Source of the DNA: Candidatus Saganbacteria bacterium
Lineage (GTDB): Bacteria; Margulisbacteria; WOR-1; O2-12-FULL-45-9
NCBI GenBank assembly: GCA_016932255.1
Contig: JAFGDE010000008.1
Span: forward strand, 1 to 64,000
DNA length: 64,000 nt
Direction: 5' to 3'
Below are positions 1-64,000 of this stretch, piece by piece (positions within the stretch are counted from its first letter, which is position 1; each line of letters opens with the position of its first letter). The translations under genes were made by a program, and so were the position numbers. Under the pieces are notes generated by a model. It saw nothing but the letters and a program-made list of their open reading frames with translations. It made no database searches and was not told where the DNA came from.

Positions 1-201
1 ACCGTGCCGGACAACATCTATTTTGACGTAGTCGCCGTGCCGTGGCCCTCAGGCGGCGAGAAGATCCCGGCCGACCATCTGCCGACGAGCGATAACAGCA
101 TTTCCAAGATCGTCGGTTCAATCGTGACCGTTGATGACAGCTCGGACAGCGGCCTGGACCCCTGCGTCGATATTCTTAACATCAGGATGGAGGTACAATG
201 A
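1..201 (+). CDS. 3' end of an unidentified protein (partial)
   Basis: The reading frame is open from the first base and ends with TGA at 199-201, so the gene begins upstream of the window. The 66 visible residues contain a VVAVPWPSG stretch and an acidic segment ending in DILNIRMEVQ. I recognise no family; the beta-rich look would fit an extracellular or Ig-like domain, but this is a guess. The stop overlaps the lnt start (ATGA), so the two genes are probably co-transcribed and translationally coupled. Confidence 0.6.
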   Translation, partial: TVPDNIYFDVVAVPWPSGGEKIPADHLPTSDNSISKIVGSIVTVDDSSDSGLDPCVDILNIRMEVQ

Positions 202-1580
202 GCTGGCTGCTGTCGGCGCTCTCAGGCTTGCTGCTGGCGCTGGCCTTTCCCAGGTCCAGCCTGGCCTGGCTGGCCTGGCTGGCGCTGGTGCCGTTCTTTT
301 ACGTTCTACTCAGAGTGCGGCGGACAAAGGAAGCCTTGCTCTGCGGCCTGGTATTTGCCTGCGTTTTCTTTGCCATCCATCTGGCCTGGGTCCTGACGGT
401 TTTCCGTTTTGTCGGCCTCTGGATCGTGCTGGGCTGGCTCTGCCTGACACTGTTCCAGGCTTTGTTCATCCTGGCCTTTGTCTTTCTTGTCAGGAAAGTC
501 CCCAGGCCGGGCGGCACTTTCTATCCGGTGGTCGCTGCCTTGCTCTGGACCGCGGTCGAATGGCTGAGGGCCTGGGGGCCGTTCGGCGTGACAGGGGGCG
601 ACCTGGGCTATTCGCAGGCGCAGTTCCTGCCGCTGATCCAGATCGCCGGCTTCTTCTCGGTCTACGGCGTCAGCTTTCTGATCGCGCTAGTCAATCAGGG
701 CGCGGCCCTGTTCCTATTCGACCGAAAAAAATGGTCCGGCCTGGCCCTGAGCCTGGTCCTGGTGCTGGTTGCGGTCATTTATGGCCAGGTGGAGCTGAGC
801 CTCGGCCGCTTTATCCCGCAACAGCCGTCCAGATTTCTTTCACTGGCGCTGATCCAGCCCAATATCAGGCAGGAGGACAAGAACGATCCAAAACTGGTGG
901 CCCCGACCTTCAGATTGCAGGAAGAGATGTCGCAGCAGGCGCTCAAGCTGGAACCCGATATCCTGATCTGGCCGGAAACAGCTGTCTTCGCTTATCTGCT
1001 CGACCGGCCGGCCCTCATGTCGCGCCTGAAGCAGCTGGCGGCCAAGACCCGGCTCGGCCTGATCTTTGGCACGCCTTATTACTACCAGGGCAGGGCTTAT
1101 AACGCGGTCGTCTCGCTCAGCCCTTCAGGCGAGGTAACCGCCAGATACGATAAACAGCACCGGGTGCCTTTTGGCGAATACCTGCCGTTCAGGCCGTTGC
1201 TCTATCCCTGGCTCAGGAGGGTAGGTTATTACGAATCCGATTTCAGTGAAGGGCGGCAGCTGAGCCCGCTCAGGCTTGAGGGGCTGAGCATCGCGACCGC
1301 GGTCTGTTTTGAATCGACTTTCCCTTACACGATCAAGCAGCGGACCGGCCCCAAAGAGGATATTATCCTGCTGGTGACCAATGATGCCTGGTTCCTGGAT
1401 TCCTCAGCCCTTTATTTCCATCTAAACACCGGCGTTTTCCGCGCGATAGAGAACCGGAAGTATTTTGTTCAGGCGGGCAATACCGGTTTTTCCGCTTTAA
1501 TCGACCCTTATGGCCGCTTGCTCAAGAGGTCGAAGCTGCAGCAGCAACAGATACTACGTTTTCAGGTACCGCTGTCCTAG
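198..1580 (+). CDS. lnt: Apolipoprotein N-acyltransferase
   Basis: Transfers an acyl chain from phospholipid to the N-terminal cysteine of diacylated lipoproteins at the outer face of the inner membrane, the last step of lipoprotein maturation in diderms. The 460-residue protein has a multi-span hydrophobic N-terminal half (about residues 5-200) followed by a nitrilase domain starting near ALIQPNIRQ. The catalytic triad is visible: E260 in ILIWPETAV, K319 in YDKQHRVPFGEYLP and C370 in AVCFEST. Length is close to the usual ~500. A Shine-Dalgarno GGAGG precedes the ATG, which overlaps the upstream stop. The 3' end overlaps the convergent YqgF-like gene by 27 bp. Its presence supports a true outer membrane. 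Confidence 0.95.
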   Translation: MSWLLSALSGLLLALAFPRSSLAWLAWLALVPFFYVLLRVRRTKEALLCGLVFACVFFAIHLAWVLTVFRFVGLWIVLGWLCLTLFQALFILAFVFLVRKVPRPGGTFYPVVAALLWTAVEWLRAWGPFGVTGGDLGYSQAQFLPLIQIAGFFSVYGVSFLIALVNQGAALFLFDRKKWSGLALSLVLVLVAVIYGQVELSLGRFIPQQPSRFLSLALIQPNIRQEDKNDPKLVAPTFRLQEEMSQQALKLEPDILIWPETAVFAYLLDRPALMSRLKQLAAKTRLGLIFGTPYYYQGRAYNAVVSLSPSGEVTARYDKQHRVPFGEYLPFRPLLYPWLRRVGYYESDFSEGRQLSPLRLEGLSIATAVCFESTFPYTIKQRTGPKEDIILLVTNDAWFLDSSALYFHLNTGVFRAIENRKYFVQAGNTGFSALIDPYGRLLKRSKLQQQQILRFQVPLS

Positions 1581-1943
1581 GATCACGGCCGCGTGATCGT
1601 CGATCGCCACCAGGATCGGGCGCAGGGACTCGGGCACAAGGCGCCAAAGGCCGCTGGGCCGGTTCTCCTGCCAGTAAAGCCGCCTGGCTTCCAGGGTGGA
1701 GTTCTTTTCCGTGATAAAAGATATCTCAGGCAGGCCCGGGAGCGCGGCTAGCTCCTCGGCCAGCCGGCGGCCCTGGGCGCTTAGTCCTATGACCAGCGTG
1801 CTGACATCGTACTGGCGCAGCAGGCCGGGCAGCCGGCCGGCCAGTTCGGCCCTGGCCAGGACCGCTCTGGCAACGACTTGGCCTGCTTTGGTCAGGACAG
1901 CCAGACCGCACTTGCTTGTACCCGGATCGATCGCCAATATCAT
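1554..1943 (-). CDS. YqgF/RuvC-like RNase H-fold nuclease
   Basis: 129-residue protein starting MILAIDPGTSKCGLAVL. The AIDPG strand with its acidic residue is the first metal-binding motif of the RuvC/YqgF RNase H fold; TEKNSTLEARRLYW matches the family's E-S-T-x-EA region, and the end LVAIDDHAAVILGQRYL matches the last acidic helix (DD-x-AA-x-ILQ-x-YL). Family members process pre-16S rRNA or act on branched DNA; which applies here is not evident. A longer upstream frame exists, but the family N-terminus and a promoter placed 6 bp before this ATG fix the start. It converges with lnt, overlapping it by 27 bp. Confidence 0.8.
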   Translation of the reverse strand: MILAIDPGTSKCGLAVLTKAGQVVARAVLARAELAGRLPGLLRQYDVSTLVIGLSAQGRRLAEELAALPGLPEISFITEKNSTLEARRLYWQENRPSGLWRLVPESLRPILVAIDDHAAVILGQRYLKT

Positions 1944-1949
1944 GGGGCA

Positions 1950-1978
1950 ATTATATTCGAGAGACCGCTTCTTTTCAA
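1950..1978 (-). promoter_or_regulatory. Sigma70-type promoter of the YqgF-like gene (leaderless)
   Basis: On the minus strand, -35 TTGAAA (1978-1973), a 17-bp spacer and -10 TATAAT (1955-1950). Only six bases separate the -10 from the ATG at 1943, so transcription should begin at or within a base or two of the start codon, and no Shine-Dalgarno is possible. Confidence 0.8.
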
Positions 1979-1979
1979 G

Positions 1980-2008
1980 TTGACAATGACGTGCTGTTTC
2001 AGTATCAT
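1980..2008 (+). promoter_or_regulatory. Sigma70-type promoter of the SLH barrel gene (leaderless)
   Basis: TTGACA (1980-1985), 17-bp spacer, TATCAT (2003-2008), then seven bases to the GTG start at 2016. No Shine-Dalgarno is present. The -35 box is one base away from the -35 of the divergent YqgF-like gene, so the two promoters are back to back. Confidence 0.8.
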
Positions 2009-2015
2009 TTAACCA

Positions 2016-3782
2016 GTGAAACCCTTGCAATTCTCGGCTATTGCCCTGGCATTATACCTTTGTCTGTCCCTGCCGGTCTCGGCCAAGATCGCGCTGGACC
2101 CTTCGATAGTCGGGGTCGGCGCGCGCAGTCTGGCTCAGGGCCGCTGCTACGCCGCGTTCAGCGGCGGTCCGGACTCGATCTTTCTTAACCCTGCTGCTTT
2201 AACGCAGCAGCCCCGCTGGGGCCTGACCAGCATGTACTCAAAACTGATCAATCAGGTCAACTATGTCCAGCTGGGCTGGATCAACCCGCTTGATCTCGGA
2301 ACGGTCGGGGTCGGTTATCTTGATGCTTCGATCTCCGGCCTGCAGAACGCGGTCAGGGACCCGGTCACTGGCCGCATAACTTTTGAGGCCGGCCTGATCA
2401 ATTATCATAATACTATTTATTATCTTTCTTTCGGCCGGGTTTTGCTCAAAGATCTCTCGGCCGGCATCCATCTCAAGTTTTACAATCAGGGGTACAGCAA
2501 CGGCGTGACCGGCACAGGCTATGATGCCGATCTGGGCCTGGTCTATCAAGCGATGCCCGGGCTGAAGATCGGTTTTGTCCAGGGTAATTTCATTCCGGCC
2601 TCAATGGGCGGCAAGATCACCTGGGCCAGCGGGGCGGAAGAAGCCCTGGCCTCGACCAGCCGCATCGGCGTCAACTACTCCGGCGGATTGTATAACCTGA
2701 GCGCCGACTATAAAATTTATCCCATGCTGGCTGATGAGCCGGGCCTGCTCAAGCTGGGAGCGGAACTCTGGCTGGCGCCAACACTTGCGCTGCGCCTCGG
2801 CTCAGACCAGGAAACGAGCGAGACCAATTTCACGGCCGGCCTGGGTGTTATCTTCTCTGAATTCGAGTTCGATTACGCCTATCACCAGTACGGCGCGGCC
2901 GAGAACAATACGCACGTTTTCTCCTTTTCTTACGGCGTCGGGGCTGAATTGCCGGCCCAAGGCGGTCAGAAGAAAATGCTCAGCCTGCAGAGCCCGCAGG
3001 ATGAAAGCGTTCTCTTCCGCGACAGCACCGAGGTCAGGGGTACGGTCGCGCCCTCGGTCAAGTGGGTCAGCATCAATGCCCAGCCGGTGCCGCTGCTCAA
3101 CAATTCTTTCAGCGCATTGGTCAGCCTGAAGCTGGGCAAGAACCTGATCGAGGTCTCGGCGTTTGATGACGCCAATAAGGATCTGGCCTACGCTAAAGTG
3201 CGGATATTGAAGCTGAAGAGCTTCGCTGATGTGCCGAACGACCACTGGGCTGCCCGGCCGATCGCGATCATGGCCATGGAGAATATGGTCAGCGGTTATC
3301 CCGACAGCACGTTCAGGCCGGAAGGCGGCATCACGCGTGCGGAGATGTGCGCCCTGCTGATGAAGATCAGGGGCGGCAGCGGCGTAAAGCAGCCGACCAT
3401 CTTTGATGATGTCTTTAAGAGTAACTGGGCCTCCGGCTATATCTCCGGGGCGGTCGAGGCCGGCCTGGTCAACGGTTATCCTGACGGTACCTTTAAACCC
3501 AACGGCAAGATTACAAGGGCGGAAGGCGTGATTATCATTAGCCGTTTTGCCGGCTTGAACGATTCACGGCTGCTCCAATCGCCATATCCTGACGTGCCCG
3601 GCCGGCACTGGGCGGCCAAAGCCGTAATGTCGGCTAAAGAAGCCGGCCTGCTGGATTATCTGGGCACGACTTTCGGGCCCAATGCTCCGTTGACCCGGGC
3701 CGAGGTCGTCTATATGCTGTCCAAGACCCCGCAGGTGAAACCGACGATAGATCGGGTGCTTAACTTTGAGGAGGGCTACTAA
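2016..3782 (+). CDS. Outer-membrane beta-barrel protein with C-terminal triple SLH domains
   Basis: 588 residues. A signal peptide (cleavage near PVSA-K, residue ~24) is followed by a PorV/FadL-like stretch (about 25-305) that opens VGVGARSLAQGRCYAAFSGG and FLNPAAL, with amphipathic strands and repeated aromatics typical of barrels. An Ig-like or glucodextranase-like segment (about 325-395) follows, then three SLH domains beginning near residues 403 (FADVPNDHWA), 465 and 528, each with the GYPDGTFKPNG..TRAE pattern or a variant. SLH domains bind secondary polymers on peptidoglycan, so this protein probably ties the outer membrane to the wall. Known SLH porins (OmpM, Slr-type) carry SLH at the N-terminus; here it is C-terminal. 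The start is GTG, chosen from the signal peptide and the promoter. Confidence 0.8.
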   Translation: MKPLQFSAIALALYLCLSLPVSAKIALDPSIVGVGARSLAQGRCYAAFSGGPDSIFLNPAALTQQPRWGLTSMYSKLINQVNYVQLGWINPLDLGTVGVGYLDASISGLQNAVRDPVTGRITFEAGLINYHNTIYYLSFGRVLLKDLSAGIHLKFYNQGYSNGVTGTGYDADLGLVYQAMPGLKIGFVQGNFIPASMGGKITWASGAEEALASTSRIGVNYSGGLYNLSADYKIYPMLADEPGLLKLGAELWLAPTLALRLGSDQETSETNFTAGLGVIFSEFEFDYAYHQYGAAENNTHVFSFSYGVGAELPAQGGQKKMLSLQSPQDESVLFRDSTEVRGTVAPSVKWVSINAQPVPLLNNSFSALVSLKLGKNLIEVSAFDDANKDLAYAKVRILKLKSFADVPNDHWAARPIAIMAMENMVSGYPDSTFRPEGGITRAEMCALLMKIRGGSGVKQPTIFDDVFKSNWASGYISGAVEAGLVNGYPDGTFKPNGKITRAEGVIIISRFAGLNDSRLLQSPYPDVPGRHWAAKAVMSAKEAGLLDYLGTTFGPNAPLTRAEVVYMLSKTPQVKPTIDRVLNFEEGY

Positions 3783-6188
3783 ATGAAATGCCGAATGCCG
3801 TATGACGAATGCCGAATGAAGGTATTTATTATTTTATTAACTATTATATTAATGCCGGGAATTGCGGGGGCGGCGACGATCACGGTCTCGGGCAGTGCCG
3901 AGCTGGGCAGCGGGACATTCTCTGATACGGCCATGCTTGGCGACTCGGTCATTTTGGGTATCATCCCGGAGAACCAGTGGACCAGCAACGGCGTCAAGGT
4001 CAATAGCGCTGTGATCGACACCCAGGACAAAGATCATGACCTGCGCCTGATCAGCAACGGCGCCGGCGGCGCGCTCCTGACCTGGACTGACTACCGCACC
4101 GATAACAGCGGCGATGTTTACGCGGCCGCGGTCGATTCAAACGGCACGGCCACAGAGATCATTGTCGCTTCAGGCGCCAGCGCCCAGGACCAGCAGGAGA
4201 TCTGCCAGAGCATCAACAGTTCAACAGTGACCGGCGCGTATATCATCTGGCGTGATGACAACGATCATAATATTTACGCTAAAAAATATTCGTCCGGCGG
4301 CAGTTGGATCAGGTCGTACAAAGTCTGCACCGAAGCGGCCCAGGCTCAATTGGAACCAGACCTGGTCAGCGACCAGGAGGACGGCTTTGTGGCTGTCTGG
4401 CGCGATTACCGCGATGGCAATGCCGGGGCTATCTACGGCGTGCGCCTGGACAGTTCCGGCAGCCTGCCCGGCGCGACTCAATGGGTTATTAACGGCAACA
4501 GGATCTGCTCGAATGAGACCGTGTTGGGTGTTACCACCGAGGCTAGAACGCCTTATATAGTAGCTATGACCTGGGAAGGAGAGAGTCAGCCGACTTACAT
4601 GGTTGCCTGGAAGGATAGCCGGGAAGGGAACGATAATTTTTACTGCACCAAGCTGAACCAGGACGGGAATGTGGCGCTTGACCAGTTCGAACTCAATGGC
4701 ATTGCTGTCGTTGACCGGACCAGCGATAAAGATAATCTGCGCATGAAGGCTATGCGTACTTACAACGGCGCGTCCATGATCTGGCGCGAAGGCCCCGGCG
4801 GCGCCCGCGACATTTACTGCCAGATCATAGGGGCCGGCGCTGATCGCTGGCTGGGCGATTCGGGTTATTCCCTGGCCGTTAGCAGCGATGATGAGAGCGT
4901 CCCGCGTCTAGCGGCGCTGTCGAACTATTACAGTGCTTACAGCTGGGTCAGGTACAGCGGCAGCAGTTACTCAAGCTACATCCAGCGGCTGACAAGTTAC
5001 GGTACCCCGGAGTGGGGTTCGCCGGGCAAGTTGTTGAGCCAGCTGCCGATCGATATGTGCAATGACGGCTCGGACGGCCTTTATCAGGCCACTATTTTAA
5101 TTGACGGGGCCGATTTCTATGGCTATATCCAGCGGATCGACACCGAAGGCAGGGAGCTCTGGGGCAGCGCTGCCAGGCCGACCACGCATGCGTTAGATTT
5201 TAACCAGATGGAAGGCGTGCATTTGGTCAACAGTGACAATAACGGCGTGATCATTTGCTGGATCGAGAGCGACGTCGGCGGGAACAAGGACATCTATGTT
5301 CAAAAATTCGTTCAGAAATATCAGGCTTCGGGTAGCTATACCAGTGCTAAGATCGAGAACCCCGACCCGAGCTTTGAGGCCTGGACCAGCCTGAGCTGGA
5401 GCGATGCTTCGCTGACCGGCGAGGTCAGGACCGCGGCCAGTTCCAGCGGCCTCGATAGCGCGACCTGGGAAACGCTCAGCGCCAGCGGCGCAAGCGTTGC
5501 CAGCAACGGCAAATGGCTGCAGGCCAGGTTCTCGTTCGCGGCTGGCAGCGGCCGCACCTCAACGCCGCAGCTGAGTTCGTTCACACTGGCTTATGCCAGC
5601 GCCGGCGATACGACCTCGCCCGAAGTCGTCAGCGTCAAGGTCGACGGGGTGGAACTGGTCTCCGGGGACCCTGTTGCCGCTTCACCGACCATAGACTTTA
5701 TCGTGTCCGACGATCGGCAGCTGGCCTCGCTCGGTATCAGCATCGATGATAATCCCGAATCATATACGCTGGTCTCGACCTCTGAGACCAGCTGGGAAGC
5801 CAGGAGCCTGCCGGCGGTCGCTAGCGGCAGCCATACCTTTAAAGTGAGCGGGACCGACACAGCTGGCAATACCGGCTCGCGGACCTATACGATCGAACGC
5901 AGCTCCTCATCGGGTGTTAAAGGCGGTTCGGTCGCGGCCATGGCTTCGGGCAGCAGTGTGATTATTTCCTATGTTCTAGAGAACCAGGCGCGTCTTAGTA
6001 TCGATATCAGGGATATCACCGGCCGCAGGGTCAGGCATATTCTGATCGATGCCGGGTCAGTGGGCGCGGTCACAGGGTATAATGAGGTCAGCATCGATGC
6101 CTCTGATCTGGCCGCCGGGCCGTACATCATTTCAGTCACTCCGGTCAACAGTCCTCCGGCCGTGGGGCGATTGGTAATATCAGAGTGA
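3783..6188 (+). CDS. Large secreted protein with Ig-like and FlgD-like/T9SS-type C-terminal domain
   Basis: 801 residues, function unknown. The hydrophobic signal core is KVFIILLTIILMPGIAGA. About residues 70-520 contain repeated WxDYRxxNxGDVYA and WRDDNDHNIYA-like units, which suggests a beta-propeller. An Ig-like domain follows (about 615-705, DTTSPEVVSVKVDG onward), and the end (about 720-801) matches the FlgD Ig/sorting-domain pattern: RLSIDIRDITGRRVR, GYNEVSID, AAGPYIISV and a final GRLVISE. The GAGGAGGG ribosome site at 3768-3775 fits ATG 3783, which directly follows the previous stop. A second in-frame ATG at 3816 begins the classical signal peptide; the 11 residues between are encoded by a 7-bp repeat array. 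Confidence 0.7.
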   Translation: MKCRMPYDECRMKVFIILLTIILMPGIAGAATITVSGSAELGSGTFSDTAMLGDSVILGIIPENQWTSNGVKVNSAVIDTQDKDHDLRLISNGAGGALLTWTDYRTDNSGDVYAAAVDSNGTATEIIVASGASAQDQQEICQSINSSTVTGAYIIWRDDNDHNIYAKKYSSGGSWIRSYKVCTEAAQAQLEPDLVSDQEDGFVAVWRDYRDGNAGAIYGVRLDSSGSLPGATQWVINGNRICSNETVLGVTTEARTPYIVAMTWEGESQPTYMVAWKDSREGNDNFYCTKLNQDGNVALDQFELNGIAVVDRTSDKDNLRMKAMRTYNGASMIWREGPGGARDIYCQIIGAGADRWLGDSGYSLAVSSDDESVPRLAALSNYYSAYSWVRYSGSSYSSYIQRLTSYGTPEWGSPGKLLSQLPIDMCNDGSDGLYQATILIDGADFYGYIQRIDTEGRELWGSAARPTTHALDFNQMEGVHLVNSDNNGVIICWIESDVGGNKDIYVQKFVQKYQASGSYTSAKIENPDPSFEAWTSLSWSDASLTGEVRTAASSSGLDSATWETLSASGASVASNGKWLQARFSFAAGSGRTSTPQLSSFTLAYASAGDTTSPEVVSVKVDGVELVSGDPVAASPTIDFIVSDDRQLASLGISIDDNPESYTLVSTSETSWEARSLPAVASGSHTFKVSGTDTAGNTGSRTYTIERSSSSGVKGGSVAAMASGSSVIISYVLENQARLSIDIRDITGRRVRHILIDAGSVGAVTGYNEVSIDASDLAAGPYIISVTPVNSPPAVGRLVISE
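3788..3815 (+). repeat. Heptanucleotide tandem array (ATGCCGA-type, 4 units)
   Basis: Four 7-bp units: ATGCCGA, ATGCCGT, ATGACGA, ATGCCGA. The array lies between a start codon with a good ribosome site (3783) and a second in-frame ATG (3816) that begins the signal peptide. Seven is not a multiple of three, so changes in unit number would shift the frame from 3783. Confidence 0.85.
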
Positions 6189-6189
6189 A

Positions 6190-7269
6190 CTATTTGTAGA
6201 AGATCTTGAACTCGACCTCGAGCGGCCCAATCGTATAAGTATCGTGTTTGGCCAGGGTTTTCAGCTCGACCCCTTTGCTGTATTCGTTTATCTTTTTGGC
6301 CAGAGCGAATATCTGGGCATAAGGTACGCTGCCGATGCTGCCGCCCGGATCGGCCAGCACGCCGGCCTGCCTGGCCGCGCTGCGGGTCCGGTCCAGCAGC
6401 TTTTTGATCTCCTGTTCGATCTCCGGCACGGACAGCTTGGCCGCGATCTCCTCTTCGGCCACGGTTTCGCCGGCATGGTAGATCAGGCGGTTCTGGATCA
6501 GTTCAAAGCAAACCGGCACTTCCTCGCCGAATAAAGTATTGCGCGTCACCTTGACCGCGACTATACGCTCATCATTGAGCCGCTGTAGTTCGGCTACGGT
6601 GCTGTTAAAGTCCTCGGGTGAGATGAAGATCAGATGTTTGTCGCTTTGCACGCCGTAGCTGCGCACATAAACGTCGGAAGCGGAGAGGAGCTGCTTCAGG
6701 CCGGCCTCAAGTTTTGCTCTGTCCGGCCCGGCCTTGATCACGGAAGTCAGCAGTATCTCGTTGACCTTGAAGAGCATGTTGCCCTGGCGCGAGACCTTGA
6801 TCTCCTGGGTCAGTTTAGCCTTGGTCTTTTCCAGTGTATCGATCTCGCGTTTGGCCCACTTCAGATTAGCTTTAGCCCGGGCCAGGTCATTGTCAACGGC
6901 TTCCAGACTGCCGCGCAGTTTGAGCAGTTCCTGGTCGAGCCGTTCCCGTTCGCTGATGCGCAGCTCCAGCTGCTCCTTGGTCTGTTCCAGCAGCCGGGTT
7001 TTAGCCTGGACGTCCTGGCGCAGTTCCTCCAGGCCGAACAGAGCGGTCCGCGCGTCCTGCGAGATGGTCAGCATGACGCCAACGGTCATAAAGACAATGA
7101 TGATGCCGGACAGGATCGTAATGGCATTGGCTGTGTGGCGCGGCCTGAGATTGAAGACGGTCAAGCGGCGCCGGCCGATGGCCCGGCCGATGTAATTGCC
7201 GATAATGGCTATGGCCCCGCCGACCAGAAGCAGAATGATGATTATCTTGGCGCCGAAAACGAACATCAC
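6190..7269 (-). CDS. DUF3084 domain inner-membrane protein
   Basis: 359 residues. Two transmembrane helices (about 5-25 and 47-68) flank a conserved cytosolic loop, GNYIGRAIGRRRLTVFNLRPRHTA, the hallmark of DUF3084. A long coiled coil follows (about 80-155, heptads rich in L, E, K and R), then a soluble C-terminal domain. Function is unknown; the family is best represented in Cyanobacteria. It is the last gene of the fmdB-trpD-lptB-lptF operon and its start overlaps the lptF stop by 4 bp, so a link to envelope or LPS transport is a fair inference. The stop lies one base from the stop of the convergent 801-residue protein gene. Confidence 0.8.
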   Translation of the reverse strand: MMFVFGAKIIIILLLVGGAIAIIGNYIGRAIGRRRLTVFNLRPRHTANAITILSGIIIVFMTVGVMLTISQDARTALFGLEELRQDVQAKTRLLEQTKEQLELRISERERLDQELLKLRGSLEAVDNDLARAKANLKWAKREIDTLEKTKAKLTQEIKVSRQGNMLFKVNEILLTSVIKAGPDRAKLEAGLKQLLSASDVYVRSYGVQSDKHLIFISPEDFNSTVAELQRLNDERIVAVKVTRNTLFGEEVPVCFELIQNRLIYHAGETVAEEEIAAKLSVPEIEQEIKKLLDRTRSAARQAGVLADPGGSIGSVPYAQIFALAKKINEYSKGVELKTLAKHDTYTIGPLEVEFKIFYK

Positions 7270-8357
7270 TGCACGGCCTTTTTCGAGAGTATGTACCAGC
7301 CGACCCCGCCGGTGATGATATTGGGCAGCCAGGCGGCCAGGGAGGGTATGATCAGCTTGAGCTCGCCCACCGCCATGCTGATAAAGGTCAGGATGTAGTA
7401 AAAAAAGATAACAATGATGGACAGGCCCAGGCCGATGGAAGAAGATGCCCGCCGGGGCGAGATACCCATGGGCGCGCCTAGCAGGGCAAAGACGAGCGAA
7501 GCGAACGGGATGGCCAGTTTCATGTTGAGCTGTATCTTGAAGTCGGTCGTCTCAACGCCCATCTTTTCCTTGAGCTTGATGAAATCAGCGAGCTCGGCAA
7601 TGGTCATTTCCTCCGGGTTCTTGTCACCGATAAAGAAATCGGCCGGGGAGTATTTGATAGCGATGGACTGTTCTTTGAACTTGATCAGGTGTTTGTATTC
7701 GCCGGTCTCGGCGATCAGGTAGATGGTGCCGTCGCGGAAGATCCATTCATCCGATTGGGAACTCCATTTGGCCTGGCTGGCTGTGATGATCTGGGTCAGT
7801 TTGCCCTGGCTGAACTCCTGGACGATCACGTCCTGCATGGTATCAGCTTTCATCGTTTCGGCGTAGAAAATGCGTTTCAACTCACCTTTTTCCATTTCCG
7901 GCACAAAGACGTTCTTTTGCATCTTGGGCTTGTGCTCGGCCGTGGTGGCGATGAGCAAGTTCTTGGCCGCTTTGTTGGATTCCGGCACCACGACCTCGGA
8001 AAAGCTTAGATTGACCAGCGAAACCGCTAGCCCCATAAAAATGACCGGTATGATCAGGCGATAGAGCGAGATGCCGGAAGCCCTGAAGGCGATGACCTCT
8101 GATTCGCTGGACAGCCGTGAAAAAGCCAGCAAACAGGCCAGCAGTGTGGCCATCGGGAAAATGTAGACGACAATGCCGGGCAGGCGGTAAATGAAGACCT
8201 GCAGGGCCACGATCAGCGGCATGCCTTTGAGCACGACTGCGCGCACCAGTTCGAACAGGATCATGCTGGCGGAAAGTATCGCAGTGAAAGCGCCTAGGCC
8301 GAAAAGGAACGGTTCGATCAGTTCTCTGAGAATATAGCGGTCAATGATCTTGATCAA
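7266..8357 (-). CDS. LPS-export ABC transporter permease, LptF/LptG (YjgP/YjgQ) family
   Basis: 363 residues starting MIKIIDRYILRELIEPFLFG, typical of the family. Three N-terminal membrane helices, a large periplasmic beta-jellyroll-like region (about 125-265) and three C-terminal helices match LptF/G topology; AFSRLSSESEVIAFRASGIS is the conserved coupling-helix region that contacts LptB. It should extract lipid from the inner membrane and pass it to the periplasmic Lpt bridge. Only one such permease is present here, so it may act as a homodimer or its partner lies elsewhere; F and G cannot be told apart. It overlaps lptB and DUF3084 by 4 bp on each side. Confidence 0.9.
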   Translation of the reverse strand: MIKIIDRYILRELIEPFLFGLGAFTAILSASMILFELVRAVVLKGMPLIVALQVFIYRLPGIVVYIFPMATLLACLLAFSRLSSESEVIAFRASGISLYRLIIPVIFMGLAVSLVNLSFSEVVVPESNKAAKNLLIATTAEHKPKMQKNVFVPEMEKGELKRIFYAETMKADTMQDVIVQEFSQGKLTQIITASQAKWSSQSDEWIFRDGTIYLIAETGEYKHLIKFKEQSIAIKYSPADFFIGDKNPEEMTIAELADFIKLKEKMGVETTDFKIQLNMKLAIPFASLVFALLGAPMGISPRRASSSIGLGLSIIVIFFYYILTFISMAVGELKLIIPSLAAWLPNIITGGVGWYILSKKAVQ

Positions 8358-9076
8358 AGCTCAAAGTTCTCCCCAAGATAGAACTTCTTGGCCTCTTCAG
8401 ATTTGGCGATGTCATGGGACTTGCCCGCGACCATGATCTCGCCCTTGTGCACGATGTAAGCCCGGTCGGTGATCTCGAGCGTTTCGCGCACATTATGGTC
8501 GGTGATCAGCACGCCGATGCCTTTTGACCTCAGGTGCTTGATGATCTCTTGAAGATCGGCCACTGTCTTGGGGTCAATACCGGTGAACGGTTCGTCCAGC
8601 AGGATGAAGGAGGGGTTGGTCGCCAGAGCGCGCGCGATCTCAACGCGCCGCTGCTCGCCGCCGGACAGTGTATAGGCCTTTTGTTTGCGCAGGTGGGTCA
8701 CGCCCAGCTCGTCGAGGATCTCGACCAGCTTCTTCTCGTATTCATTCTTCCTGATCTCGGGCATGAGCTGCCAGAGGACCAGGATGTTCTCTTCGACCGT
8801 CAGTTTTCTAAAGATGGAAGGTTCTTGGGGCAGGTAGCCGATGCCCAGGTGGGCGCGGCGGTGCATGGGTAGCCGGGTGATCTCGTGATCGCCCATGAAG
8901 ACACGGCCGGAATTGGGCCGGATCAGGCCAACGACCATGTAAAAGGTCGTGGTCTTGCCCGCGCCGTTGGGGCCGAGCAGGCCGACGATCTCGCCCTGCT
9001 TGACCTCGACCGAGATGCCGTTGACCGCGGTCTTGCTGCCGTATTTCTTGACCAGGTTATCTGTTTTTATGAACAT
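8354..9076 (-). CDS. lptB: LPS-export ABC transporter ATP-binding protein LptB
   Basis: 240-residue ABC ATPase. Walker A GPNGAGKTT (35-43), Q-loop in GIGYLPQEPSIFRKLTVEEN (a typical LptB sequence), signature LSGGEQRRVEIARAL, Walker B FILLDEPF and the switch histidine in LITDHNV are all present. It drives LPS-type lipid transport together with the adjacent LptF/G permease. No lptA or lptC is found in the window. The stop overlaps the lptF start, and trpD ends six bases upstream of its start. Confidence 0.93.
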   Translation of the reverse strand: MFIKTDNLVKKYGSKTAVNGISVEVKQGEIVGLLGPNGAGKTTTFYMVVGLIRPNSGRVFMGDHEITRLPMHRRAHLGIGYLPQEPSIFRKLTVEENILVLWQLMPEIRKNEYEKKLVEILDELGVTHLRKQKAYTLSGGEQRRVEIARALATNPSFILLDEPFTGIDPKTVADLQEIIKHLRSKGIGVLITDHNVRETLEITDRAYIVHKGEIMVAGKSHDIAKSEEAKKFYLGENFEL

Positions 9077-9082
9077 GGCTGT

Positions 9083-10096
9083 TTATTGGTTGGTGAACTC
9101 GATCAGCTTTTCAAGTTTAGCATAAGCTTCGCCCGAGTCAATCGCTTCTGCCGCCAGCTTGAAGCCTTCCTTGATGTTCCTGGCCCGGTTGGCCACCAAG
9201 AGGGCCGCGGCCGCGTTGATAAGTACGACCTCGCGCTTGGCGCTCTTGTCCTCGCCGCGCAGGATGTTCAAGGCTATTTCGGCGTTGTCATTGGCTGAGC
9301 CGCCGATAATGTCCTCTTTACTGCCGCGCTTGGCGCCAAAATCCTCCGGTTTCATCAGGTAATTGTCGATCTTGCCGTCGTTCAACTGGGTGACCTTGGT
9401 CCGTTCGGAGATCGAGATCTCATCGAGCCCGTCCAAGCCGTGGACCACCAGAGCGCGCTGAACGCCCAGGTTATGCAGGACCTCGGCCAGGGGCTCGGTC
9501 AGGTCGGGATGGAACACGCCCAGGACCTGAGCGCTGGCCCGGGCCGGGTTGGTCAATGGGCCGAGTATGTTAAAGACCGTGCGAATGCCGATCTCGCGGC
9601 GCGAGGGCATGGCGAATTTCATGGCCTTGTGAAAGATCGGCGCGTAGATAAAACCGATGCCGACCTTGTTGATGCATTCCTCAACCAGCCTGGGCTCGAT
9701 CTCGATCTTAACGCCCAGGGCTTCCAGCAGGTCGGCCGAGCCGCAGCGCGAGGAGACCGAGCGGTTGCCATGCTTAGCCACGGCGACACCTGCACCTGCC
9801 ACGACGATCGCGCTGATGGTGGAGATGTTGATCGTGCCGGAAACATCGCCGCCTGTGCCGCAGGTGTCGACCAGGTTCTTCTTGGCCGGGAAGATGTTGA
9901 CCGCGTGCTCGCGCATCTTCTCAGCGCAGCCAGTGATCTCTTCAGGGGTCTCGCCCTTCATGCGCAGGGCGGTGATGAAAGCGGCGATCTGCGACGGGGT
10001 GGCATTGCCGCCCATGATCTGGTCCATGGTCAAAGAGGCTTCGCCGCGGGTCAGGTCCTTGCCTTCGACCAATTTAGTGATAGCTTCTTTTATCAT
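9083..10096 (-). CDS. trpD: Anthranilate phosphoribosyltransferase
   Basis: Joins anthranilate to PRPP, the second committed step of tryptophan synthesis. The 337-residue length is standard. The PRPP-binding loop GTGGD (80-84) with following SGTINIST, and KHGNRSVSSRCGSAD (from residue 108), are intact, as are the C-terminal family blocks around HGLDGLDE. No other trp gene is nearby; the gene sits between fmdB-like and lptB genes. Its ATG shares one base with the fmdB-like stop (TAATG), suggesting translational coupling. Confidence 0.95.
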   Translation of the reverse strand: MIKEAITKLVEGKDLTRGEASLTMDQIMGGNATPSQIAAFITALRMKGETPEEITGCAEKMREHAVNIFPAKKNLVDTCGTGGDVSGTINISTISAIVVAGAGVAVAKHGNRSVSSRCGSADLLEALGVKIEIEPRLVEECINKVGIGFIYAPIFHKAMKFAMPSRREIGIRTVFNILGPLTNPARASAQVLGVFHPDLTEPLAEVLHNLGVQRALVVHGLDGLDEISISERTKVTQLNDGKIDNYLMKPEDFGAKRGSKEDIIGGSANDNAEIALNILRGEDKSAKREVVLINAAAALLVANRARNIKEGFKLAAEAIDSGEAYAKLEKLIEFTNQ

Positions 10097-10329
10097 TATT
10101 TAATGTCCTCCACCTGCCTGCCGGCAGGCAGGCATGATGAGCATACACCAGACGAGCAGCTGGAGCAAGAACTACTTTGCCCTGTCTTGCCTTTGGTCGC
10201 TGGAGCGCTGAACAGACGTTCGGCTGGCAGGCCGCAGTCAGGGCAGACCGGTACGGAATCATCGTTCATCGACTTCCTGACCTCGATAACGCGGGCGCAT
10301 TTTTGGCATTTGTAATCATAAAAAGGCAT
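10096..10329 (-). CDS. FmdB-family zinc ribbon protein
   Basis: 77 residues beginning [16 protein letters not shown]. Two CxxC pairs (C8/C11 and C29/C32) form the FmdB-type zinc ribbon, followed by the family's Cys/Ser-rich tail ([12 protein letters not shown]). Such proteins usually end at about this point; the extra residues [11 protein letters not shown] are encoded largely by a 20-bp palindromic repeat (10113-10132) at the end of the gene. The family is annotated as a putative regulator without proven function. It heads the operon and has a promoter 6 bp upstream of the ATG, inside the divergent glyQ gene. Confidence 0.85.
10113..10132. repeat. 20-bp perfect palindrome CCTGCCTG-CCGG-CAGGCAGG
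   Basis: Perfect palindrome inside the 3' end of the fmdB-like gene, encoding CLPAGRQ of its tail. Near-identical copies occur at 12177-12197 (one inserted A) and 34572-34587 (16-bp core). No T-run follows in either direction, so it is not a standard terminator. Confidence 0.9.
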
Positions 10330-10337
10330 GTTATAAT
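10310..10337 (+). promoter_or_regulatory. Promoter of glyQ (leaderless)
   Basis: -35 TTGTAA (10310-10315), 16-bp spacer, -10 TATAAT (10332-10337), then six bases to the GTG start at 10344. The -35 lies inside the fmdB-like coding sequence, and the -10 overlaps the divergent -10 by two bases. Confidence 0.7.
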
Positions 10338-10364
10338 TGTACCGTGAAAAAGCTTTCCTTTCAA
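10336..10364 (-). promoter_or_regulatory. Promoter of the fmdB-like operon (leaderless)
   Basis: On the minus strand, TTGAAA (10364-10359), 17-bp spacer, TACAAT (10341-10336), then six bases to ATG 10329. The -35 lies within codons 6-7 of glyQ. Confidence 0.75.
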
Positions 10365-11222
10365 GAAATCATCGCTAAACTCAGCCAGTTCTGGGCTGAC
10401 CAGGGCTGTGTTATCAGGCAGCCCTATGACCTGGAAAAGGGCGCCGGCACCATGTCGCCGGCAACTTTCTTCGGCGTGCAGGGCCCCAAACCCTGGAACG
10501 TTGCATATGTTGATCCCGTCCGGCGGCCGACCGACGGCCGCTATGGCGAGAATCCCAACCGCCTGTTCCATTATTTCCAGTATCAGGTGATCCTCAAACC
10601 ATCGCCGCTCGATGTTCAGGACCGTTATCTTGATTCCCTGCGGGCTATTGGCATTGAACCGGCCAAACATGACGTGCGTTTTGTCGAGGATAACTGGGAG
10701 TCGCCGACCCTGGGTGCCTGGGGCACGGGCTGGGAGATCTGGGCCGAAGGCATGGAGATCACCCAGTTCACTTATTTTCAGGAATGCGGCGGCTATCCCT
10801 GCAAGCCTGTCTCAGCCGAGCTAACCTACGGTCTGGAGCGTATCGCCATGTTCATCCAGAAGGTCGACAATGTCTATGATATTGAGTGGACCAAGGGAGT
10901 GAAATACGGCGATATCTACCTGCCGCAGGAAAAACAGCATTCCGTCTATAACTTTGAGGTCGCTGATATCGAAGCCCTGACCAATATGTTCCAGATGTAT
11001 GAGAAAGAAGCTTATAAACTACTGGAACAGGACCTGGTCCTGCCGGCCTATGATTATGTGCTCAAATGCTCCCATACTTTTAATATTCTTGACGCGCGCG
11101 GCGCGGTCTCGGTGACCGAGCGGATGGCCTATATCCTGCGCATCAGGAAGATGGCGCGCAAGTGCGCCAGGGTCTACCTCGATCTGGGCAAACAAAAGAA
11201 GAAGAAAGAAACCAGCGAATGA
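10344..11222 (+). CDS. glyQ: Glycyl-tRNA synthetase alpha subunit
   Basis: Catalytic (class II core) subunit of the heterotetrameric bacterial glycyl-tRNA synthetase. The 292-residue protein contains [33 protein letters not shown] and [17 protein letters not shown], all family signatures. The GTG start is set by alignment with the usual N-terminus ([19 protein letters not shown]) and by the promoter placed six bases upstream; there is no Shine-Dalgarno. Only 14 bp separate it from the divergent fmdB-like start. glyS follows after a short gap containing a hairpin repeat. Confidence 0.97.
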
Positions 11223-11243
11223 ACTTCGCGGTTTCTTTCTTAG

Positions 11244-11262
11244 CCGCGACGTTCAGTCGCGG
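11244..11262. repeat. GTTCA-loop hairpin, copy A
   Basis: CCGCGAC-GTTCA-GTCGCGG, a perfect 7-bp stem with a 5-nt loop, in the glyQ-glyS gap and upstream of the glyS ribosome site. It has the same geometry and loop as the elements at 13456, 13495 and 34509. Confidence 0.85.
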
Positions 11263-11280
11263 ATCTTGAGGAAAATAAAA

Positions 11281-13437
11281 ATGAGCAATGCTTTACTGGA
11301 AATAGGCTGTGAAGAGATTCCGGCCAGGTTCATGCCTGGTTTTCTGGCTGATCTGAAACAGAAGACCGAGGAGAAGCTCAAAACCGAACGTATCAGCTTT
11401 AGCTCGGTCGCTGTGCTTGGCACTTTCCGCCGCCTGACCGTTATCATCGAGAATATCGCTGCCCGGCAGGAAGACCTGTCCCAGGAGGTCAAAGGCCCGC
11501 CGGCCGACCGGGCGTATGATCAAGCGGGCAAACCGACCAAGGCGGCCGAGGGCTTTGCCAAAAGCCAGGGTGTTGAGCTGGCCGCTCTGGTCAAGAAGCC
11601 GGTCGGCGTTAATGATTACGTCTTTGCTCAAGTGATTCGCAAGGGTGAGGCGACGGACAAGGTCCTGGCCCGGATTTTTCCTGAGGTCATCTCCTCTCTT
11701 TATCAGCCGCTGGCCATGCGCTGGGGCGATCTTGAGTTCAGGTTCATCCGGCCGATCCACTGGATCGTCGCGCTGTGCGGGAGCAAGGTCGTCAAGTTTG
11801 AACTGGCCGGCATTAAGTCAGGTACTAAGACGCTGGGGCATAGATACGCAAAAAATCCGAGATCCGAGATCCGAAATCCGGACAAGGATGACTATATTAA
11901 GACAATGGCCAAAATCGGCGTGATCGTCGACCAGCACGAGCGCAAGGAACTGGTCAAACAGAAAGTCGAGGCCGCAGCCAAAAAGGCAGGGGCGGAAGCG
12001 CTGATTCCGGCCGACCTGCTGGATGAAGTGACCTATCTGGTCGAAGATCCGATCGCCTATGTCGGCGAATTCAACAAGGCTTTTCTTGATATTCCCCAGG
12101 AAGTCCTGATCACCTCGATGAAAAAGAACCAGAAATACTTCCCCCTGGTCAAGAAAGGACGCAAGGAACCGCGGCGCCTGCCTGACCGGCAGGCAGGTTC
12201 AGCCGCAGGTTCCGGCTTGCTGCCGCTCTTTGTTGTCGTGACCAACGGCTGTCGCAGCGCTTCAATTACCGACGGTAATCAAAAGGTCCTGTCCGCCAGA
12301 TTATCCGACGCTAAGTTCTTCTTTGATGAGGACAAAAAACTGCCGCTGGAAATGCGCCGGTCCGACCTAGAAAAGGTCGGCTATTTTGAGAAGCTTGGCA
12401 CAGTGGCCCATAAGGTCGAGCGCGTGGCCAAGCTGGCTGAATGGTTCGGTAAAAAGCTCGGCTTGGACGAGGCAGGGCTCAAGCGCGTGCGCCGGATCGC
12501 CGAGCTGTGCAAGGCCGATCTGACCACCAAGATGGTCTATGAGTTCCCTGAACTGCAGGGAGTGATGGGTCGGGAATATGCTCTGCTGGCCGGCGAAGAT
12601 AAGATAGTGGCCCAGGGCATTTTTGAACACTATCTGCCGCGCTTTGCTGAGGACGATCTGCCTCAAAGCCTTGAAGGCACGGCGGTCGCTCTGGCCGACA
12701 GGTTCGATTCCCTGGTCGGCTGTTTCAGTATCAGCGCAAATCCGACGGGCTCGGTCGACCCGTACGGCCTGCGCCGCGCGGCCAACGGTATTATCCGCAT
12801 TATTATCGATAAAAAATTAGATATCCTGCTTGATGAAGCGATCGAACACAGTTATAAGCTTTATGAGAAGGTCTTCCTGGCCTATTTGTTCGAGAAGGGG
12901 GAAACAGGCTATCAGGATTTCAGCCGGATAAAGCAACAGCTGATCGAATTCATCGCTGCCAGGCTTAAGCCCATGTTCCAGGAAGAGGGCGTCCGCTATG
13001 ACATCAGCGACGCTGTCCTGGCAGACTGCAACGATATCCTTGATTGTTCCATCAAGGTCAAGGTCATTAATGAGTTGGCTGATAAGGACTGGTTCACGGG
13101 CGTGGTCAAGTCGGCTGAACGGGTTTCCAGGATCGCCAAGGACGCGCCCAGGGACACGGCCATAGAGACCGATCTGGAGGAAGATGCGGAAAAGGATCTG
13201 TTCAGCCTAGCCATGAAGATCAACTGGGAAGTTGGCGAGGCGATCAACAAGGAAGATTGGGGCGCGGCCCTGCGATACCTGATCAAACTGACCGATCCGA
13301 TCGAAACGTTTTTTGACAAGGTACTGGTCATGTGCGAGGACGAGCGCCTAAAGACCAACCGGCTGGCCCTGTGCAAGTATTTGGAAAAACTTTATCTGCG
13401 GGTCGCTGACTTAAGAAAGGTGGTATTACCCGGATGA
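11281..13437 (+). CDS. glyS: Glycyl-tRNA synthetase beta subunit
   Basis: tRNA-binding subunit partnering GlyQ, 718 residues from ATG 11281. This start follows GAGGA with normal spacing and gives the family N-terminus LLEIGCEEIPARF; an upstream TTG in the same frame is less likely. Family blocks include VKGPPADRAYD, YFEKLGTVAHKVERV (HD-like region) and the C-terminal DALR-type anticodon domain (ADKDWFTGV to the end). Two dispersed repeats lie inside the coding region: a heptanucleotide array encoding KNPRSEIRNPD (11855-11880) and a palindrome encoding RLPDRQAG (12177-12197). Both keep the frame and probably fall in surface loops. Confidence 0.95.
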   Translation: MSNALLEIGCEEIPARFMPGFLADLKQKTEEKLKTERISFSSVAVLGTFRRLTVIIENIAARQEDLSQEVKGPPADRAYDQAGKPTKAAEGFAKSQGVELAALVKKPVGVNDYVFAQVIRKGEATDKVLARIFPEVISSLYQPLAMRWGDLEFRFIRPIHWIVALCGSKVVKFELAGIKSGTKTLGHRYAKNPRSEIRNPDKDDYIKTMAKIGVIVDQHERKELVKQKVEAAAKKAGAEALIPADLLDEVTYLVEDPIAYVGEFNKAFLDIPQEVLITSMKKNQKYFPLVKKGRKEPRRLPDRQAGSAAGSGLLPLFVVVTNGCRSASITDGNQKVLSARLSDAKFFFDEDKKLPLEMRRSDLEKVGYFEKLGTVAHKVERVAKLAEWFGKKLGLDEAGLKRVRRIAELCKADLTTKMVYEFPELQGVMGREYALLAGEDKIVAQGIFEHYLPRFAEDDLPQSLEGTAVALADRFDSLVGCFSISANPTGSVDPYGLRRAANGIIRIIIDKKLDILLDEAIEHSYKLYEKVFLAYLFEKGETGYQDFSRIKQQLIEFIAARLKPMFQEEGVRYDISDAVLADCNDILDCSIKVKVINELADKDWFTGVVKSAERVSRIAKDAPRDTAIETDLEEDAEKDLFSLAMKINWEVGEAINKEDWGAALRYLIKLTDPIETFFDKVLVMCEDERLKTNRLALCKYLEKLYLRVADLRKVVLPG
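11855..11880 (+). repeat. Heptanucleotide tandem array (ATCCGAG-type) inside glyS
   Basis: Units ATCCGAG, ATCCGAG, ATCCGAA and a partial ATCCG. Translated in frame as part of KNPRSEIRNPD. The 7-bp period matches the array at 3788-3815, but the unit sequence differs. Confidence 0.85.
12177..12197. repeat. Palindrome copy inside glyS (21 bp)
   Basis: CCTGCCTG-ACCGG-CAGGCAGG: the same 8-bp arms as the element in the fmdB-like gene, with one extra A in the centre. Encodes RLPDRQAG without breaking the glyS frame. Confidence 0.85.
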
Positions 13438-14303
13438 AACGACATTTGTGCTGCCCCGACGCTGAACGCGTCGGTTGCTCTATAAAAAGGAACAGGCAGG
13501 TTCACTGCCGGGCCATACTTGCTGTTTTGATGATGCTCATTATGTGTGTGTCGGCGTCCGCTTCCTATATCAGTTTAAGCACATCGATGAACAGCAAGGT
13601 CAGGGACGGAAAGCTTAATGTCTTGGTCAATGTGGTCAACAAAGGCGATGAGTCCGCCTATAACGTCCAGGCAGAGATCCGCGTCGGCGATAAAAAGGTC
13701 ATGGCCGCCAAACGCCAGGAGCTGGGTATCAACCAGCGCTACACTGTGGCGGAAACGTTCGATCTGGACCTCAAGAAACCGGGCCAGTATCCGCTGATCC
13801 TGGTCATGCACTACACCGATGCCAACCAGTATCCTTTTTCCGCGCTGACCTGCAACACCTTTGTCCTGGGTGCCGGTTCCAGCCCGGCTGAGATCTTCGG
13901 TCGGATGGAGCAAGCCACCTTCTGGAAAGAGGGTGAGGCCAAACTGACCCTGCGCAACATATCGGATGCGGTCATTAGCGGCTCGACTCAATTGGTCGTG
14001 CCAAGAGAGCTTTCGGTCAAGCGCTCGCCGCAGCCGGTCAAATTATCGGCCAAGGCCGACCGGATGCTGAAATTCCCGGTCGAGAATTTCTCAGCGCTCT
14101 CAGGCAGCAATTACCAGGTCTTTGCCATCACGGAATACGACCTGAACAATGAGCACCAGACCAATATCACGCCGGGCATGCTGCGCATCGTTGAGACACG
14201 GACGATCCTGGGCTTAAGCTATACTTTAGTCGCGGCACTGCTGGCCGTGCTGGTGGTGGTCTTTATCCTCTGGCAGTTCGGTTTGCCTTTCCTGAAAAAG
14301 TGA
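13434..14303 (+). CDS. Membrane-anchored CARDB/NEW3-like extracytoplasmic protein
   Basis: 289 residues, function unknown. An N-terminal hydrophobic helix (about 28-45, AILAVLMMLIMCVSAS) looks like a signal peptide, a beta-rich extracytoplasmic part follows (LNVLVNVVNKGDESAYNVQAEIRVG resembles CARDB or NEW3 Ig-like repeats), and a C-terminal helix (about 262-283) with a short KK tail anchors it. The ATG overlaps the glyS stop (ATGA). About 20 residues between the start and the hydrophobic core are encoded by two hairpin repeats (13456-13474 and 13495-13509), giving an unusually long, Cys-containing n-region; a later in-frame Met start is possible. It overlaps the next gene by 4 bp and may serve the glycosylation locus. 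Confidence 0.6.
   Translation: MKRHLCCPDAERVGCSIKRNRQVHCRAILAVLMMLIMCVSASASYISLSTSMNSKVRDGKLNVLVNVVNKGDESAYNVQAEIRVGDKKVMAAKRQELGINQRYTVAETFDLDLKKPGQYPLILVMHYTDANQYPFSALTCNTFVLGAGSSPAEIFGRMEQATFWKEGEAKLTLRNISDAVISGSTQLVVPRELSVKRSPQPVKLSAKADRMLKFPVENFSALSGSNYQVFAITEYDLNNEHQTNITPGMLRIVETRTILGLSYTLVAALLAVLVVVFILWQFGLPFLKK
13456..13474. repeat. GTTCA-loop hairpin, copy C (inverted orientation)
   Basis: CCGACGC-TGAAC-GCGTCGG, a perfect 7-bp stem with a 5-nt loop that is the complement of GTTCA. It lies in the first codons of the membrane protein gene. Confidence 0.8.
13495..13509. repeat. GTTCA-loop hairpin, copy D (short)
   Basis: GGCAG-GTTCA-CTGCC, a 5-bp stem with the same loop as copy A, 20 bp after copy C. 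Confidence 0.65.
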
Positions 14304-16354
14304 AGAATAATAGAATTATAAACCTGATCGTTCTGGTCTTTATCTTTTTATTCCTGCTGTCGTTCTTTGAGCCGCGTTATCTCTTCTCTTTGACCACGAC
14401 TTCGGGCGGGGACACGGTCTCCCATTTTCCCACGGCGGTTCACCTGAAAGAGGTCCTGCTGCCGCAGGGGCTCATAATGGGTTGGGATAGGGGTAACTAC
14501 GCCGGTTATCCCTTGTTCTATCATTATTTCCCGCTGACCTTTATTATCATGGTGCTGCTGAGCTTTGTTATCCCCATGCAAATAGCGTTCAAGATCGGTT
14601 CCGTGCTGGGCGTTTTTCTTCTGCCCGTATGTATCTTCTTCGGACTCAGGGCGCTTAAATATGAATTTCCGGTGCCGGTAGCCGGAGCCGTCTTGAGCCT
14701 GCCGTTTTTGTTCATGCAGGCCAACTCCATGTGGGGCGCCAATATTCCCAGCACCCTGGCCGGCGAGTATTCCTACGGCCTGAGCATGGCGCTTCTCGTC
14801 CTGTTCTTTGGCACGCTCTATCGCGGAGTGGAGGAGCAGAAATGGATCATCCCTAATGCTCTGCTCATCTGCCTGATCGGCCTGAGCCACGGTTACACTT
14901 TGATCGCCAGCGGCCTGATCGCGGTTTTCTTTTTATTTACCAGAAAAGACTTTGCCAGGAATATTTTCTACCTGTTCAGGACCTTTGGCCTGGCGCTGCT
15001 GCTGCTGGCTTTCTGGCTGGTCCCGTTCTTTTTCAATACGCCGTATGTGACCAGCTATGTCACGCGCTGGTGGATCGATTCCCTGTTCAAGGTCTTTCCG
15101 GTGATCCTGCTGCCTTTCTGGGCTTTGACATTGATCTCGCTGTTCCTGAACCGCCGTGACCGGCGCAGCTGGTATTTTCTTTATTTTATCCTGACCTGTA
15201 TCGCGATCTATTTTGCCAGCCCTTATATCGGCATGCTGGATATCCGCTGGCAGCCGTTCATCCAGATATTTATGACGTTCTTTGCCGCCACGATCCTGCT
15301 CAATATTAAAGACAGGGTCAAAGGCCTGCAGGCTCTGCCGATCATGATCTTTATCGCTGTCCTGCTCTGGGTCGTGCCTCAGGTCACTTACATTAAAGGG
15401 TGGATCAAGTGGAACTATGAAGGTTTTGAAGGCAAGACCGTCTGGCCGCTCTGGCAGCAGATCGTCGGCCATCTGAAAGAGACCGGGCCGGGCCGGGTGG
15501 TCTATGAACATTCTCCCGCGCACAATGTTTTCGGTTCTGAGCGGGCTTTTGAGAACCTGCCGTACTGGGCCAGGCGTGACACGCTGGAAGGCCTTTATAT
15601 GCAGTCATCGATCAGCGCGCCGTTCGTTTTCTATATCCAGTCGGAAGTCTCCAAGGTCTGCTCCGGTCCCTTTCCCCAGTATAAATATACCAGCTTGAAC
15701 CTTGCCAACGCGCTCAAGCGGCTGAAACTGTTCAATGTGACGCAGTATATCGTGCGTTCTGAGCAAGCCAAGGAACAGGCCAAGAAAGTACCGGAGTTTA
15801 AACTGGAAAAGACCTTTGGCGACTACCAGATCTACCGCCTGACGACCAATAACGGCGCTTATGTTGTGCCGCTGGCGTATGAACCGGTCTTGTTCCTGTC
15901 GGATAACTGGAAATTCCCGTTCCATGACTGGTTCAAGGATAATAGCGATCTGGACGTCCATCTGGTCTTTATCAAGGAGCCGGATGAGGCGGACCTCAAA
16001 CGCTTCAAATTTCAGACCGACTCGGTCAAAGACCTGCCCAAAGTACCTTTGAAGCTGTCGGGCAAGGTGCTTAAGGAACACTACGGCGATGCGGAGATCA
16101 CTTTTGAGACCGGGCTGATCGGCCAGCCCCACTTGATCAAGGTTTCTTATCATCCGAACTGGCAGGTTGAGGGCGCGGATAAGATCTACCTGGTCTCGCC
16201 TTCGTTCATGCTGGTCTATCCAAAAGAGAAGCAAGTCCGCCTCTATTTCGGAAAAACCCTTTATAATTACGTTGGAGAATTGCTGACCCTGGCAGGCTTA
16301 TCAATCGTGATCATTTCTGGTATAATTTTCATTGTCAATGTCAGAAAAACCTGA
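14300..16354 (+). CDS. Polytopic membrane protein, GT-C/'PTPS-related' type
   Basis: 684 residues with about ten membrane helices in the first ~390 residues, then a soluble C-terminal part and a final helix (about 655-678). Early residues GGDTVSHFPTAVHLKEVLLPQG and WDRGNYAGYPLFYHYFP resemble the 6-pyruvoyl-tetrahydropterin-synthase-related membrane family and YfhO-like GT-C proteins, in which an acidic residue in the first extracytoplasmic loop is catalytic. It is probably a polyprenol-phosphate-sugar-dependent glycosyltransferase, but the substrate is unknown. The GTG start overlaps the upstream stop, and the 3' end overlaps the following GT2 gene. Confidence 0.65.
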   Translation: MKNNRIINLIVLVFIFLFLLSFFEPRYLFSLTTTSGGDTVSHFPTAVHLKEVLLPQGLIMGWDRGNYAGYPLFYHYFPLTFIIMVLLSFVIPMQIAFKIGSVLGVFLLPVCIFFGLRALKYEFPVPVAGAVLSLPFLFMQANSMWGANIPSTLAGEYSYGLSMALLVLFFGTLYRGVEEQKWIIPNALLICLIGLSHGYTLIASGLIAVFFLFTRKDFARNIFYLFRTFGLALLLLAFWLVPFFFNTPYVTSYVTRWWIDSLFKVFPVILLPFWALTLISLFLNRRDRRSWYFLYFILTCIAIYFASPYIGMLDIRWQPFIQIFMTFFAATILLNIKDRVKGLQALPIMIFIAVLLWVVPQVTYIKGWIKWNYEGFEGKTVWPLWQQIVGHLKETGPGRVVYEHSPAHNVFGSERAFENLPYWARRDTLEGLYMQSSISAPFVFYIQSEVSKVCSGPFPQYKYTSLNLANALKRLKLFNVTQYIVRSEQAKEQAKKVPEFKLEKTFGDYQIYRLTTNNGAYVVPLAYEPVLFLSDNWKFPFHDWFKDNSDLDVHLVFIKEPDEADLKRFKFQTDSVKDLPKVPLKLSGKVLKEHYGDAEITFETGLIGQPHLIKVSYHPNWQVEGADKIYLVSPSFMLVYPKEKQVRLYFGKTLYNYVGELLTLAGLSIVIISGIIFIVNVRKT
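16298..16326 (+). promoter_or_regulatory. Possible internal promoter before the GT2 gene
   Basis: TTATCA (16298-16303), 17-bp spacer, TATAAT (16321-16326), with the ATG 11 bases later. It lies inside the preceding coding region, so it could be chance. Confidence 0.4.
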
Positions 16355-17273
16355 ACTATCTGTTATTATACCTGTTTTCAACGAAGCCGGCAGCTTAGCC
16401 GAGCTCTACAACAGGCTCTTGCCGGTGATCAAGGCTCAGGCTGCCTCTTACGAGATAATTTTTGTTGATGACGGCAGCAGCGACGGTTCGCTGTCAGCGA
16501 TAGAGGAACTGGCCAAACAGGACCACGCAGTTAAAGCCGTGTCTTTTTCCCGTAATTTCGGGCACATGATCGCTCTGTCAGCCGGGCTGGACAAAGCCAG
16601 CGGCCGCGCGGTCATTACCATGGACGCCGACCTCCAGCATCCGCCGGAGCTTATCCCGGAGCTGATGGCCAAATGGAAAGCAGGCGCTCAGGTCGTCAAT
16701 ACCCGCCGGGGCAAGGGCAAAGGCGTTGGCTTCTTTAAAAGAATTACTGCCGGGATATTCTACTGGTTGATCAACCGGATCGCCAAGGTCAACCTGCCGG
16801 CCAATGCGGCTGATTACCGCCTGCTCGATGAAAAAGTCGTGGCCACACTGAAACAGGTGCGCGAGCGCTCCCGCTTCCTGCGCGGTCTGATCCGCTGGGT
16901 CGGCTTCAAGCAGGAGTTCGTTGATTATCAGCCGGATAAGCGCTTTGCCGGCAGGACAAAATACTCTGTTTCGCGCATGATCGCCTTTGCCATAGATGGG
17001 ATAACCTCTTTCTCGACCTTCCCCCTGCGCCTGGCGACCTATATCGGTTCATGTATAGCTTTTCTCGGAGCCTTATACATCATCTATGCATTATACGTCA
17101 GATTTTTTACCGATCAGGCCATCGAAGGCTGGGCCTCGGTCCTGATCGCCGTGCTCTTTATTGGCGGTGTCCAGCTGGTCTTCCTCGGTATCCTGGGCGA
17201 ATATCTTGGCCGGGTCTTTGAAGAGGTCAAGGCCAGGCCGCTCTATATTATCAATAAACAGATCGGGTTCTGA
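16338..17273 (+). CDS. GT2 glycosyltransferase, GtrB/ArnC-like, membrane anchored
   Basis: 311 residues. The GT-A domain shows LSVIIPVFNEAGSL, FVDDGSSDGS and the metal-binding MDADLQHPPE; RSRFLRGLIRWVGFKQ and the GRTKYS segment are typical of polyprenyl-phosphate sugar transferases. Two C-terminal membrane helices (about 230-255 and 265-290) fit the GtrB fold. It most likely loads a sugar from a nucleotide donor onto undecaprenyl phosphate at the cytosolic face for use by the neighbouring GT-C enzymes. I start at ATG 16338; an in-frame TTG six bases upstream is less likely. Confidence 0.85.
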   Translation: MSEKPELSVIIPVFNEAGSLAELYNRLLPVIKAQAASYEIIFVDDGSSDGSLSAIEELAKQDHAVKAVSFSRNFGHMIALSAGLDKASGRAVITMDADLQHPPELIPELMAKWKAGAQVVNTRRGKGKGVGFFKRITAGIFYWLINRIAKVNLPANAADYRLLDEKVVATLKQVRERSRFLRGLIRWVGFKQEFVDYQPDKRFAGRTKYSVSRMIAFAIDGITSFSTFPLRLATYIGSCIAFLGALYIIYALYVRFFTDQAIEGWASVLIAVLFIGGVQLVFLGILGEYLGRVFEEVKARPLYIINKQIGF

Positions 17274-19201
17274 TGAAGTTATTACGCAGCGCGCTTGATT
17301 GGTTCAATGGTCTGGGTTGGGATCGGCTCTTTTTTTGCCTGGTCGTTCTGGCCGCGCTGGTTTACGTTGTTGTTTTTTCCGCTTATTCGATCATCCTGCA
17401 TGAGAACTTCATGACCCAGGCCTTTGACGCGGGTATCGATGACCAGGGGATCTGGCTGCTGAGCCGCTTCCTGCCGCCGTTCGTTACCGTTAGGGGGCTT
17501 AACCTGTTCGGCGATTCGGTCACGCTGACCCATTTTTTCTTCGCGCCGCTGCTCTGGCTCTGGAACAGCTTCAATATGCTGCTGATCGCCCAGACCTTCT
17601 GGCTGGCGATCGGCGCCATCCCGCTGTTCTTTTTCGCGCGCGAACGGTTTAAGAACGGCTTTCTGGCCATGTCGGTCTCGTTCTCTTATCTGTTGTATCC
17701 GGCCCTGCAGAACATGAACCTGGATCAGTTCCATTCCGAGGTCATCGCGGTCCTTTTCCTGATCATGACCATTTATTACCTGCTCAAGGAAAGATACATG
17801 CCTTATTATGTTTTTCTGGTCCTGTCACTGGTCGCCAAGGACGAGGTCGCTTTGACCGGCCTGTTCCTGGGCCTGTTCCTGATCCTTTTTAAGGGCAAGT
17901 TCAAGCATGGCGTTATCACTATTTTGCTTAGTGCCTCCTGGTATCTGCTTTGTTCCCGTGTTTTTATGCCGGTCTTTAATGATGTCGGCATCCTGGCGCC
18001 GCAGCCACTAACTTATTCTCACTGGTTCAGAGGTCTGACCAGCAATCTGTACAATGTTGACTTCTATCTGCACAATCTGTTTTGCGCAGAAAGTATGTTT
18101 TATTATCTAGGACTGCTTCTACCGGTCGCTTTTCTCCCCTTGTTCAGCCCGCCGGTATTATTCCTGCTCATCCCTTCCGTCGGTGTCAATGTTCTAAGCG
18201 GGACCGGGTATCTGCGCTCGGTTTCTTACCACTATAATTATATTCAGACCGCGGTCATCTTCTTTGCCCTGATCGGCGGAGCGGCTTTCTGGCAAAGAGT
18301 TCTATCACGCTGGCGGATGCTTGAGAGACTTGCCCCTACACTGCTCGGCCTGCTCATTTTTAGTTGCGCTATAGTCAGCAATCTCAGTTGGAGCCGCCTG
18401 CCGCTTAACCGGCAGTGGGAATTATTTAACCGTGATCTTTATTATCTATATGCACAAGATAATCTGGCCAAGCATCAGGCTGTCTCCTTGGTGCCGGAAA
18501 ATGCCGGGGTTGCTGCCTCTTATTCACTGGTCCCGCATCTAAGTCATCGCCAGTACGTTTATATGTTCCCCAATCCATTTAAGCAATCTATCTGGGGCCA
18601 GTGGTTCCAGGAAGGCAAGGGCCTTCATCCGGCTTTCGAGCACGTTGATTATATCGTGCTGGAAACAGGCCTGCATTCTTCGGAAGAGAGGCTGGTCATG
18701 AATTACCTGCGCCACTCACTTTTTTATGATCAGGTTTTACACAAGGATCCGGTGCTGGTGATCAAGAAGGTTAAAAAGGTCCGGCCGGCAGACCAGGGTG
18801 CCAAGTTCTTTGTCCAGCGGATCAACGATAAAAGCGGTTTCCGCGCCAGAGGGATCGTCTCAGTGCTTTATTTCCCTGATTCCCGCTATGATCTTAGGTC
18901 GCTTCTTGGCGAGATAGTCACCGCGGAGAAGAGCGTTATGGTCTCCTTTGCCGGTTATCTCGACCTGCCCGAGAGCGGGAAATATGATTTTAAACTTGTT
19001 GGCCGCGGCCAGAAGTCAATGTCGATCGATGGCCGGACCATAAAAGGCCCGCTCTGGCTGAGAAAAGGCGTACACGAATATAAGATCAGCTATATCAATA
19101 CAGGTAATGATTTTATGTTCAAGCTGACCGTTGTTCCCCCTGGCGGGAACGAGCAGATCGTGCCGGACAGCTGGTTGAGGCTGAATCGGGGATCACGATA
19201 G
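17273..19201 (+). CDS. DUF2079 membrane protein with PA14-like C-terminal domain
   Basis: 642 residues. The N-terminal ~380 residues form about nine to ten membrane helices with DUF2079 features: AFDAGIDDQGIWLLSRF with acidic residues in the first outer loop, LDQFHSEVIAV, and LVAKDEVALTGLFLGLFL. A soluble domain follows and, from about residue 525, a PA14-like carbohydrate-binding beta-sandwich (VSFAGYLDLPESGKYDFKL, SIDGRTI, GVHEYKISYIN). DUF2079 proteins are presumed GT-C-type transferases. The start overlaps the GT2 stop by one base, so the two are likely coupled. Confidence 0.7.
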   Translation: MKLLRSALDWFNGLGWDRLFFCLVVLAALVYVVVFSAYSIILHENFMTQAFDAGIDDQGIWLLSRFLPPFVTVRGLNLFGDSVTLTHFFFAPLLWLWNSFNMLLIAQTFWLAIGAIPLFFFARERFKNGFLAMSVSFSYLLYPALQNMNLDQFHSEVIAVLFLIMTIYYLLKERYMPYYVFLVLSLVAKDEVALTGLFLGLFLILFKGKFKHGVITILLSASWYLLCSRVFMPVFNDVGILAPQPLTYSHWFRGLTSNLYNVDFYLHNLFCAESMFYYLGLLLPVAFLPLFSPPVLFLLIPSVGVNVLSGTGYLRSVSYHYNYIQTAVIFFALIGGAAFWQRVLSRWRMLERLAPTLLGLLIFSCAIVSNLSWSRLPLNRQWELFNRDLYYLYAQDNLAKHQAVSLVPENAGVAASYSLVPHLSHRQYVYMFPNPFKQSIWGQWFQEGKGLHPAFEHVDYIVLETGLHSSEERLVMNYLRHSLFYDQVLHKDPVLVIKKVKKVRPADQGAKFFVQRINDKSGFRARGIVSVLYFPDSRYDLRSLLGEIVTAEKSVMVSFAGYLDLPESGKYDFKLVGRGQKSMSIDGRTIKGPLWLRKGVHEYKISYINTGNDFMFKLTVVPPGGNEQIVPDSWLRLNRGSR

Positions 19202-19203
19202 AT

Positions 19204-20700
19204 ATGTTAAATTATCGCTTAACTCAACGGCAAGCATTTAAGCTCTGTCTTTTTATAACGCTGGTCATGGCCCTAGCTTTCTTTCTGATCTACTTTTTTT
19301 GCACGTTGAACAAATATCAGGCGATGAGAATGCCCTGGGCGGAGGACCTGGCGATCTTTAACCAGGCTTTCTGGAAACCGATACATTATGGCACCTTTGA
19401 TATCACTGTCAGGCCTTACAACCATGTGCTGGGCATGCATTTCAGCCCGATAATGCTCCTTTTGCTGCCGTTGTATGCGTTGTGTCCCTGTCCGCCAACC
19501 CTCTTTGCCATTTCCATCTTTGGCCTGTGCACTGCCGGAGCGTTGATCTTCCTTATCGCAGATAAGATCACCAGCTCCCCCTGGCTGGCGCTTGTTTGGG
19601 CCTGGGTCTTCTTTATTTCCAGCCCGCTGGTCAACCTGTCCACGAACGGCTTCCGTTTTGTCTTATTGAGCGTGCCCTTCCTCGCGCTGGCGATATATTT
19701 CTATCTCAACAAGAAGTTCTGGCCAACGATGACCGCTTTACTGCTGGCTGCTATGTGCAAGGAGGAGGTCCCGCTGATCCTAATCGGTTTTTCGATCATG
19801 GCCTGGCTCAACGGCCGGGAGTTGAAATGGCGTTTACTGCCGGGGCTCTTCGGTCTTAGCTACTTCATTATCGTTATCAGCTTGGTGATGCCCTGGTTCA
19901 ACAGGGCTGGGGTCCTGGCCGGTGCCGGTTTTGAAACATATTATTATCTCGGCGCGAACCTGAAAGGGGTTATCTGGACGTTGCTGACCAACCCGTTGAT
20001 CGCTCTGCGGATGGTCCTGCGCCAGCATATATTTTCTTTTCTGGCCCAGCTGCTCTTACCAGTCTTCTGCCTCCCTTTGTTGGCGCCGGCCTGGCTGTTG
20101 GTCCCTTTCAGCCAGTTCCTGGTCATGTTCCTGGCCGGTTATTCATATTATGCCAGCACCGAATACTGGTATTTTTCACCGGTCTATCCTTTTGTCTTTG
20201 CTGCAGCTGCTGCCGGATTATTAAAGATCATGAACTGGTTCGCCAGGAAGTTGGGACCATCCGGAGCCAGGGGGATCTTTGCGTTGTTGGTCTTTACTTT
20301 CTCCTTTTTTTCGCCTGGCTTGAACAACGTTCAACGCTGTTTTCAGCGGCTTGACACATCATCTTCAGAGGCATACATTGCCTTCGCTGCCACAATACCT
20401 GAGCAAGCCTCTGTAACGACCCAAACACCGCTGACCCCGTATCTGTCCGCCAGGCGAGAACTATGCCTGGTGCGCCGGCTGCCGCGGACAGATTATGTTA
20501 TCCTTGAGTTCAGAGCTGATGTCTGGCCTCTTAGTCGGGAGGAATATGATGCATACCTGCGCCAGTTGGCCGATTCCGGCAGATATAGGTTAATTAAAAA
20601 GATAGGTGATAGGCTGGTCTTACGGCGCACTGAAAAGAGATATTACGACCAGCAGTTGATCGATGAGATAGATACATTTTTTAATGTTGAACAACAATAG
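19204..20700 (+). CDS. DUF2079-family membrane protein (second copy)
   Basis: 498 residues, about ten membrane helices. MPWAEDLAIFNQAFWKPIHYG, YNHVLGMHFSPIMLLLLPLY and LLLAAMCKEEVPLILIGFSI parallel the motifs of the upstream DUF2079 protein, but the PA14-like tail is missing; a short soluble C-terminus follows residue ~380. It is probably a paralogous GT-C-type transferase. There is no clear Shine-Dalgarno; the ATG lies two bases after the previous stop. Confidence 0.7.
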   Translation: MLNYRLTQRQAFKLCLFITLVMALAFFLIYFFCTLNKYQAMRMPWAEDLAIFNQAFWKPIHYGTFDITVRPYNHVLGMHFSPIMLLLLPLYALCPCPPTLFAISIFGLCTAGALIFLIADKITSSPWLALVWAWVFFISSPLVNLSTNGFRFVLLSVPFLALAIYFYLNKKFWPTMTALLLAAMCKEEVPLILIGFSIMAWLNGRELKWRLLPGLFGLSYFIIVISLVMPWFNRAGVLAGAGFETYYYLGANLKGVIWTLLTNPLIALRMVLRQHIFSFLAQLLLPVFCLPLLAPAWLLVPFSQFLVMFLAGYSYYASTEYWYFSPVYPFVFAAAAAGLLKIMNWFARKLGPSGARGIFALLVFTFSFFSPGLNNVQRCFQRLDTSSSEAYIAFAATIPEQASVTTQTPLTPYLSARRELCLVRRLPRTDYVILEFRADVWPLSREEYDAYLRQLADSGRYRLIKKIGDRLVLRRTEKRYYDQQLIDEIDTFFNVEQQ

Positions 20701-21901
20701 CAACCACACAGCTATTATCGGTGCCGGCATCACCGGGCTATCCCTGGCCTACTATCTCCTCAAAAAAGGCGAACAGGTAACGCTGTTCGAAAAAGAGCCT
20801 GAGGTCGGCGGATTGATCCGAACCTTGGCGGTCGGTGGCACGCGGCTAGAAAGGTTCTATCATCACTTTTTTGTCCAGGACGAAGCGGCTTTTGCTTTGA
20901 TCGATGAGCTTGGTTTAAAGGACAGGTTAGTCTGGGCCGAGCCTAAAATTGGTTTCTATGCCCAGGGCAGACTTTATCCTTTCAGTACGCCTTTTGACCT
21001 GCTCCGCTTCCGGCCTTTATCCTTACTGCAAAGGATCAAGCTCGGCTTGTTCAGCCTGAAGCAGAAGAAAAGGATAGAGTGGAAGTCACTGGAAAAGATC
21101 ACGGCCAGGGACTGGCTGGTCAAGGAACTTGATGAAAAGACCTATCAGCTTGTCTGGCAGCCGCTCTTGCGCGGCAAGTTCGGCAAGTACGCTGACCAGG
21201 TGCCGGCGACTTTCATCTGGTCGCGCTTAAAGGACCGCTCCAGCAGCCGTGACCGCTTCGGTTTCAAGGAAAGATTGGCCTATTTGTCCTGCAGTTACCA
21301 GATGCTGGTCAATGCATTGGTCGAACGGATAACCCGGATGGGCGGAGAGATAAGGTTAAATACCGACGGCAGTCGGCTCAAGCTGGCTGATTTTGACCGG
21401 ACAGTCGTCACCACGCCGGCTGCCTTTGGTTTTCAAAAAGTCGGCTACCTGGCCAATATCTGCCTGGTGCTGGAGCTTAAGCGGCCCTTCTCTGACCTTT
21501 ATTGGACGAATATTGGTGACGCTTCTTTGCCTTTCTGCGTTATGGTCGAACAGACCAATGGTTTTGACCAGCCGGAGTATCAGGGCCGCAAACTGCTGTA
21601 TGTTTCTGCTTATCTTGATACTGATGATCAGCTCTGGTCAGCGGACGATCAACAGGTGTTGGAGACCTTCAACTCCGGGCTCAAGCGCGTTAAACCCGGC
21701 TTTGACACGGCTGACATTATCAAATATCATGTTTTCCGGGCCGAGTTCGCTCAACCGGTCCCCAGGCTGGATCACGCAAGGAGCCTGCCGCAGTTCAAGG
21801 CAGGCGATAAATTGTTCTACCTGACCAACGCGCAGATCTATCCGCAGGACAGGGGAGTGAACAACTCTATTAAACTGGCATGGCAATTCGCAGAGCTATA
21901 G
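20684..21901 (+). CDS. FAD-dependent amine-oxidase/protoporphyrinogen-oxidase-like protein
   Basis: 405 residues. The N-terminal Rossmann dinucleotide motif is clear (AIIGAGITGLSLAYYLLKKG, then VTLFEKEPEVGGLIRT), followed by the GG-x-x-R substrate region of the flavin amine oxidase superfamily; the C-terminal FAD block is around YLTNAQIYPQDRGVNNSIKLA. Related proteins are common in polysaccharide loci, where they are annotated as UDP-galactopyranose-mutase-like or HemY-like without proven substrates. Its place among glycosyltransferases suggests a sugar or prenyl-lipid modification. The start overlaps the DUF2079 stop by 17 bp. Confidence 0.75.
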   Translation: MLNNNSNHTAIIGAGITGLSLAYYLLKKGEQVTLFEKEPEVGGLIRTLAVGGTRLERFYHHFFVQDEAAFALIDELGLKDRLVWAEPKIGFYAQGRLYPFSTPFDLLRFRPLSLLQRIKLGLFSLKQKKRIEWKSLEKITARDWLVKELDEKTYQLVWQPLLRGKFGKYADQVPATFIWSRLKDRSSSRDRFGFKERLAYLSCSYQMLVNALVERITRMGGEIRLNTDGSRLKLADFDRTVVTTPAAFGFQKVGYLANICLVLELKRPFSDLYWTNIGDASLPFCVMVEQTNGFDQPEYQGRKLLYVSAYLDTDDQLWSADDQQVLETFNSGLKRVKPGFDTADIIKYHVFRAEFAQPVPRLDHARSLPQFKAGDKLFYLTNAQIYPQDRGVNNSIKLAWQFAEL

Positions 21902-23349
21902 TACTGATAATACTGGTCTTGATCCTGTTGTTGCAGGTCGCCCTGCGCTGGCCGTTTTTGTCAGTGCCGCTGGAGCGCGACGAAGGGGCCTATGGCTATG
22001 TGGCGCAGCGGATACTGGCTGGCGAGCTGCCTTACCGGGACGCCTTTGACCATAAACCGCCGGTCATATATTATCTTTACGCTTCCTTTATCTATTTCGG
22101 CGGCAATACCGTTGCAGCGATCCGGGCGCCAGCCCTGGTCTGGTCCTTGCTGACCACGCTGGCGCTTTTCTGGCTGGGCCGCTTGCTCTTTGGCTCGACC
22201 GCCGGTTTAGTTGCGGCTTTTTTCTTTGCTGTTTTTTCCGGCGGAGTGCTGGTCCAGGGCACTTCAGCAAATACCGAGGTCTTTATGGTCCTGCCGCTGG
22301 TATTATCCTTGATCTTTTTCCTGTTCGGCCTAAAGGATGGACAAGACAGAGCAAAGGTTCTTATCGTTGCCGGCCTGTTCGGCGGACTGGCCATGATGAT
22401 CAAGCAGACGGCGGCGGTCAATCTGGCGGTCATGTTCCTGTTCTTCTTCAGCCGGCAGGACGGCAAGATCCATTATAAATGGCGGCCAGCGCTGGCGCTG
22501 CTGGCAGGGGCCTTGATAGTGCCGGCGGTTTTTTCGTTCTATTTCCTCGTCCGCGGCGCCTGGCCGGATTATCTTTGCCAGGTACTGATCGTCAATCGGA
22601 GATACATCAGCTCGCTTGATTTTGGGCCGGTGGCGCGGCTGGCCGGCGGTCTTTACACGACCTATATTTTTGCCAAACTGGAAAATGGCGTGCTCTGGCT
22701 GCTGGCCCTGATCGGCCTGGCCTATATATTACTGGAAGAACGGACCAGAGAGAATGCTGTTCTGGCCGCCTGGACCCTGGCTTCAGTGGTCGGGCTCAGC
22801 GCCAGCGGTCTGTTCTTTGGACATTATTACCTCCAATTGATACCGGCGCTCTGTCTGCTGGCAGCTTACGCGGTCAAAAAAGTCTGGCGGGAGGCTGGTC
22901 TGGCCTATAACCTGGCCCTGGCCGTGTTGCTGCTCTGGCTCTTTTTGCCGACCCTGGCATACCAGGCGCCGTTCTATTTTAGCTATTCCTCTGAACAGAT
23001 AGCTAATGCCCAGTATGGCAAACCCTCTTACAGTATCGCCAAACGGCTGGCGGACAAACTGGCCCCGCGGCTGCGCTCCAGTGACCGGGTACTGGTCTGG
23101 GCGGCGGACCCGGAGGTTTATTTCTATCTGAATAAAAAGGCGCCGACCAGGTATTTCAGCTATCTCAGGTGGCTGGAAAGCAGGGAGCTGCAGCGAGAGA
23201 TCTCGGCCGGACTTATCAGCGATCCGCCGGACTATATCATCTGGACAGATTATAATTTTGCGTACCCGGAATTGCTGCAGCTGCTGCGTGAGCGATACCA
23301 ACTTGATTTTGGCATCGGCAGCTGGCGGGTTTATAAGCGAAAGAGGTAA
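21880..23349 (+). CDS. Glycosyltransferase family 39 (ArnT/PMT-like) membrane protein
   Basis: 489 residues, about eleven membrane helices. The first outer loop has LERDEGAYGYVAQRILAGELPYRDAFDHKPP, the classic DE-x-Y-x-x-A...GE-x-PY-x-D...KPP pattern of GT39 enzymes that transfer sugars from polyprenyl-phosphate carriers to lipids or proteins. A soluble C-terminal part follows residue ~370. It should act at the periplasmic face, probably on substrates made by the neighbouring GT2 enzymes. It overlaps the FAD enzyme gene by 22 bp. Confidence 0.85.
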   Translation: MAIRRAIVLIILVLILLLQVALRWPFLSVPLERDEGAYGYVAQRILAGELPYRDAFDHKPPVIYYLYASFIYFGGNTVAAIRAPALVWSLLTTLALFWLGRLLFGSTAGLVAAFFFAVFSGGVLVQGTSANTEVFMVLPLVLSLIFFLFGLKDGQDRAKVLIVAGLFGGLAMMIKQTAAVNLAVMFLFFFSRQDGKIHYKWRPALALLAGALIVPAVFSFYFLVRGAWPDYLCQVLIVNRRYISSLDFGPVARLAGGLYTTYIFAKLENGVLWLLALIGLAYILLEERTRENAVLAAWTLASVVGLSASGLFFGHYYLQLIPALCLLAAYAVKKVWREAGLAYNLALAVLLLWLFLPTLAYQAPFYFSYSSEQIANAQYGKPSYSIAKRLADKLAPRLRSSDRVLVWAADPEVYFYLNKKAPTRYFSYLRWLESRELQREISAGLISDPPDYIIWTDYNFAYPELLQLLRERYQLDFGIGSWRVYKRKR

Positions 23350-23354
23350 GGCCA

Positions 23355-24095
23355 ATGAGTAAGGTCGTAGTGGTCATGCCGGCCTACAACGCGGAAAAGA
23401 CGCTCGAACGCACTTATAATGATATACCGAAAGACCTGGTCGATCAGGTGATCCTCGGTGACGACTGCTCCAGTGACCGGACGATCGAGATCGCGGGCCG
23501 TCTGGGCATCAGGGTCATCAAGACGGAACATAATCTTGGCTATGGTGGCAACCAGAAAATGCTTTACCGTGAAGCACTGGCTCAAGGGGCTGATGTTGTG
23601 GTCATGGTCCATCCGGACTGGCAGTATGATGCGACCAAGGTGCCTGATATGGTGGGGCCGATATTAGCCGGGGAAAAGGACATCATGATGGGGTCCAGGG
23701 TCTTGGGGCCGGGGTCCAGTGTGTTGGCTGGGGGGATGCCCTTCTATAAATTGATCTCCAACCGTTTCCTGACCTGGGTCGAGAACCTGGTCCTTCGCCT
23801 GCGCCTTTCCGAATACCACACGGGCTTTCGGGCGTACAGCCGCAAGGTGCTTGAGACCATCCCTTTTCATTTGAACTCCAATGATTTTGTCTTTGATACC
23901 GAGGTCTTGGCCGAAGTGGCGGCTAATAATTTTCGCGCCGGGGAGATCGCGGTGCCGTGCCGTTATTTCCCCGAGGCCTCGGAGATAAACTTTTGGCGCA
24001 GCACGGTTTACGGTCTGCAGACGCTGTCTGTCTGTCTCAAATATTTTCTGCATAAGCTGGGCTTAAAACGGTTTGCACAGTTCCAGCCCAAGTGA
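23355..24095 (+). CDS. GT2 glycosyltransferase, dolichyl-phosphate-mannose-synthase-like
   Basis: 246 residues with no membrane helix. VVVVMPAYNAEKTLERTY, LGDDCSSDRTIEIA, NLGYGGNQKMLYREAL and the acidic MVHPDWQYDA site identify a GT-A fold of the DPM1-like branch; EYHTGFRAYSRKVLE is the acceptor-side motif. It probably makes a polyprenyl-phosphate sugar for the GT39 or GT-C enzymes upstream. It is the last gene of the glycosylation cluster, directly before the pilin genes. Confidence 0.85.
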   Translation: MSKVVVVMPAYNAEKTLERTYNDIPKDLVDQVILGDDCSSDRTIEIAGRLGIRVIKTEHNLGYGGNQKMLYREALAQGADVVVMVHPDWQYDATKVPDMVGPILAGEKDIMMGSRVLGPGSSVLAGGMPFYKLISNRFLTWVENLVLRLRLSEYHTGFRAYSRKVLETIPFHLNSNDFVFDTEVLAEVAANNFRAGEIAVPCRYFPEASEINFWRSTVYGLQTLSVCLKYFLHKLGLKRFAQFQPK

Positions 24096-24101
24096 TAAAA
24101 T
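24073..24101 (+). promoter_or_regulatory. Possible promoter of the pseudopilin locus
   Basis: Weak -35 TTGCAC (24073-24078), 17-bp spacer, extended -10 TGA-TAAAAT (24093-24101), then eight bases to ATG 24110. It lies in the 3' end of the preceding gene, and the start codon has no Shine-Dalgarno. Confidence 0.5.
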
Positions 24102-24109
24102 CAGGCCAA

Positions 24110-24616
24110 ATGAGGCGCAAAGGTTTTAGCATCGTAGAGCTGGTCGTTGTCCTTGCCATTGTCGGCATCCTCGGAGTATTCGCATTTATCGCCCTTGACC
24201 CATATAAAGGCATCAAGCTCGATGCGGGCGCGCAGAAGGTGGCCGCAGATCTGCAGTACGCCAGGAACCTGGCCCTGTCAACCGCTAAGTGGGTCGGCGT
24301 CAGTTTTGAGGTCGATCCGGTCAATACCTATGCCGTCTATGAGACGGATGATACCGGCGATACCATCATTGAGAACCCTTCGGCCCTGGGTAAGGACTTT
24401 ATAGTGGATATCGCTGATTTCTACGACGGCATTAAGATCATCGGGGTGAATTGCGGCGGCGGCAGTAAGATCGAGTTCCACCCTCTGGGTATCCCCTATA
24501 CCGACAGGAACGGTTCTGAGATAGCCGGCATATCTGTGATCACTCTTTCCTACCGCGGCGTTACAAGGGAGGTCCATGTTACGCCGAACACCGGCAGAAT
24601 AGAGGTCCAGCAATGA
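24110..24616 (+). CDS. GspH/FimT-like minor pseudopilin
   Basis: 168 residues from ATG 24110. Prepilin peptidase site RRKG/FSIVELVVVLAIVGILG with Glu at mature position 5, a hydrophobic N-terminal helix, then a beta-rich globular domain ending VTPNTGRIEVQQ; QKVAADLQYARNLALSTAKWVGVSF is characteristic of GspH/FimT. It should be part of the pseudopilus tip. A GTG 18 bases upstream in frame would only lengthen the leader. It overlaps the next gene by 4 bp. Confidence 0.88.
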   Translation: MRRKGFSIVELVVVLAIVGILGVFAFIALDPYKGIKLDAGAQKVAADLQYARNLALSTAKWVGVSFEVDPVNTYAVYETDDTGDTIIENPSALGKDFIVDIADFYDGIKIIGVNCGGGSKIEFHPLGIPYTDRNGSEIAGISVITLSYRGVTREVHVTPNTGRIEVQQ

Positions 24617-25008
24617 CCGGCCCGGTCAAACGGGGCTTTACGCTGGTCGAGGTCGTCATTTCAATGGTCGTGATCGCTATCGTCATGTACGCTTCCTTGT
24701 CGATCTTCATCAATTCCGGGGCCCGCGAATCCAATGTTGAGGTCTTTACCGTAGCCCAGACCCTGGCCGAGGATAAAATGGAAGAGACCATGGCCAAGGA
24801 ATTCACTGCCATAAGCGATGAAGCTGCCAGTGCCTTGGGCGGCGATCTGGGCGATTTTTCTTCTTCGGTCAGCGTTGCTTATGTCACGCCTGAAGCGCTT
24901 GATACAGCGGTGACCGGGCCGACAAATTATAAAAGGATCAATGTCCGGATCGAGCATGCCCTGTTAGGCCGGCCCGCCTCACTGGAATGCATAAAGGTAA
25001 GCCTCTGA
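24613..25008 (+). CDS. GspI/PilV-like minor pseudopilin (copy 1)
   Basis: 131 residues. Leader MTGPVKRG, then FTLVEVVISMVVIAIVMYASLSIF with Glu at mature position 5. Small size and the QTLAEDKMEE region after the helix fit GspI/PilV. It is the first gene of an I-J-K cassette that is repeated downstream (26728-28818); the copy-2 homologue shares the IxYASLSIF helix and the TTEVYTxAQxLAE-type segment. Overlaps both neighbours. Confidence 0.85.
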   Translation: MTGPVKRGFTLVEVVISMVVIAIVMYASLSIFINSGARESNVEVFTVAQTLAEDKMEETMAKEFTAISDEAASALGGDLGDFSSSVSVAYVTPEALDTAVTGPTNYKRINVRIEHALLGRPASLECIKVSL

Positions 25009-25493
25009 TGCTGAAAAAGGGCTTTACTCTGGTCGAGGGGCTGATCGCGGTGATATTGATCGCCTTGCTGATCTTTGTCATCGGGTTGTATATCCGTGAA
25101 GGAGTGGCGGCCTGGGGTTTTTTGGGCGGACAAAAACGGTTGATCCTGTCCCAGCGTGCGGCCATGAACCGGCTGACCAAAGAACTGAAGCGGGCCCGCC
25201 AGAACACTAATATCCTGACCCATACGACCAAAGAAGTCAGGTTCCTGGACATTGAGAACAACCTGGTCAGGTTCTACCAAAGCGGGCCGAATCTTATGCG
25301 GGATTCCGAGGTCCTGTTCGGCGAACTGCAGGATCCCTGCGGCCTTAGCCTGACCTACCATGATTCAGACGGCAATGAAACAGCCAATCCCAGTGAAATG
25401 GCCTTTATCCGCTGCCGCATGACCTCGCAGAGCGGTGATAACCGTTTTGTGCTTGAGTCAGCCTCCAGGCTTAGGGTCCGGAGGATCAAATGA
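25008..25493 (+). CDS. GspJ/PilW-like minor pseudopilin (copy 1)
   Basis: 161 residues from ATG 25008, which shares a base with the preceding TGA. Leader MLKKG, then FTLVEGLIAVILIALLIF with Glu at position 5. The RAAMNRLTKELKRARQNTNIL segment (R-x-x-M-x-R-x-x-x-E) is typical of GspJ/PilW. The C-terminus ESASRLRVRRIK matches copy 2 (ESAARIRIKRLK). An upstream in-frame ATG (24987) lies inside the previous gene and would give an atypically long leader. Confidence 0.85.
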   Translation: MLKKGFTLVEGLIAVILIALLIFVIGLYIREGVAAWGFLGGQKRLILSQRAAMNRLTKELKRARQNTNILTHTTKEVRFLDIENNLVRFYQSGPNLMRDSEVLFGELQDPCGLSLTYHDSDGNETANPSEMAFIRCRMTSQSGDNRFVLESASRLRVRRIK

Positions 25494-26728
25494 TGCGGCA
25501 GTTGAGATCAGGATTTACTCTGATCGCCGCGGTCTTTATCATGCTGATAATGATCCTGCTGGCTTTGACCCTGGCCACCTATATCTCCTCTGACGCGATG
25601 ATAGCCTCCAAGAACTATTTCTCGCAGAAAGCTTTTTATATTGCCAGCGCCGGCATGGAATATTATATCAAACAACTTGATGATGATAGCGACTGGAGAA
25701 CCCCGCCGGCGGAAAAAAGCAAGGATTTCGGCGGCGGCCATTTTGTTATTACGACGACCAATGAATCGGTCAATGACATAATCTTTTACGTTACTGGCCT
25801 GTACACGGTCGAAGGCGAAACGTACCGGCGCGTCATTGAGCCGATGATCTTGCGCAGCGGCGGCGGGTTATCAGCGATCCTGTCCGAATACCTGGTCTAT
25901 TGGGGCGGTGGCAGCGGCATGGACTCCGAGATCAAGAATAATGCCGTAATCATCGGCGATATTTTTCTCAATACCGATCTGACGATATCGAATAACGTGG
26001 TCATCAGCGGGGACGCGTACTCGACTTCGGATATTGGTATTGGCACGAACGTGACGATCACCGGAACACTGGAGATCGGCGTAGAGCTGCCGAGCAATCC
26101 GCCGACCCTCGATACTACACCTTACGATAACCAAATAGCTATTGCAGCGGCTTATCCTGCGGGCAACGAAAGTTATAATTCTCAAGCTTTTACTGGGACA
26201 ACTTATGTGAACGGGGATGTGACGTTCAATAATAATGCAAATATTACTATTACCGGTTCGGCCACGATCGTGGCGACGGGTAAAGTGACCGTGCGACAGA
26301 ACGTGAGCTTTGGTGATAATCTGACGATAATTGCCGGCGGCAAAGTTGATATCGCTAATAACGTTGATATCGGTGAGAGCGGGCTGTGGTATTCGGGCAC
26401 AGAGATAGAGGTGGGCAATAATGCCGAGGTGGGTGAGGTCGGGGTCGGCGAAGGGACAGTGTTCATAACTCCCGGTGATATTGATTTTGGTAACAACATT
26501 GAATATTACGGCTTCATTTACTGTGGCGGTGATTTTGTTCAGACCGGCAATAACTTCTATTTTGAGGGCAACATGATAGTGGGCGGTGGTATGGTGGTGG
26601 ATAATAACACGACGATGCAGCTAAATCCAGATCTCTTTTCCATTGAAGACCTTGTTGGCATTATTGGAGGCGGTGGGGCGGGTTCATTGGATAATATCGA
26701 TGTCACTTCTTGGGATGAGGTGTACTGA
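25490..26728 (+). CDS. GspK/PilX-like pseudopilin with beta-helix-like repeat domain (copy 1)
   Basis: 412 residues. Leader MMRQLRSG, then FTLIAAVFIMLIMILLAL; mature position 5 is Ala, not Glu, as in GspK tip pseudopilins. KAFYIASAGMEYYIKQLDDD (residues ~45-65) is the PilX/GspK N-terminal block. From about residue 130 a long repeat of short turns follows (NNAVIIGDI, NNVVISGDA, NNANITITG, NNVDIGESG, NNAEVGEVG, TGNNFYFEGN), resembling bactofilin-like or left-handed beta-helix rungs. It ends SWDEVY. It is probably a pseudopilus tip protein with an added rod-like adhesive or substrate-binding domain; that role is inferred. Confidence 0.75.
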   Translation: MMRQLRSGFTLIAAVFIMLIMILLALTLATYISSDAMIASKNYFSQKAFYIASAGMEYYIKQLDDDSDWRTPPAEKSKDFGGGHFVITTTNESVNDIIFYVTGLYTVEGETYRRVIEPMILRSGGGLSAILSEYLVYWGGGSGMDSEIKNNAVIIGDIFLNTDLTISNNVVISGDAYSTSDIGIGTNVTITGTLEIGVELPSNPPTLDTTPYDNQIAIAAAYPAGNESYNSQAFTGTTYVNGDVTFNNNANITITGSATIVATGKVTVRQNVSFGDNLTIIAGGKVDIANNVDIGESGLWYSGTEIEVGNNAEVGEVGVGEGTVFITPGDIDFGNNIEYYGFIYCGGDFVQTGNNFYFEGNMIVGGGMVVDNNTTMQLNPDLFSIEDLVGIIGGGGAGSLDNIDVTSWDEVY

Positions 26729-27111
26729 TGAAGCGCGGTTTTTCTCTTATCGAACTGATGGTTTCACTGCTTGTTATCGCGATCATCATTTATGCCAGTT
26801 TGTCTATTTTTGTCGGCGCCGGCACCAAAGGGATCAATCTTGAGGTCTATACCACGGCCCAATCATTGGCCGAGGGCATGCTCGAAGAAGAGATGACCCG
26901 GCCGTTCGCTGATATCAGCAGTGAAGCGGCGACGGGATTCTCGGGTGAACTGAACGCCTACACTTATCAACTCCAGGTGGATTACGTTTCAGCTGAAGCT
27001 TTTGACCAGCCGGTCGGCTCAACCACAGATTACAAGAAGATCGCGGTCAGTATCATGCACCCGAAACTGAACAATCCGATCACGCTTGAGGCGGTGAAAG
27101 CCAATTACTGA
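26728..27111 (+). CDS. GspI/PilV-like minor pseudopilin (copy 2)
   Basis: 127 residues. Leader MKRG, then FSLIELMVSLLVIAIIIYASLSIF with Glu at position 5. Clearly homologous to the protein at 24613, with the same QSLAEGMLEEEMTRPFADISSEAA pattern. It begins the second I-J-K cassette. Its ATG overlaps the stop of the copy-1 K gene, and a GAGGTG ribosome site precedes it. Confidence 0.85.
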   Translation: MKRGFSLIELMVSLLVIAIIIYASLSIFVGAGTKGINLEVYTTAQSLAEGMLEEEMTRPFADISSEAATGFSGELNAYTYQLQVDYVSAEAFDQPVGSTTDYKKIAVSIMHPKLNNPITLEAVKANY

Positions 27112-27595
27112 GCATAAAAAGGGATTTACCCTGATCGAAGGGCTTGTGACGATAATCCTGGTATCGTTTTTGTCCTCTTTTATCGGCCTCTATATCAGGG
27201 AAATAGTGGAAGCCTGGGATGTCTTCAGCGGCCAAAAGACCATGGCGCTGTCATCGCGCGCGGCCATGAACCGGATCGTCCGCGAGATCAAGCGCATCAA
27301 TCAGAACACTAATATATTGACGCATGCTTCCGCTGAAGTGACTTTTATAGATGTGGGGAACAATACGGTGACATTTTTACAGAGCGGCACCAACCTGATG
27401 CGAAATTCCAATGTCCTTTTATCCGACCTGCAGAATCCCGGCGGCCTGACGTTCAGTTATCTTGATGAAGATGGCAATCCAACGGCCATCACCAATCAAA
27501 TGAGGCTGGTGCGCTGCCGCATCATAACGGTCAAAGAAGAGAACAGGTATGTGATCGAGTCAGCGGCCAGAATAAGAATAAAGAGGTTGAAGTAA
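27104..27595 (+). CDS. GspJ/PilW-like minor pseudopilin (copy 2), no canonical start codon
   Basis: The frame encodes HKKG/FTLIEGLVTIILVSFL with Glu at mature position 5, then RAAMNRIVREIKRINQNTNILTHA and the C-terminus ESAARIRIKRLK, homologous to copy 1. No ATG, GTG, TTG or CTG lies between the in-frame stop at 27095-27097 and the prepilin motif. The only near-cognate codon is ATT at 27104, with GAGGCGG nine bases upstream, used here as a tentative start (163 residues). The first GTG (27146) would remove the cleavage site and part of the helix. Where copy 1 has GATGCTG, copy 2 reads GAGCAT, so the start has been lost or replaced. Alternatives are reinitiation or frameshift from the upstream gene, or a sequencing error. 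Confidence 0.65.
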   Translation: MTEHKKGFTLIEGLVTIILVSFLSSFIGLYIREIVEAWDVFSGQKTMALSSRAAMNRIVREIKRINQNTNILTHASAEVTFIDVGNNTVTFLQSGTNLMRNSNVLLSDLQNPGGLTFSYLDEDGNPTAITNQMRLVRCRIITVKEENRYVIESAARIRIKRLK

Positions 27596-28818
27596 TGAGC
27601 AATAAAAAAGGCTTCAGTCTGATCGCGGCGATATTTGTGTTATTGATTATGGTGCTTTTTACTTTAACGGTTGCATCCTTTCTCTCGGCTGACGCTGTTG
27701 TGGCTGCCAAGAACCACAACTCGCTCCGGGCCTTTTACATCGCCAGCACCGGTCTCGAATACTATTTTAAACAAATGGACGATGACGATGATTGGTCAAC
27801 CCCGCCTCTTGGCAAGACCGGCGTCTTTAAGGACGGGGCTTTTTCAATAACCACGACCGATGAGTCCAAGAACCGGCTGACCTTTACCGTGACCGGACTT
27901 TACACTGTTGAAGGGACGACCTACCGCCGGGCGCTCAGGCCGACAATTCAAAGGACAGCCGGCGGGATCGGCGATATCCTCGGTGATTATGTCCTTTACT
28001 GGGGCGGCAACGAAGGTGATGGATCTTATATAGCCAATAATGCCACGATCATCGGAGATATATATACCGGCGCTACGCTGGAGATAGGCAGCAATGTTAA
28101 TATTAGCGGGGATGCGACATCCTCAGGGGATATAACCACCGGTTCAGGCACAACAGTTGACGGTACGATCGAAACGTATATCGAACCACCCTTCAATCCG
28201 CCGTCCCTGGAGACCACTTACTATGACGATCAATTGGCCATTGCCGCGACCTATCCTTTAGGCAACCAAACCTGGACGACCAAGAGCCTTTCCGGCACGA
28301 TCTATATCAACGGTAATCTAACAATGGATAATAATGCTGATATCAACCTGACCGGGGTTGCTACAGTTGTTGTTACCGGCTGGGTCTTAGTACGGAATAA
28401 TGCTGATGTTGGGGATGGGATACATGTCACGGCTGGCGGCATGATCACGATAGAGAACAACGCCGTCCTGGGGATGAGCCAGGTTTGGTATTCTTCGATC
28501 GGTTTCGACGTCGGCAATAATGCTGAAGTAGGCGAGGTCGAGGTTGGGGAGGGAACTTCCTTCCTTACGCCTGGCGACATCAATTTCGGCAATAACATCG
28601 AGTTCTACGGCTTCATTTTCTGTGAAGGTAATTTCACCCAGACCGGCAACAATTTCTATTTTGAAGGCAACATGATAGTAGGCGGGGATATCATGGTCGA
28701 TAACAATTCGACCCTGGTACTTAATCCTTATCTTGTGGATGTTGACGCGTTAGAAGGCGTCGGCGGGACCGAAGGTGAAGAGACCATCGACATGACTGGC
28801 TGGGACGAGGTTTATTAA
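27595..28818 (+). CDS. GspK/PilX-like pseudopilin with beta-helix-like repeat domain (copy 2)
   Basis: 407 residues. Leader MSNKKG, then FSLIAAIFVLLIMVLFTL; again Ala at mature position 5. RAFYIASTGLEYYFKQMDDDDDW parallels copy 1, as do the YWGG segment (~residue 140), the rung-like repeats (NNATIIGDI, NNADINLTG, NNADVGDGI, NNAVLGMSQ, NNAEVGEVE, TGNNFYFEGNM) and the end GWDEVY. The shared C-terminal WDEVY in two otherwise diverged tails suggests a functional motif. A likely transcription unit boundary follows, since a promoter begins at 28823. Confidence 0.75.
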   Translation: MSNKKGFSLIAAIFVLLIMVLFTLTVASFLSADAVVAAKNHNSLRAFYIASTGLEYYFKQMDDDDDWSTPPLGKTGVFKDGAFSITTTDESKNRLTFTVTGLYTVEGTTYRRALRPTIQRTAGGIGDILGDYVLYWGGNEGDGSYIANNATIIGDIYTGATLEIGSNVNISGDATSSGDITTGSGTTVDGTIETYIEPPFNPPSLETTYYDDQLAIAATYPLGNQTWTTKSLSGTIYINGNLTMDNNADINLTGVATVVVTGWVLVRNNADVGDGIHVTAGGMITIENNAVLGMSQVWYSSIGFDVGNNAEVGEVEVGEGTSFLTPGDINFGNNIEFYGFIFCEGNFTQTGNNFYFEGNMIVGGDIMVDNNSTLVLNPYLVDVDALEGVGGTEGEETIDMTGWDEVY

Positions 28819-28822
28819 GCGT

Positions 28823-28848
28823 TTGACAAACAGTTTCCCGTATATAAT
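28823..28848 (+). promoter_or_regulatory. Probable promoter of the pilMN-O-P-Q genes
   Basis: TTGACA (28823-28828) and a TATATAATAATA run (28841-28852). The best -10 hexamer TATAAT (28843-28848) leaves a short 14-bp spacer; AATAAT at 28846 would give 17 bp. The ATG is at 28860, so the leader would be very short or absent. Confidence 0.55.
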
Positions 28849-28859
28849 AATAAAGGAAA

Positions 28860-30506
28860 ATGCCTACCAACAAGCCATTTTTAGGGATTGACCTGCGAGT
28901 CAACTCTGTCAAGGTGGTTGAGATCGAACCTGCCAAGACAGGATCTCCCATCCTCAAGGCTTGGGGTTTGACCGAGATCCCCTACAACCTGGTTGATAAG
29001 CACCCCCAGAAGGAAGACGCCCAGGCTGAGGCCCTGCGCAAGCTGATTCAGACCCGCAAGATGAAAGCCAAGGATGCGGCCGTTGTTGTCGGCGGCAATG
29101 ATGTTTTTGTCCGGCTGTTCACTCTGGCCGAGGTTTCCCGCGCCGAGCTGGCTGAGGTCATCAAATGGAAGTTCGCTGAAGAAGTCCCCTTTCCGGTCGA
29201 GGAAGCCATTATCGATTTCTATCCTTTGCCCCGTTCGGCCACTGCGTTCAGCGAAAAAAAAGAATACATAGCGGCATGTATCAATGTTAAGCTGTTCAAA
29301 GAGATAGATTACATCATTCGCAAGGCCGGCCTTAACCTGAGCGCGCTTAATATTCTGCCGGACTGTCTGCACACTGTCTTTGAGCATGAACTGCATAAAC
29401 ACCACGATAAGATAGTTTCCCTGATGTATATGGGGAAGCGGACGACAAATATCACCATTCTCAAAGATGAGAACATTGAGTTCAACAGGGAACTGTCCAT
29501 CGGCGGGGAAAATATCACCCTGGCCATGTCGGGGGTCTTGGTCTCAGCTGATGGACGGGTCGAGATCAGTCCTGAAGAAGCGGAAAAGATCAAGGTCGAG
29601 CACGGCATACCGCTTGACCTGGAAAAATACCCTAAATTCTCCGAGATACCTGTTTCCCAGCTGCAGGCCATGGTCAGACCGGCCCTGGAGCGGGTGCAAG
29701 ATGAGATCATGCGCACCTTTGAGTATTACAAGGGCCAGACGGGCGAGGCGGCCATTGATAAGATACTGATCACCGGCGGCAGCTCGTTGACCATCAACCT
29801 GGTCGATTTTCTGGCCCAGGGCCTGGGGGTGCCGGTTGAAACGCCTAATGCCATGGAGGGCGGCCGGATCGATGAGAAGATCGAGGACCGGCCGACGTTT
29901 GACAGGGCCCTGCCGCGCCTGACCGCGGCAATTGGCGCGGCCATGGTCGGCGCGACCAAGATCAACCTGCTGCCGGAAGAGCGCAAGTACCGCTGGAAGA
30001 CCTTCACCAAGAAATTTGTCAAGCCTCAGTACATCGTGCCGGTCTTTACCGCGCTCTTGCTCCTGGTTTACGGCGTTTTCTGGCTGCAGGCAGCGCTCTT
30101 GACCAGTGAGATCAGTACGGTCAACAATAAGATGAGCCGGTATAAACCGCGGATAGCGACGCTGGATATCATTGAAAAAGCGACCCAGGAAAAAGAACGG
30201 CGCAAGGCCGTGGTTGAGTCATACGCCGAAAAACGCACAAAGATGCCGGCCATCTTCCGCGAACTCAGCCGTCTGATCCCTCAGAGCGTATTTGTGAACG
30301 TTCTGAATCTTACGCCCAGCGAGCTCCATCTCTGGGGTACGGCGATCGGCAAATACGACACAGCCGAGAATATCCTGTCGCAATTCGTCATCGCCTTATC
30401 GACCTCTGATTATTTCCAGGAGATCCGGTTGATCCAGGCGATAAAGAATTATGATTATATCGATGATGCTTTCAATTTTGAGATAGTGGCTGAGATAAAG
30501 ATCTAG
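28860..30506 (+). CDS. PilM-PilN fusion protein, type IV pilus inner-membrane assembly
   Basis: 548 residues. The first ~360 are PilM (actin-like, FtsA-type fold): FLGIDLRVNSVKVVEIE, EVIKWKFAEEVPFPVEEAIIDF, LYMGKRTTNITIL, FNRELSIGGENIT, DKILITGGSSL. At I368 the PilN signature INLLPEERKYRW begins, followed by one membrane helix (about 384-405) and the periplasmic coiled-coil/ferredoxin-like part of PilN. In model systems PilM is a separate cytosolic protein that binds this same N-terminal INLLP peptide, so the fusion fixes the interaction covalently. PilO, PilP-like and PilQ genes follow in the usual order. Confidence 0.88.
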   Translation: MPTNKPFLGIDLRVNSVKVVEIEPAKTGSPILKAWGLTEIPYNLVDKHPQKEDAQAEALRKLIQTRKMKAKDAAVVVGGNDVFVRLFTLAEVSRAELAEVIKWKFAEEVPFPVEEAIIDFYPLPRSATAFSEKKEYIAACINVKLFKEIDYIIRKAGLNLSALNILPDCLHTVFEHELHKHHDKIVSLMYMGKRTTNITILKDENIEFNRELSIGGENITLAMSGVLVSADGRVEISPEEAEKIKVEHGIPLDLEKYPKFSEIPVSQLQAMVRPALERVQDEIMRTFEYYKGQTGEAAIDKILITGGSSLTINLVDFLAQGLGVPVETPNAMEGGRIDEKIEDRPTFDRALPRLTAAIGAAMVGATKINLLPEERKYRWKTFTKKFVKPQYIVPVFTALLLLVYGVFWLQAALLTSEISTVNNKMSRYKPRIATLDIIEKATQEKERRKAVVESYAEKRTKMPAIFRELSRLIPQSVFVNVLNLTPSELHLWGTAIGKYDTAENILSQFVIALSTSDYFQEIRLIQAIKNYDYIDDAFNFEIVAEIKI

Positions 30507-30515
30507 GAGAATTAC

Positions 30516-31034
30516 ATGGCGATCAAACTATCGAAGAGGGAAAAAACGCTGGCGATGATCGCGCTGGGCGCGGCCATGTTCTATGTGTTCTATCAGTTCC
30601 TGCTTGTCCCGAAACTCGAAGAAACGGATAAACTCAAGACCGAAGCCAAGAAATTGCGTTTGGAACTTAAGGTCGCCGAACAAAAGATCAAGATCCTGGA
30701 GCAGGTGGAGAAAAGATTGGGTACGGTCGAGCAGCGCCAACCGAAAAGGGAAGCTGTCGAGGTCGAAGAGGAGGCGCTAAAGGTGCTGCGTGCGCTGGCG
30801 CAGACGACCAGCAGTTCCAAGTTGAAATTGTTGTCCATTAAGCCTATCATTGGCAAAGGCAATACCCTGCGCTTTGAACTTCTGTGTACCGGGACATATC
30901 AACAACTCTATTCGTTCCTGGAGATACTGCATGGATTGGATATATTAATGCTGATCGATTCGCTTAATGTCACGAGCCGCGGCAGCCAAAGCGGTGATCT
31001 TGATATAAAAGTTTCATTAACGGCGCATTTGTAA
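30516..31034 (+). CDS. pilO: PilO-like pilus assembly protein
   Basis: 172 residues: short cytosolic N-terminus, one membrane helix (about 13-30), coiled coil (about 35-75) and a ferredoxin-like periplasmic domain (LRFELLCTGTYQQLYSFLEILHGLDILMLIDSL matches PilO/GspM). It pairs with the PilN half of the upstream fusion to form the inner-membrane alignment complex. A TAGGAG ribosome site precedes the ATG. Confidence 0.85.
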   Translation: MAIKLSKREKTLAMIALGAAMFYVFYQFLLVPKLEETDKLKTEAKKLRLELKVAEQKIKILEQVEKRLGTVEQRQPKREAVEVEEEALKVLRALAQTTSSSKLKLLSIKPIIGKGNTLRFELLCTGTYQQLYSFLEILHGLDILMLIDSLNVTSRGSQSGDLDIKVSLTAHL

Positions 31035-31035
31035 T

Positions 31036-31584
31036 ATGAAAAAACAGCAATTGATACTGGTAATATTATTGATAGCGGCGCTGGGTTATTCGGGCTATGT
31101 TTATTGGCCTTATGTTTCAGCTTATTTCCCGCAGGGTTCAACACAAAAAACAAAACAGCCCCCGCCGCCGGCCGGGATCGAACCGGCAAAGCCGATCGGC
31201 CAGGAAACATCTGAGGCGGAGGTTAAACCTGCTGACCAGCCGAAAGCAGCTGTCCAGCCTGACGGAAAAGAGCCGCAGAAAGCAGGAACAAATGAAATCG
31301 TAGCTGAACCAAAACTGGTCGATCCTTTCGCTTTAAGGATCAATGTCCGGCGCCGCGGCGAGGTTACAGCCAAACCCGAGGAAAAGGAACCAAAACGTGC
31401 CCCTGTTGAGCCGGAACTGGAAGGCATTTGGGTTGACTCGGGCATGCGGGTTGCTTTTATCTCCGGCCAGGCGCTGATCGAAGGCGGCGTGGTCCTGGGC
31501 TGGCGTGTCAGTCGTATCACAAAAACGCAAGTCACTCTGGTCAAGGGAGGCCAGACAAAAATATTAAAATTGGAGGAACAATGA
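31036..31584 (+). CDS. PilP/GspC-like periplasmic linker protein
   Basis: 182 residues. An N-terminal membrane helix (about 6-24), a Pro/Glu/Ala-rich linker (about 35-90), the DPFAL motif (about 97) and a small beta-domain (about 130-180; IWVDSGMRVAFISGQALIEGGVVLGWRVSRITKTQVTLV) fit PilP or the HR domain of GspC. Such proteins bridge PilN/O to the secretin. PilP is usually a lipoprotein; no lipobox cysteine is seen here, so anchoring is by the helix, which is more GspC-like. It overlaps the secretin gene by 4 bp. Confidence 0.75.
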   Translation: MKKQQLILVILLIAALGYSGYVYWPYVSAYFPQGSTQKTKQPPPPAGIEPAKPIGQETSEAEVKPADQPKAAVQPDGKEPQKAGTNEIVAEPKLVDPFALRINVRRRGEVTAKPEEKEPKRAPVEPELEGIWVDSGMRVAFISGQALIEGGVVLGWRVSRITKTQVTLVKGGQTKILKLEEQ

Positions 31585-32882
31585 TGATAATTAGTAAAAA
31601 GTTAACTGCCGGCCTGCTGGTGCTGAGCTTAAGTTTGGTTCTAATCGCCGACCAGGCCTGGGGCCAGGCCAGCAGCAAGAACCTGGTCATACAGAAGGGC
31701 AAAGTCTATCTAAACCTAAAGGATGCTGATATCAAAACGGTCCTGCAGATATTTGCCAAGGCGACCAATACAAATATTGTGACCTCAGATGATGTCGAAG
31801 GCAAGGTCACGGTCACCTTTACCGGAATAGAACCTAAGCAGGGGCTTGAGGCCGTGCTTAGGACAAAAGGCCTGGATTGGTTCGAGGAAGCCGGTACAAT
31901 ATTTGTTTCGACCAAGAAGATCCTGCGCACTTATTATCTGGAGAATGCCAAGCCGTCTGACATATCGACCACGGTCAAGGATATCCTGCCCGGAGGCAGT
32001 AAGGTCTCGGTCGATGACAGTTATAACGTTCTGGTCGTTCAGACCTCTTCTGATTATCTGCCCAGGCTGGAGCGGTTGATCAAGGAGCTGGATGTCGCGC
32101 CGACACAGGTCATGATCGAAGTGCGGATGATCGAATTGCGGCATCAGGATGGCGGCACTATCGGGACCGATGTCAAATACACGAATCCGCGGGACGCGGA
32201 AGACACGGTCCAGACATACAATTTCGCTGACCGCATGAACATGTCCGCGACAACGACCGTTGACGAATCGCAAGGTCTGTTTGCCCATGTTATTTCCGGG
32301 GATATCGAGGCCTATCTTTCGGCACTGCGCAACAGCGCGGTGATCAATACTATTGCCACGCCGCGCATCACCACCATCAGCAATAAAGAAGCCACTTTGC
32401 TGATCGGTTCCAAGCTCGGCTACAAGACGACCGTTATTTCCGAGACGACCACGACCCAGGAGATCAACTTCCTTTCGGTCGGCACATCGCTGGTCTTGAC
32501 GCCTCACGTGACTAAAAGCGGTTTTATCCGCATGGCGGTCGCGCCCAAGATCAGCGACGGCACGATCGTCGGCGACCTGCCGCAGGAGAACACGACTGAG
32601 ACCAGAAATGAGGTCATGGTCCGGGACGGCCAGACCTTTGTCATTGGCGGCTTGACCAAGAACAAAGAAACAGAATCAAATTATGGCATACCGATCCTTA
32701 TGGATATCCCGGTGATCGGTGCGCTTTTCCGGCGCACAGTTACCAGCACTGATAAGCATGAATTGCTTGTCTTTGTCACGCCGCACATCCTGACCCCGCA
32801 GAACCTGGAGACCTTGTCTCATCAGGGGATCAATGAGATAGAGGAAAAGTCGGTTGAATCAAAGGCGCGGCTGATCCACTGA
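31581..32882 (+). CDS. pilQ: Type IV pilus/type II secretion secretin (PilQ/GspD family)
   Basis: 433 residues, shorter than most PilQ proteins. Signal peptide to about AWGQA; an STN/N0-like region (YLNLKDADIKTVLQIFAKATNTNIV), one N1/KH-type domain (TYYLENAKPSDISTTVKDILPGG, VLVVQTSSDYLPRLERLIKELD), then the secretin barrel (VMIEVRMIEL, ATPRITTISNKEATLLIGSK, VRDGQTFVIGGLTKN, IPVIGALFRR, ELLVFVTPHIL). AMIN domains are absent. It forms the outer-membrane gate of the pilus or secretion apparatus. A GGAGG ribosome site precedes the ATG. It converges with gpsA, 15 bp away. Confidence 0.92.
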   Translation: MMIISKKLTAGLLVLSLSLVLIADQAWGQASSKNLVIQKGKVYLNLKDADIKTVLQIFAKATNTNIVTSDDVEGKVTVTFTGIEPKQGLEAVLRTKGLDWFEEAGTIFVSTKKILRTYYLENAKPSDISTTVKDILPGGSKVSVDDSYNVLVVQTSSDYLPRLERLIKELDVAPTQVMIEVRMIELRHQDGGTIGTDVKYTNPRDAEDTVQTYNFADRMNMSATTTVDESQGLFAHVISGDIEAYLSALRNSAVINTIATPRITTISNKEATLLIGSKLGYKTTVISETTTTQEINFLSVGTSLVLTPHVTKSGFIRMAVAPKISDGTIVGDLPQENTTETRNEVMVRDGQTFVIGGLTKNKETESNYGIPILMDIPVIGALFRRTVTSTDKHELLVFVTPHILTPQNLETLSHQGINEIEEKSVESKARLIH

Positions 32883-32897
32883 CCGTTTAAAAAAACT

Positions 32898-33884
32898 TTA
32901 TTCGCTGGTCGGGGTCCGGGTCATCAGGTTATTAAGGGAGTCAAAAGGGCTTTTCCCTTCGTAGAGCACTTGATGGACCTCGAGCGTTAAAGGCAGTTCG
33001 ACCTTCAGTTTTTCCGCCAGCTTCAATGCGGCCTTGGTCGTTGTTAATCCTTCAGCCACATGCTTCATGCCGTCCAGGATAGTCTTCAGGTCTTTGCCCC
33101 GGGCCAGCTGTTCACCCACGCAATGGTTGCGTGAAAGGGGGCTGGAACAGGTGGTTATCAGATCGCCCATGCCGGAGAGCCCGGCAAAGGTCGTTAGATC
33201 GGCTCCCATGGCTGTGCCCAGCCTGGCGATCTCGGCGAAGCCGCGGATCATCAGGGCGGCTTTGGCGTTGTTGCCTAACTCCAGGCCGTCGGCAATGCCT
33301 GCGGCAATGGCAATGATGTTCTTTAAAGCCCCGCCCAGCTGAACACCGATCGGGTCGGTATTAACATAGACCCGAAAGCGTTCGAGAGTGAAGACCTCCT
33401 GGCAGGCCCTGGCCAGGGAAAGGTCGCTTGAGGCGATGACGCAGGCAGCTGGTTTGCCCTGCGCTATTTCGGCGGACAAGTTCGGCCCGGAGAGCGCAGC
33501 CAGCTTATTGGTCTTCAGCTCCTCTTCCAGGATCGTCAAGGGCAGGGCCAAGGTATTCTGTTCAATGCCTTTGCTGGCGCAGATGACCGCCTGAGCTTTT
33601 TTGGCCGCCTTTCGCCAGGTCCCGGCCGTGCTTCTCAGGAACTGGGTTGGGACAGCGAAGAGGAACAGCTCGGCGGCGTTGCTTGGTTCGGTAATAATGT
33701 CCAGCGATGCTGGCAGTTGGTAGCCCGGCAGGAAAATCTTGTTCTCGCGCAGTTCCTTCATCTGTTCGGCCAGGTCAGGCTCAAAGACCCAAAGAGTGAC
33801 TTCATGGCCTTTTTCCGCCAGCAGAATAGCCAGGGTAGTCCCCCAGGCGCCGGCGCCGATCACCATTATCTTGGCTGGGCTCAT
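32898..33884 (-). CDS. gpsA: NAD(P)H-dependent glycerol-3-phosphate dehydrogenase
   Basis: Makes sn-glycerol 3-phosphate for phospholipid synthesis. 328 residues; Rossmann motif GAGAWGTTLAILLAEKGHEV at the N-terminus, GPNLSAEIAQGKPAA, GGALKNIIAIAAGIADGLELGNNAKAAL with the catalytic lysine, and GLSGMGDLITTCSSPLSRN. The start overlaps the plsY stop by 4 bp, and the product is the acyl acceptor used by PlsY, so the operon is functionally coherent. Confidence 0.96.
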   Translation of the reverse strand: MSPAKIMVIGAGAWGTTLAILLAEKGHEVTLWVFEPDLAEQMKELRENKIFLPGYQLPASLDIITEPSNAAELFLFAVPTQFLRSTAGTWRKAAKKAQAVICASKGIEQNTLALPLTILEEELKTNKLAALSGPNLSAEIAQGKPAACVIASSDLSLARACQEVFTLERFRVYVNTDPIGVQLGGALKNIIAIAAGIADGLELGNNAKAALMIRGFAEIARLGTAMGADLTTFAGLSGMGDLITTCSSPLSRNHCVGEQLARGKDLKTILDGMKHVAEGLTTTKAALKLAEKLKVELPLTLEVHQVLYEGKSPFDSLNNLMTRTPTSE

Positions 33885-34468
33885 TCTTTTGCTCCTATTT
33901 TACGTTCGGTGCCGTTCAGAAGCCGTTTGATGTTCGGGGTGTGTTTTATAATAATGATAACCGTGATCAGCCAGGCGACAATGGCATAGGGCAGAGGCCT
34001 TTTCAGCGCCAGAAAAGCGATCGAGACCAGAGGCGGGGTAAGGATCGAAGCCAGCGAAACGTAACGTGTCAGCGCGATGATCAGGATAACGACGATCAAG
34101 GCACACAGGAAAATGTCCGGAGCTACGCCAAGGAGCACTCCCAGGCCGGTGGCGGCGCCGCGACCGCCCTTGAATTTCAAAAAGATGGAATATGTATGAC
34201 CGATCACGGCCATAATACCGGCCAACAGGATCAGCCAAGGCTCACTGGTGAAATAGAGGACCGCCCAGACCGGCAGAGCGCCTTTGAGCAGATCGAGACA
34301 AAAAACGATCAGGCCCGGCACGGGGCCGAGCGTGCGCAGGACATTGGTCGCACCGACATTGCCCGAGCCGTGACGGCGGATATCGATGTTCCAGACCCTG
34401 GCGATCAGATAGCCAAAGGGGATAGAACCAAGGAAATATGCGGCAATAATGACCAGAAAGACCTGCAT
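33881..34468 (-). CDS. plsY: Acyl-phosphate:glycerol-3-phosphate acyltransferase
   Basis: First acylation of glycerol 3-phosphate, in the inner membrane. 195 residues, five or so membrane helices. The three family motifs are visible: GSIPFGYLIARVWNIDIRRHGSGNVGATN, a GHTYSIFLKFKGGRGAATGLG loop, and a C-terminal IKHTPNIKRLLNGTE. The start has a promoter eight bases upstream and no Shine-Dalgarno. Confidence 0.96.
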   Translation of the reverse strand: MQVFLVIIAAYFLGSIPFGYLIARVWNIDIRRHGSGNVGATNVLRTLGPVPGLIVFCLDLLKGALPVWAVLYFTSEPWLILLAGIMAVIGHTYSIFLKFKGGRGAATGLGVLLGVAPDIFLCALIVVILIIALTRYVSLASILTPPLVSIAFLALKRPLPYAIVAWLITVIIIIKHTPNIKRLLNGTERKIGAKE

Positions 34469-34476
34469 TGGGCTTC

Positions 34477-34505
34477 ATTCTACCTAACTTGAAAAAAGAT
34501 TTCAA
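34477..34505 (-). promoter_or_regulatory. Promoter of plsY-gpsA (leaderless)
   Basis: On the minus strand, TTGAAA (34505-34500), 17-bp spacer, TAGAAT (34482-34477), then eight bases to ATG 34468. The -35 lies in the first copy of an 11-bp direct repeat that is found again at 34626-34636. Confidence 0.75.
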
Positions 34506-34508
34506 GCT

Positions 34509-34540
34509 TAGGAGCCTGCGACTGAACGTTGCGGCTCCTA
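34509..34540. repeat. GTTCA-loop hairpin, copy B (long)
   Basis: Outer stem TAGGAGCC/GGCTCCTA (8 bp), one bulged T, inner stem GCGAC/GTTGC (with one G-T pair) and loop TGAAC. It is the longest member of the family also seen at 11244, 13456 and 13495. Confidence 0.85.
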
Positions 34541-34571
34541 ATGTTTTCGCGGGCAGGAAACCGAGAAGCCG

Positions 34572-34587
34572 TGCCTGCCGGCAGGCA
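34572..34587. repeat. Palindrome copy upstream of efp (16-bp core)
   Basis: TGCCTGCCGGCAGGCA, the core of the 20-bp palindrome found at 10113-10132 and, in variant form, in glyS; nested within a larger inverted repeat. Confidence 0.85.
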
Positions 34588-34615
34588 GGTTTATACGCAG
34601 GTTTCCTGCTTGAAC

Positions 34616-34644
34616 TTGCCAAGATATTTCAAGCTTGGTATACT
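34616..34644 (+). promoter_or_regulatory. Promoter of efp (leaderless)
   Basis: TTGCCA (34616-34621), 17-bp spacer, TATACT (34639-34644), then nine bases to ATG 34654. No Shine-Dalgarno. Confidence 0.75.
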
Positions 34645-34653
34645 AGTCAGGTT

Positions 34654-35208
34654 ATGGCTATCCCTATCAATAATGTGAAGCCTGGCGTAACGGTTGAGAT
34701 CGGCGGCGAGCTGTTCCGCTGTCTGGAATATAACCTGAAACGGGCGGCCCAGCAGACCAGGATCAAGATCAAGTTCAAGAACCTGCGTACAGGAGCCATT
34801 ATTGACAAGTCTTTCAACACCGGGGACAGGATCGATACCGCGCACATTGAATACAAACAGATGCAATACCTCTATTCTGACGGGGATATGTATCATTTTA
34901 TGGACCAAACCACCTATGAGCAGGTCGCTTTGCCCAAGGCCAAGCTCGGCGAGGACGTTAAATACCTTAAAGAAGGCTTTGTGGTCAATATTTCTTTCTA
35001 CGGCCAGGAGGCCCTTGATGTCAACATGCCCACAACGGTCGAGTTAAAAGTGACGGAAACGTCCCCTGGTTTTAAAGGGGATACGGTCTCGGGCGGTAAA
35101 CCGGCCACGCTGGAAACAGGGGCTGTGGTCCAGGTGCCTTTCTTTGTTAATGTAGGGGACGTGCTCAAGATCAACACGCAGGAAAATAAATACCTCGGGA
35201 GGGTGTGA
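34654..35208 (+). CDS. efp: Translation elongation factor P
   Basis: Relieves ribosome stalling at polyproline. 184 residues with the three-domain EF-P layout: MAIPINNVKPGVTVEIGGELFRCLEY, NLRTGAIIDKSFNTGDRI, and a C-terminal OB fold containing VTETSPGFKGDTVSGGKPATLETGAVVQVPFFVNVGD. The loop tip usually modified on Lys or Arg is within LKRAAQQTRIKIKFKNLRTG. A longer upstream frame exists, but the family length, N-terminus and promoter position fix ATG 34654. Confidence 0.97.
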   Translation: MAIPINNVKPGVTVEIGGELFRCLEYNLKRAAQQTRIKIKFKNLRTGAIIDKSFNTGDRIDTAHIEYKQMQYLYSDGDMYHFMDQTTYEQVALPKAKLGEDVKYLKEGFVVNISFYGQEALDVNMPTTVELKVTETSPGFKGDTVSGGKPATLETGAVVQVPFFVNVGDVLKINTQENKYLGRV

Positions 35209-35214
35209 GCTGAC

Positions 35215-35664
35215 ATGGTCGATTGGCAGATCGTTAAAAAACTTATCCAGGTTGTTAAAGAAGAAGAGATCTCCGGCCTTGCCATAGAAGAAGGTGGGGT
35301 AAAATATGAGGTCCGGCGCGAGGCCGGCGGTATTGTGGCCAGCCCAGCCCCGGTCGCGGCAGCGCCCCAGCCGGCCCAGGCGGCGCCAACAGTGCCTCTG
35401 GCCAAGGAAACAGAAGATGACGGCCTGACGGCTATAACTTCACCAATGGTCGGGACTTTTTACCGCGCGCCTTCGCCTGAAGCGCCGCCGTTCGTTGAGC
35501 TCGGCGCTGAGGTCGAACCTGGCAAGGCGGTCTGCATCATTGAAGCCATGAAATTGTTCAATGAGATCGAAGCAGAGGTCCGCGGCAAGGTCGCCAAGAT
35601 CCTGGTCGAGAATGGCCAGCCGGTCGAGTACGGACAGAAGCTCATGCTGATCAAGAAAGCTTAG
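35215..35664 (+). CDS. accB: Biotin carboxyl carrier protein of acetyl-CoA carboxylase
   Basis: 149 residues. An N-terminal helical region (VKKLIQVVKEEEISGLAIEEG), an Ala/Pro linker (about 42-68) and the biotinyl domain with CIIEAMKLFN; K113 is the biotinylated lysine, 36 residues from the end as usual. It carries carboxylated biotin for malonyl-CoA synthesis. efp-accB is a common pair, but accC, which normally follows, is replaced by recJ here. Confidence 0.95.
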   Translation: MVDWQIVKKLIQVVKEEEISGLAIEEGGVKYEVRREAGGIVASPAPVAAAPQPAQAAPTVPLAKETEDDGLTAITSPMVGTFYRAPSPEAPPFVELGAEVEPGKAVCIIEAMKLFNEIEAEVRGKVAKILVENGQPVEYGQKLMLIKKA

Positions 35665-35688
35665 GCCCCGGGTTTGTCTGCCCGATCA

Positions 35689-37419
35689 ATGCAAAGATCA
35701 TGGCAACTATTCAAAGCTGATGCCTCTCTGGCGCAGGCTCTTGCCCAAGAGCTGAACCTCTTCCCGTTGACCGCTCAAGTGCTGATCAATCGCGGCATCA
35801 AGGATACTGCTCACGCCGCCATGTTCCTCAAGCCCTCTCTGAACCATTTGCGCGACCCTTTGGAGATCCCTGATGCCGCTCAAGCGGTCAAGCGGGTGCT
35901 TGAGGCAAGAGAAAAACAGGAAAAAGTGCTGGTCTTCGGCGATTATGATGTTGACGGCGTGACCGGTACAGCCATTCTCATCCATGCGCTTGCCAGCCTG
36001 GGCATAAAAGCTGATCATTATATCCCCCACCGTTACGAAGAAGGCTACAGCCTTTCCCTTGATTCTGTGCGCCGTATCGCTGAGCGGGGCACCGATCTGA
36101 TAATCACGGTCGACTGCGGCGTTTCCAGCCTGAAGGAAATAGCGCTGGCCAGATCACTGGGGATCGACGTTATCGTGACAGATCATCATAATATCCCGGA
36201 CTGTTTGCCGCCGGCCCATTCAATGGTCAACCCCAAGCGGCTGGCTAAAGAGCATCCTTCATGCGACCTTTCTGGGGCCGGCGTGGCTTTTAAATTCGCC
36301 TGGGCCTTGTTGCGTTTGTCCGGCAGCCGCGATAAACAGTTCCTGGCCTCTTTGCTTGACCTGGCAGCACTCGGTACGATCTCTGATGTCGTGCCGCTGA
36401 CTGCTGAGAACCGCGTCCTGGCGGTCAATGGGCTTAAACTGATAAATTCCCGGCCCCGGCCGGGACTGAAGCGGCTGATCGAGGTCTCAGCGCTCAAAGG
36501 CGGGGTCAATGTTAACCATGTTTATTTTGCACTGGCCCCGAGGATCAATGCCGCGGGCCGGCTGGAGCATGCTTCGACCTCTCTGGAACTGCTGTTGACC
36601 GATGATGAGAGTAAGGCCGGTCAGCTGGCCCGGGAGCTTAATGACATTAACCTGCGCCGCCGCGATATTGGCGGTGATATCAAGGATGAGGTTCTGCAAA
36701 GGCTGGAGACCTGCGCAGACCAGCAGAGATTATGTTTCCTGTCCGGCTGTGACTGGCATCCCGGCGTGATCGGCATTGTCGCTTCCCAGATCGTTGATCG
36801 TTTCTGCCGGCCGGCTGTCCTGGTCGGGATTAATGACGGGGTCGGCCGCGGCTCTGCCAGATCTGTTGAAGGTCTCGATATCTTCGCTTTACTGAATGAA
36901 TGCCGCGACCTGTTTATTGATTTTGGCGGGCATGCCGGTGCCGCTGGTTTTGAAATCGAGCCCGGCAAAGTAGCTGAGCTTGAACAGCGTTTGAATAGAC
37001 TGGCTGGCTCCCGTATCCCTGAGGAAGCCTTAAAGCCCAAACTGCGTTTGGACGCGGTCCTTGATCCGGCGGCGATCACCCTGAACCTGATCAAGGAACT
37101 GGAAATGCTGGCCCCGCATGGCGAAGGCAATCCTCAGCCGGTCTTCATGAGCCAGGAGCTTGAACTGGGTGGCATGAGGTGTGTGGGCAAGGACGGCCGC
37201 CACCTGAAATTGAAGCTCAATAATGGCGGCGCGGACCTGGATACGATCGGCTTCGGCCTTGGCTATCTTGAGCCGACACTGAAGTTTGCCACAAAGTATG
37301 ATGTGGCCTATATGCTTGAAGCCAATGAATGGGACGGGTTTGAGACAGCCCAGCTCAAGCTGGCCGATATCCGGCCGGCCGAACAGAGCTCGACACTGCC
37401 AAAGGAGGTAACAGTATGA
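35689..37419 (+). CDS. recJ: Single-stranded-DNA-specific exonuclease RecJ
   Basis: 5'-3' ssDNA exonuclease in recombination and repair, DHH superfamily. 576 residues from ATG 35689. DYDVDG (85-90), the DHH motif (165-167) in VIVTDHHNIPD, then the DHHA1 region GRGSARSVEGLDIFALLNECRDLFIDFGGHAGAAGFEI, followed by an OB-fold tail around MLAPHGEGNPQPVF. An in-frame TTG at 35674 is an alternative start; neither has a strong ribosome site. The stop overlaps purD by 4 bp. Confidence 0.94.
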   Translation: MQRSWQLFKADASLAQALAQELNLFPLTAQVLINRGIKDTAHAAMFLKPSLNHLRDPLEIPDAAQAVKRVLEAREKQEKVLVFGDYDVDGVTGTAILIHALASLGIKADHYIPHRYEEGYSLSLDSVRRIAERGTDLIITVDCGVSSLKEIALARSLGIDVIVTDHHNIPDCLPPAHSMVNPKRLAKEHPSCDLSGAGVAFKFAWALLRLSGSRDKQFLASLLDLAALGTISDVVPLTAENRVLAVNGLKLINSRPRPGLKRLIEVSALKGGVNVNHVYFALAPRINAAGRLEHASTSLELLLTDDESKAGQLARELNDINLRRRDIGGDIKDEVLQRLETCADQQRLCFLSGCDWHPGVIGIVASQIVDRFCRPAVLVGINDGVGRGSARSVEGLDIFALLNECRDLFIDFGGHAGAAGFEIEPGKVAELEQRLNRLAGSRIPEEALKPKLRLDAVLDPAAITLNLIKELEMLAPHGEGNPQPVFMSQELELGGMRCVGKDGRHLKLKLNNGGADLDTIGFGLGYLEPTLKFATKYDVAYMLEANEWDGFETAQLKLADIRPAEQSSTLPKEVTV

Positions 37420-38699
37420 AGATCCTGGTGGTTGGTTCAGGAGGCAGAGAGCATGCCCTGGTCTGGAAGATAGCCCAGAGCCCGAAAGCCAAGAAGATAT
37501 TTTGCGCACCGGGCAACGCCGGTACGGCTCAACTGGCTGAAAATATCCCAATTAAAGCGGATGATGTCAATAGCCTGAAAAAGTTCGCGCAGGACAACGG
37601 GATCGATCTGACCGTGGTTGGGCCGGAAGTGCCTCTGGTCGCGGGACTGGTCGATGTTTTTGAGGCTGTTGGGCTCAAGGCTTTTGGTCCGAGCAAGGCG
37701 GCGGCCATGATCGAAGGCAGCAAGGTTTGGTCCAAGCAGTTCATGATCAAGAACGATATCCCGACGGCCAAGGCAGGTATCTTCGATGATCTAGCCTCTG
37801 CCAGCGAGTATATTAAAGAGATTGGCGCGCCCATCGTGGTCAAAGCTGACGGGCTGGCCGCGGGCAAAGGGGTGATCGTCTGTCAGACCGAGGCCGAAGC
37901 CCTGGCGGCTATCGAGTTGATCATGAGAAAACAGGAATTCGGCCAGGCCGGCGACCGGGTTGTTATTGAAGAGTGCCTTAAAGGGGAGGAAGCGTCCATC
38001 ATCGCTTTAACCGATGGCAAATCGGTCGTGCCGCTGGCTTCTTCTCAGGACCATAAACGCGCGTATGATAATGACGAAGGACCGAACACCGGCGGCATGG
38101 GGGCTTATTCGCCGGCGCCGATCGTGACCGATCGTCTGATGGATGAGATTGATGTTAATGTGCTCAGGCCGTTCGTTAACGGCATGGCCCAGGCCGGCCT
38201 GACCTATAAAGGCGTGATCTATGCCGGTATCATGGTGACCAAGGATGGGCCCAAAGTGCTGGAATTCAACTGCCGCTTCGGTGATCCGGAAACACAGCCG
38301 ATCATGATGCGCATGAAGAGCGATATCGTACCGGTGCTTGAAGCTGTCGTAGCGGGAAAACTTGACCACCGCATGGTCGAATGGGATGAGCGCGCCGCGG
38401 TCTGCGTGGTCGTGGCGGCCGGCGGCTACCCGGGCAAGTACGACAAGGGAATGGAAATAACCGGTCTGGACAAGCTCGATCAGCAGCCCGGGGTCTTTGT
38501 TTTTCATGCCGGGACCAAGCTATCCGCTTCCGGCCAGGTGGCTACTGCCGGCGGCAGAGTGCTTGGCGTTACGGCCCTCGGTGATGGCATTAAGTTCGCC
38601 ATAGAGAACGCTTACAGGGCAGTGGAGTTCATCCGTTTCAAGGGCCAGCACTTCCGCAAGGATATCGGTAAAAAGGCCCTGAGACGCCTGGGCCGCTGA
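37416..38699 (+). CDS. purD: Phosphoribosylamine-glycine ligase (GARS)
   Basis: Second step of purine synthesis. 427 residues with ATP-grasp architecture: MKILVVGSGGREHALVWKI, GPEVPLVAGLVDVFEAVG, PIVVKADGLAAGKGVIVC, EECLKGEEASIIALTDG, HKRAYDNDEGPNTGGMGAYSPAP and LEFNCRFGDPETQPIMMRM. A near-perfect AAAGGAGGT ribosome site precedes the ATG. No other pur gene is in the window. Confidence 0.97.
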   Translation: MKILVVGSGGREHALVWKIAQSPKAKKIFCAPGNAGTAQLAENIPIKADDVNSLKKFAQDNGIDLTVVGPEVPLVAGLVDVFEAVGLKAFGPSKAAAMIEGSKVWSKQFMIKNDIPTAKAGIFDDLASASEYIKEIGAPIVVKADGLAAGKGVIVCQTEAEALAAIELIMRKQEFGQAGDRVVIEECLKGEEASIIALTDGKSVVPLASSQDHKRAYDNDEGPNTGGMGAYSPAPIVTDRLMDEIDVNVLRPFVNGMAQAGLTYKGVIYAGIMVTKDGPKVLEFNCRFGDPETQPIMMRMKSDIVPVLEAVVAGKLDHRMVEWDERAAVCVVVAAGGYPGKYDKGMEITGLDKLDQQPGVFVFHAGTKLSASGQVATAGGRVLGVTALGDGIKFAIENAYRAVEFIRFKGQHFRKDIGKKALRRLGR

Positions 38700-38725
38700 A
38701 TCAGGGAATTTATTTAAAATTGCGC

Positions 38726-38755
38726 TTGACAAACACTCAGAAATTAATGTAAAAT
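38726..38755 (+). promoter_or_regulatory. Promoter of rpmG-trnW-secE-nusG and downstream genes
   Basis: TTGACA (38726-38731), 18-bp spacer, TAAAAT (38750-38755). In contrast with the other promoters in this window, it leaves a leader of about 120 nt before rpmG. Confidence 0.75.
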
Positions 38756-38761
38756 TACTTT

Positions 38762-38884
38762 TTGTTGCCTTAACGCAAGGCAGTGTTCGGTGTTCCTTTC
38801 GGCCGGGCAGAAAAATAGCTCTTTTCTCCAAAATTTTCCAAAGGATTTTGGTGGAGGGAGTAGTTTGTGCTTTAGGAAGATTTT
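38762..38884 (+). promoter_or_regulatory. Structured 5' leader of rpmG
   Basis: Two clear hairpins: TGCCTT-AACGC-AAGGCA (38766-38782) and CCAAAAT...ATTTTGG with inner TCC/GGA pairing (38828-38851). A ribosome site TAGGAAGA (38872-38880) precedes the ATG. No T-run follows either hairpin. It could be an autoregulatory r-protein leader; I recognise no known class. Confidence 0.5.
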
Positions 38885-39034
38885 ATGAGAGAAGTAATTA
38901 CTTTAGTTTGTACCGAATGCAAGCGCAAGAATTATACGACGAACAAGAACAAAGCGACGGTTAAGGAGCGCCTCGAACTTTCCAAGTTCTGTAATTGGTG
39001 CCGCAAGTACACCAAGCACAAAGAAGAGAAATAG
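38885..39034 (+). CDS. rpmG: 50S ribosomal protein L33
   Basis: 49 residues ([17 protein letters not shown]...). Four cysteines in CxxC pairs (CTEC and CNWC) give the zinc-ribbon C+ form of L33. The length is normal. It is placed before tRNA-Trp and secE, a very common order. Confidence 0.95.
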
Positions 39035-39043
39035 GGAAGTCGC

Positions 39044-39115
39044 GGGAGTGTCGGTTAATGGCTAAACCACTGGTCTCCAAAACCAGGACTGGGGGTTCGA
39101 GTCCTCCCACTCCCG
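39044..39115 (+). tRNA. trnW: tRNA-Trp (anticodon CCA)
   Basis: Full cloverleaf by eye: acceptor GGGAGTG/CACTCCC, D stem GGTT/AACC, anticodon stem CTGGT/ACCAG with loop CTCCAAA (anticodon 39077-39079), variable loop GACT, T arm GGGGG-TTCGAGT-CCTCC, discriminator G. The 3' CCA is not encoded. It lies between rpmG and secE. Confidence 0.95.
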
Positions 39116-39156
39116 GTTTTTCCGGGTGACCGGGAAAATGTTGGCCTTATATAATA

Positions 39157-39348
39157 ATGAATAAGCTGGGGCAGATAGTTAGATATTTGAAGGAGACCAG
39201 GGCTGAGACCAAAAAGGTAGTTTGGCCGGATCGGCGGTATGTTATGGTGGCAACGGTTATCATCCTCGTGCTGGTGACCATCACCGGATTATACGTCACA
39301 GTGGTCGATTTTGCCTTTTCCCGGATATTCGGCTTACTGTTGAAATAA
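39157..39348 (+). CDS. secE: Preprotein translocase subunit SecE
   Basis: 63 residues, the short single-helix bacterial form. KETRAETKKVVWPDRRYVM is the conserved amphipathic helix and hinge; one membrane helix follows (about 33-55). It clamps SecY in the translocon; secY itself is at 61427. A TATAAT lies one base upstream of the ATG, too close to drive this gene, which is probably read through from the rpmG promoter. Confidence 0.95.
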   Translation: MNKLGQIVRYLKETRAETKKVVWPDRRYVMVATVIILVLVTITGLYVTVVDFAFSRIFGLLLK

Positions 39349-39351
39349 ACA

Positions 39352-40203
39352 ATGACAGAGGAAAAAGAGCTTAATTTAGATCAAGGCCCGGAAGAGGCAA
39401 AGCAGGCTGAACTACCGGTCGAGCCGGAAGCTCAAACCGCTGAACAACCGGCGCAAGAACCGGCCGCAGAAGCTGTATCCGAGCCGGCGAAGGCTGAGGA
39501 AGAGAGACAGGCTGAAGAAAAGCAGCCGGCCGAACAGGAAGCGCCGGCCACTGCCGAGCCGCAAGCTGAAGAGACTGAAGCGCCTGCCGCAGAGCCTATT
39601 ACTGAGGTAAAAGAAGAAACCGCGCCGGAAGTTGAAGAAGTGCCGGCTGAAGAAGCCAAAGAGCCTGAGAACATTGGCGAGAAAAAATGGTACGTGATCC
39701 AGACCCTGACCGGGCATGAGGATAAGGTCAAACAGGCGATCGACCTGACGATCAAGTCAAAAGGCCTGCAGGATAAGATCTTCCAGGTGCTGGTGCCGAC
39801 CGAGGAAACGGTCGAGATCAAGGGCGGCAAGCGGCTTGAGAAGGTTAAAAAGATGTTCCCTGGTTATGTTTTTTTGGAAATGGTACTGGATGACGAATCC
39901 TGGTATCTGATGCGGGAAACACCGGGAGTGGCCCGTTTTATCGGCAACAAGGTCCAGCCCACGCCTGTTTCCGGCCGCGAGATGCAGCGGGTGCTTAAGC
40001 AGCTTGGCAAGGAAGAGAAGCTGCTTGAGGTTCATTTTGAAAAAGGCGAAGGGGTCAGGGTCATTTCCGGGCCGTTCCGTGGTTATACCGGGACCGTTGA
40101 TGAGGTCAACGCGGAAAAAGGCAAATTAAAGATCTTGATCAATATTTTCGGCCGGGATACGCCTGTCGAAGTTAATTTTGAGCACGCCCAAAAGATCGTT
40201 TAA
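39352..40203 (+). CDS. nusG: Transcription antitermination factor NusG with long acidic N-terminal extension
   Basis: 283 residues against the usual ~175-180. Residues 111 onward are a normal NusG: NGN domain ([37 protein letters not shown]) and KOW domain ([21 protein letters not shown]). Residues 1-110 are a low-complexity Glu/Ala/Pro tract with no internal methionine, so the extension is part of the only plausible frame. No clear Shine-Dalgarno precedes the ATG. NusG couples RNA polymerase to Rho or to ribosomes; the tail could alter such contacts. Confidence 0.93.
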
Positions 40204-40217
40204 ACAGGAAGAATAAA

Positions 40218-40652
40218 ATGGCAAAAAAGAAGAAAAAAGAAGTTATCACTAAAGTAAAACTGCAGATCCCAGCCGGCAAGGCCAATCCGGCGCCGCCGAT
40301 CGGCCCGGCCCTAGGTCAGCACGGCCTGAACATCATGGATTTCTGCAAGCAGTATAACGCTGCGACCAAGGATAAAGGTGACCTGATCATCCCGGTCGAG
40401 ATAGAGATCTACAAAGACAGGTCATTTTCCTTTGTGCTCAAGACACCGCCGGCGGCCGACCTGCTGCGCAAAGCGGCCGGCGTACCGAAAGGGTCAGGGG
40501 AGCCGAATAAGGTCAAGGTCGGCAAAGTCAAACGGGACAAGATCCGCGAGATCGCGGAAATGAAAATGCCCGATCTTAACGCCAATGATGTCGAAGCGGC
40601 GATAAAGATCATTGAAGGCACAGCCCGCAACATGGGCATAACAGTGGAGTAA
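40218..40652 (+). CDS. rplK: 50S ribosomal protein L11
   Basis: 144 residues. [22 protein letters not shown] and the C-terminal rRNA-binding domain ([23 protein letters not shown]) are standard. Part of the GTPase-associated centre with L10 and L7/L12. Ribosome site AGGAAG. Confidence 0.97.
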
Positions 40653-40658
40653 TTATTT

Positions 40659-41363
40659 ATGGTAAGAGGCAAGAAGTACAGCGAAAAGAAAAAAATGGTC
40701 GAAGCAGGTAAATTCTATTCATTAAGCGAAGCGATCAAACTTATCAAGCAGGCGGCTTTTGCTAAATTCGATGAATCTATTGACCTGGCGATGAAGCTCA
40801 ATGCCGATCCCAAGAAACATTCGGTGCGCGGCACGGTCGTGCTGCCGGCGGGATCCGGCAAGACGAAAAAGGTCGCGGTCATTACCAAAGGGGCCAAGGT
40901 CGCTGAGGCTGAAACAGCCGGCGCCGATATTATCGGTTCAGATGATCTGGTCGAGAAGATCCAGAAAGGTTTTCTTGATTTTGACGTCCTGATCGTTTCT
41001 CCCGACATGATGGCTGTTGTGGGCAAGCTGGGCAAGGTTTTGGGGCCAAAGGGCATGATGCCGAATCCCAAGACCGGCACGGTAACCATGGAGATCGGCA
41101 AAGCGGTCAAGGAATTCAAGGGCGGCAAGACCGAGTTCAAAATGGACAAGACCTCGGCTTTACACATGATCCTCGGCAAAGTCTCCTTTGAGGCCGCTGA
41201 CCTGGAAAAGAACTTCCTGGCCTCCATTGCGGCGATCAACCACACCAAGCCCAGCGGGACCAAAGGCTATTTCATGAAATCGGTAACCCTGTCCAGCACA
41301 ATGGGGCCGGGTGTTAAAATCGACCCCAAGTTCGTGGCCGAGAAAGTGGAAAAGGCGGTATAA
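40659..41363 (+). CDS. rplA: 50S ribosomal protein L1
   Basis: 234 residues. [46 protein letters not shown] and [18 protein letters not shown] are family blocks. L1 forms the mobile stalk at the E site and is often an autogenous repressor of rplKA mRNA. Only one base separates it from rplJ. Confidence 0.97.
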
Positions 41364-41364
41364 A

Positions 41365-41895
41365 ATGGCTAATGCGAGCGTGATCGAAAAGAAGAAGCAG
41401 ATCGTTGACCGGCTGAAAGAGAAGATCGATACGGCAAGTGTGATCGTTGTTACCGATTATCGCGGGATCACAGTGGCTCAGCTGACCGCCCTGCGCCGGA
41501 AACTGTTCGCTGAAAAATCCGAACTTAAAATAATTAAGAACACGCTGCTGCGCCGGGCTATGGAATCGGCCGGTTTCAAGGACATCAATGTCCATCTTGA
41601 AGGCCCTACCGCAGTGCTGTTCGGTTATGAAGACCCAGTCGCTCCGCTTAAAGCGTTAGTTGAGTTTGTTGATGAAACAGAAAAAGGCCAGATCAAGGCC
41701 GGATTGATCGAAAAGCGGCCGATCGACAGCAAGAGTATAACCGCTATGTCGAAGCTGCCGCCCAGAGATGTGCTGCTGGCCAAGGTCGTCGGCGGTTTCC
41801 AGGCGCCGATCTACGCTCTGGTCAATGTGTTGCAGGGCAATATCCGCAAACTGGTCTATGCCTTGAACGCTGTTAAAGAGAAAAAAGGGGGGTGA
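41365..41895 (+). CDS. rplJ: 50S ribosomal protein L10
   Basis: 176 residues from ATG 41365 (MANASVIEKKKQIVDRLKEK); earlier in-frame codons lie inside rplA. VVTDYRGITVAQLTALRRKL and LKIIKNTLLRRAM are typical. L10 anchors L7/L12 dimers. Because rplA ends one base upstream, there is no room for the usual L10 leader. Confidence 0.96.
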   Translation: MANASVIEKKKQIVDRLKEKIDTASVIVVTDYRGITVAQLTALRRKLFAEKSELKIIKNTLLRRAMESAGFKDINVHLEGPTAVLFGYEDPVAPLKALVEFVDETEKGQIKAGLIEKRPIDSKSITAMSKLPPRDVLLAKVVGGFQAPIYALVNVLQGNIRKLVYALNAVKEKKGG

Positions 41896-41900
41896 AATAA

Positions 41901-42272
41901 ATGGCGAAAGTTGAGGAAATACTGACTTCAGTCGAACAAATGACGGTTCTGGAACTGTCGGAACTGGTCAAGAAAATGGAAGAAAAGTTCGGCGTGTCCG
42001 CGGCCGCTCCGGTCGTGGTCGGCGCTGCCGGGGCTGCCGGTGGTGAAGCTGCTGAAGCCAAGGATGAATTTGATGTGGTCCTGGCTGACGCGGGCGCTAA
42101 GAAGATCCAGGTCCTTAAGGTCCTGCGGGAAGTCACTGGTCTGGGCTTGAAGGAAGCCAAGGAATTGGTCGATTCAGCTCCCAAGCCGATCAAGCAGGGA
42201 ATCAAGAAAGAAGAGGCCGATGAGATCAAGAAAAAGCTCGAAGCTGAAGGAGCGAAGGTCGAGATTAAATAA
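41901..42272 (+). CDS. rplL: 50S ribosomal protein L7/L12
   Basis: 123 residues. N-terminal dimerisation part ([26 protein letters not shown]), Ala-rich hinge (about 35-50), and C-terminal factor-binding domain ([33 protein letters not shown]). A strong AGGGGGG ribosome site fits its multi-copy product. Confidence 0.97.
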
Positions 42273-45200
42273 TGATAAAACGAGTTAAATTATTAGATGA
42301 ACCAAAGCAGAGAAAGCGTTGCGAGGCCCCGGACTTGTTGGAGCTCCAGAAGGATTCATTCCGCTGGTTCCTGGAAGAAGGTTTGCCGGAGGATTTGATC
42401 GCCATCTCGCCGATCAAAGGCTATGAGGGCAAATTGGAGCTGTCATTTTCTGGCAAGTTCGTTCTGGGCAAGCCCAAATACTCGCCGCAGGACTGCCTGA
42501 TCAGGGAAACCACCTATGCCGTGCCGTTGAAGGTCGAAGCTCGCTTAGTCAACAAGCAGAGCAAGGAGATCAAGTCCCAGCAGGTCTTTATCGGCGACCT
42601 GCCGATGATGACCGAGCGAGGGACATTTATTATCAACGGCGCTGAACGGGTCATTGTTTCCCAGCTGGTCAGGTCTCCGGGGGTTTATTACAGGGAGTCG
42701 AAGCGCGTTGATAAAGCGGGTAAGTCGACCTACTATGCCACGGTCATACCGGACCGGGGTGCGTGGCTTGAGATCGAAACAGACTCGTCCGGTTCAATCT
42801 CTGTCAGGATCAACAGGACTCGTAAGATCCCGGTGACCATGTTCCTTTCAGCCATAGGTTGTTCCGAAAAGGAGGTCCTTGACGCTCTGTCAGAAGGAGA
42901 ATTCCGACGGCGCTCTCTCAAGGAGTGTCCGATCCTGCCGAAGGAAGAGGCACTGATCGAGGTCTATAAAAAGCTCAGGCCGGGCGATCCTGTGACCCAG
43001 GAGGGCGCGCAGGTCTATCTGAACAATCTGTTCTTTAACTCCCGCCGCTATGACCTTGGACGGGTGGGGCGCTATAAGCTTAACCGTAAACTTGAGATCA
43101 AAGTGGCTGAGGACAAACATGTCTTGACCAAGCTCGATATCCTGGCTATGGTCCGCTACCTTATCCTAATCAACAGCGGAGAAGGCATTGCTGATGATAT
43201 CGATCACCTGGGCAACCGCCGGGTGCGTGCTATCGGTGAACTGCTCCAGCGCCAGTTAAGGGTGGGCCTGGCCCGTGTTGAACGCTTGATCAAGGAACAG
43301 ATGATGGTCAAGGGAGATGAAGCGGTTGCTCCTGGTCAATTGATTAATATCCGGCCGCTGCAGGCAGTAATCAAGGAATTCTTCGGCTCATCACAGCTAT
43401 CCCAGTTCCTCGACCAGACAAATCCATTGGCCGAACTGACCCACAAGCGTCGCTTGTCAGCTCTTGGGCCCGGCGGTCTGACCAGGGAAAGGGCCGGTTT
43501 TGAAGTGCGGGATATCCATCCTTCGCACTACGGCCGCATCTGCCCGATCGAAACACCTGAAGGGCCCAATGCCGGCCTGATCGGTTCGCTGGCCACGCAT
43601 GGCAAGGTCAACAAGTTCGGTTTTATAGAAACACCATATCGCAAAGTTGAAAAGGGCCATGTCACGAATAAAATCGAATACCTGACCGCGGATATTGAGG
43701 ACCTGCACAATATCGCTTCCAGCGATGTCAGGATCGACAGCAAAGGCAAGATCGTTGAAGAACAGGTGCCTGTGCGCTTTAAGCGCAGCTTTGTGTTCGC
43801 TGAACCCAAGGAAGTGGAATATGTCGGCGTAGCGCCGGAGCAGATCGTCGGTATAACCACCGCAATGATCCCCTTCCTTGAGCATGACGACGCCAACCGC
43901 GCGCTCATGGGAGCGAACATGCAGCGTCAATCTGTCCCCTTGCTGCGGCCGGAATCACCGCTTGTCGGCACGGGGTTTGAACATAAAGTGGCAGCCGACT
44001 CGCGCACTCTGGTCACTGCTGAGAACCCGGGCAAAGTGATCAAGGTAACAGCTGAGGAGATCGTGATCCAGCGCAGCAATAAAAAGAAGGACCTTTACCG
44101 TCTGGTCACTTTCGGTCGCAGCAACCAGGACACGCTGGTCCATCAGCGGCCGGTCGTTTCTGTCGGTGATCATATTAAGTCCGGTGATGTGTTGGCCGAC
44201 GGGTCAGCGACCCAGAACGGCGAACTGGCCCTGGGCCGCAATCTTTTGGTCGCCATGATGCCCTGGGAAGGTTATAACTATGAGGATGCGATCCTCTTGT
44301 CGGAGCGCCTGGTGAAAAAGGACATGCTGACTTCCATCCATATCGAAAGGCTGGAAGTCGAGGTCCGTGCGACAAAACTGGGCATGGAAGAGATCACCCG
44401 GGAAATCCCCAACGTGGGTGAGGATGCCCTAGCCAATCTGGATGATCGCGGCATTATCACTCCGGGCGCGGAAGTCGGTCCCGGCGATATCCTGGTTGGA
44501 AAAGTAACGCCCAAGGGCGAGACAGAACTGCCGGCGGAAGAAAAGTTGCTGCGTGCCATCTTCGGAGACAAAGCTCGCGACATGAGGGATACATCTTTGC
44601 GCGTGCCTCCGGGAGAGGGCGGCATAGTTATCGACGTGCGTGCTTTCTCGCGCGAGAATGGTGATGAATTACCGCCCGGCGTACATGAGCTGGTCAGGGT
44701 CTATCTGGCCCAGATGAGGAAGATCTCGGTTGGCGACAAGATTGCCGGCCGCCATGGTAACAAAGGTGTTGTGGCCAGGATAATGCCAGAGGAAGATATG
44801 CCTTATCTGCCTGATGGTACCCCCGTGGACGTGGTGCTTAACCCTCTGGGCGTACCTTCCCGCATGAACATAGGTCAGATATTTGAGCTGCTGCTCGGCC
44901 ATGCCGGTCATGTGCTCAAAGAAAAATATGAACTGCCGTCATTTGATGAGTCGATCGAAGAGGACGCGTCGGTCAAGGTCGTTGAGCGCCAGCTGGAAAA
45001 GGCTGCGCACAAGGGCGGTCTTAGCTGGCTTGACAGCACGGGCAAAGTTGAATTGCGTGATGGCCGCACAGGTAAGCCGTTCGGCCGGAAGATAGCCGTC
45101 GGCTACATGTATCTAATGAAACTGATCCATTTGGTCGATGACAAGATGCATGCCCGTTCGACCGGGCCTTACTCGCTGATCACGCAGCAGCCCCTGGGAG

Positions 45201-45541
45201 GCAAAGCACAGTTCGGCGGCCAGCGCTTCGGTGAGATGGAGGTCTGGGCGCTGGAGGCTTATGGTGCGGCTCACACACTTCAGGAGCTTTTAACCGTTAA
45301 ATCAGATGATGTGGTCGGCCGGTCCCGTGTTTATGAGGCGATCATCAAAGGTAAGGCCATGGGCAAACCGGGCATACCTGAGTCGTTCAAGGTCCTGGTC
45401 AAGGAACTGCGCAGTCTTTGTCTTGACCTCAAGCCGCTTGATGAAGCGGGCAAAGAGGTCAACATCGACGAGCAGGAAAAAACGGCCAGCAGACGCATGC
45501 CGCAGATCTTTGGCAAGGAAAAGACTAAAAGGAGGCTGTAA
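42272..45541 (+). CDS. rpoB: DNA-directed RNA polymerase subunit beta
   Basis: 1089 residues, at the compact end of the family, without obvious lineage insertions. Visible blocks include the rifampicin-region sequence [68 protein letters not shown] in overlapping family motifs, [14 protein letters not shown], and the C-terminal [24 protein letters not shown]. The ATG overlaps the rplL stop by one base. rpoC follows after two bases. Confidence 0.97.
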
Positions 45542-45543
45542 CT

Positions 45544-48500
45544 TTGCCGCTAGCCAGAAAAATTCAGGATAAAGACTTTAACCATCTGAGGATAGGGCTG
45601 GCCTCTCCGGAAAAGATTCTGGAATGGTCATACGGCGAAGTTGAGAAGCCAGAAACGATTAATTACCGCACCTTCAAGCCCGAACGGCGCGGTTTGTTCG
45701 ATGAGCGTATTTTCGGTCCGGTCAAGGACTGGGAATGCCACTGCGGCAAATACCGCAGGGTGCGTTACCGCGGCATTGTCTGTGAACGCTGCGGCGTTGA
45801 GGTGACCACTTCACGCGTGCGGCGTGAACGCATGGGACACATCAAACTGGTGGAACCTGTCGCTCATATCTGGTTCCTCAGGGGCGTGCCCGGCTACATG
45901 AGCCTGTTACTTGATGTTTCAACCCGCGCGCTGGAAGAAGTGATTTATTATGACGCCTACATCGTGACCGAGATCAATGAAGGCGTCAAACGTTTAAAAG
46001 TTGGCAAGATCCTGCGTGAATCAGAATACCAGGAAGCCCTGGAAAAACATGGCAACAAGTTCAAAGCTGAGACCGGCGCGCGTGCGGTCAGGGAATTGCT
46101 TTCCCGGATCGATATGTCCCAGATGGTCTCGAAGTTGCGCCGCGATCTCAAGACCTCGACCGGCCAGAAGCGCATGAAGATAATCAAACGATTGCGTGTG
46201 GCCGAGGCTTTCCAGAAGTCGAATAACCGTCCCGAATGGATGATCGTTGACAACCTGCCGGTCATCCCGCCTGACCTGCGTCCCATGGTCCAGCTGGAAG
46301 GCGGCCGTTTTGCCACATCCGACTTGAACGATCTGTACCGCCGGGTGCTCAACCGCAATAACCGGCTAAAAAAGATGATCAACATGGGCGCGCCCGAGAT
46401 GATCATCCGCAACGAGAAGCGCATGTTGCAGGAATCGGTCGACGTGTTGATCGACAACGGCCGCAGAAAACGTGCCGTGACCGGTTCAACGGGACGTCCG
46501 CTTAAATCACTGACCGATATCATTGAAGGCAAGCAGGGCCGTTTCCGCCAGAACCTGCTGGGCAAGCGCGCCGATTATTCCGGCCGCTCGGTCATCGTTA
46601 TCGGACCTTATCTTAAACTGCACCAGTGCGGTCTGCCAAAAGGCATGGCACTGGAGCTGTTCAAGCCGTTCGTTATCCGCAAACTGGTCGACCGCGGTAT
46701 CGCGCAGAATGTCAAGTCGGCCAAGCGCATGATCGAGGTGCAGGAGATCATCGTTTGGGATATCCTGGAAGAGGTCATCAAGGGTCATCCGGTCCTGCTT
46801 AACCGCGCGCCAACACTGCACCGGCTGGGTATCCAGGCTTTCGAGCCGGTGCTGGTCGAAGGGAAAGCGATCCAGATACATCCGCTGGTCTGTTCCGCGT
46901 TCAATGCTGACTTTGACGGCGACCAGATGGCGGTCCATGTGCCGCTGCTGTTTGAAGCCCAGGTTGAATCACGCATCCTGATGCTTTCCTCCAACAACTT
47001 GATGTCGCCTGCTTCCGGCCGGCCGGTCATCACGCCGACCCAGGATATGGTTCTGGGAACTTACTGGATGACCGTTGAAGACGAACGCGTCTTGCTGGGC
47101 AAGGACAGGGTCTTTGCCAATGACTGGGAAGCTATGATAGCCAATGACCTCGAAGAGGTCCATCTCCATGCCAAGATCAAGGTCCGGCACAACGGCGAAA
47201 TGATCGACACGACGGTTGGCAGGATCAAGTTCAATTACACGCTTAACCGGGTCCTCAATCGCCGAGGTATCAGCATAGAATACCCCTTCATCAATAAGGT
47301 CCTGATCAAGAAACAGCTGGAAGCTTTAATCTCCGACTGTTATACGCGGTATGGCAGCGCTGTCACAGCTGAGATCGCTGACGAGATCAAGCGCCTGGGT
47401 TTTAAATATGCTACCCTGGCCGGCGTTTCGATCGCGATCGACGACCTGGTCATTCCGAAGCGCAAGAAAGAGATCGTGGAAAAGGCGACCAAGCAGGTGG
47501 CTGATCTGGAGCGGCACTATCATGCGGGCAGCCTCTCTGGTAAAGAGAAGTTTATTCGTTCGCTCGATATCTGGAGCGGCGTTACCGAAGAGGTAACCAA
47601 CAGCATGCTGGAAGGTTTTGATAAGCTTAATTCTGTTTATATGATGGCCTTCTCGGGTGCGCGCGGCAACGTCCAGCAGGTTCGTCAGCTTTCCGGCATC
47701 CGCGGTCTGATGGCTGACCCGTCCGGCAATATCATCGATATTCCCATTAAGACCAACTTTAAAGAAGGTCTCAATGTGACCGAATATTTTATCTCTTCTT
47801 ACGGCGCGCGCAAAGGCCTGGTCGACACAGCCCTGCGTACAGCAGATTCCGGCTACCTGACCCGCCGGCTGGTCGATGTTTCCCAGGACGTCATGATTAC
47901 TGAGGAAGATTGCGGCACCAAGGAAGGTGTTGAGCTTTCGACCATTCGTGAGGGGTATGAGGAGCTCATCCCGCTCTGGCAGCGCTTGGTCAACCGCACA
48001 CCGATCAAGAACGTGACCGATCCGCTTTCGAACAAAGTGCTGGCCAAGGCTGGGGAGATGATCGATGAAGCAACGGCCAAGGCCATCAATGCCGCCGGCA
48101 TTGAAAAAGTCTTGGTCAGGTCGGTCCTGTCCTGTCAGACCAAGAAAGGTCTCTGTCAGAAATGTTACGGCCTTGATCTGGCGGCCAGGCGGTCGGTCAA
48201 TATCGGCGAGGCTGTCGGTACCATTGCCGCCCAGTCGATCGGCGAGCCGGGCACCCAGCTGACCATGAGAACATTCCATATCGGTGGCGTCGCTTTGCAC
48301 AAGGCGGCAAAGGTCTCGGTCAAGACAAAACACGGCGGCACGATCAGTTTTGCCGATGGCATTGAGATCAAGAACATAACCGATGATCTGGGCGAAAAGC
48401 GCAAGATGACAACCAGGAGCTCCTCTGTCATCGTCAAGATCAAGGACAAAAAAGAAGAATATCCTTTACCGGTCGGGTCCATGCTGCTGGTCAAGGATGG

Positions 48501-49701
48501 CCAGAAGGTCGACGCCGGCCAAGCCTTGGCTGAATATGATCCGACCTATGAATATGTCATTACCAGCGCGGCCGGCAAGATAATGTACCTTGATCTGGAG
48601 ATCTCCTCCAAACGAAAAGAGCTTATCGCCAAGAAGGACGGAGAGGTCTTTGTTTTTAATCCCAAGGTCAAGAAAGATTATGACTTACCCAAGGGCGCCC
48701 AGCTCTTTGTTAAAACAGGTTCAAAAGTCAAGGTGGGCGATGAGCTGGCGGCCGGAGTGGTTTGCAAGGCTCCTGGTGTGGTGCTTGAGGCCCAAAAGGA
48801 CGGCGTTGTGGTCGCGCCGGGTGAGAACTATCTGATAATCGCCGGGTCACGCGTCTTTGTGGCTAACGGCGAGAACGTGGAAAGTTACGACGTCCTGGCG
48901 CGGGTCGAGGCCATTCGCCGCGATCCCAGTAAGACCCGCGACATCATCCAGGGTCTGCCCAAGGTCGAGGAGTTGTTCGAAGCCAGGCGGCCGCGTGATG
49001 CGGCTATCCTGGCTGAAGTCGACGGTACTGTTGAGGTCAAAGAAAGCGAAGGTCTGCGGGTCGTCACTTTGACCGGCAACAAGGACGAAAAGAAAGAATA
49101 TCAGGTGCCGTATGAGACCAGATTGCGGGTCATTACGAACGACAAGGTCCATGCCGGCATGCAGCTGACGGAGGGAGTGGTCAATCCGCATGATGTCCTG
49201 CGCATCCTGGGGGTTTCTGCCGTGCAGACATTCCTGGTCGATGAGATCCAGAAGATCTATCGGGCCCAGGGAGTTACGATTGCCGACAAGCATATCGAGG
49301 TCATTGTCAGACAGATGACCAAAAAGGTCAGGATCCTTTCGCCAGGGGAGACCACGCTGCTGCCCGGCGAATTGATAGAGAAGAACAAATTGGATGAAGT
49401 GAACTCCAAGATCAAGTCGGATAAGATCACTGCCACTGAGGTCCTGCTGGGCATTACCAAGGCGTCCCTGACAACGGAGAGCTATTTCTCCGCCGCCTCT
49501 TTCCAGGAAACTGCCCGTGTCTTAACGGATGCCGCGATCAATGGCAAGGTTGATGAGATGTACGGCCTTAAAGAAAATGTGATCATTGGTAAACTGATCC
49601 CGGCCGGGACAGGTTTTTCTGAATATCGTTATCTGGAGCTCGTGCCGACCGTTGGCCTTATGGGCCAGCTCAAGGTCGCGGCTTCTGCGGAGGAGAAATA
49701 A
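45544..49701 (+). CDS. rpoC: DNA-directed RNA polymerase subunit beta'
   Basis: 1385 residues with a TTG start, supported by AAGGAGG nine bases upstream and by the family N-terminus ([22 protein letters not shown]). The N-terminal zinc site is C65/C67/C80/C83; the catalytic Mg loop NADFDGDQ is at 454-461; the trigger-loop and bridge-helix region reads [26 protein letters not shown] second zinc site lies around [13 protein letters not shown]. No large insertion is evident. Confidence 0.97.
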
Positions 49702-49702
49702 A

Positions 49703-50098
49703 ATGCCGACCATTAATCAGTTGCTGAGAAAAGGACGCAATAAAAAGAAGGCAAAGAGGAAAGTGCCCGCTTTGAAGGGTAGCCCGTTGCGCCGGGGGGT
49801 TTGCACGCGTGTTTATACGACCACGCCGAAAAAGCCCAACTCGGCCCTGCGCAAGGTCGCCAGGGTCAGGTTGACCGGCGGCGCTGAAGTTTCCGCTTAC
49901 ATTCCGGGCGTTGGCCATAATCTCCAGGAACATTCATCGGTCCTGGTGCGCGGCGGACGCGTTAAAGACCTGCCGGGCGTACGTTATCATATAGTACGAG
50001 GACCTTATGATACTGCCGGGGTGGAAGGCCGGCAACAGGCCAGGTCAAAATATGGAGCGAAGCGATCCAAGGGAAAAGGAGGAGCGGCCGGTGCCTAG
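49703..50098 (+). CDS. rpsL: 30S ribosomal protein S12
   Basis: 131 residues from ATG 49703 ([12 protein letters not shown]), preceded by [20 protein letters not shown] and the decoding-centre loops around Lys43- and Lys88-equivalents ([20 protein letters not shown]) match the wild-type streptomycin-sensitive sequence. It overlaps rpsG. Confidence 0.97.
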
Positions 50099-50561
50099 AC
50101 ATGGCAAGATAAGCAAAAGAACGATCTCGTCCGATCCGGTTTATGATAGCGTCCTGTTGCATAAATTCATCAATAAAATGATGCTGGGTGGAAAAAAATC
50201 AGTCTCCGAAGGCATCATTTATAAGGCCCTGGCTGATGTTGAAGAGAAAATGAAAAAACCAGCGCTAGAGGTCTTTGAGAAAGCGCTGGAGAACGTTACT
50301 CCGCTGCTTCAGGTCAAAGCCCGCCGTGTGGGCGGGGCGACTTATCAAGTCCCGGTCGAGATATCCAAATCACGCGGGCAGGCTCAGGCCATGCAATGGA
50401 TCAGGGATGTCTGCCGCGAGCGTTCAGGCAAGTCAATGGCCCAGAAATTGTCAGCCGAACTGATCGACGCCTATAACGGCGCCGGCGGTTCGATCAAAAA
50501 GAAGGAAGACCTGCACAAGACAGCGGAAGCCAACAAAGCCTTCGCGCATTTCAGGTGGTAG
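50091..50561 (+). CDS. rpsG: 30S ribosomal protein S7
   Basis: 156 residues from GTG 50091, which overlaps the rpsL stop; AAGGAGGAG upstream supports it and the product begins PRHGKISKR as expected. [29 protein letters not shown] is a family block. S7 nucleates the 30S head. Confidence 0.96.
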
Positions 50562-50568
50562 GGAGCAA

Positions 50569-52680
50569 ATGGTCAGAGAGCACCCCTTAGAAAAATATCG
50601 GAACATGGGTTTTGCGGCTCATATCGATGCCGGCAAAACGACCACGACCGAGAGGGTCCTGTTCTACAGCGGCCGTCTGCACAAGATCGGTGAGGTGCAC
50701 GATGGTACCGCCACCATGGACTGGATGGAGCAGGAAAGAGAGCGCGGCATCACTATCACGTCGGCCGCTACCACGACTTTCTGGCAGGAGCATCGCATCA
50801 ATATCATCGATACGCCCGGCCATGTCGACTTTACAGTTGAGGTCGAGCGGTCCCTGCGGGTGCTTGACGGGGTTGTTGTCATTTTCTGTGCGGTCGGCGG
50901 CGTTCAGCCGCAGTCAGAGACCGTCTGGCGCCAGGCAACGCGCTATGGCGTGCCCAGGATCGCCTTTGTCAATAAAATGGACCGTGTCGGGGCCGATTTT
51001 TACCGGGTGGTCGGTCAGATCAGGGAGAGATTGCTGGCAAAACCGGTCTTGTTCCAGATGCCCGTAGGGGCTGAGGATAATTTTAAGGGCATCGTTGACC
51101 TCGTTGAAATGGACGCGATCCTTTATGAGGACGAGATGGGCATGAAGTTCTCGCGTCAGCCCATCCCGGATGAGCTTAAGGAAAAGGCCGAAAGTTTTCA
51201 TGAGAAATTGGTCGAAGCCGCGGCAGAAGCCGACGACAAACTGCTCGAAAAATATCTCTCGGATCACAAGTTGAGCAAGGAAGAGGTCAAAGCGGGCTTG
51301 CGCAAAGCGACCATCAATGCCGAGATCATCCCGGTGGTCTGCGGTACGGCTTTTAAGAACAAGGGCGTTCAGCCGCTGCTTGACGCGATCATCGATTACC
51401 TGCCCTCGCCGCTGGATAAACCAGCCGTGACCGGCCTTAATCCCAGTACCGGGGCAGAGGAACAGCGCCGGACCGGGGATGAAGAACCTTTCTCGGCCCT
51501 GGCGTTCAAGATCATGTCAGATCCTTATGTCGGCAGGTTGACCTTCTTCCGCGTTTATTCCGGCACGCTGGAAGCCGGCTCCTACATCTATAATTCCGTT
51601 AAGGAGAAGAAAGAAAGGATCGGCCGGATCCTGCAGATGCATGCCAACAAGCGCGAGGAGATCGAAGAGATACAGGCAGGCGATATCGCCGCCGCTGTCG
51701 GCTTGAAATACACTTCAACAGGCGACACGCTCTGCGATACTGATAAGCCGATCATCCTGGAGTCGATCCAGTTCCCTGAGCCGGTCATCTTTGTGGCTAT
51801 CGAGCCCAAGACCAAGGCTGATCAGGAGAAACTGGGCCTGGCCCTGGGCCGCCTGGCAGAGGAAGACCCGACTTTCCGCGTGACCAGCGACCAGGAGACC
51901 GGCCAGACGATCATTTCCGGGATGGGCGAGCTGCACCTGGAGATCATTGTCGACCGGCTGCTGAGAGAGTTCCGCGTTGAGGCCAATGTAGGCAAGCCGC
52001 AGGTCTCTTACAAGGAAACCATCCGCGGCGCGGCTGAAGTCGAGTCAAAGTTCATCAGACAGACCGGCGGCCGCGGTCAGTACGGCCACGTTTATCTCAA
52101 GCTTGAGCCGCTGGAAGCGGGCAAGGGTTTTGAGTTCGTCAACAAGGTCGTTGGCGGTGCTATTCCCAAAGAATATATCCCGGCGGTCGAGTCCGGCGTT
52201 AAAGAAGCCATGTCTTCCGGCGTTCTGGCGGGTTATCCGGTCATCGACCTGCGCGTCACCTTGTTCGACGGCTCTTATCATGACGTCGACTCGTCCGAGA
52301 TCGCCTTTAAGATCGCCGGGTCCATGGGCCTTAAGGATGGCGTGATGAAAAGCAAGCCGGTGCTGCTTGAGCCGATCATGAAGGTCGAGGTCGTGGTGCC
52401 GGAAGATTACATGGGCGAGGTTATCGGCGACATCAACAGCCGCCGCGGCCGCATCGAGGGGATGGAGTCGCATCTTAAGACGCAAACGATCAAGGCAAAA
52501 GTGCCTCTGGCGACGATGTTCGGCTACGCGACAGCGCTTCGGTCCTTGACACAGGGCCGCGGAACGTATAGTATGGAGTTTTGCGAATACGACGAACTCC
52601 CGAAGAACCTCGCTGAGGAAATCGTCGCCCAACAAAAAGGCACAGGGGAAACGAACGTGGAAAAGGGGAAAAAGAAGTAA
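50569..52680 (+). CDS. fusA: Elongation factor G
   Basis: 703 residues. G1 [14 protein letters not shown]2/G3 [13 protein letters not shown] and [22 protein letters not shown]4 NKMDR, and domain IV/V blocks ([30 protein letters not shown]). Catalyses translocation. The next gene is rpsJ with a one-base overlap; tuf, which commonly lies between them, is not here. Confidence 0.97.
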
Positions 52681-52991
52681 TGGTCAAACAACGGATCAGG
52701 ATAAGATTGAAGAGCTACGATCACAGGGTCATCGACCAGTCCGCCGTTAAGATAGTTGAAACGGCCAAGCGTGCCGGTTCCTACGTTTCCGGTCCGGTGC
52801 CCCTGCCGACAGAAAAGCAGAACTACTGCGTCCTGCGCTCGCCGCATGTGGACAAGAAATCGCGCGAGCATTTTGAGATCAGGACGCATAAAAGATTGAT
52901 CGATATCCTCGATCCGCCGCCGCAGACGGTTGACGCGCTGATGCAGCTTGATCTCCCGTCAGGTGTTGATATCGAGATCAAGATGGGGTAG
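52680..52991 (+). CDS. rpsJ: 30S ribosomal protein S10
   Basis: 103 residues. [26 protein letters not shown] and [24 protein letters not shown] are standard. Also the NusE antitermination partner of NusG. The ATG shares one base with the fusA stop, making the str and S10 clusters contiguous. Confidence 0.97.
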
Positions 52992-53018
52992 GAGATCAGG
53001 TTTCAGGAGAATTAACCA

Positions 53019-53678
53019 ATGGACGGTATTTTAGGGAAGAAAATTGGCATGACGCAGGTTTTTGACGAGGCAGGCAACGTCGTTCCGGTGACGGTCGTCG
53101 AAGCAGGCCCGTGCGTCATTACTCAGATCAAGACCGCGGCCAAAGAAGGTTATGCGGCCGTCCAGGTCGGTTTTGGCCAGGTCAAAGAACTGAACAAACC
53201 GATGAAAGGTCATCTTAAGGAGGCCAAAGTCCGCCATTTGAGGGAGTTTTGGGTCGCAAAGCCCGAGGAATTGAAGATCGGCCAGGAGATCAAGGTTGAT
53301 ATGTTCAATCCCGGCGATGTGGTCACGATCAGCGGGACGAGTATTGGCAAAGGTTTTGCCGGTACAATCAAACGGCATCATCATCACAGAGGGCCCATGT
53401 CTCATGGTTCTAAGTCTCATCGCATTACCGGTTCGATCGGTGCCGGCACCACGCCAGGCCGGGTCTTTAAAGGCCGGGGCATGGCCGGACACATGGGTGC
53501 GGCCAAAGTGACCCAGAAGAATGTCCGGGTCGTCAGTATTGACGCGGCCAAGAACTTGATACTGTTATCCGGCGCGGTTCCCGGCAAATCGGGCAATTTG
53601 ATCTCGATCCTGCGGACAGCAGCGGCCCAGCCGGCCGCGGCGAAAAAAGAAGAAAAACAGGCGGAGCAGGCTAAGTAA
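53019..53678 (+). CDS. rplC: 50S ribosomal protein L3
   Basis: 219 residues. [58 protein letters not shown] in its usual overlapping blocks. Ends with an Ala/Lys/Glu/Gln-rich tail (about 200-219). AGGAG precedes the ATG. Confidence 0.97.
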
Positions 53679-54307
53679 TGAGCAAAGTGAAGCTACCATT
53701 ATTTGACGTTAACGGCAAGAGCAGCGGCGAGGTAGCTGCGGCTGAAAAGATCTTTGGCGCCAAGCAGAACGATCAGCTGGTCCAGTCGGCATTGGTCTGG
53801 TTCCAGGCAGCGCAGCGCCGGGGCACCCACAGCACCAAGACCCGGGCCGAGGTTTCCGGCGGCGGCAAAAAGCCCTGGAAACAAAAAGGTACCGGCCGGG
53901 CGCGCCATGGCAGTATCCGCTCGCCGATCTGGCGCAAGGGCGGCGTGACCTTTGGCCCGAAACCGAGGGATTATAACTACGCTTTCCCGATCAAGATGCG
54001 GAAAGGCGCGCTGCGGGTGGCTTTGTCGGACATGGCGGCCGCCGAGCGCATCAAGGTCGTTGATCAGTTTCAGCTGTCAGAGGCCAAAACAAAACAAGCG
54101 GCTAAATTGCTCAAGGACCTCAAGGTCGAAGGCAAGGTCCTGCTGGTAATGGGACAGGCTAATGAGCCTTTCCTGCGCGCAGCCAGGAACCTGGCCAAAA
54201 CGAGTGTTGTTGAATTCAAGCAATTGAACATTTTTGACCTGTTGAACGCTGACTGGGTCATTATGGAAAAAGCAGCGGTCACGGGGTTAGAGGAGAAGCT
54301 TAACTAA
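53678..54307 (+). CDS. rplD: 50S ribosomal protein L4
   Basis: 209 residues. RRGTHSTKTRAEVSGGGKKPWKQKGTGRARHGS is the extended loop lining the exit tunnel. In some bacteria L4 represses the S10 operon. Overlaps rplC and rplW by one base each. Confidence 0.96.
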   Translation: MSKVKLPLFDVNGKSSGEVAAAEKIFGAKQNDQLVQSALVWFQAAQRRGTHSTKTRAEVSGGGKKPWKQKGTGRARHGSIRSPIWRKGGVTFGPKPRDYNYAFPIKMRKGALRVALSDMAAAERIKVVDQFQLSEAKTKQAAKLLKDLKVEGKVLLVMGQANEPFLRAARNLAKTSVVEFKQLNIFDLLNADWVIMEKAAVTGLEEKLN

Positions 54308-54588
54308 TGCTGCCGGAGCAGATCATTATCGAACCCGTCATAACGGAAAAGGCTGTTACTGACAGGGCTTTGTCGCGCTATGTCTTCAAAGTGCATCTGG
54401 ACGCGACCAAGATCGGCGTGGCCCAGGCAATTGAAAAATTGTTCAAGGTCAAGGTGCGCTCGGTCAATACGATCAATGTGCGGCCTAAGCGGCGGATAAT
54501 GGGGCGGTCAGTCGGCCGGACCTCGCGCTGGAAAAAGGCCTATGTGACATTGGAGCAGGGGCAAAAAATAGAGGAGCTTGAAGTTTAA
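54307..54588 (+). CDS. rplW: 50S ribosomal protein L23
   Basis: 93 residues. [47 protein letters not shown] are family features. It sits at the tunnel exit and docks trigger factor and SRP. Confidence 0.96.
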
Positions 54589-55412
54589 TGGGATTGAAGA
54601 AGAAGAATCCGGTGACCGCGGGCCAGCGATTTGCTATCGCGGACGATTACTCGGATATCACCAAGCATAGACCGGAAAAATCACTGATCAAGCGGCTGCG
54701 TAAGAGCTCCGGCCGCGATTGGATGGGCCGGGTCTCTATGCGGCATCGCGGCGGCGGCGCCAAGAAAATGTACCGCCTGATCGACTTCAAGCGCACCAAG
54801 GATATGCCGGCCAAGGTCCTGGGTATTGAATACGATCCGAACCGCAATGCCAGAATCGCATTGATCGAGTATAAGGATGGCCAGAAGGGATATATTCTGG
54901 CTCCGCTCAATCTGAATGTCGGTGAAATGGTGGATTCTGGTCCGGAGGCTGATATCAAGCCGGGCAATGCCTTGCCTCTGGGCTCGATCCCGGTCGGTAC
55001 TCAGATCCATAATGTTGAATTGACCCCGGGAGCCGGGGGCCAGCTGGCTCGCTCAGCCGGGGCCAGCATCATGCTGGTCGGCAAAGAGAGCGGTTACGGC
55101 ATCATCAGGTTGCCTTCAGGCGAGCAAAGGATGGTCCACCTTACATGCAGGGCGACGGTTGGCCAGATCGGCAACCTTGATGCCAGGAACGTACAGCTGG
55201 GCAAAGCCGGCAAGATGAGACATCGCGGCCGCAGGCCGCATGTGCGCGGCGTTGTAATGAATCCTTGTGATCACCCGCATGGTGGTGGTGAGGGCAGGGC
55301 CCCGATCGGCCGCAAACAGCCGGTCACTCCATGGGGCCGGCCGACACTTGGCAAGAAGACCCGTAAGCCGCGGCGCCGCAGTGATCGCTTTATCCTGATG
55401 CGGAGGAAGTAA
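54588..55412 (+). CDS. rplB: 50S ribosomal protein L2
   Basis: 274 residues. [23 protein letters not shown], the peptidyl-transferase-proximal [18 protein letters not shown] (with the conserved histidine) and a basic C-terminus [14 protein letters not shown] are present. Confidence 0.97.
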
Positions 55413-55413
55413 A

Positions 55414-55698
55414 ATGGGACGTTCGTTAAACAAAGGCCCGTATGTTGACGAGAAGCTGCTGAGAAAACTGCAGAAGATGGAGCAGTCCGGTGACAAGAAG
55501 GTCATCAAGACCTGGGCCAGAAGTTCGACCATTATCCCGGAAATGATCGGCTACACTTTCGCGGTGCATAACGGCCGCAAACATATACCGATCTATATTT
55601 CCGAGAACATGGTCGGCCATAAACTGGGCGAGTTCGCGCATACCCGGATGTTCCGCGGTCACAGCGCGCCCACTGATAAAACAACGACACTGACATGA
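55414..55698 (+). CDS. rpsS: 30S ribosomal protein S19
   Basis: 94 residues. [49 protein letters not shown] and [14 protein letters not shown] are standard. The stop overlaps rplV by 4 bp. Confidence 0.97.
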
Positions 55699-56129
55699 CA
55701 AAAGTAACGGCAAAAGTAAAATGGGTCAGGATCGGTCCGCGCAAGTTAGCGCGGCTGGTCGATCTGGTCCGGGGCAAACAGGCCCTGGCAGCCGTGACCA
55801 TGCTGCGGTTCATGCCGCAGAAAGGCGCGCGTGTTCTGGAAAAGGCGATCAGATCCGCTCTGGCCAATGCCAAGAACAATTTTAAACTTGAAGAAGAGAG
55901 CTTGATTGTGAGCGAAGCTTATGTCAACAAGGCCGTGACCATGCGGCGCTGGCAGCCCAGGGCCCGCGGCAGGATCTTCCCGATCAACAAACGGACCAGC
56001 CATCTGACGGTCTGCCTTGGCCAGCCCAAGGCGGTTCAGGCGGAACCAAAAGAGGCGCCGGCCAAGGCAAAAGCCCCGGCCAAGAGAACAACGAGAAAGA
56101 AAAAATCAGCTAAGGAGGCAAAGGCTTAA
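55695..56129 (+). CDS. rplV: 50S ribosomal protein L22 with Ala/Lys-rich C-terminal tail
   Basis: 144 residues against the usual ~110. The core ([22 protein letters not shown] to [10 protein letters not shown]) is normal; about 30 extra C-terminal residues are rich in Ala, Lys, Pro and Glu ([20 protein letters not shown]). Such tails occur in several lineages; here similar tails appear on other r-proteins too. Confidence 0.95.
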
Positions 56130-56851
56130 TGGGCCAGAAGATACACCCGAAAGGACTGCGGATCGGCGTGATCGAGAACTGGGACAGTTTTTGGTTCGCC
56201 AGTGATCTTGAATATTCAAAATATCTGGCTGAGGACCAGGAGCTCAGGAAATACCTGAAGACCCATCTGTTCAAGGCCGGTATTGCCCGCATTTTCATCG
56301 GCCGCAAGGCTAACCAGATCGAGATAGATATTCATACGGCAAGACCGGGCTTGATCATCGGTAAAGGCGGCCGTGAGGTCTCGGCGATCCGCGAAACACT
56401 GGCTAAAAGGACCGGCAAGCAGGTCCAGCTTAATGTCCATGAAGTGCCGAAACCCGAAGCCAATGCCGTGCTGGTCGCAGAATTCGTCGCTTCCCAGCTG
56501 GAAAGACGCATCTCTTATCGCCGGGCCATGAAACAGGCTGTTGCCAAGGCTTTGCGCGCCGGCGGTAAAGGCGTTAAGATCCGCTGCGCCGGCCGTTTAG
56601 GCGGTTCTGAGATAGCTAGAAAAGAATGGTATCGTGTTGGGCGGGTCCCGTTGCACACCCTGCGGGCTAATATAGATTACGGCACGGCTGAGGCCATGAC
56701 CATGTACGGCAAGATCGGTGTCAAGGTCTGGGTCTTCAAGGGTGAAGTGCTTAAGGAAAGAGTTCGGGGCGGGCAGGCTAAACAGGCTGAAGCCGCTGTC
56801 CAGGCGCCTGGAACAGCTCAGCCTGAAGCTGTTGTCGCTGAGAAAGGATAA
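56129..56851 (+). CDS. rpsC: 30S ribosomal protein S3
   Basis: 240 residues. [22 protein letters not shown] domain with [11 protein letters not shown], then [18 protein letters not shown] and [23 protein letters not shown] Gln/Ala/Val-rich tail of about 25 residues follows. It overlaps rplV by one base. Confidence 0.97.
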
Positions 56852-56856
56852 GTTTA

Positions 56857-57267
56857 ATGGTCCTGTTCCCTGCAAAAACCAGATATCGCAAACATCAGCG
56901 CAGACGCCTGCGCGGCAAGGCTTCGGCCGGCGCCACGGTCAACTTTGGCGAGTATGGCCTGCAGTCAATGGAATGCGCTTATCTGACGACCAACCAAATT
57001 GAGTCGGCCAGGAAAGCGATGACGCATTATCTTAAGCGCGGCGGCAAGGTCTGGGTTCGGGTGCTGGCCGACAGGGTCAGGACCGAGCGAGCTGCTGAGA
57101 CCAGGATGGGCGGCGGTAAAGGGGCTCCGATCGCTTTTGTGGCGCCGGTCAGGCAGGGTCACATTCTCTTTGAGATCGGCGGAACGAATGAAGATTCTGC
57201 CAAACAGGCCTTGAAGCTGGCCGGTTTCAAACTGCCGATAAAAACGAGGTTCGTGGTGAAGCAATGA
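56857..57267 (+). CDS. rplP: 50S ribosomal protein L16
   Basis: 136 residues. KTRYRKHQRRRLRGKASAG, YGLQSMECAYLTTNQIESARKAMTHYLKRGGKVWVRV and the ETRMGGGKGAP loop are standard. The stop overlaps rpmC by 4 bp. Confidence 0.97.
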   Translation: MVLFPAKTRYRKHQRRRLRGKASAGATVNFGEYGLQSMECAYLTTNQIESARKAMTHYLKRGGKVWVRVLADRVRTERAAETRMGGGKGAPIAFVAPVRQGHILFEIGGTNEDSAKQALKLAGFKLPIKTRFVVKQ

Positions 57268-57455
57268 AGATCGCGGAATTAAAAGAGCTTAATAAGGACG
57301 AACTGCATAAAAGAGTGGAAGACCTGCGGCAGCAATTAATGCTGGCAAGGTTCGCCAAGGTCAATCAGCAGCTCAAGAATCCCTTGAAATTAAGGCAACT
57401 GCGCCGTGATATCGCGCGCGCTCTCACGGTCATCCGTGAGAAAGGAGACAAGTAA
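57264..57455 (+). CDS. rpmC: 50S ribosomal protein L29
   Basis: 63 residues. MKIAELKELNKDELHKRVEDLRQQLMLARF and the second helix LRQLRRDIARALTVIREK form the usual helical hairpin at the tunnel exit. Confidence 0.95.
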   Translation: MKIAELKELNKDELHKRVEDLRQQLMLARFAKVNQQLKNPLKLRQLRRDIARALTVIREKGDK

Positions 57456-57456
57456 A

Positions 57457-57798
57457 TTGGATAGAGGCAAGAGAAAGATCAGGACAGGGGTCGTCATCAG
57501 CAATAGAATGCAGAAGACCGTGGTCGTTGAGACCGAAAGGGTCTTCCGCCATCCTTTGGTCAAGAAGGTCGTTCGGGCCAACCGCAGGCTCAAGGCCCAT
57601 GATGAACAGAATGTCTGCCAGCCCGGGGATATTGTTGAAGTGATGGAAACACGGCCGCTGTCCCGTGATAAGCGCTGGCGCGTCATCAAGGTCGTAGGTA
57701 AGGGCAAGCTCAGCTTGCATGAACGGCCCAAGAAACACGACGCCAGCGAGAAACCGGCTGAAGCAGGTAAGGAGGCAGAGCTTGATCCAACCGCGTAG
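57457..57798 (+). CDS. rpsQ: 30S ribosomal protein S17
   Basis: 113 residues from TTG 57457, preceded by AAGGAG. The core [35 protein letters not shown] to [14 protein letters not shown] is normal; a polar tail of about 30 residues follows ([20 protein letters not shown]). It overlaps rplN by 17 bp. Confidence 0.93.
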
Positions 57799-58150
57799 TA
57801 TACTGCAGGTCGCAGACAATACCGGAGCACGCAAGGTCATGTGTATCCGGGTGTTGGGCGGGTCCAACCGGCGCTATGCAGGCGTGGGCGATATCATTGT
57901 CGGCGTGGTCAAGGATGCCTTGCCCAACATGGCCGTCAAGAAGAGCGAAATTGTCCATTGCGTGATCGTGCGCGCGCGCAAGCCGTTGCGCCGGCCGGAT
58001 GGGTCGTATGTGACATTTGATGATAATGCTGTGGTCATTATCACCAAGGAAAAAAGCCCTCGCGGCACCAGGGTCTTTGGTCCGGTCGCCAGGGAATTGC
58101 GCGACAAGGATTTTATGAAAATAATCTCGCTGGCGCCAGAGGTAGTTTAA
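57782..58150 (+). CDS. rplN: 50S ribosomal protein L14
   Basis: 122 residues, exactly the usual length, from TTG 57782 with AAGGAGG upstream. [27 protein letters not shown] and [27 protein letters not shown] are family ends. The ribosome site and start lie within the rpsQ tail. Confidence 0.96.
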
Positions 58151-58155
58151 ATATC

Positions 58156-58467
58156 ATGGCAAAACTAAAAATAAAAAAAGGCGATATGGTACTGGTCCTG
58201 TCCGGCAAGGACAAGGATAAAAAAGGCAAGGTAATTGAAGTCCGGCCCAAGGATGGGACCGTCATCGTTGAGCGGATAAATGTAGCAAAAAGACATCAGC
58301 GGCCCAGCCGGAATTTCCAGGGCGGGATTATAGAAAAAGCTCTACCGCTGTGCGTTTCCAATGTCATGCTGGTCTGTCCGCGCTGTTCCGAACCGGCCAG
58401 GGTGAAGCGCCAGGCAGGCAACCGGGTTTGCGGCCGCTGTAAAGAAGTTGTGGATAAGGTGAAATAA
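58156..58467 (+). CDS. rplX: 50S ribosomal protein L24, zinc-finger form
   Basis: 103 residues. The KOW motif ([20 protein letters not shown]) is followed by a C-terminal zinc-finger: CPRC...CGRC, the C+ variant also seen in some other bacteria such as Thermus. Confidence 0.95.
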
Positions 58468-58469
58468 GT

Positions 58470-59015
58470 ATGTCAGTCTTAAAGCAAAAATTTGACAAAG
58501 AGATCAGACCCGCTATGTTAAAGAGCGGGGAATTCGATAATATCATGAGAGTGCCGCGCCTGGTCAAGGTCGTGATCAACCGCGGCGTCGGCGAAGCCAG
58601 AGAGAACTCCAAGGCCATCGACGTTTCAGCCAAAGAGCTGGCGGACATCACCGGCCAGAAGCCGCTGATGCGCCTGGCTAAAAAGGCTATTGCGACCTTT
58701 AAGATAAAGCAGAACATGCCAATCGGCCTTAAAGTCACCTTGCGTGGTGAGCGGATGTTTGATTTTGTCAATAAGTTGATCAATATTACTTTACCGAAGA
58801 TCAGGGATTTTAAAGGCGTTAATCCCAAATCATTTGACGGCCGGGGCAATTACACCCTCGGCATCAAAGAGCAGCTGATCTTTCCGGAAGTCGATTACGA
58901 AAAGGTCGATCGGATCCGCGGCATGGATATCACATTTGTCACGACCGCTAGGAACGATCAGGAAGCCAGAAAACTCTTGGAGGCATTGGGCATGCCTTTT
59001 CGGAAGGAGTCCTAG
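58470..59015 (+). CDS. rplE: 50S ribosomal protein L5
   Basis: 181 residues. [39 protein letters not shown], and [43 protein letters not shown] are typical. Binds 5S rRNA. Confidence 0.97.
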
Positions 59016-59020
59016 ACCAG

Positions 59021-59206
59021 ATGGCGAAAAAATGCTGGTTGGAAAAACTTAAAAGAGAGCCGAAGTACGAAACTCGCCGCAAGAATCGTTGTTTTATGTG
59101 CGGACGGGCTCGAGGGTATATCAGAAAATTCAACATTTGCAGGATATGTTTCCGCAAACTGGCTCACAAGGGCGAACTGCCCGGTGTGACCAAGGCGAGT
59201 TGGTAG
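59021..59206 (+). CDS. rpsZ: 30S ribosomal protein S14 type Z (zinc)
   Basis: 61 residues, the short zinc-binding form: [38 protein letters not shown] carries two CxxC pairs. No long S14 copy is in the window. Confidence 0.96.
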
Positions 59207-59240
59207 AGCATTTTGATAGGTTCAATGCAAGGAGGAGCAG

Positions 59241-59633
59241 ATGAACGACCCGATAGCTGATATGTTGATCAGGATCAAGAACGCCCAAGGAGTGCGCAAG
59301 GAGACCGTTGACCTGCCTCATTCCCGGCTTCGAGAGGAAGTTGCCAGGGTTTTGGTCGAAGAAGGCTATCTGGCTAAAGTTGATGCCATGAAGCGGATGG
59401 AAAAGAAATTCCTGCGCTTATCGCTCAAATACGGCCAGGATAAAAAAGGCATTATCAAGGGATTAAGACGGGTGAGCAAGCCGGGCCGCAGGGTTTACTC
59501 TGATTCTTGCTCCTTGCCCCGCATTCAGGCCGGCTTTGGCACGGCTGTTTTATCAACCTCTCGCGGCATTATGACCGATGAAGCGGCGCGCACTGAAAAG
59601 GTCGGCGGCGAAGTGCTGTGCTACATTTGGTGA
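59241..59633 (+). CDS. rpsH: 30S ribosomal protein S8
   Basis: 130 residues. NDPIADMLIRIKNAQ and the C-terminal STSRGIMTDEAARTEKVGGEVLCYIW are standard. A perfect AAGGAGG precedes the ATG. S8 is the spc-operon autorepressor in Escherichia coli. Confidence 0.97.
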   Translation: MNDPIADMLIRIKNAQGVRKETVDLPHSRLREEVARVLVEEGYLAKVDAMKRMEKKFLRLSLKYGQDKKGIIKGLRRVSKPGRRVYSDSCSLPRIQAGFGTAVLSTSRGIMTDEAARTEKVGGEVLCYIW

Positions 59634-59640
59634 AGCAACA

Positions 59641-60195
59641 ATGGGCAGAATAGGCAAAAGAACATTAGATATTCCAAAAGGTGTAGAGATCAAGGTCATC
59701 GACGGAGTTGTTGAGGTTAAAGGACCTAAGGGGACCTTGAAGCAGGCTTATGATCACGCGATCAAGGTCGAGGTTAAAGACGGAAAAGTGACAACCAACT
59801 ACAGCGGCAAGGACCCTCAGCGGCTGGCCATGCAGGGATTGTATAACAGCCTGTTGCTAAATATGATCAACGGCGTGACCAAAGGTTTTGAGAAGAAACT
59901 GGAAATGGTCGGTGTCGGTTACCGCGTAGCCAAACAAGGCAAGAATCTCAATCTGAGCATAGGATTTTCTCACCCGGTATTGATCGAGGCTCCGGCAGGG
60001 ATAGAGTTTCAAGTCGAGGGCCAGAACAAGATAACGGTGCAGGGTGTCGATAGGCAGCTTGTCGGTGAAGTGGCGGCCAAGATCAGGCGCGTTAGAGAGG
60101 TTGAGCCGTATAAGGGCAAGGGCATCAAATATGCCGGCGAACATGTCAGGAAGAAAGCCGGAAAAGCTGCCAAGGCAGCCGGAGGGGCGGCATAA
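59641..60195 (+). CDS. rplF: 50S ribosomal protein L6
   Basis: 184 residues from ATG 59641 ([20 protein letters not shown]). [19 protein letters not shown] and [25 protein letters not shown] are standard; it ends in a short Ala-rich tail. Earlier in-frame codons lie inside rpsH. Confidence 0.96.
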
Positions 60196-60503
60196 TGGGT
60201 AAGAGCAGGAAAAGGATTATCGGCACTAAAGACAGACCAAGGCTGTCTGTCTGCAGAAGCCTGAAGAATATCCATGTTCAGATCATCAACGATCTTGAAG
60301 GTAAGACGCTGGCAGCCGCTTCAAGCCTCAAGATAAAGAAAGGCGGTAATATCGCTGCTGCCAAGGCCGTCGGCGAAGAGATCGCCAAGAAAGCCAAGTC
60401 AGCCGGTATCACCCAGGTGGTCTTTGACAGGGGAACATCACAATATCATGGCCGGGTCAAGGCTTTAGCCGAAGCGGCCCGTGAAGGAGGATTGCTCTTT
60501 TGA
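60195..60503 (+). CDS. rplR: 50S ribosomal protein L18 (short)
   Basis: 102 residues, about 15 fewer than usual; the basic N-terminal arm is missing and the protein starts [19 protein letters not shown]. The 5S-binding core and end [26 protein letters not shown] are intact. The ATG shares one base with the rplF stop. Confidence 0.95.
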
Positions 60504-61036
60504 TCGCAGATAGAGGCAGAGATAGAGACAGGGGCCGCGACAGGGACAAGGACCAGGAATTCAAGGAAAAGGTCGTTCAGATCAGACGCGTGACCAAGGT
60601 CGTTAAAGGCGGCAAGAAAATGGGTTTCCGCGCGGTCGTGGTAGTGGGTGACATGAAATATCGTGTCGGTCTGGGCATTGGCAAGGCGGCAGAGGTAGCC
60701 TCGGCCATCCGTAAGGGTGTTGAGGCAGCTAAAAAGAACCTGATTGAGATCACGCAGGTCGAAGGGACCCTGCCGCATGATATCCAAGGAGATTTCAGCG
60801 CCAGCCAGGTTATGTTGCGGGCCGCGCCTCCCGGCACCGGGGTTATCGCCGGCGGTGCTGTTCGTACCATTTTGGAATTAGCCGGATTGAAGAACGTTGT
60901 GGCCAAGTCCATTGGTTCCAACAATGCCATCAATGTGGCCAGGGCAACGCTGGCTGCTCTGACCGGTCTAAAGGACAAGGCTAAGGTCGAAGAATTGCGC
61001 GGTAAGGAGCTTAAAGTCGATTATGTTACAGCTTAA
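60500..61036 (+). CDS. rpsE: 30S ribosomal protein S5
   Basis: 178 residues from TTG 60500, overlapping the rplR stop, with GAAGGAGG upstream. An unusual Arg/Asp repeat ([15 protein letters not shown]) precedes the normal S5 core ([49 protein letters not shown]). rplO follows directly, with no rpmD between. Confidence 0.96.
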
Positions 61037-61439
61037 CCAGCTTAAAACGAATAAGGGTGCCAAGAAGAAGAAAAAAAGGGTAGGCCGGGGCACCAGTTCC
61101 GGTACCGGTAAAACCTGCGGCCGCGGACACAAGGGACAAAAGAGCCGCAGCGGCGGGACAAAAGGCAAGCGTTTCGAAGGCGGACAGACGCCGCTTTACC
61201 GCCGGCTGCCCAAGCGCGGTTTCAAGAACTATCCTTTCAAGAAGACCTATCAGATCATTAATGTTGCTGACCTCAACAATTATAACGGCGAGATCAGCAA
61301 GGAAACACTTGGTATCAGCGGGCTGTTGAAAGTATTGGGTGATGGCGAGCTTAAAAAAGCCCTGACGGTCAAGGCTGACAAGTTCTCGAAGTCGGCCAAG
61401 GAGAAGATCGAGGCGGCTGGAGGCAAATGTTTAACGTAA
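61023..61439 (+). CDS. rplO: 50S ribosomal protein L15
   Basis: 138 residues. [31 protein letters not shown] and [19 protein letters not shown] are standard. The ATG lies 14 bp inside rpsE and the stop overlaps secY by 13 bp. Confidence 0.96.
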
Positions 61440-62683
61440 TCTCCGGCATCTTCAATATCCACGACCTGAGGAAGAAGTTCCTCTACACGTTGGGGATGAT
61501 CATTCTTTTCCGGCTGGGCGCGCACATCCCGGTCGCGGGTATTGATTCGGCCAAGCTGGCCAACCTGTTCGGGCAGAACAATCTGCTGGGATTCCTTGAT
61601 CTGTTCTCTGGCGGCGCTTTGATGCGGTTCTCGATCTTTGCCATGGGGATCGTGCCCTACATCAACGCGTCGATCATCATGCAGCTGCTGCAGGTGGTCA
61701 TACCTCAGTTGGAAGAGCTGGCCAAGGAAGGCGAGTCAGGGCGGAAGCAGATCGCCAGGATCACCCGTTATTTGACGGTCGTGCTGGCGGCTTTCCAGGC
61801 TTTCGGCATGTCTTTCTGGATGAGGGGCGCGATGCTGGATGGGTATAATTTTGTGTTCTTTTTGATCGGCACGATCATTTCATTGACTGCCGGCAGCACC
61901 TTGGTAATGTGGTTTTCCGAACTGATCACCGAGCATGGCATCGGTAACGGTGCCTCTTTGATCATCTTTGTCGGTATCGTGGCTCGCATCCCTGCCTACA
62001 TTGCTCAGACCGTTACTTTAATCAAGGGCGGCGCTTCGCTGATCGGCGTGGTTATCCTATTGATCTCGTTCCTGATCATGATCATGGCAATAGTCGTGGT
62101 CCAGGAAGGACAGCGGCGGATCCAGGTCCAATATGCCAAGCGGATAGTCGGCCGGAAAATGTACGGCGGGCAGAGCACTTTTATCCCGCTCAGGATCAAC
62201 CAGGGCGGCGTTATCCCGATTATCTTCGCCTCATCGGTCCTGCTTTTTCCGGCAACGATCGCTCAGTTCATCCCGGCGCTACAGCCGATCGTCGGCTGGT
62301 TCTCGCCTTCAGGCGGGCTGTACATGGTGTTCTTTTTCTTGTTGATCTTCTTTTTTACGTATTTTTATACCGCCATTACGTTCAACCCGGTCGAGCTGGC
62401 GGATAACATCAAGAAGTACGGCGGGTTCATCATGGGGATCAGGCCTGGCAAGCCAACGGCCCAGTATCTGGAGTATGTGATCTCCAGGCTGACACTGGTT
62501 GGTGCCCTGTTCCTGTCCGGCGTAGCCATTATCCCTGGCATAGTCGAGCGGTTGACCCATATCACTTCTTTTCAAGGATTGGGGTCAACTGCTTTGCTGA
62601 TCGTGGTTGGCGTGGCCATGGACCTGGTCAGGCAGATCGAAACGCACCTGGTGACCCGGCAGTATGAGGGCCTGCTGGCATGA
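61427..62683 (+). CDS. secY: Preprotein translocase subunit SecY
   Basis: 418 residues with ten membrane helices. [12 protein letters not shown], the plug region [43 protein letters not shown], and the cytosolic loop [23 protein letters not shown] match the family. Forms the channel with SecE (39157). The stop overlaps adk by 4 bp. Confidence 0.97.
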
Positions 62684-63336
62684 TGAACTTGGTATTCTTC
62701 GGCCCGCCGGGGTCCGGCAAGGGTACCCAGGCCAAGCTGCTGGCGGAGAAGCTTAAAACGCCGCATATCTCGCTGGGGGACATTCTGAGGGAAGAGGTCA
62801 GGCAGGGCACAGAGATCGGCAAAAAGGCCGGCGAACTGATGAACGCGGGCAAGCTGGTGCCTGATGAGTTGACCATTGCCCTGACCAAGAAGAGGATCAG
62901 CCAGCCGGACTGCAAACCCGGCTTTATTCTGGATGGCTATCCGCGCTCAGCGGCACAGGCTGAAGCGCTTGATGCCATGCTCAAAGAGCTTGGCTTGAAA
63001 CTTGATAAGGTCATTTACTTCAAGGTGGATGAAGATGCGGTGGTTGAAAGATTGTCCGGCCGGCGCAGTTGCAAGGCCTGCGGCGCGGTCTTTCACATGA
63101 AGTTCAAGCCGTCCAGGGTGGCAGGCAAATGCGACGCTTGCGGCGGTGAGCTTTACCAGAGAAAAGATGACGTTGAATCGGCGATCAGAACGCGTTTTGA
63201 AGTCTATGCCAAGCAGACCGAACCGCTGCTGGAACAGTATCAGCAAAGCGGCGTGCTGGCTGAGATAAACGCTGCGGCGCCGATCGAAGAGGTTTTTAAA
63301 CGGTTGCTGACCGTTATAGGATATGACGGGAATTAA
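62680..63336 (+). CDS. adk: Adenylate kinase, zinc LID form
   Basis: 218 residues. P-loop FFGPPGSGKGTQAKLLAEK, NMP-bind region ISLGDILREEV, GFILDGYPRS, and a LID with CKACGAVFHMKF...CDACGG (four zinc cysteines). A second ATG three bases downstream is an equally possible start. The stop overlaps map by 14 bp. Confidence 0.97.
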   Translation: MMNLVFFGPPGSGKGTQAKLLAEKLKTPHISLGDILREEVRQGTEIGKKAGELMNAGKLVPDELTIALTKKRISQPDCKPGFILDGYPRSAAQAEALDAMLKELGLKLDKVIYFKVDEDAVVERLSGRRSCKACGAVFHMKFKPSRVAGKCDACGGELYQRKDDVESAIRTRFEVYAKQTEPLLEQYQQSGVLAEINAAAPIEEVFKRLLTVIGYDGN

Positions 63337-64000
63337 AATTAAGACGGCCGAGGAGATCGAAAAGATCCGGCAGGCCTGTCGCATCGTGGCCCGGGCGCTT
63401 AAACTGACAGGTAAAGAGGTCCAGCCGGGGGTCACGACAGAGTACCTTGATAGTTTTGCGGAGAGGTTGATCAGGGAAGAGGGAGCGGACCCGGTCTTTA
63501 TCGGTTACCGCGGCTACCGCCACGCGACCTGCATGTCGGTCAATGAGGAGATCGTTCACGGCATTCCGGGGAACAAGGTCCTCAAAGAAGGCGACATCAT
63601 CGGCGTGGACATCGGCTCAAAGTTCGCCGGTTATTGCGGCGATACTGCGGCGACTTTCCCGGTCGGCGAGGTCTCCAAGAAAGTGGCCAAGCTGCTTAAA
63701 ACAGGGCAGGAAGCCCTGATAGCTGGGATCCGGCAGGCCAGGGCCGGCAATCATCTGGGAGATGTGTCCGCAGCGGTCCAGAAAGTGGCTGAGAGCAAAG
63801 GCTACAGCGTGGTCCGGGAGCTTTACGGGCACGGCATCGGCGCTGACTTGCACGAGGATCCGCTTGTTCCTAACTTCGGTCGGCCGGGCGAAGGGATTGA
63901 GCTGAAAGAAGGCATGGTCCTGGCCATTGAGCCGATGCTTAATCTGGGCGGCTGGCAGATCAGGACCTTATCGGATGGTTGGACGATAGTTACGGCCGAC
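63323..64000 (+). CDS. map: Methionine aminopeptidase type I (partial, cut by window end)
   Basis: 226 residues visible from ATG 63323 (MTGIKIKTAEEIEKIRQACR), open to the last base. Metal ligands are visible in DIGSKFAGYCGDTAATF (two Asp), GHGIG (His) and AIEPM (Glu); CMSVNEEIVHGIPG carries the substrate-site histidine. The last metal glutamate lies beyond the window. Removes initiator Met; adk-map after secY is the usual order. Confidence 0.96.
   Translation, partial: MTGIKIKTAEEIEKIRQACRIVARALKLTGKEVQPGVTTEYLDSFAERLIREEGADPVFIGYRGYRHATCMSVNEEIVHGIPGNKVLKEGDIIGVDIGSKFAGYCGDTAATFPVGEVSKKVAKLLKTGQEALIAGIRQARAGNHLGDVSAAVQKVAESKGYSVVRELYGHGIGADLHEDPLVPNFGRPGEGIELKEGMVLAIEPMLNLGGWQIRTLSDGWTIVTAD

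Follow-up and report, generated by a model that had tools for sequence, protein, structure and literature searches.

KA and KB, two K-type minor pilins encoded in the 64,000-nucleotide stretch of Candidatus Saganbacteria DNA analyzed here (the window), are probably ComZ-type modular tip pilins of a type IVa-like pilus. This is the explanation that best accounts for the data as a whole: sequence homology to ComZ, a match in predicted fold, a C-terminal motif that is kept with and without the solenoid, a conserved operon and conflicting trees for the two modules. In this model, the terminal WDEVY would pair with the pilin sheet, both proteins would sit at the pilus tip and bind ligands there, and the cell could use the two tips alternatively.

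Two K-type pilins in an operon with a duplicated I-J-K block

The operon has the order H, I1, J1, KA, I2, J2, KB, PilM-PilN, PilO, a protein in the PilP position and a secretin. The I-J-K block is present twice, and KA and KB each end one block.

24092..24616, + strand: GspH/FimT-like minor pilin; Glu5; Pfam N_methyl 1.2e-6, GspH 0.0028
24613..25008, + strand: I-type minor pilin copy 1 (I1); Glu5; N_methyl 2.3e-8; orthologues 5' of J and K in related genomes
24987..25493, + strand: J-type minor pilin copy 1 (J1); Glu5; N_methyl 0.0021; gene order conserved
25490..26728, + strand: KA, K-type putative tip pilin with inserted beta-solenoid; 412 aa, C-terminus WDEVY
25490..25864, + strand: KA pilin domain, first part (prepilin peptide, alpha-1, strands 1-4); PilX_N E 0.0059; AF2 helix and four strands, low confidence
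25910..26632, + strand: KA beta-solenoid module; AF2 pLDDT mostly 70-90; DUF7305 22 bits at 26273-26632; Foldseek matches to ComZ and ice-binding beta-solenoids
26711..26725, + strand: KA terminal WDEVY, putative last strand of the pilin sheet, from conservation and retention in solenoid-less K proteins
26728..27111, + strand: I-type minor pilin copy 2 (I2); N_methyl 4.2e-7
27104..27595, + strand: J-type minor pilin copy 2 (J2); N_methyl 1.1e-4; likely start ATT 27104
27595..28818, + strand: KB, K-type putative tip pilin with inserted beta-solenoid; 407 aa, C-terminus WDEVY
28015..28731, + strand: KB beta-solenoid module, residues ~141-379; AF2 pLDDT mostly 70-90; NN ladder
28801..28815, + strand: KB terminal WDEVY, putative last strand of the pilin sheet; W403 and E405 at least 90% conserved
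28860..30506, + strand: PilM-PilN fusion; PilM_2 2.3e-32, PilN 5.9e-6
30516..31034, + strand: PilO/GspM-like; T2SSM 3.6e-4, PilO 0.0013
31036..31584, + strand: small protein in the PilP position; membrane anchor, Pro-rich linker, C-terminal domain; same-place orthologue in many relatives
31581..32882, + strand: PilQ/GspD-type secretin; Secretin 3.6e-41; best NCBIfam match PilQ TIGR02515

Both K reading frames proved to be real, as placed in the initial annotation. The proteins are 57% identical, and no other long K protein was found in the host genome. Their prepilin sequences (GFTLIAAVF in KA and GFSLIAAIF in KB) have alanine at mature position 5, whereas the neighboring H, I and J pilins carry Glu5. 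The lack of Glu5, which the annotation had reported, and the K position are the sequence and operon features expected of a GspK-like protein; together with the operon context, they support the reading of both proteins as K-type tip pilins. Consistent with the predicted absence of the usual GspK alpha domain, neither protein matched T2SSK (GspK) among Pfam matches up to E 0.5, and the insert is beta. KA matched PilX_N and DUF7305 below the curated cut-offs (17 versus 25.5 bits and 22 versus 27 bits), and no match to either family was reported for KB. Among 29 homologues, 8 matched DUF7305 and 9 matched PilX_N, and DUF7305 scored above its cut-off in the relatives G016, G020, G024, G026 and G030. 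Homologues are present in 30 of the 31 genomes of the class; a search of genome contigs yielded one distant patescibacterial homologue, and no relatives turned up when viral contigs were scanned with a five-member alignment.

Three features of these operons are recorded here. J2 has no ATG, GTG or TTG 5' of its prepilin site (window 27104-27146), and its likely start is an ATT that overlaps the I2 stop. In other genomes of the class, too, K or larger portions of H-I-J-K are duplicated (L080, L081 and L084). Finally, genes resembling glycosyltransferases (GT2-like and large membrane proteins; window 13434-24095) adjoin the operon, and such genes likewise lie beside the minor-pilin operon of genome G012 (L074:12755-17159), which suggests that pilin or surface glycosylation may be linked to it.

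A predicted beta-solenoid resembling that of ComZ

Residues ~141-378 of both proteins form an Asn-, Gly- and Asp-rich rod of NN-rich turns, with 9 NN motifs in KA and 8 in KB. Most neighboring motifs are 18-25 residues apart, and both their number and their spacing exceed those in composition-preserving shuffles (P 0.002-0.006). The initial annotation had described ~270 residues of such turns; the turns were confirmed and the length is slightly shorter, at ~240 residues. AF2 predicted parallel short strands across the rod in KA and KB alike, with pLDDT mostly 70-90, and these models and their Foldseek matches bear out the proposed beta-helix or solenoid. Both models were built on 3-sequence alignments. 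TM-scores (Foldseek) were low, and pLDDT was <50 in the pilin part; the KA model has a helix followed by four strands there, at low confidence. WDEVY is not drawn as a strand in these 3-sequence models, and its pairing is seen in neither.

When a 29-member profile (A1) was compared with the PDB, the best match was ComZ (6QVI; E 1.5e-4), in an alignment that covers the pilin domain and runs into the start of the solenoid. The best Foldseek match of the KA model was also ComZ (6QVI_B; E 2.1e-4, prob 1.00, 515 alignment columns), followed by DUF3494 ice-binding proteins, the class named as nearest to the ComZ solenoid (PMC6561018). For the KB model, ice-binding solenoids ranked first and ComZ was absent among the best 50 matches listed. 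Matches to acyltransferase hexapeptides and weak PDB matches to transferases were set aside as generic left-handed-helix rung similarity.

Apparent exchange of the solenoid between lineages

Identities in the pilin domain and in the solenoid correlate poorly among homologues (r 0.34). In the congeneric genomes G010 and G012, similarity collapses directly after the pilin domain (L069:8300-11100 versus L074:7950-10850). The G012 solenoid shares 59-60% identity with its counterparts in G009 and G014; the pilin domains of these two have only 26-32% identity to that of G012. Groupings of the pilin tree are rejected by the solenoid data and vice versa, with p-AU of 1.6e-5 to <1e-59, values that are optimistic because the groups were picked after the identities had been seen; the likelihood differences, 80-240 units, are large. 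Specifically, the pilin data reject a group of L020, L030 and L036 (p-AU 2.5e-7), the solenoid data reject groups of L015 and L020 (p-AU 1e-59) and of L016, L017 and L030 (7e-7), and L018 and L031 also switch place between the trees. An unusually fast solenoid rate was ruled out as the cause, since the discordance runs in both directions. The K gene of G012 is followed by unrelated genes, so misassembly or rearrangement is possible for this genome alone; the swapped K of G009 lies within an intact H-I-J-K-PilM-PilO-secretin operon. We also considered gene conversion between the pilin domains of KA and KB within the window. KB groups with G006 in the solenoid tree, where a KA+KB clade has p-AU 0.010; as KB+G006 is not rejected by the pilin tree (p 0.19), gene conversion is unproven.

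The strong conflict between the trees suggests that the solenoid has moved between lineages, which is the behavior expected of a head that serves as a receptor or adhesin. We lean toward the view that it is a swappable tip cassette, recombined within the class while the H-I-J-K operon is otherwise inherited vertically. The breakpoints would lie where the pilin meets the solenoid and close to the terminal strand, and the cassette could also be lost altogether. The head would thus be recombined between lineages as the platform evolves separately. If so, tip specificity could be altered by module exchange, and the host genome would keep two heads at once.

A putative ligand-binding head at the pilus tip

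By analogy with GspK, ComZ and modular pilins, K would provide a GspK/PilX_N-type pilin platform, made of alpha-1 and a small beta-sheet, that assembles with H, I and J into a tip-initiating complex and caps it. The bulky insert of K, together with its lack of Glu5, makes the tip its most plausible position, so that a retractable pilus would carry the solenoid at its end. The solenoid there most likely serves as a head that binds a ligand, be it a surface, polymer, glycan or cell, and a function of KA and KB as adhesins or receptors is plausible. PilT-driven retraction would then pull on the bound ligand. With the I-J-K block duplicated, the two K copies could offer the cell two alternative tips.

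The same architecture could instead serve DNA capture for natural transformation, the role proposed for ComZ. ComZ, the best solved homologue, binds DNA (PMC6561018), and ComEC and PilT are encoded in the genome. However, Asp+Glu number 32-34 in the solenoids of KA and KB, compared with 1-3 Lys and 1 Arg (pI ~4), and most of the homologues are acidic as well; the solenoid face is therefore unlikely to bind DNA directly. The apparent swapping of heads between lineages, moreover, points to changing ligands. In ComZ the DNA-contacting lysines lie between the domains and the solenoid is also devoid of an obvious positive patch; a similar interdomain DNA site is possible in KA and KB. On balance, we consider DNA capture doubtful as their specific function.

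As a GspK of ordinary type II secretion, K would be a pseudopilin tip engaging the substrates that are secreted. This would fit the H-I-J-K order, the secretin in the operon and the absence of Glu5 from K. It would not fit the missing T2SSK match, nor an insert that forms a beta-solenoid instead of a helical domain and apparently lies at a different point. Furthermore, PilM, PilN, PilO, PilT and the PilQ-like secretin indicate type IV pili. The host genome also encodes PilB-type ATPases, PilC, PilT (TIGR01420 above the NCBIfam cut-off) and ComEC, and the locus is therefore most likely that of a retractable type IV pilus and not of a type II secretion system. A GspK of the secretion type is accordingly quite improbable, and we retain the tip pilin of a type IV pilus as the preferred reading.

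The terminal WDEVY motif

KA and KB both end in WDEVY, as the initial annotation had pointed out, while their last ~25 residues are only ~30% identical. The annotation had named a lack of conservation in homologues as one refuting outcome, but the motif is kept: W403 is present in 93% and E405 in 97% of the 29 homologues (KB numbering), and the shared ending is not due to chance. The terminal Trp and Glu rank with the best conserved alignment positions of the entire protein, and W-x-E-[VIL]-[YF] is almost invariant in homologues with ~25% identity. Variants of the ending include WNEVY, WEEIY, WQEVY, WSELY, WLEVY, WKEVY, WQESF and WYEVF. A W-x-E near the C-terminus was found in 29 of 35 long K proteins, compared to 1 of 161 other proteins from the same operons.

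Natural K proteins of 120-155 aa that have no solenoid keep the terminal motif. In genome G008 (L021/L075; L075:1532-2011, G008:C301), the solenoid is cleanly absent from a 132-aa K that ends in LSVLNWQEI; its pilin domain runs directly into LNWQEI, and the gene sits in an otherwise normal H-I-J-K-PilM operon. The host genome itself has a second minor-pilin operon of four pilin-like genes (C25:150775-152332; L109) that includes a 140-residue solenoid-less K ending in LAWQEL (C25:151913-152332). Most genomes of the class have comparable short K genes, and those in second minor-pilin operons end in LAWQEL, LSWEEL, IEWKEL, LEWQEI or similar. Among the short K proteins, 8 of 22 have a W-x-E end and 14 of 22 have a W near the end; the remaining paralogues end in FEEI, YEEL, FFEELE or otherwise. 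Endings of PilX_N or DUF7305 proteins from other phyla include INSWKDI, VAWKAY, NSWREL, TWRELY and VAWREI.

Since solenoid-less K proteins retain the motif, WDEVY belongs to the pilin domain, and the idea of a separate tag is not supported. The solenoid of Thermus thermophilus ComZ (PDB 6QVI) comes before the last pilin strand (PMC6561018), and by analogy WDEVY would be the terminal strand of the pilin sheet, reached after the solenoid. Because the AF2 models leave the pilin part poorly modeled, we infer the insertion point from homology and from the solenoid-less paralogues, which strongly imply that the solenoid is inserted between the penultimate and last pilin strands. A Gly/Ser/Asp/Glu-rich linker would return the chain after the solenoid, and the W-x-E-[VI]-[YF] strand would close the sheet; I and J may be contacted through this strand.

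The extreme C-terminal place of WDEVY and its near invariance are also what an independent signal common to both proteins, for sorting, docking or processing, would display. Retention of the motif in solenoid-less K proteins and the W-x-[ED]-phi endings of K and PilX_N proteins in other phyla fit a fold element instead, as does the place of the ComZ solenoid ahead of the last strand (PMC6561018), and we give such a signal very little chance. Finally, a bactofilin-like polymerizing cytoskeletal or scaffold protein, a resemblance raised in the initial annotation and based on a weak rung match (E 0.13 and 12.9 bits against a cut-off of 27.9 for KB; 3 of 29 homologues), can be dismissed almost entirely as a mere common rung pattern, given the prepilin leader, the pilin operon and the better matches to ComZ and DUF7305.

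Relation to known systems

The initial annotation had raised the possibility of a new class of tip protein, but the architecture is already that of Thermus ComZ (PMC6561018) and of Pfam PilX_N + DUF7305 proteins; the newer points are the apparent swapping of heads and the structural reading of the WxE end. A literature search found no paper describing DUF7305 and, on solenoid tip pilins or exchange of tip-pilin modules, found only ComZ and general work on minor and modular pilins. ComZ, the one solved example of the inserted-solenoid design among the search results, is now joined by a family that spans the class and includes long, short and swapped forms. The WxE ending gains a testable structural meaning and could serve as a simple marker for K-type tip pilins and for the site of foreign-domain insertion, and natural head swaps between close relatives make the question of what pilus tips bind approachable.

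KA and KB share with ComZ a homologous pilin-like domain, a large beta-solenoid and a gene position next to partner minor pilins, a relation seen by both profile and fold. They differ in that the solenoid is ~240 residues and strongly acidic, compared to ~380 residues in ComZ, and in their standard H-I-J-K operon with a duplicated I-J-K block; DNA binding is not indicated for them. The PilX_N + DUF7305 proteins (PF14341, PF23981) have the same domain order, and a W-x-E/D end is common among them across phyla; unlike members of these families, KA falls below both curated cut-offs. GspK (T2SSK) resembles KA and KB in its K position, lack of Glu5, I and J partners and pilin fold with an insertion. 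In GspK, however, a helical domain is inserted between strands 3 and 4 (PMC6561018), whereas KA and KB carry a beta-solenoid. Modular pilins are generally widespread (PMC8179133), and Streptococcus sanguinis PilB, like KA and KB as viewed here, combines a pilin carrier with a functional head at the tip. The PilB head is a C-terminal appendage with a vWA fold (PMC8179133), and that of KA and KB is an inserted solenoid.
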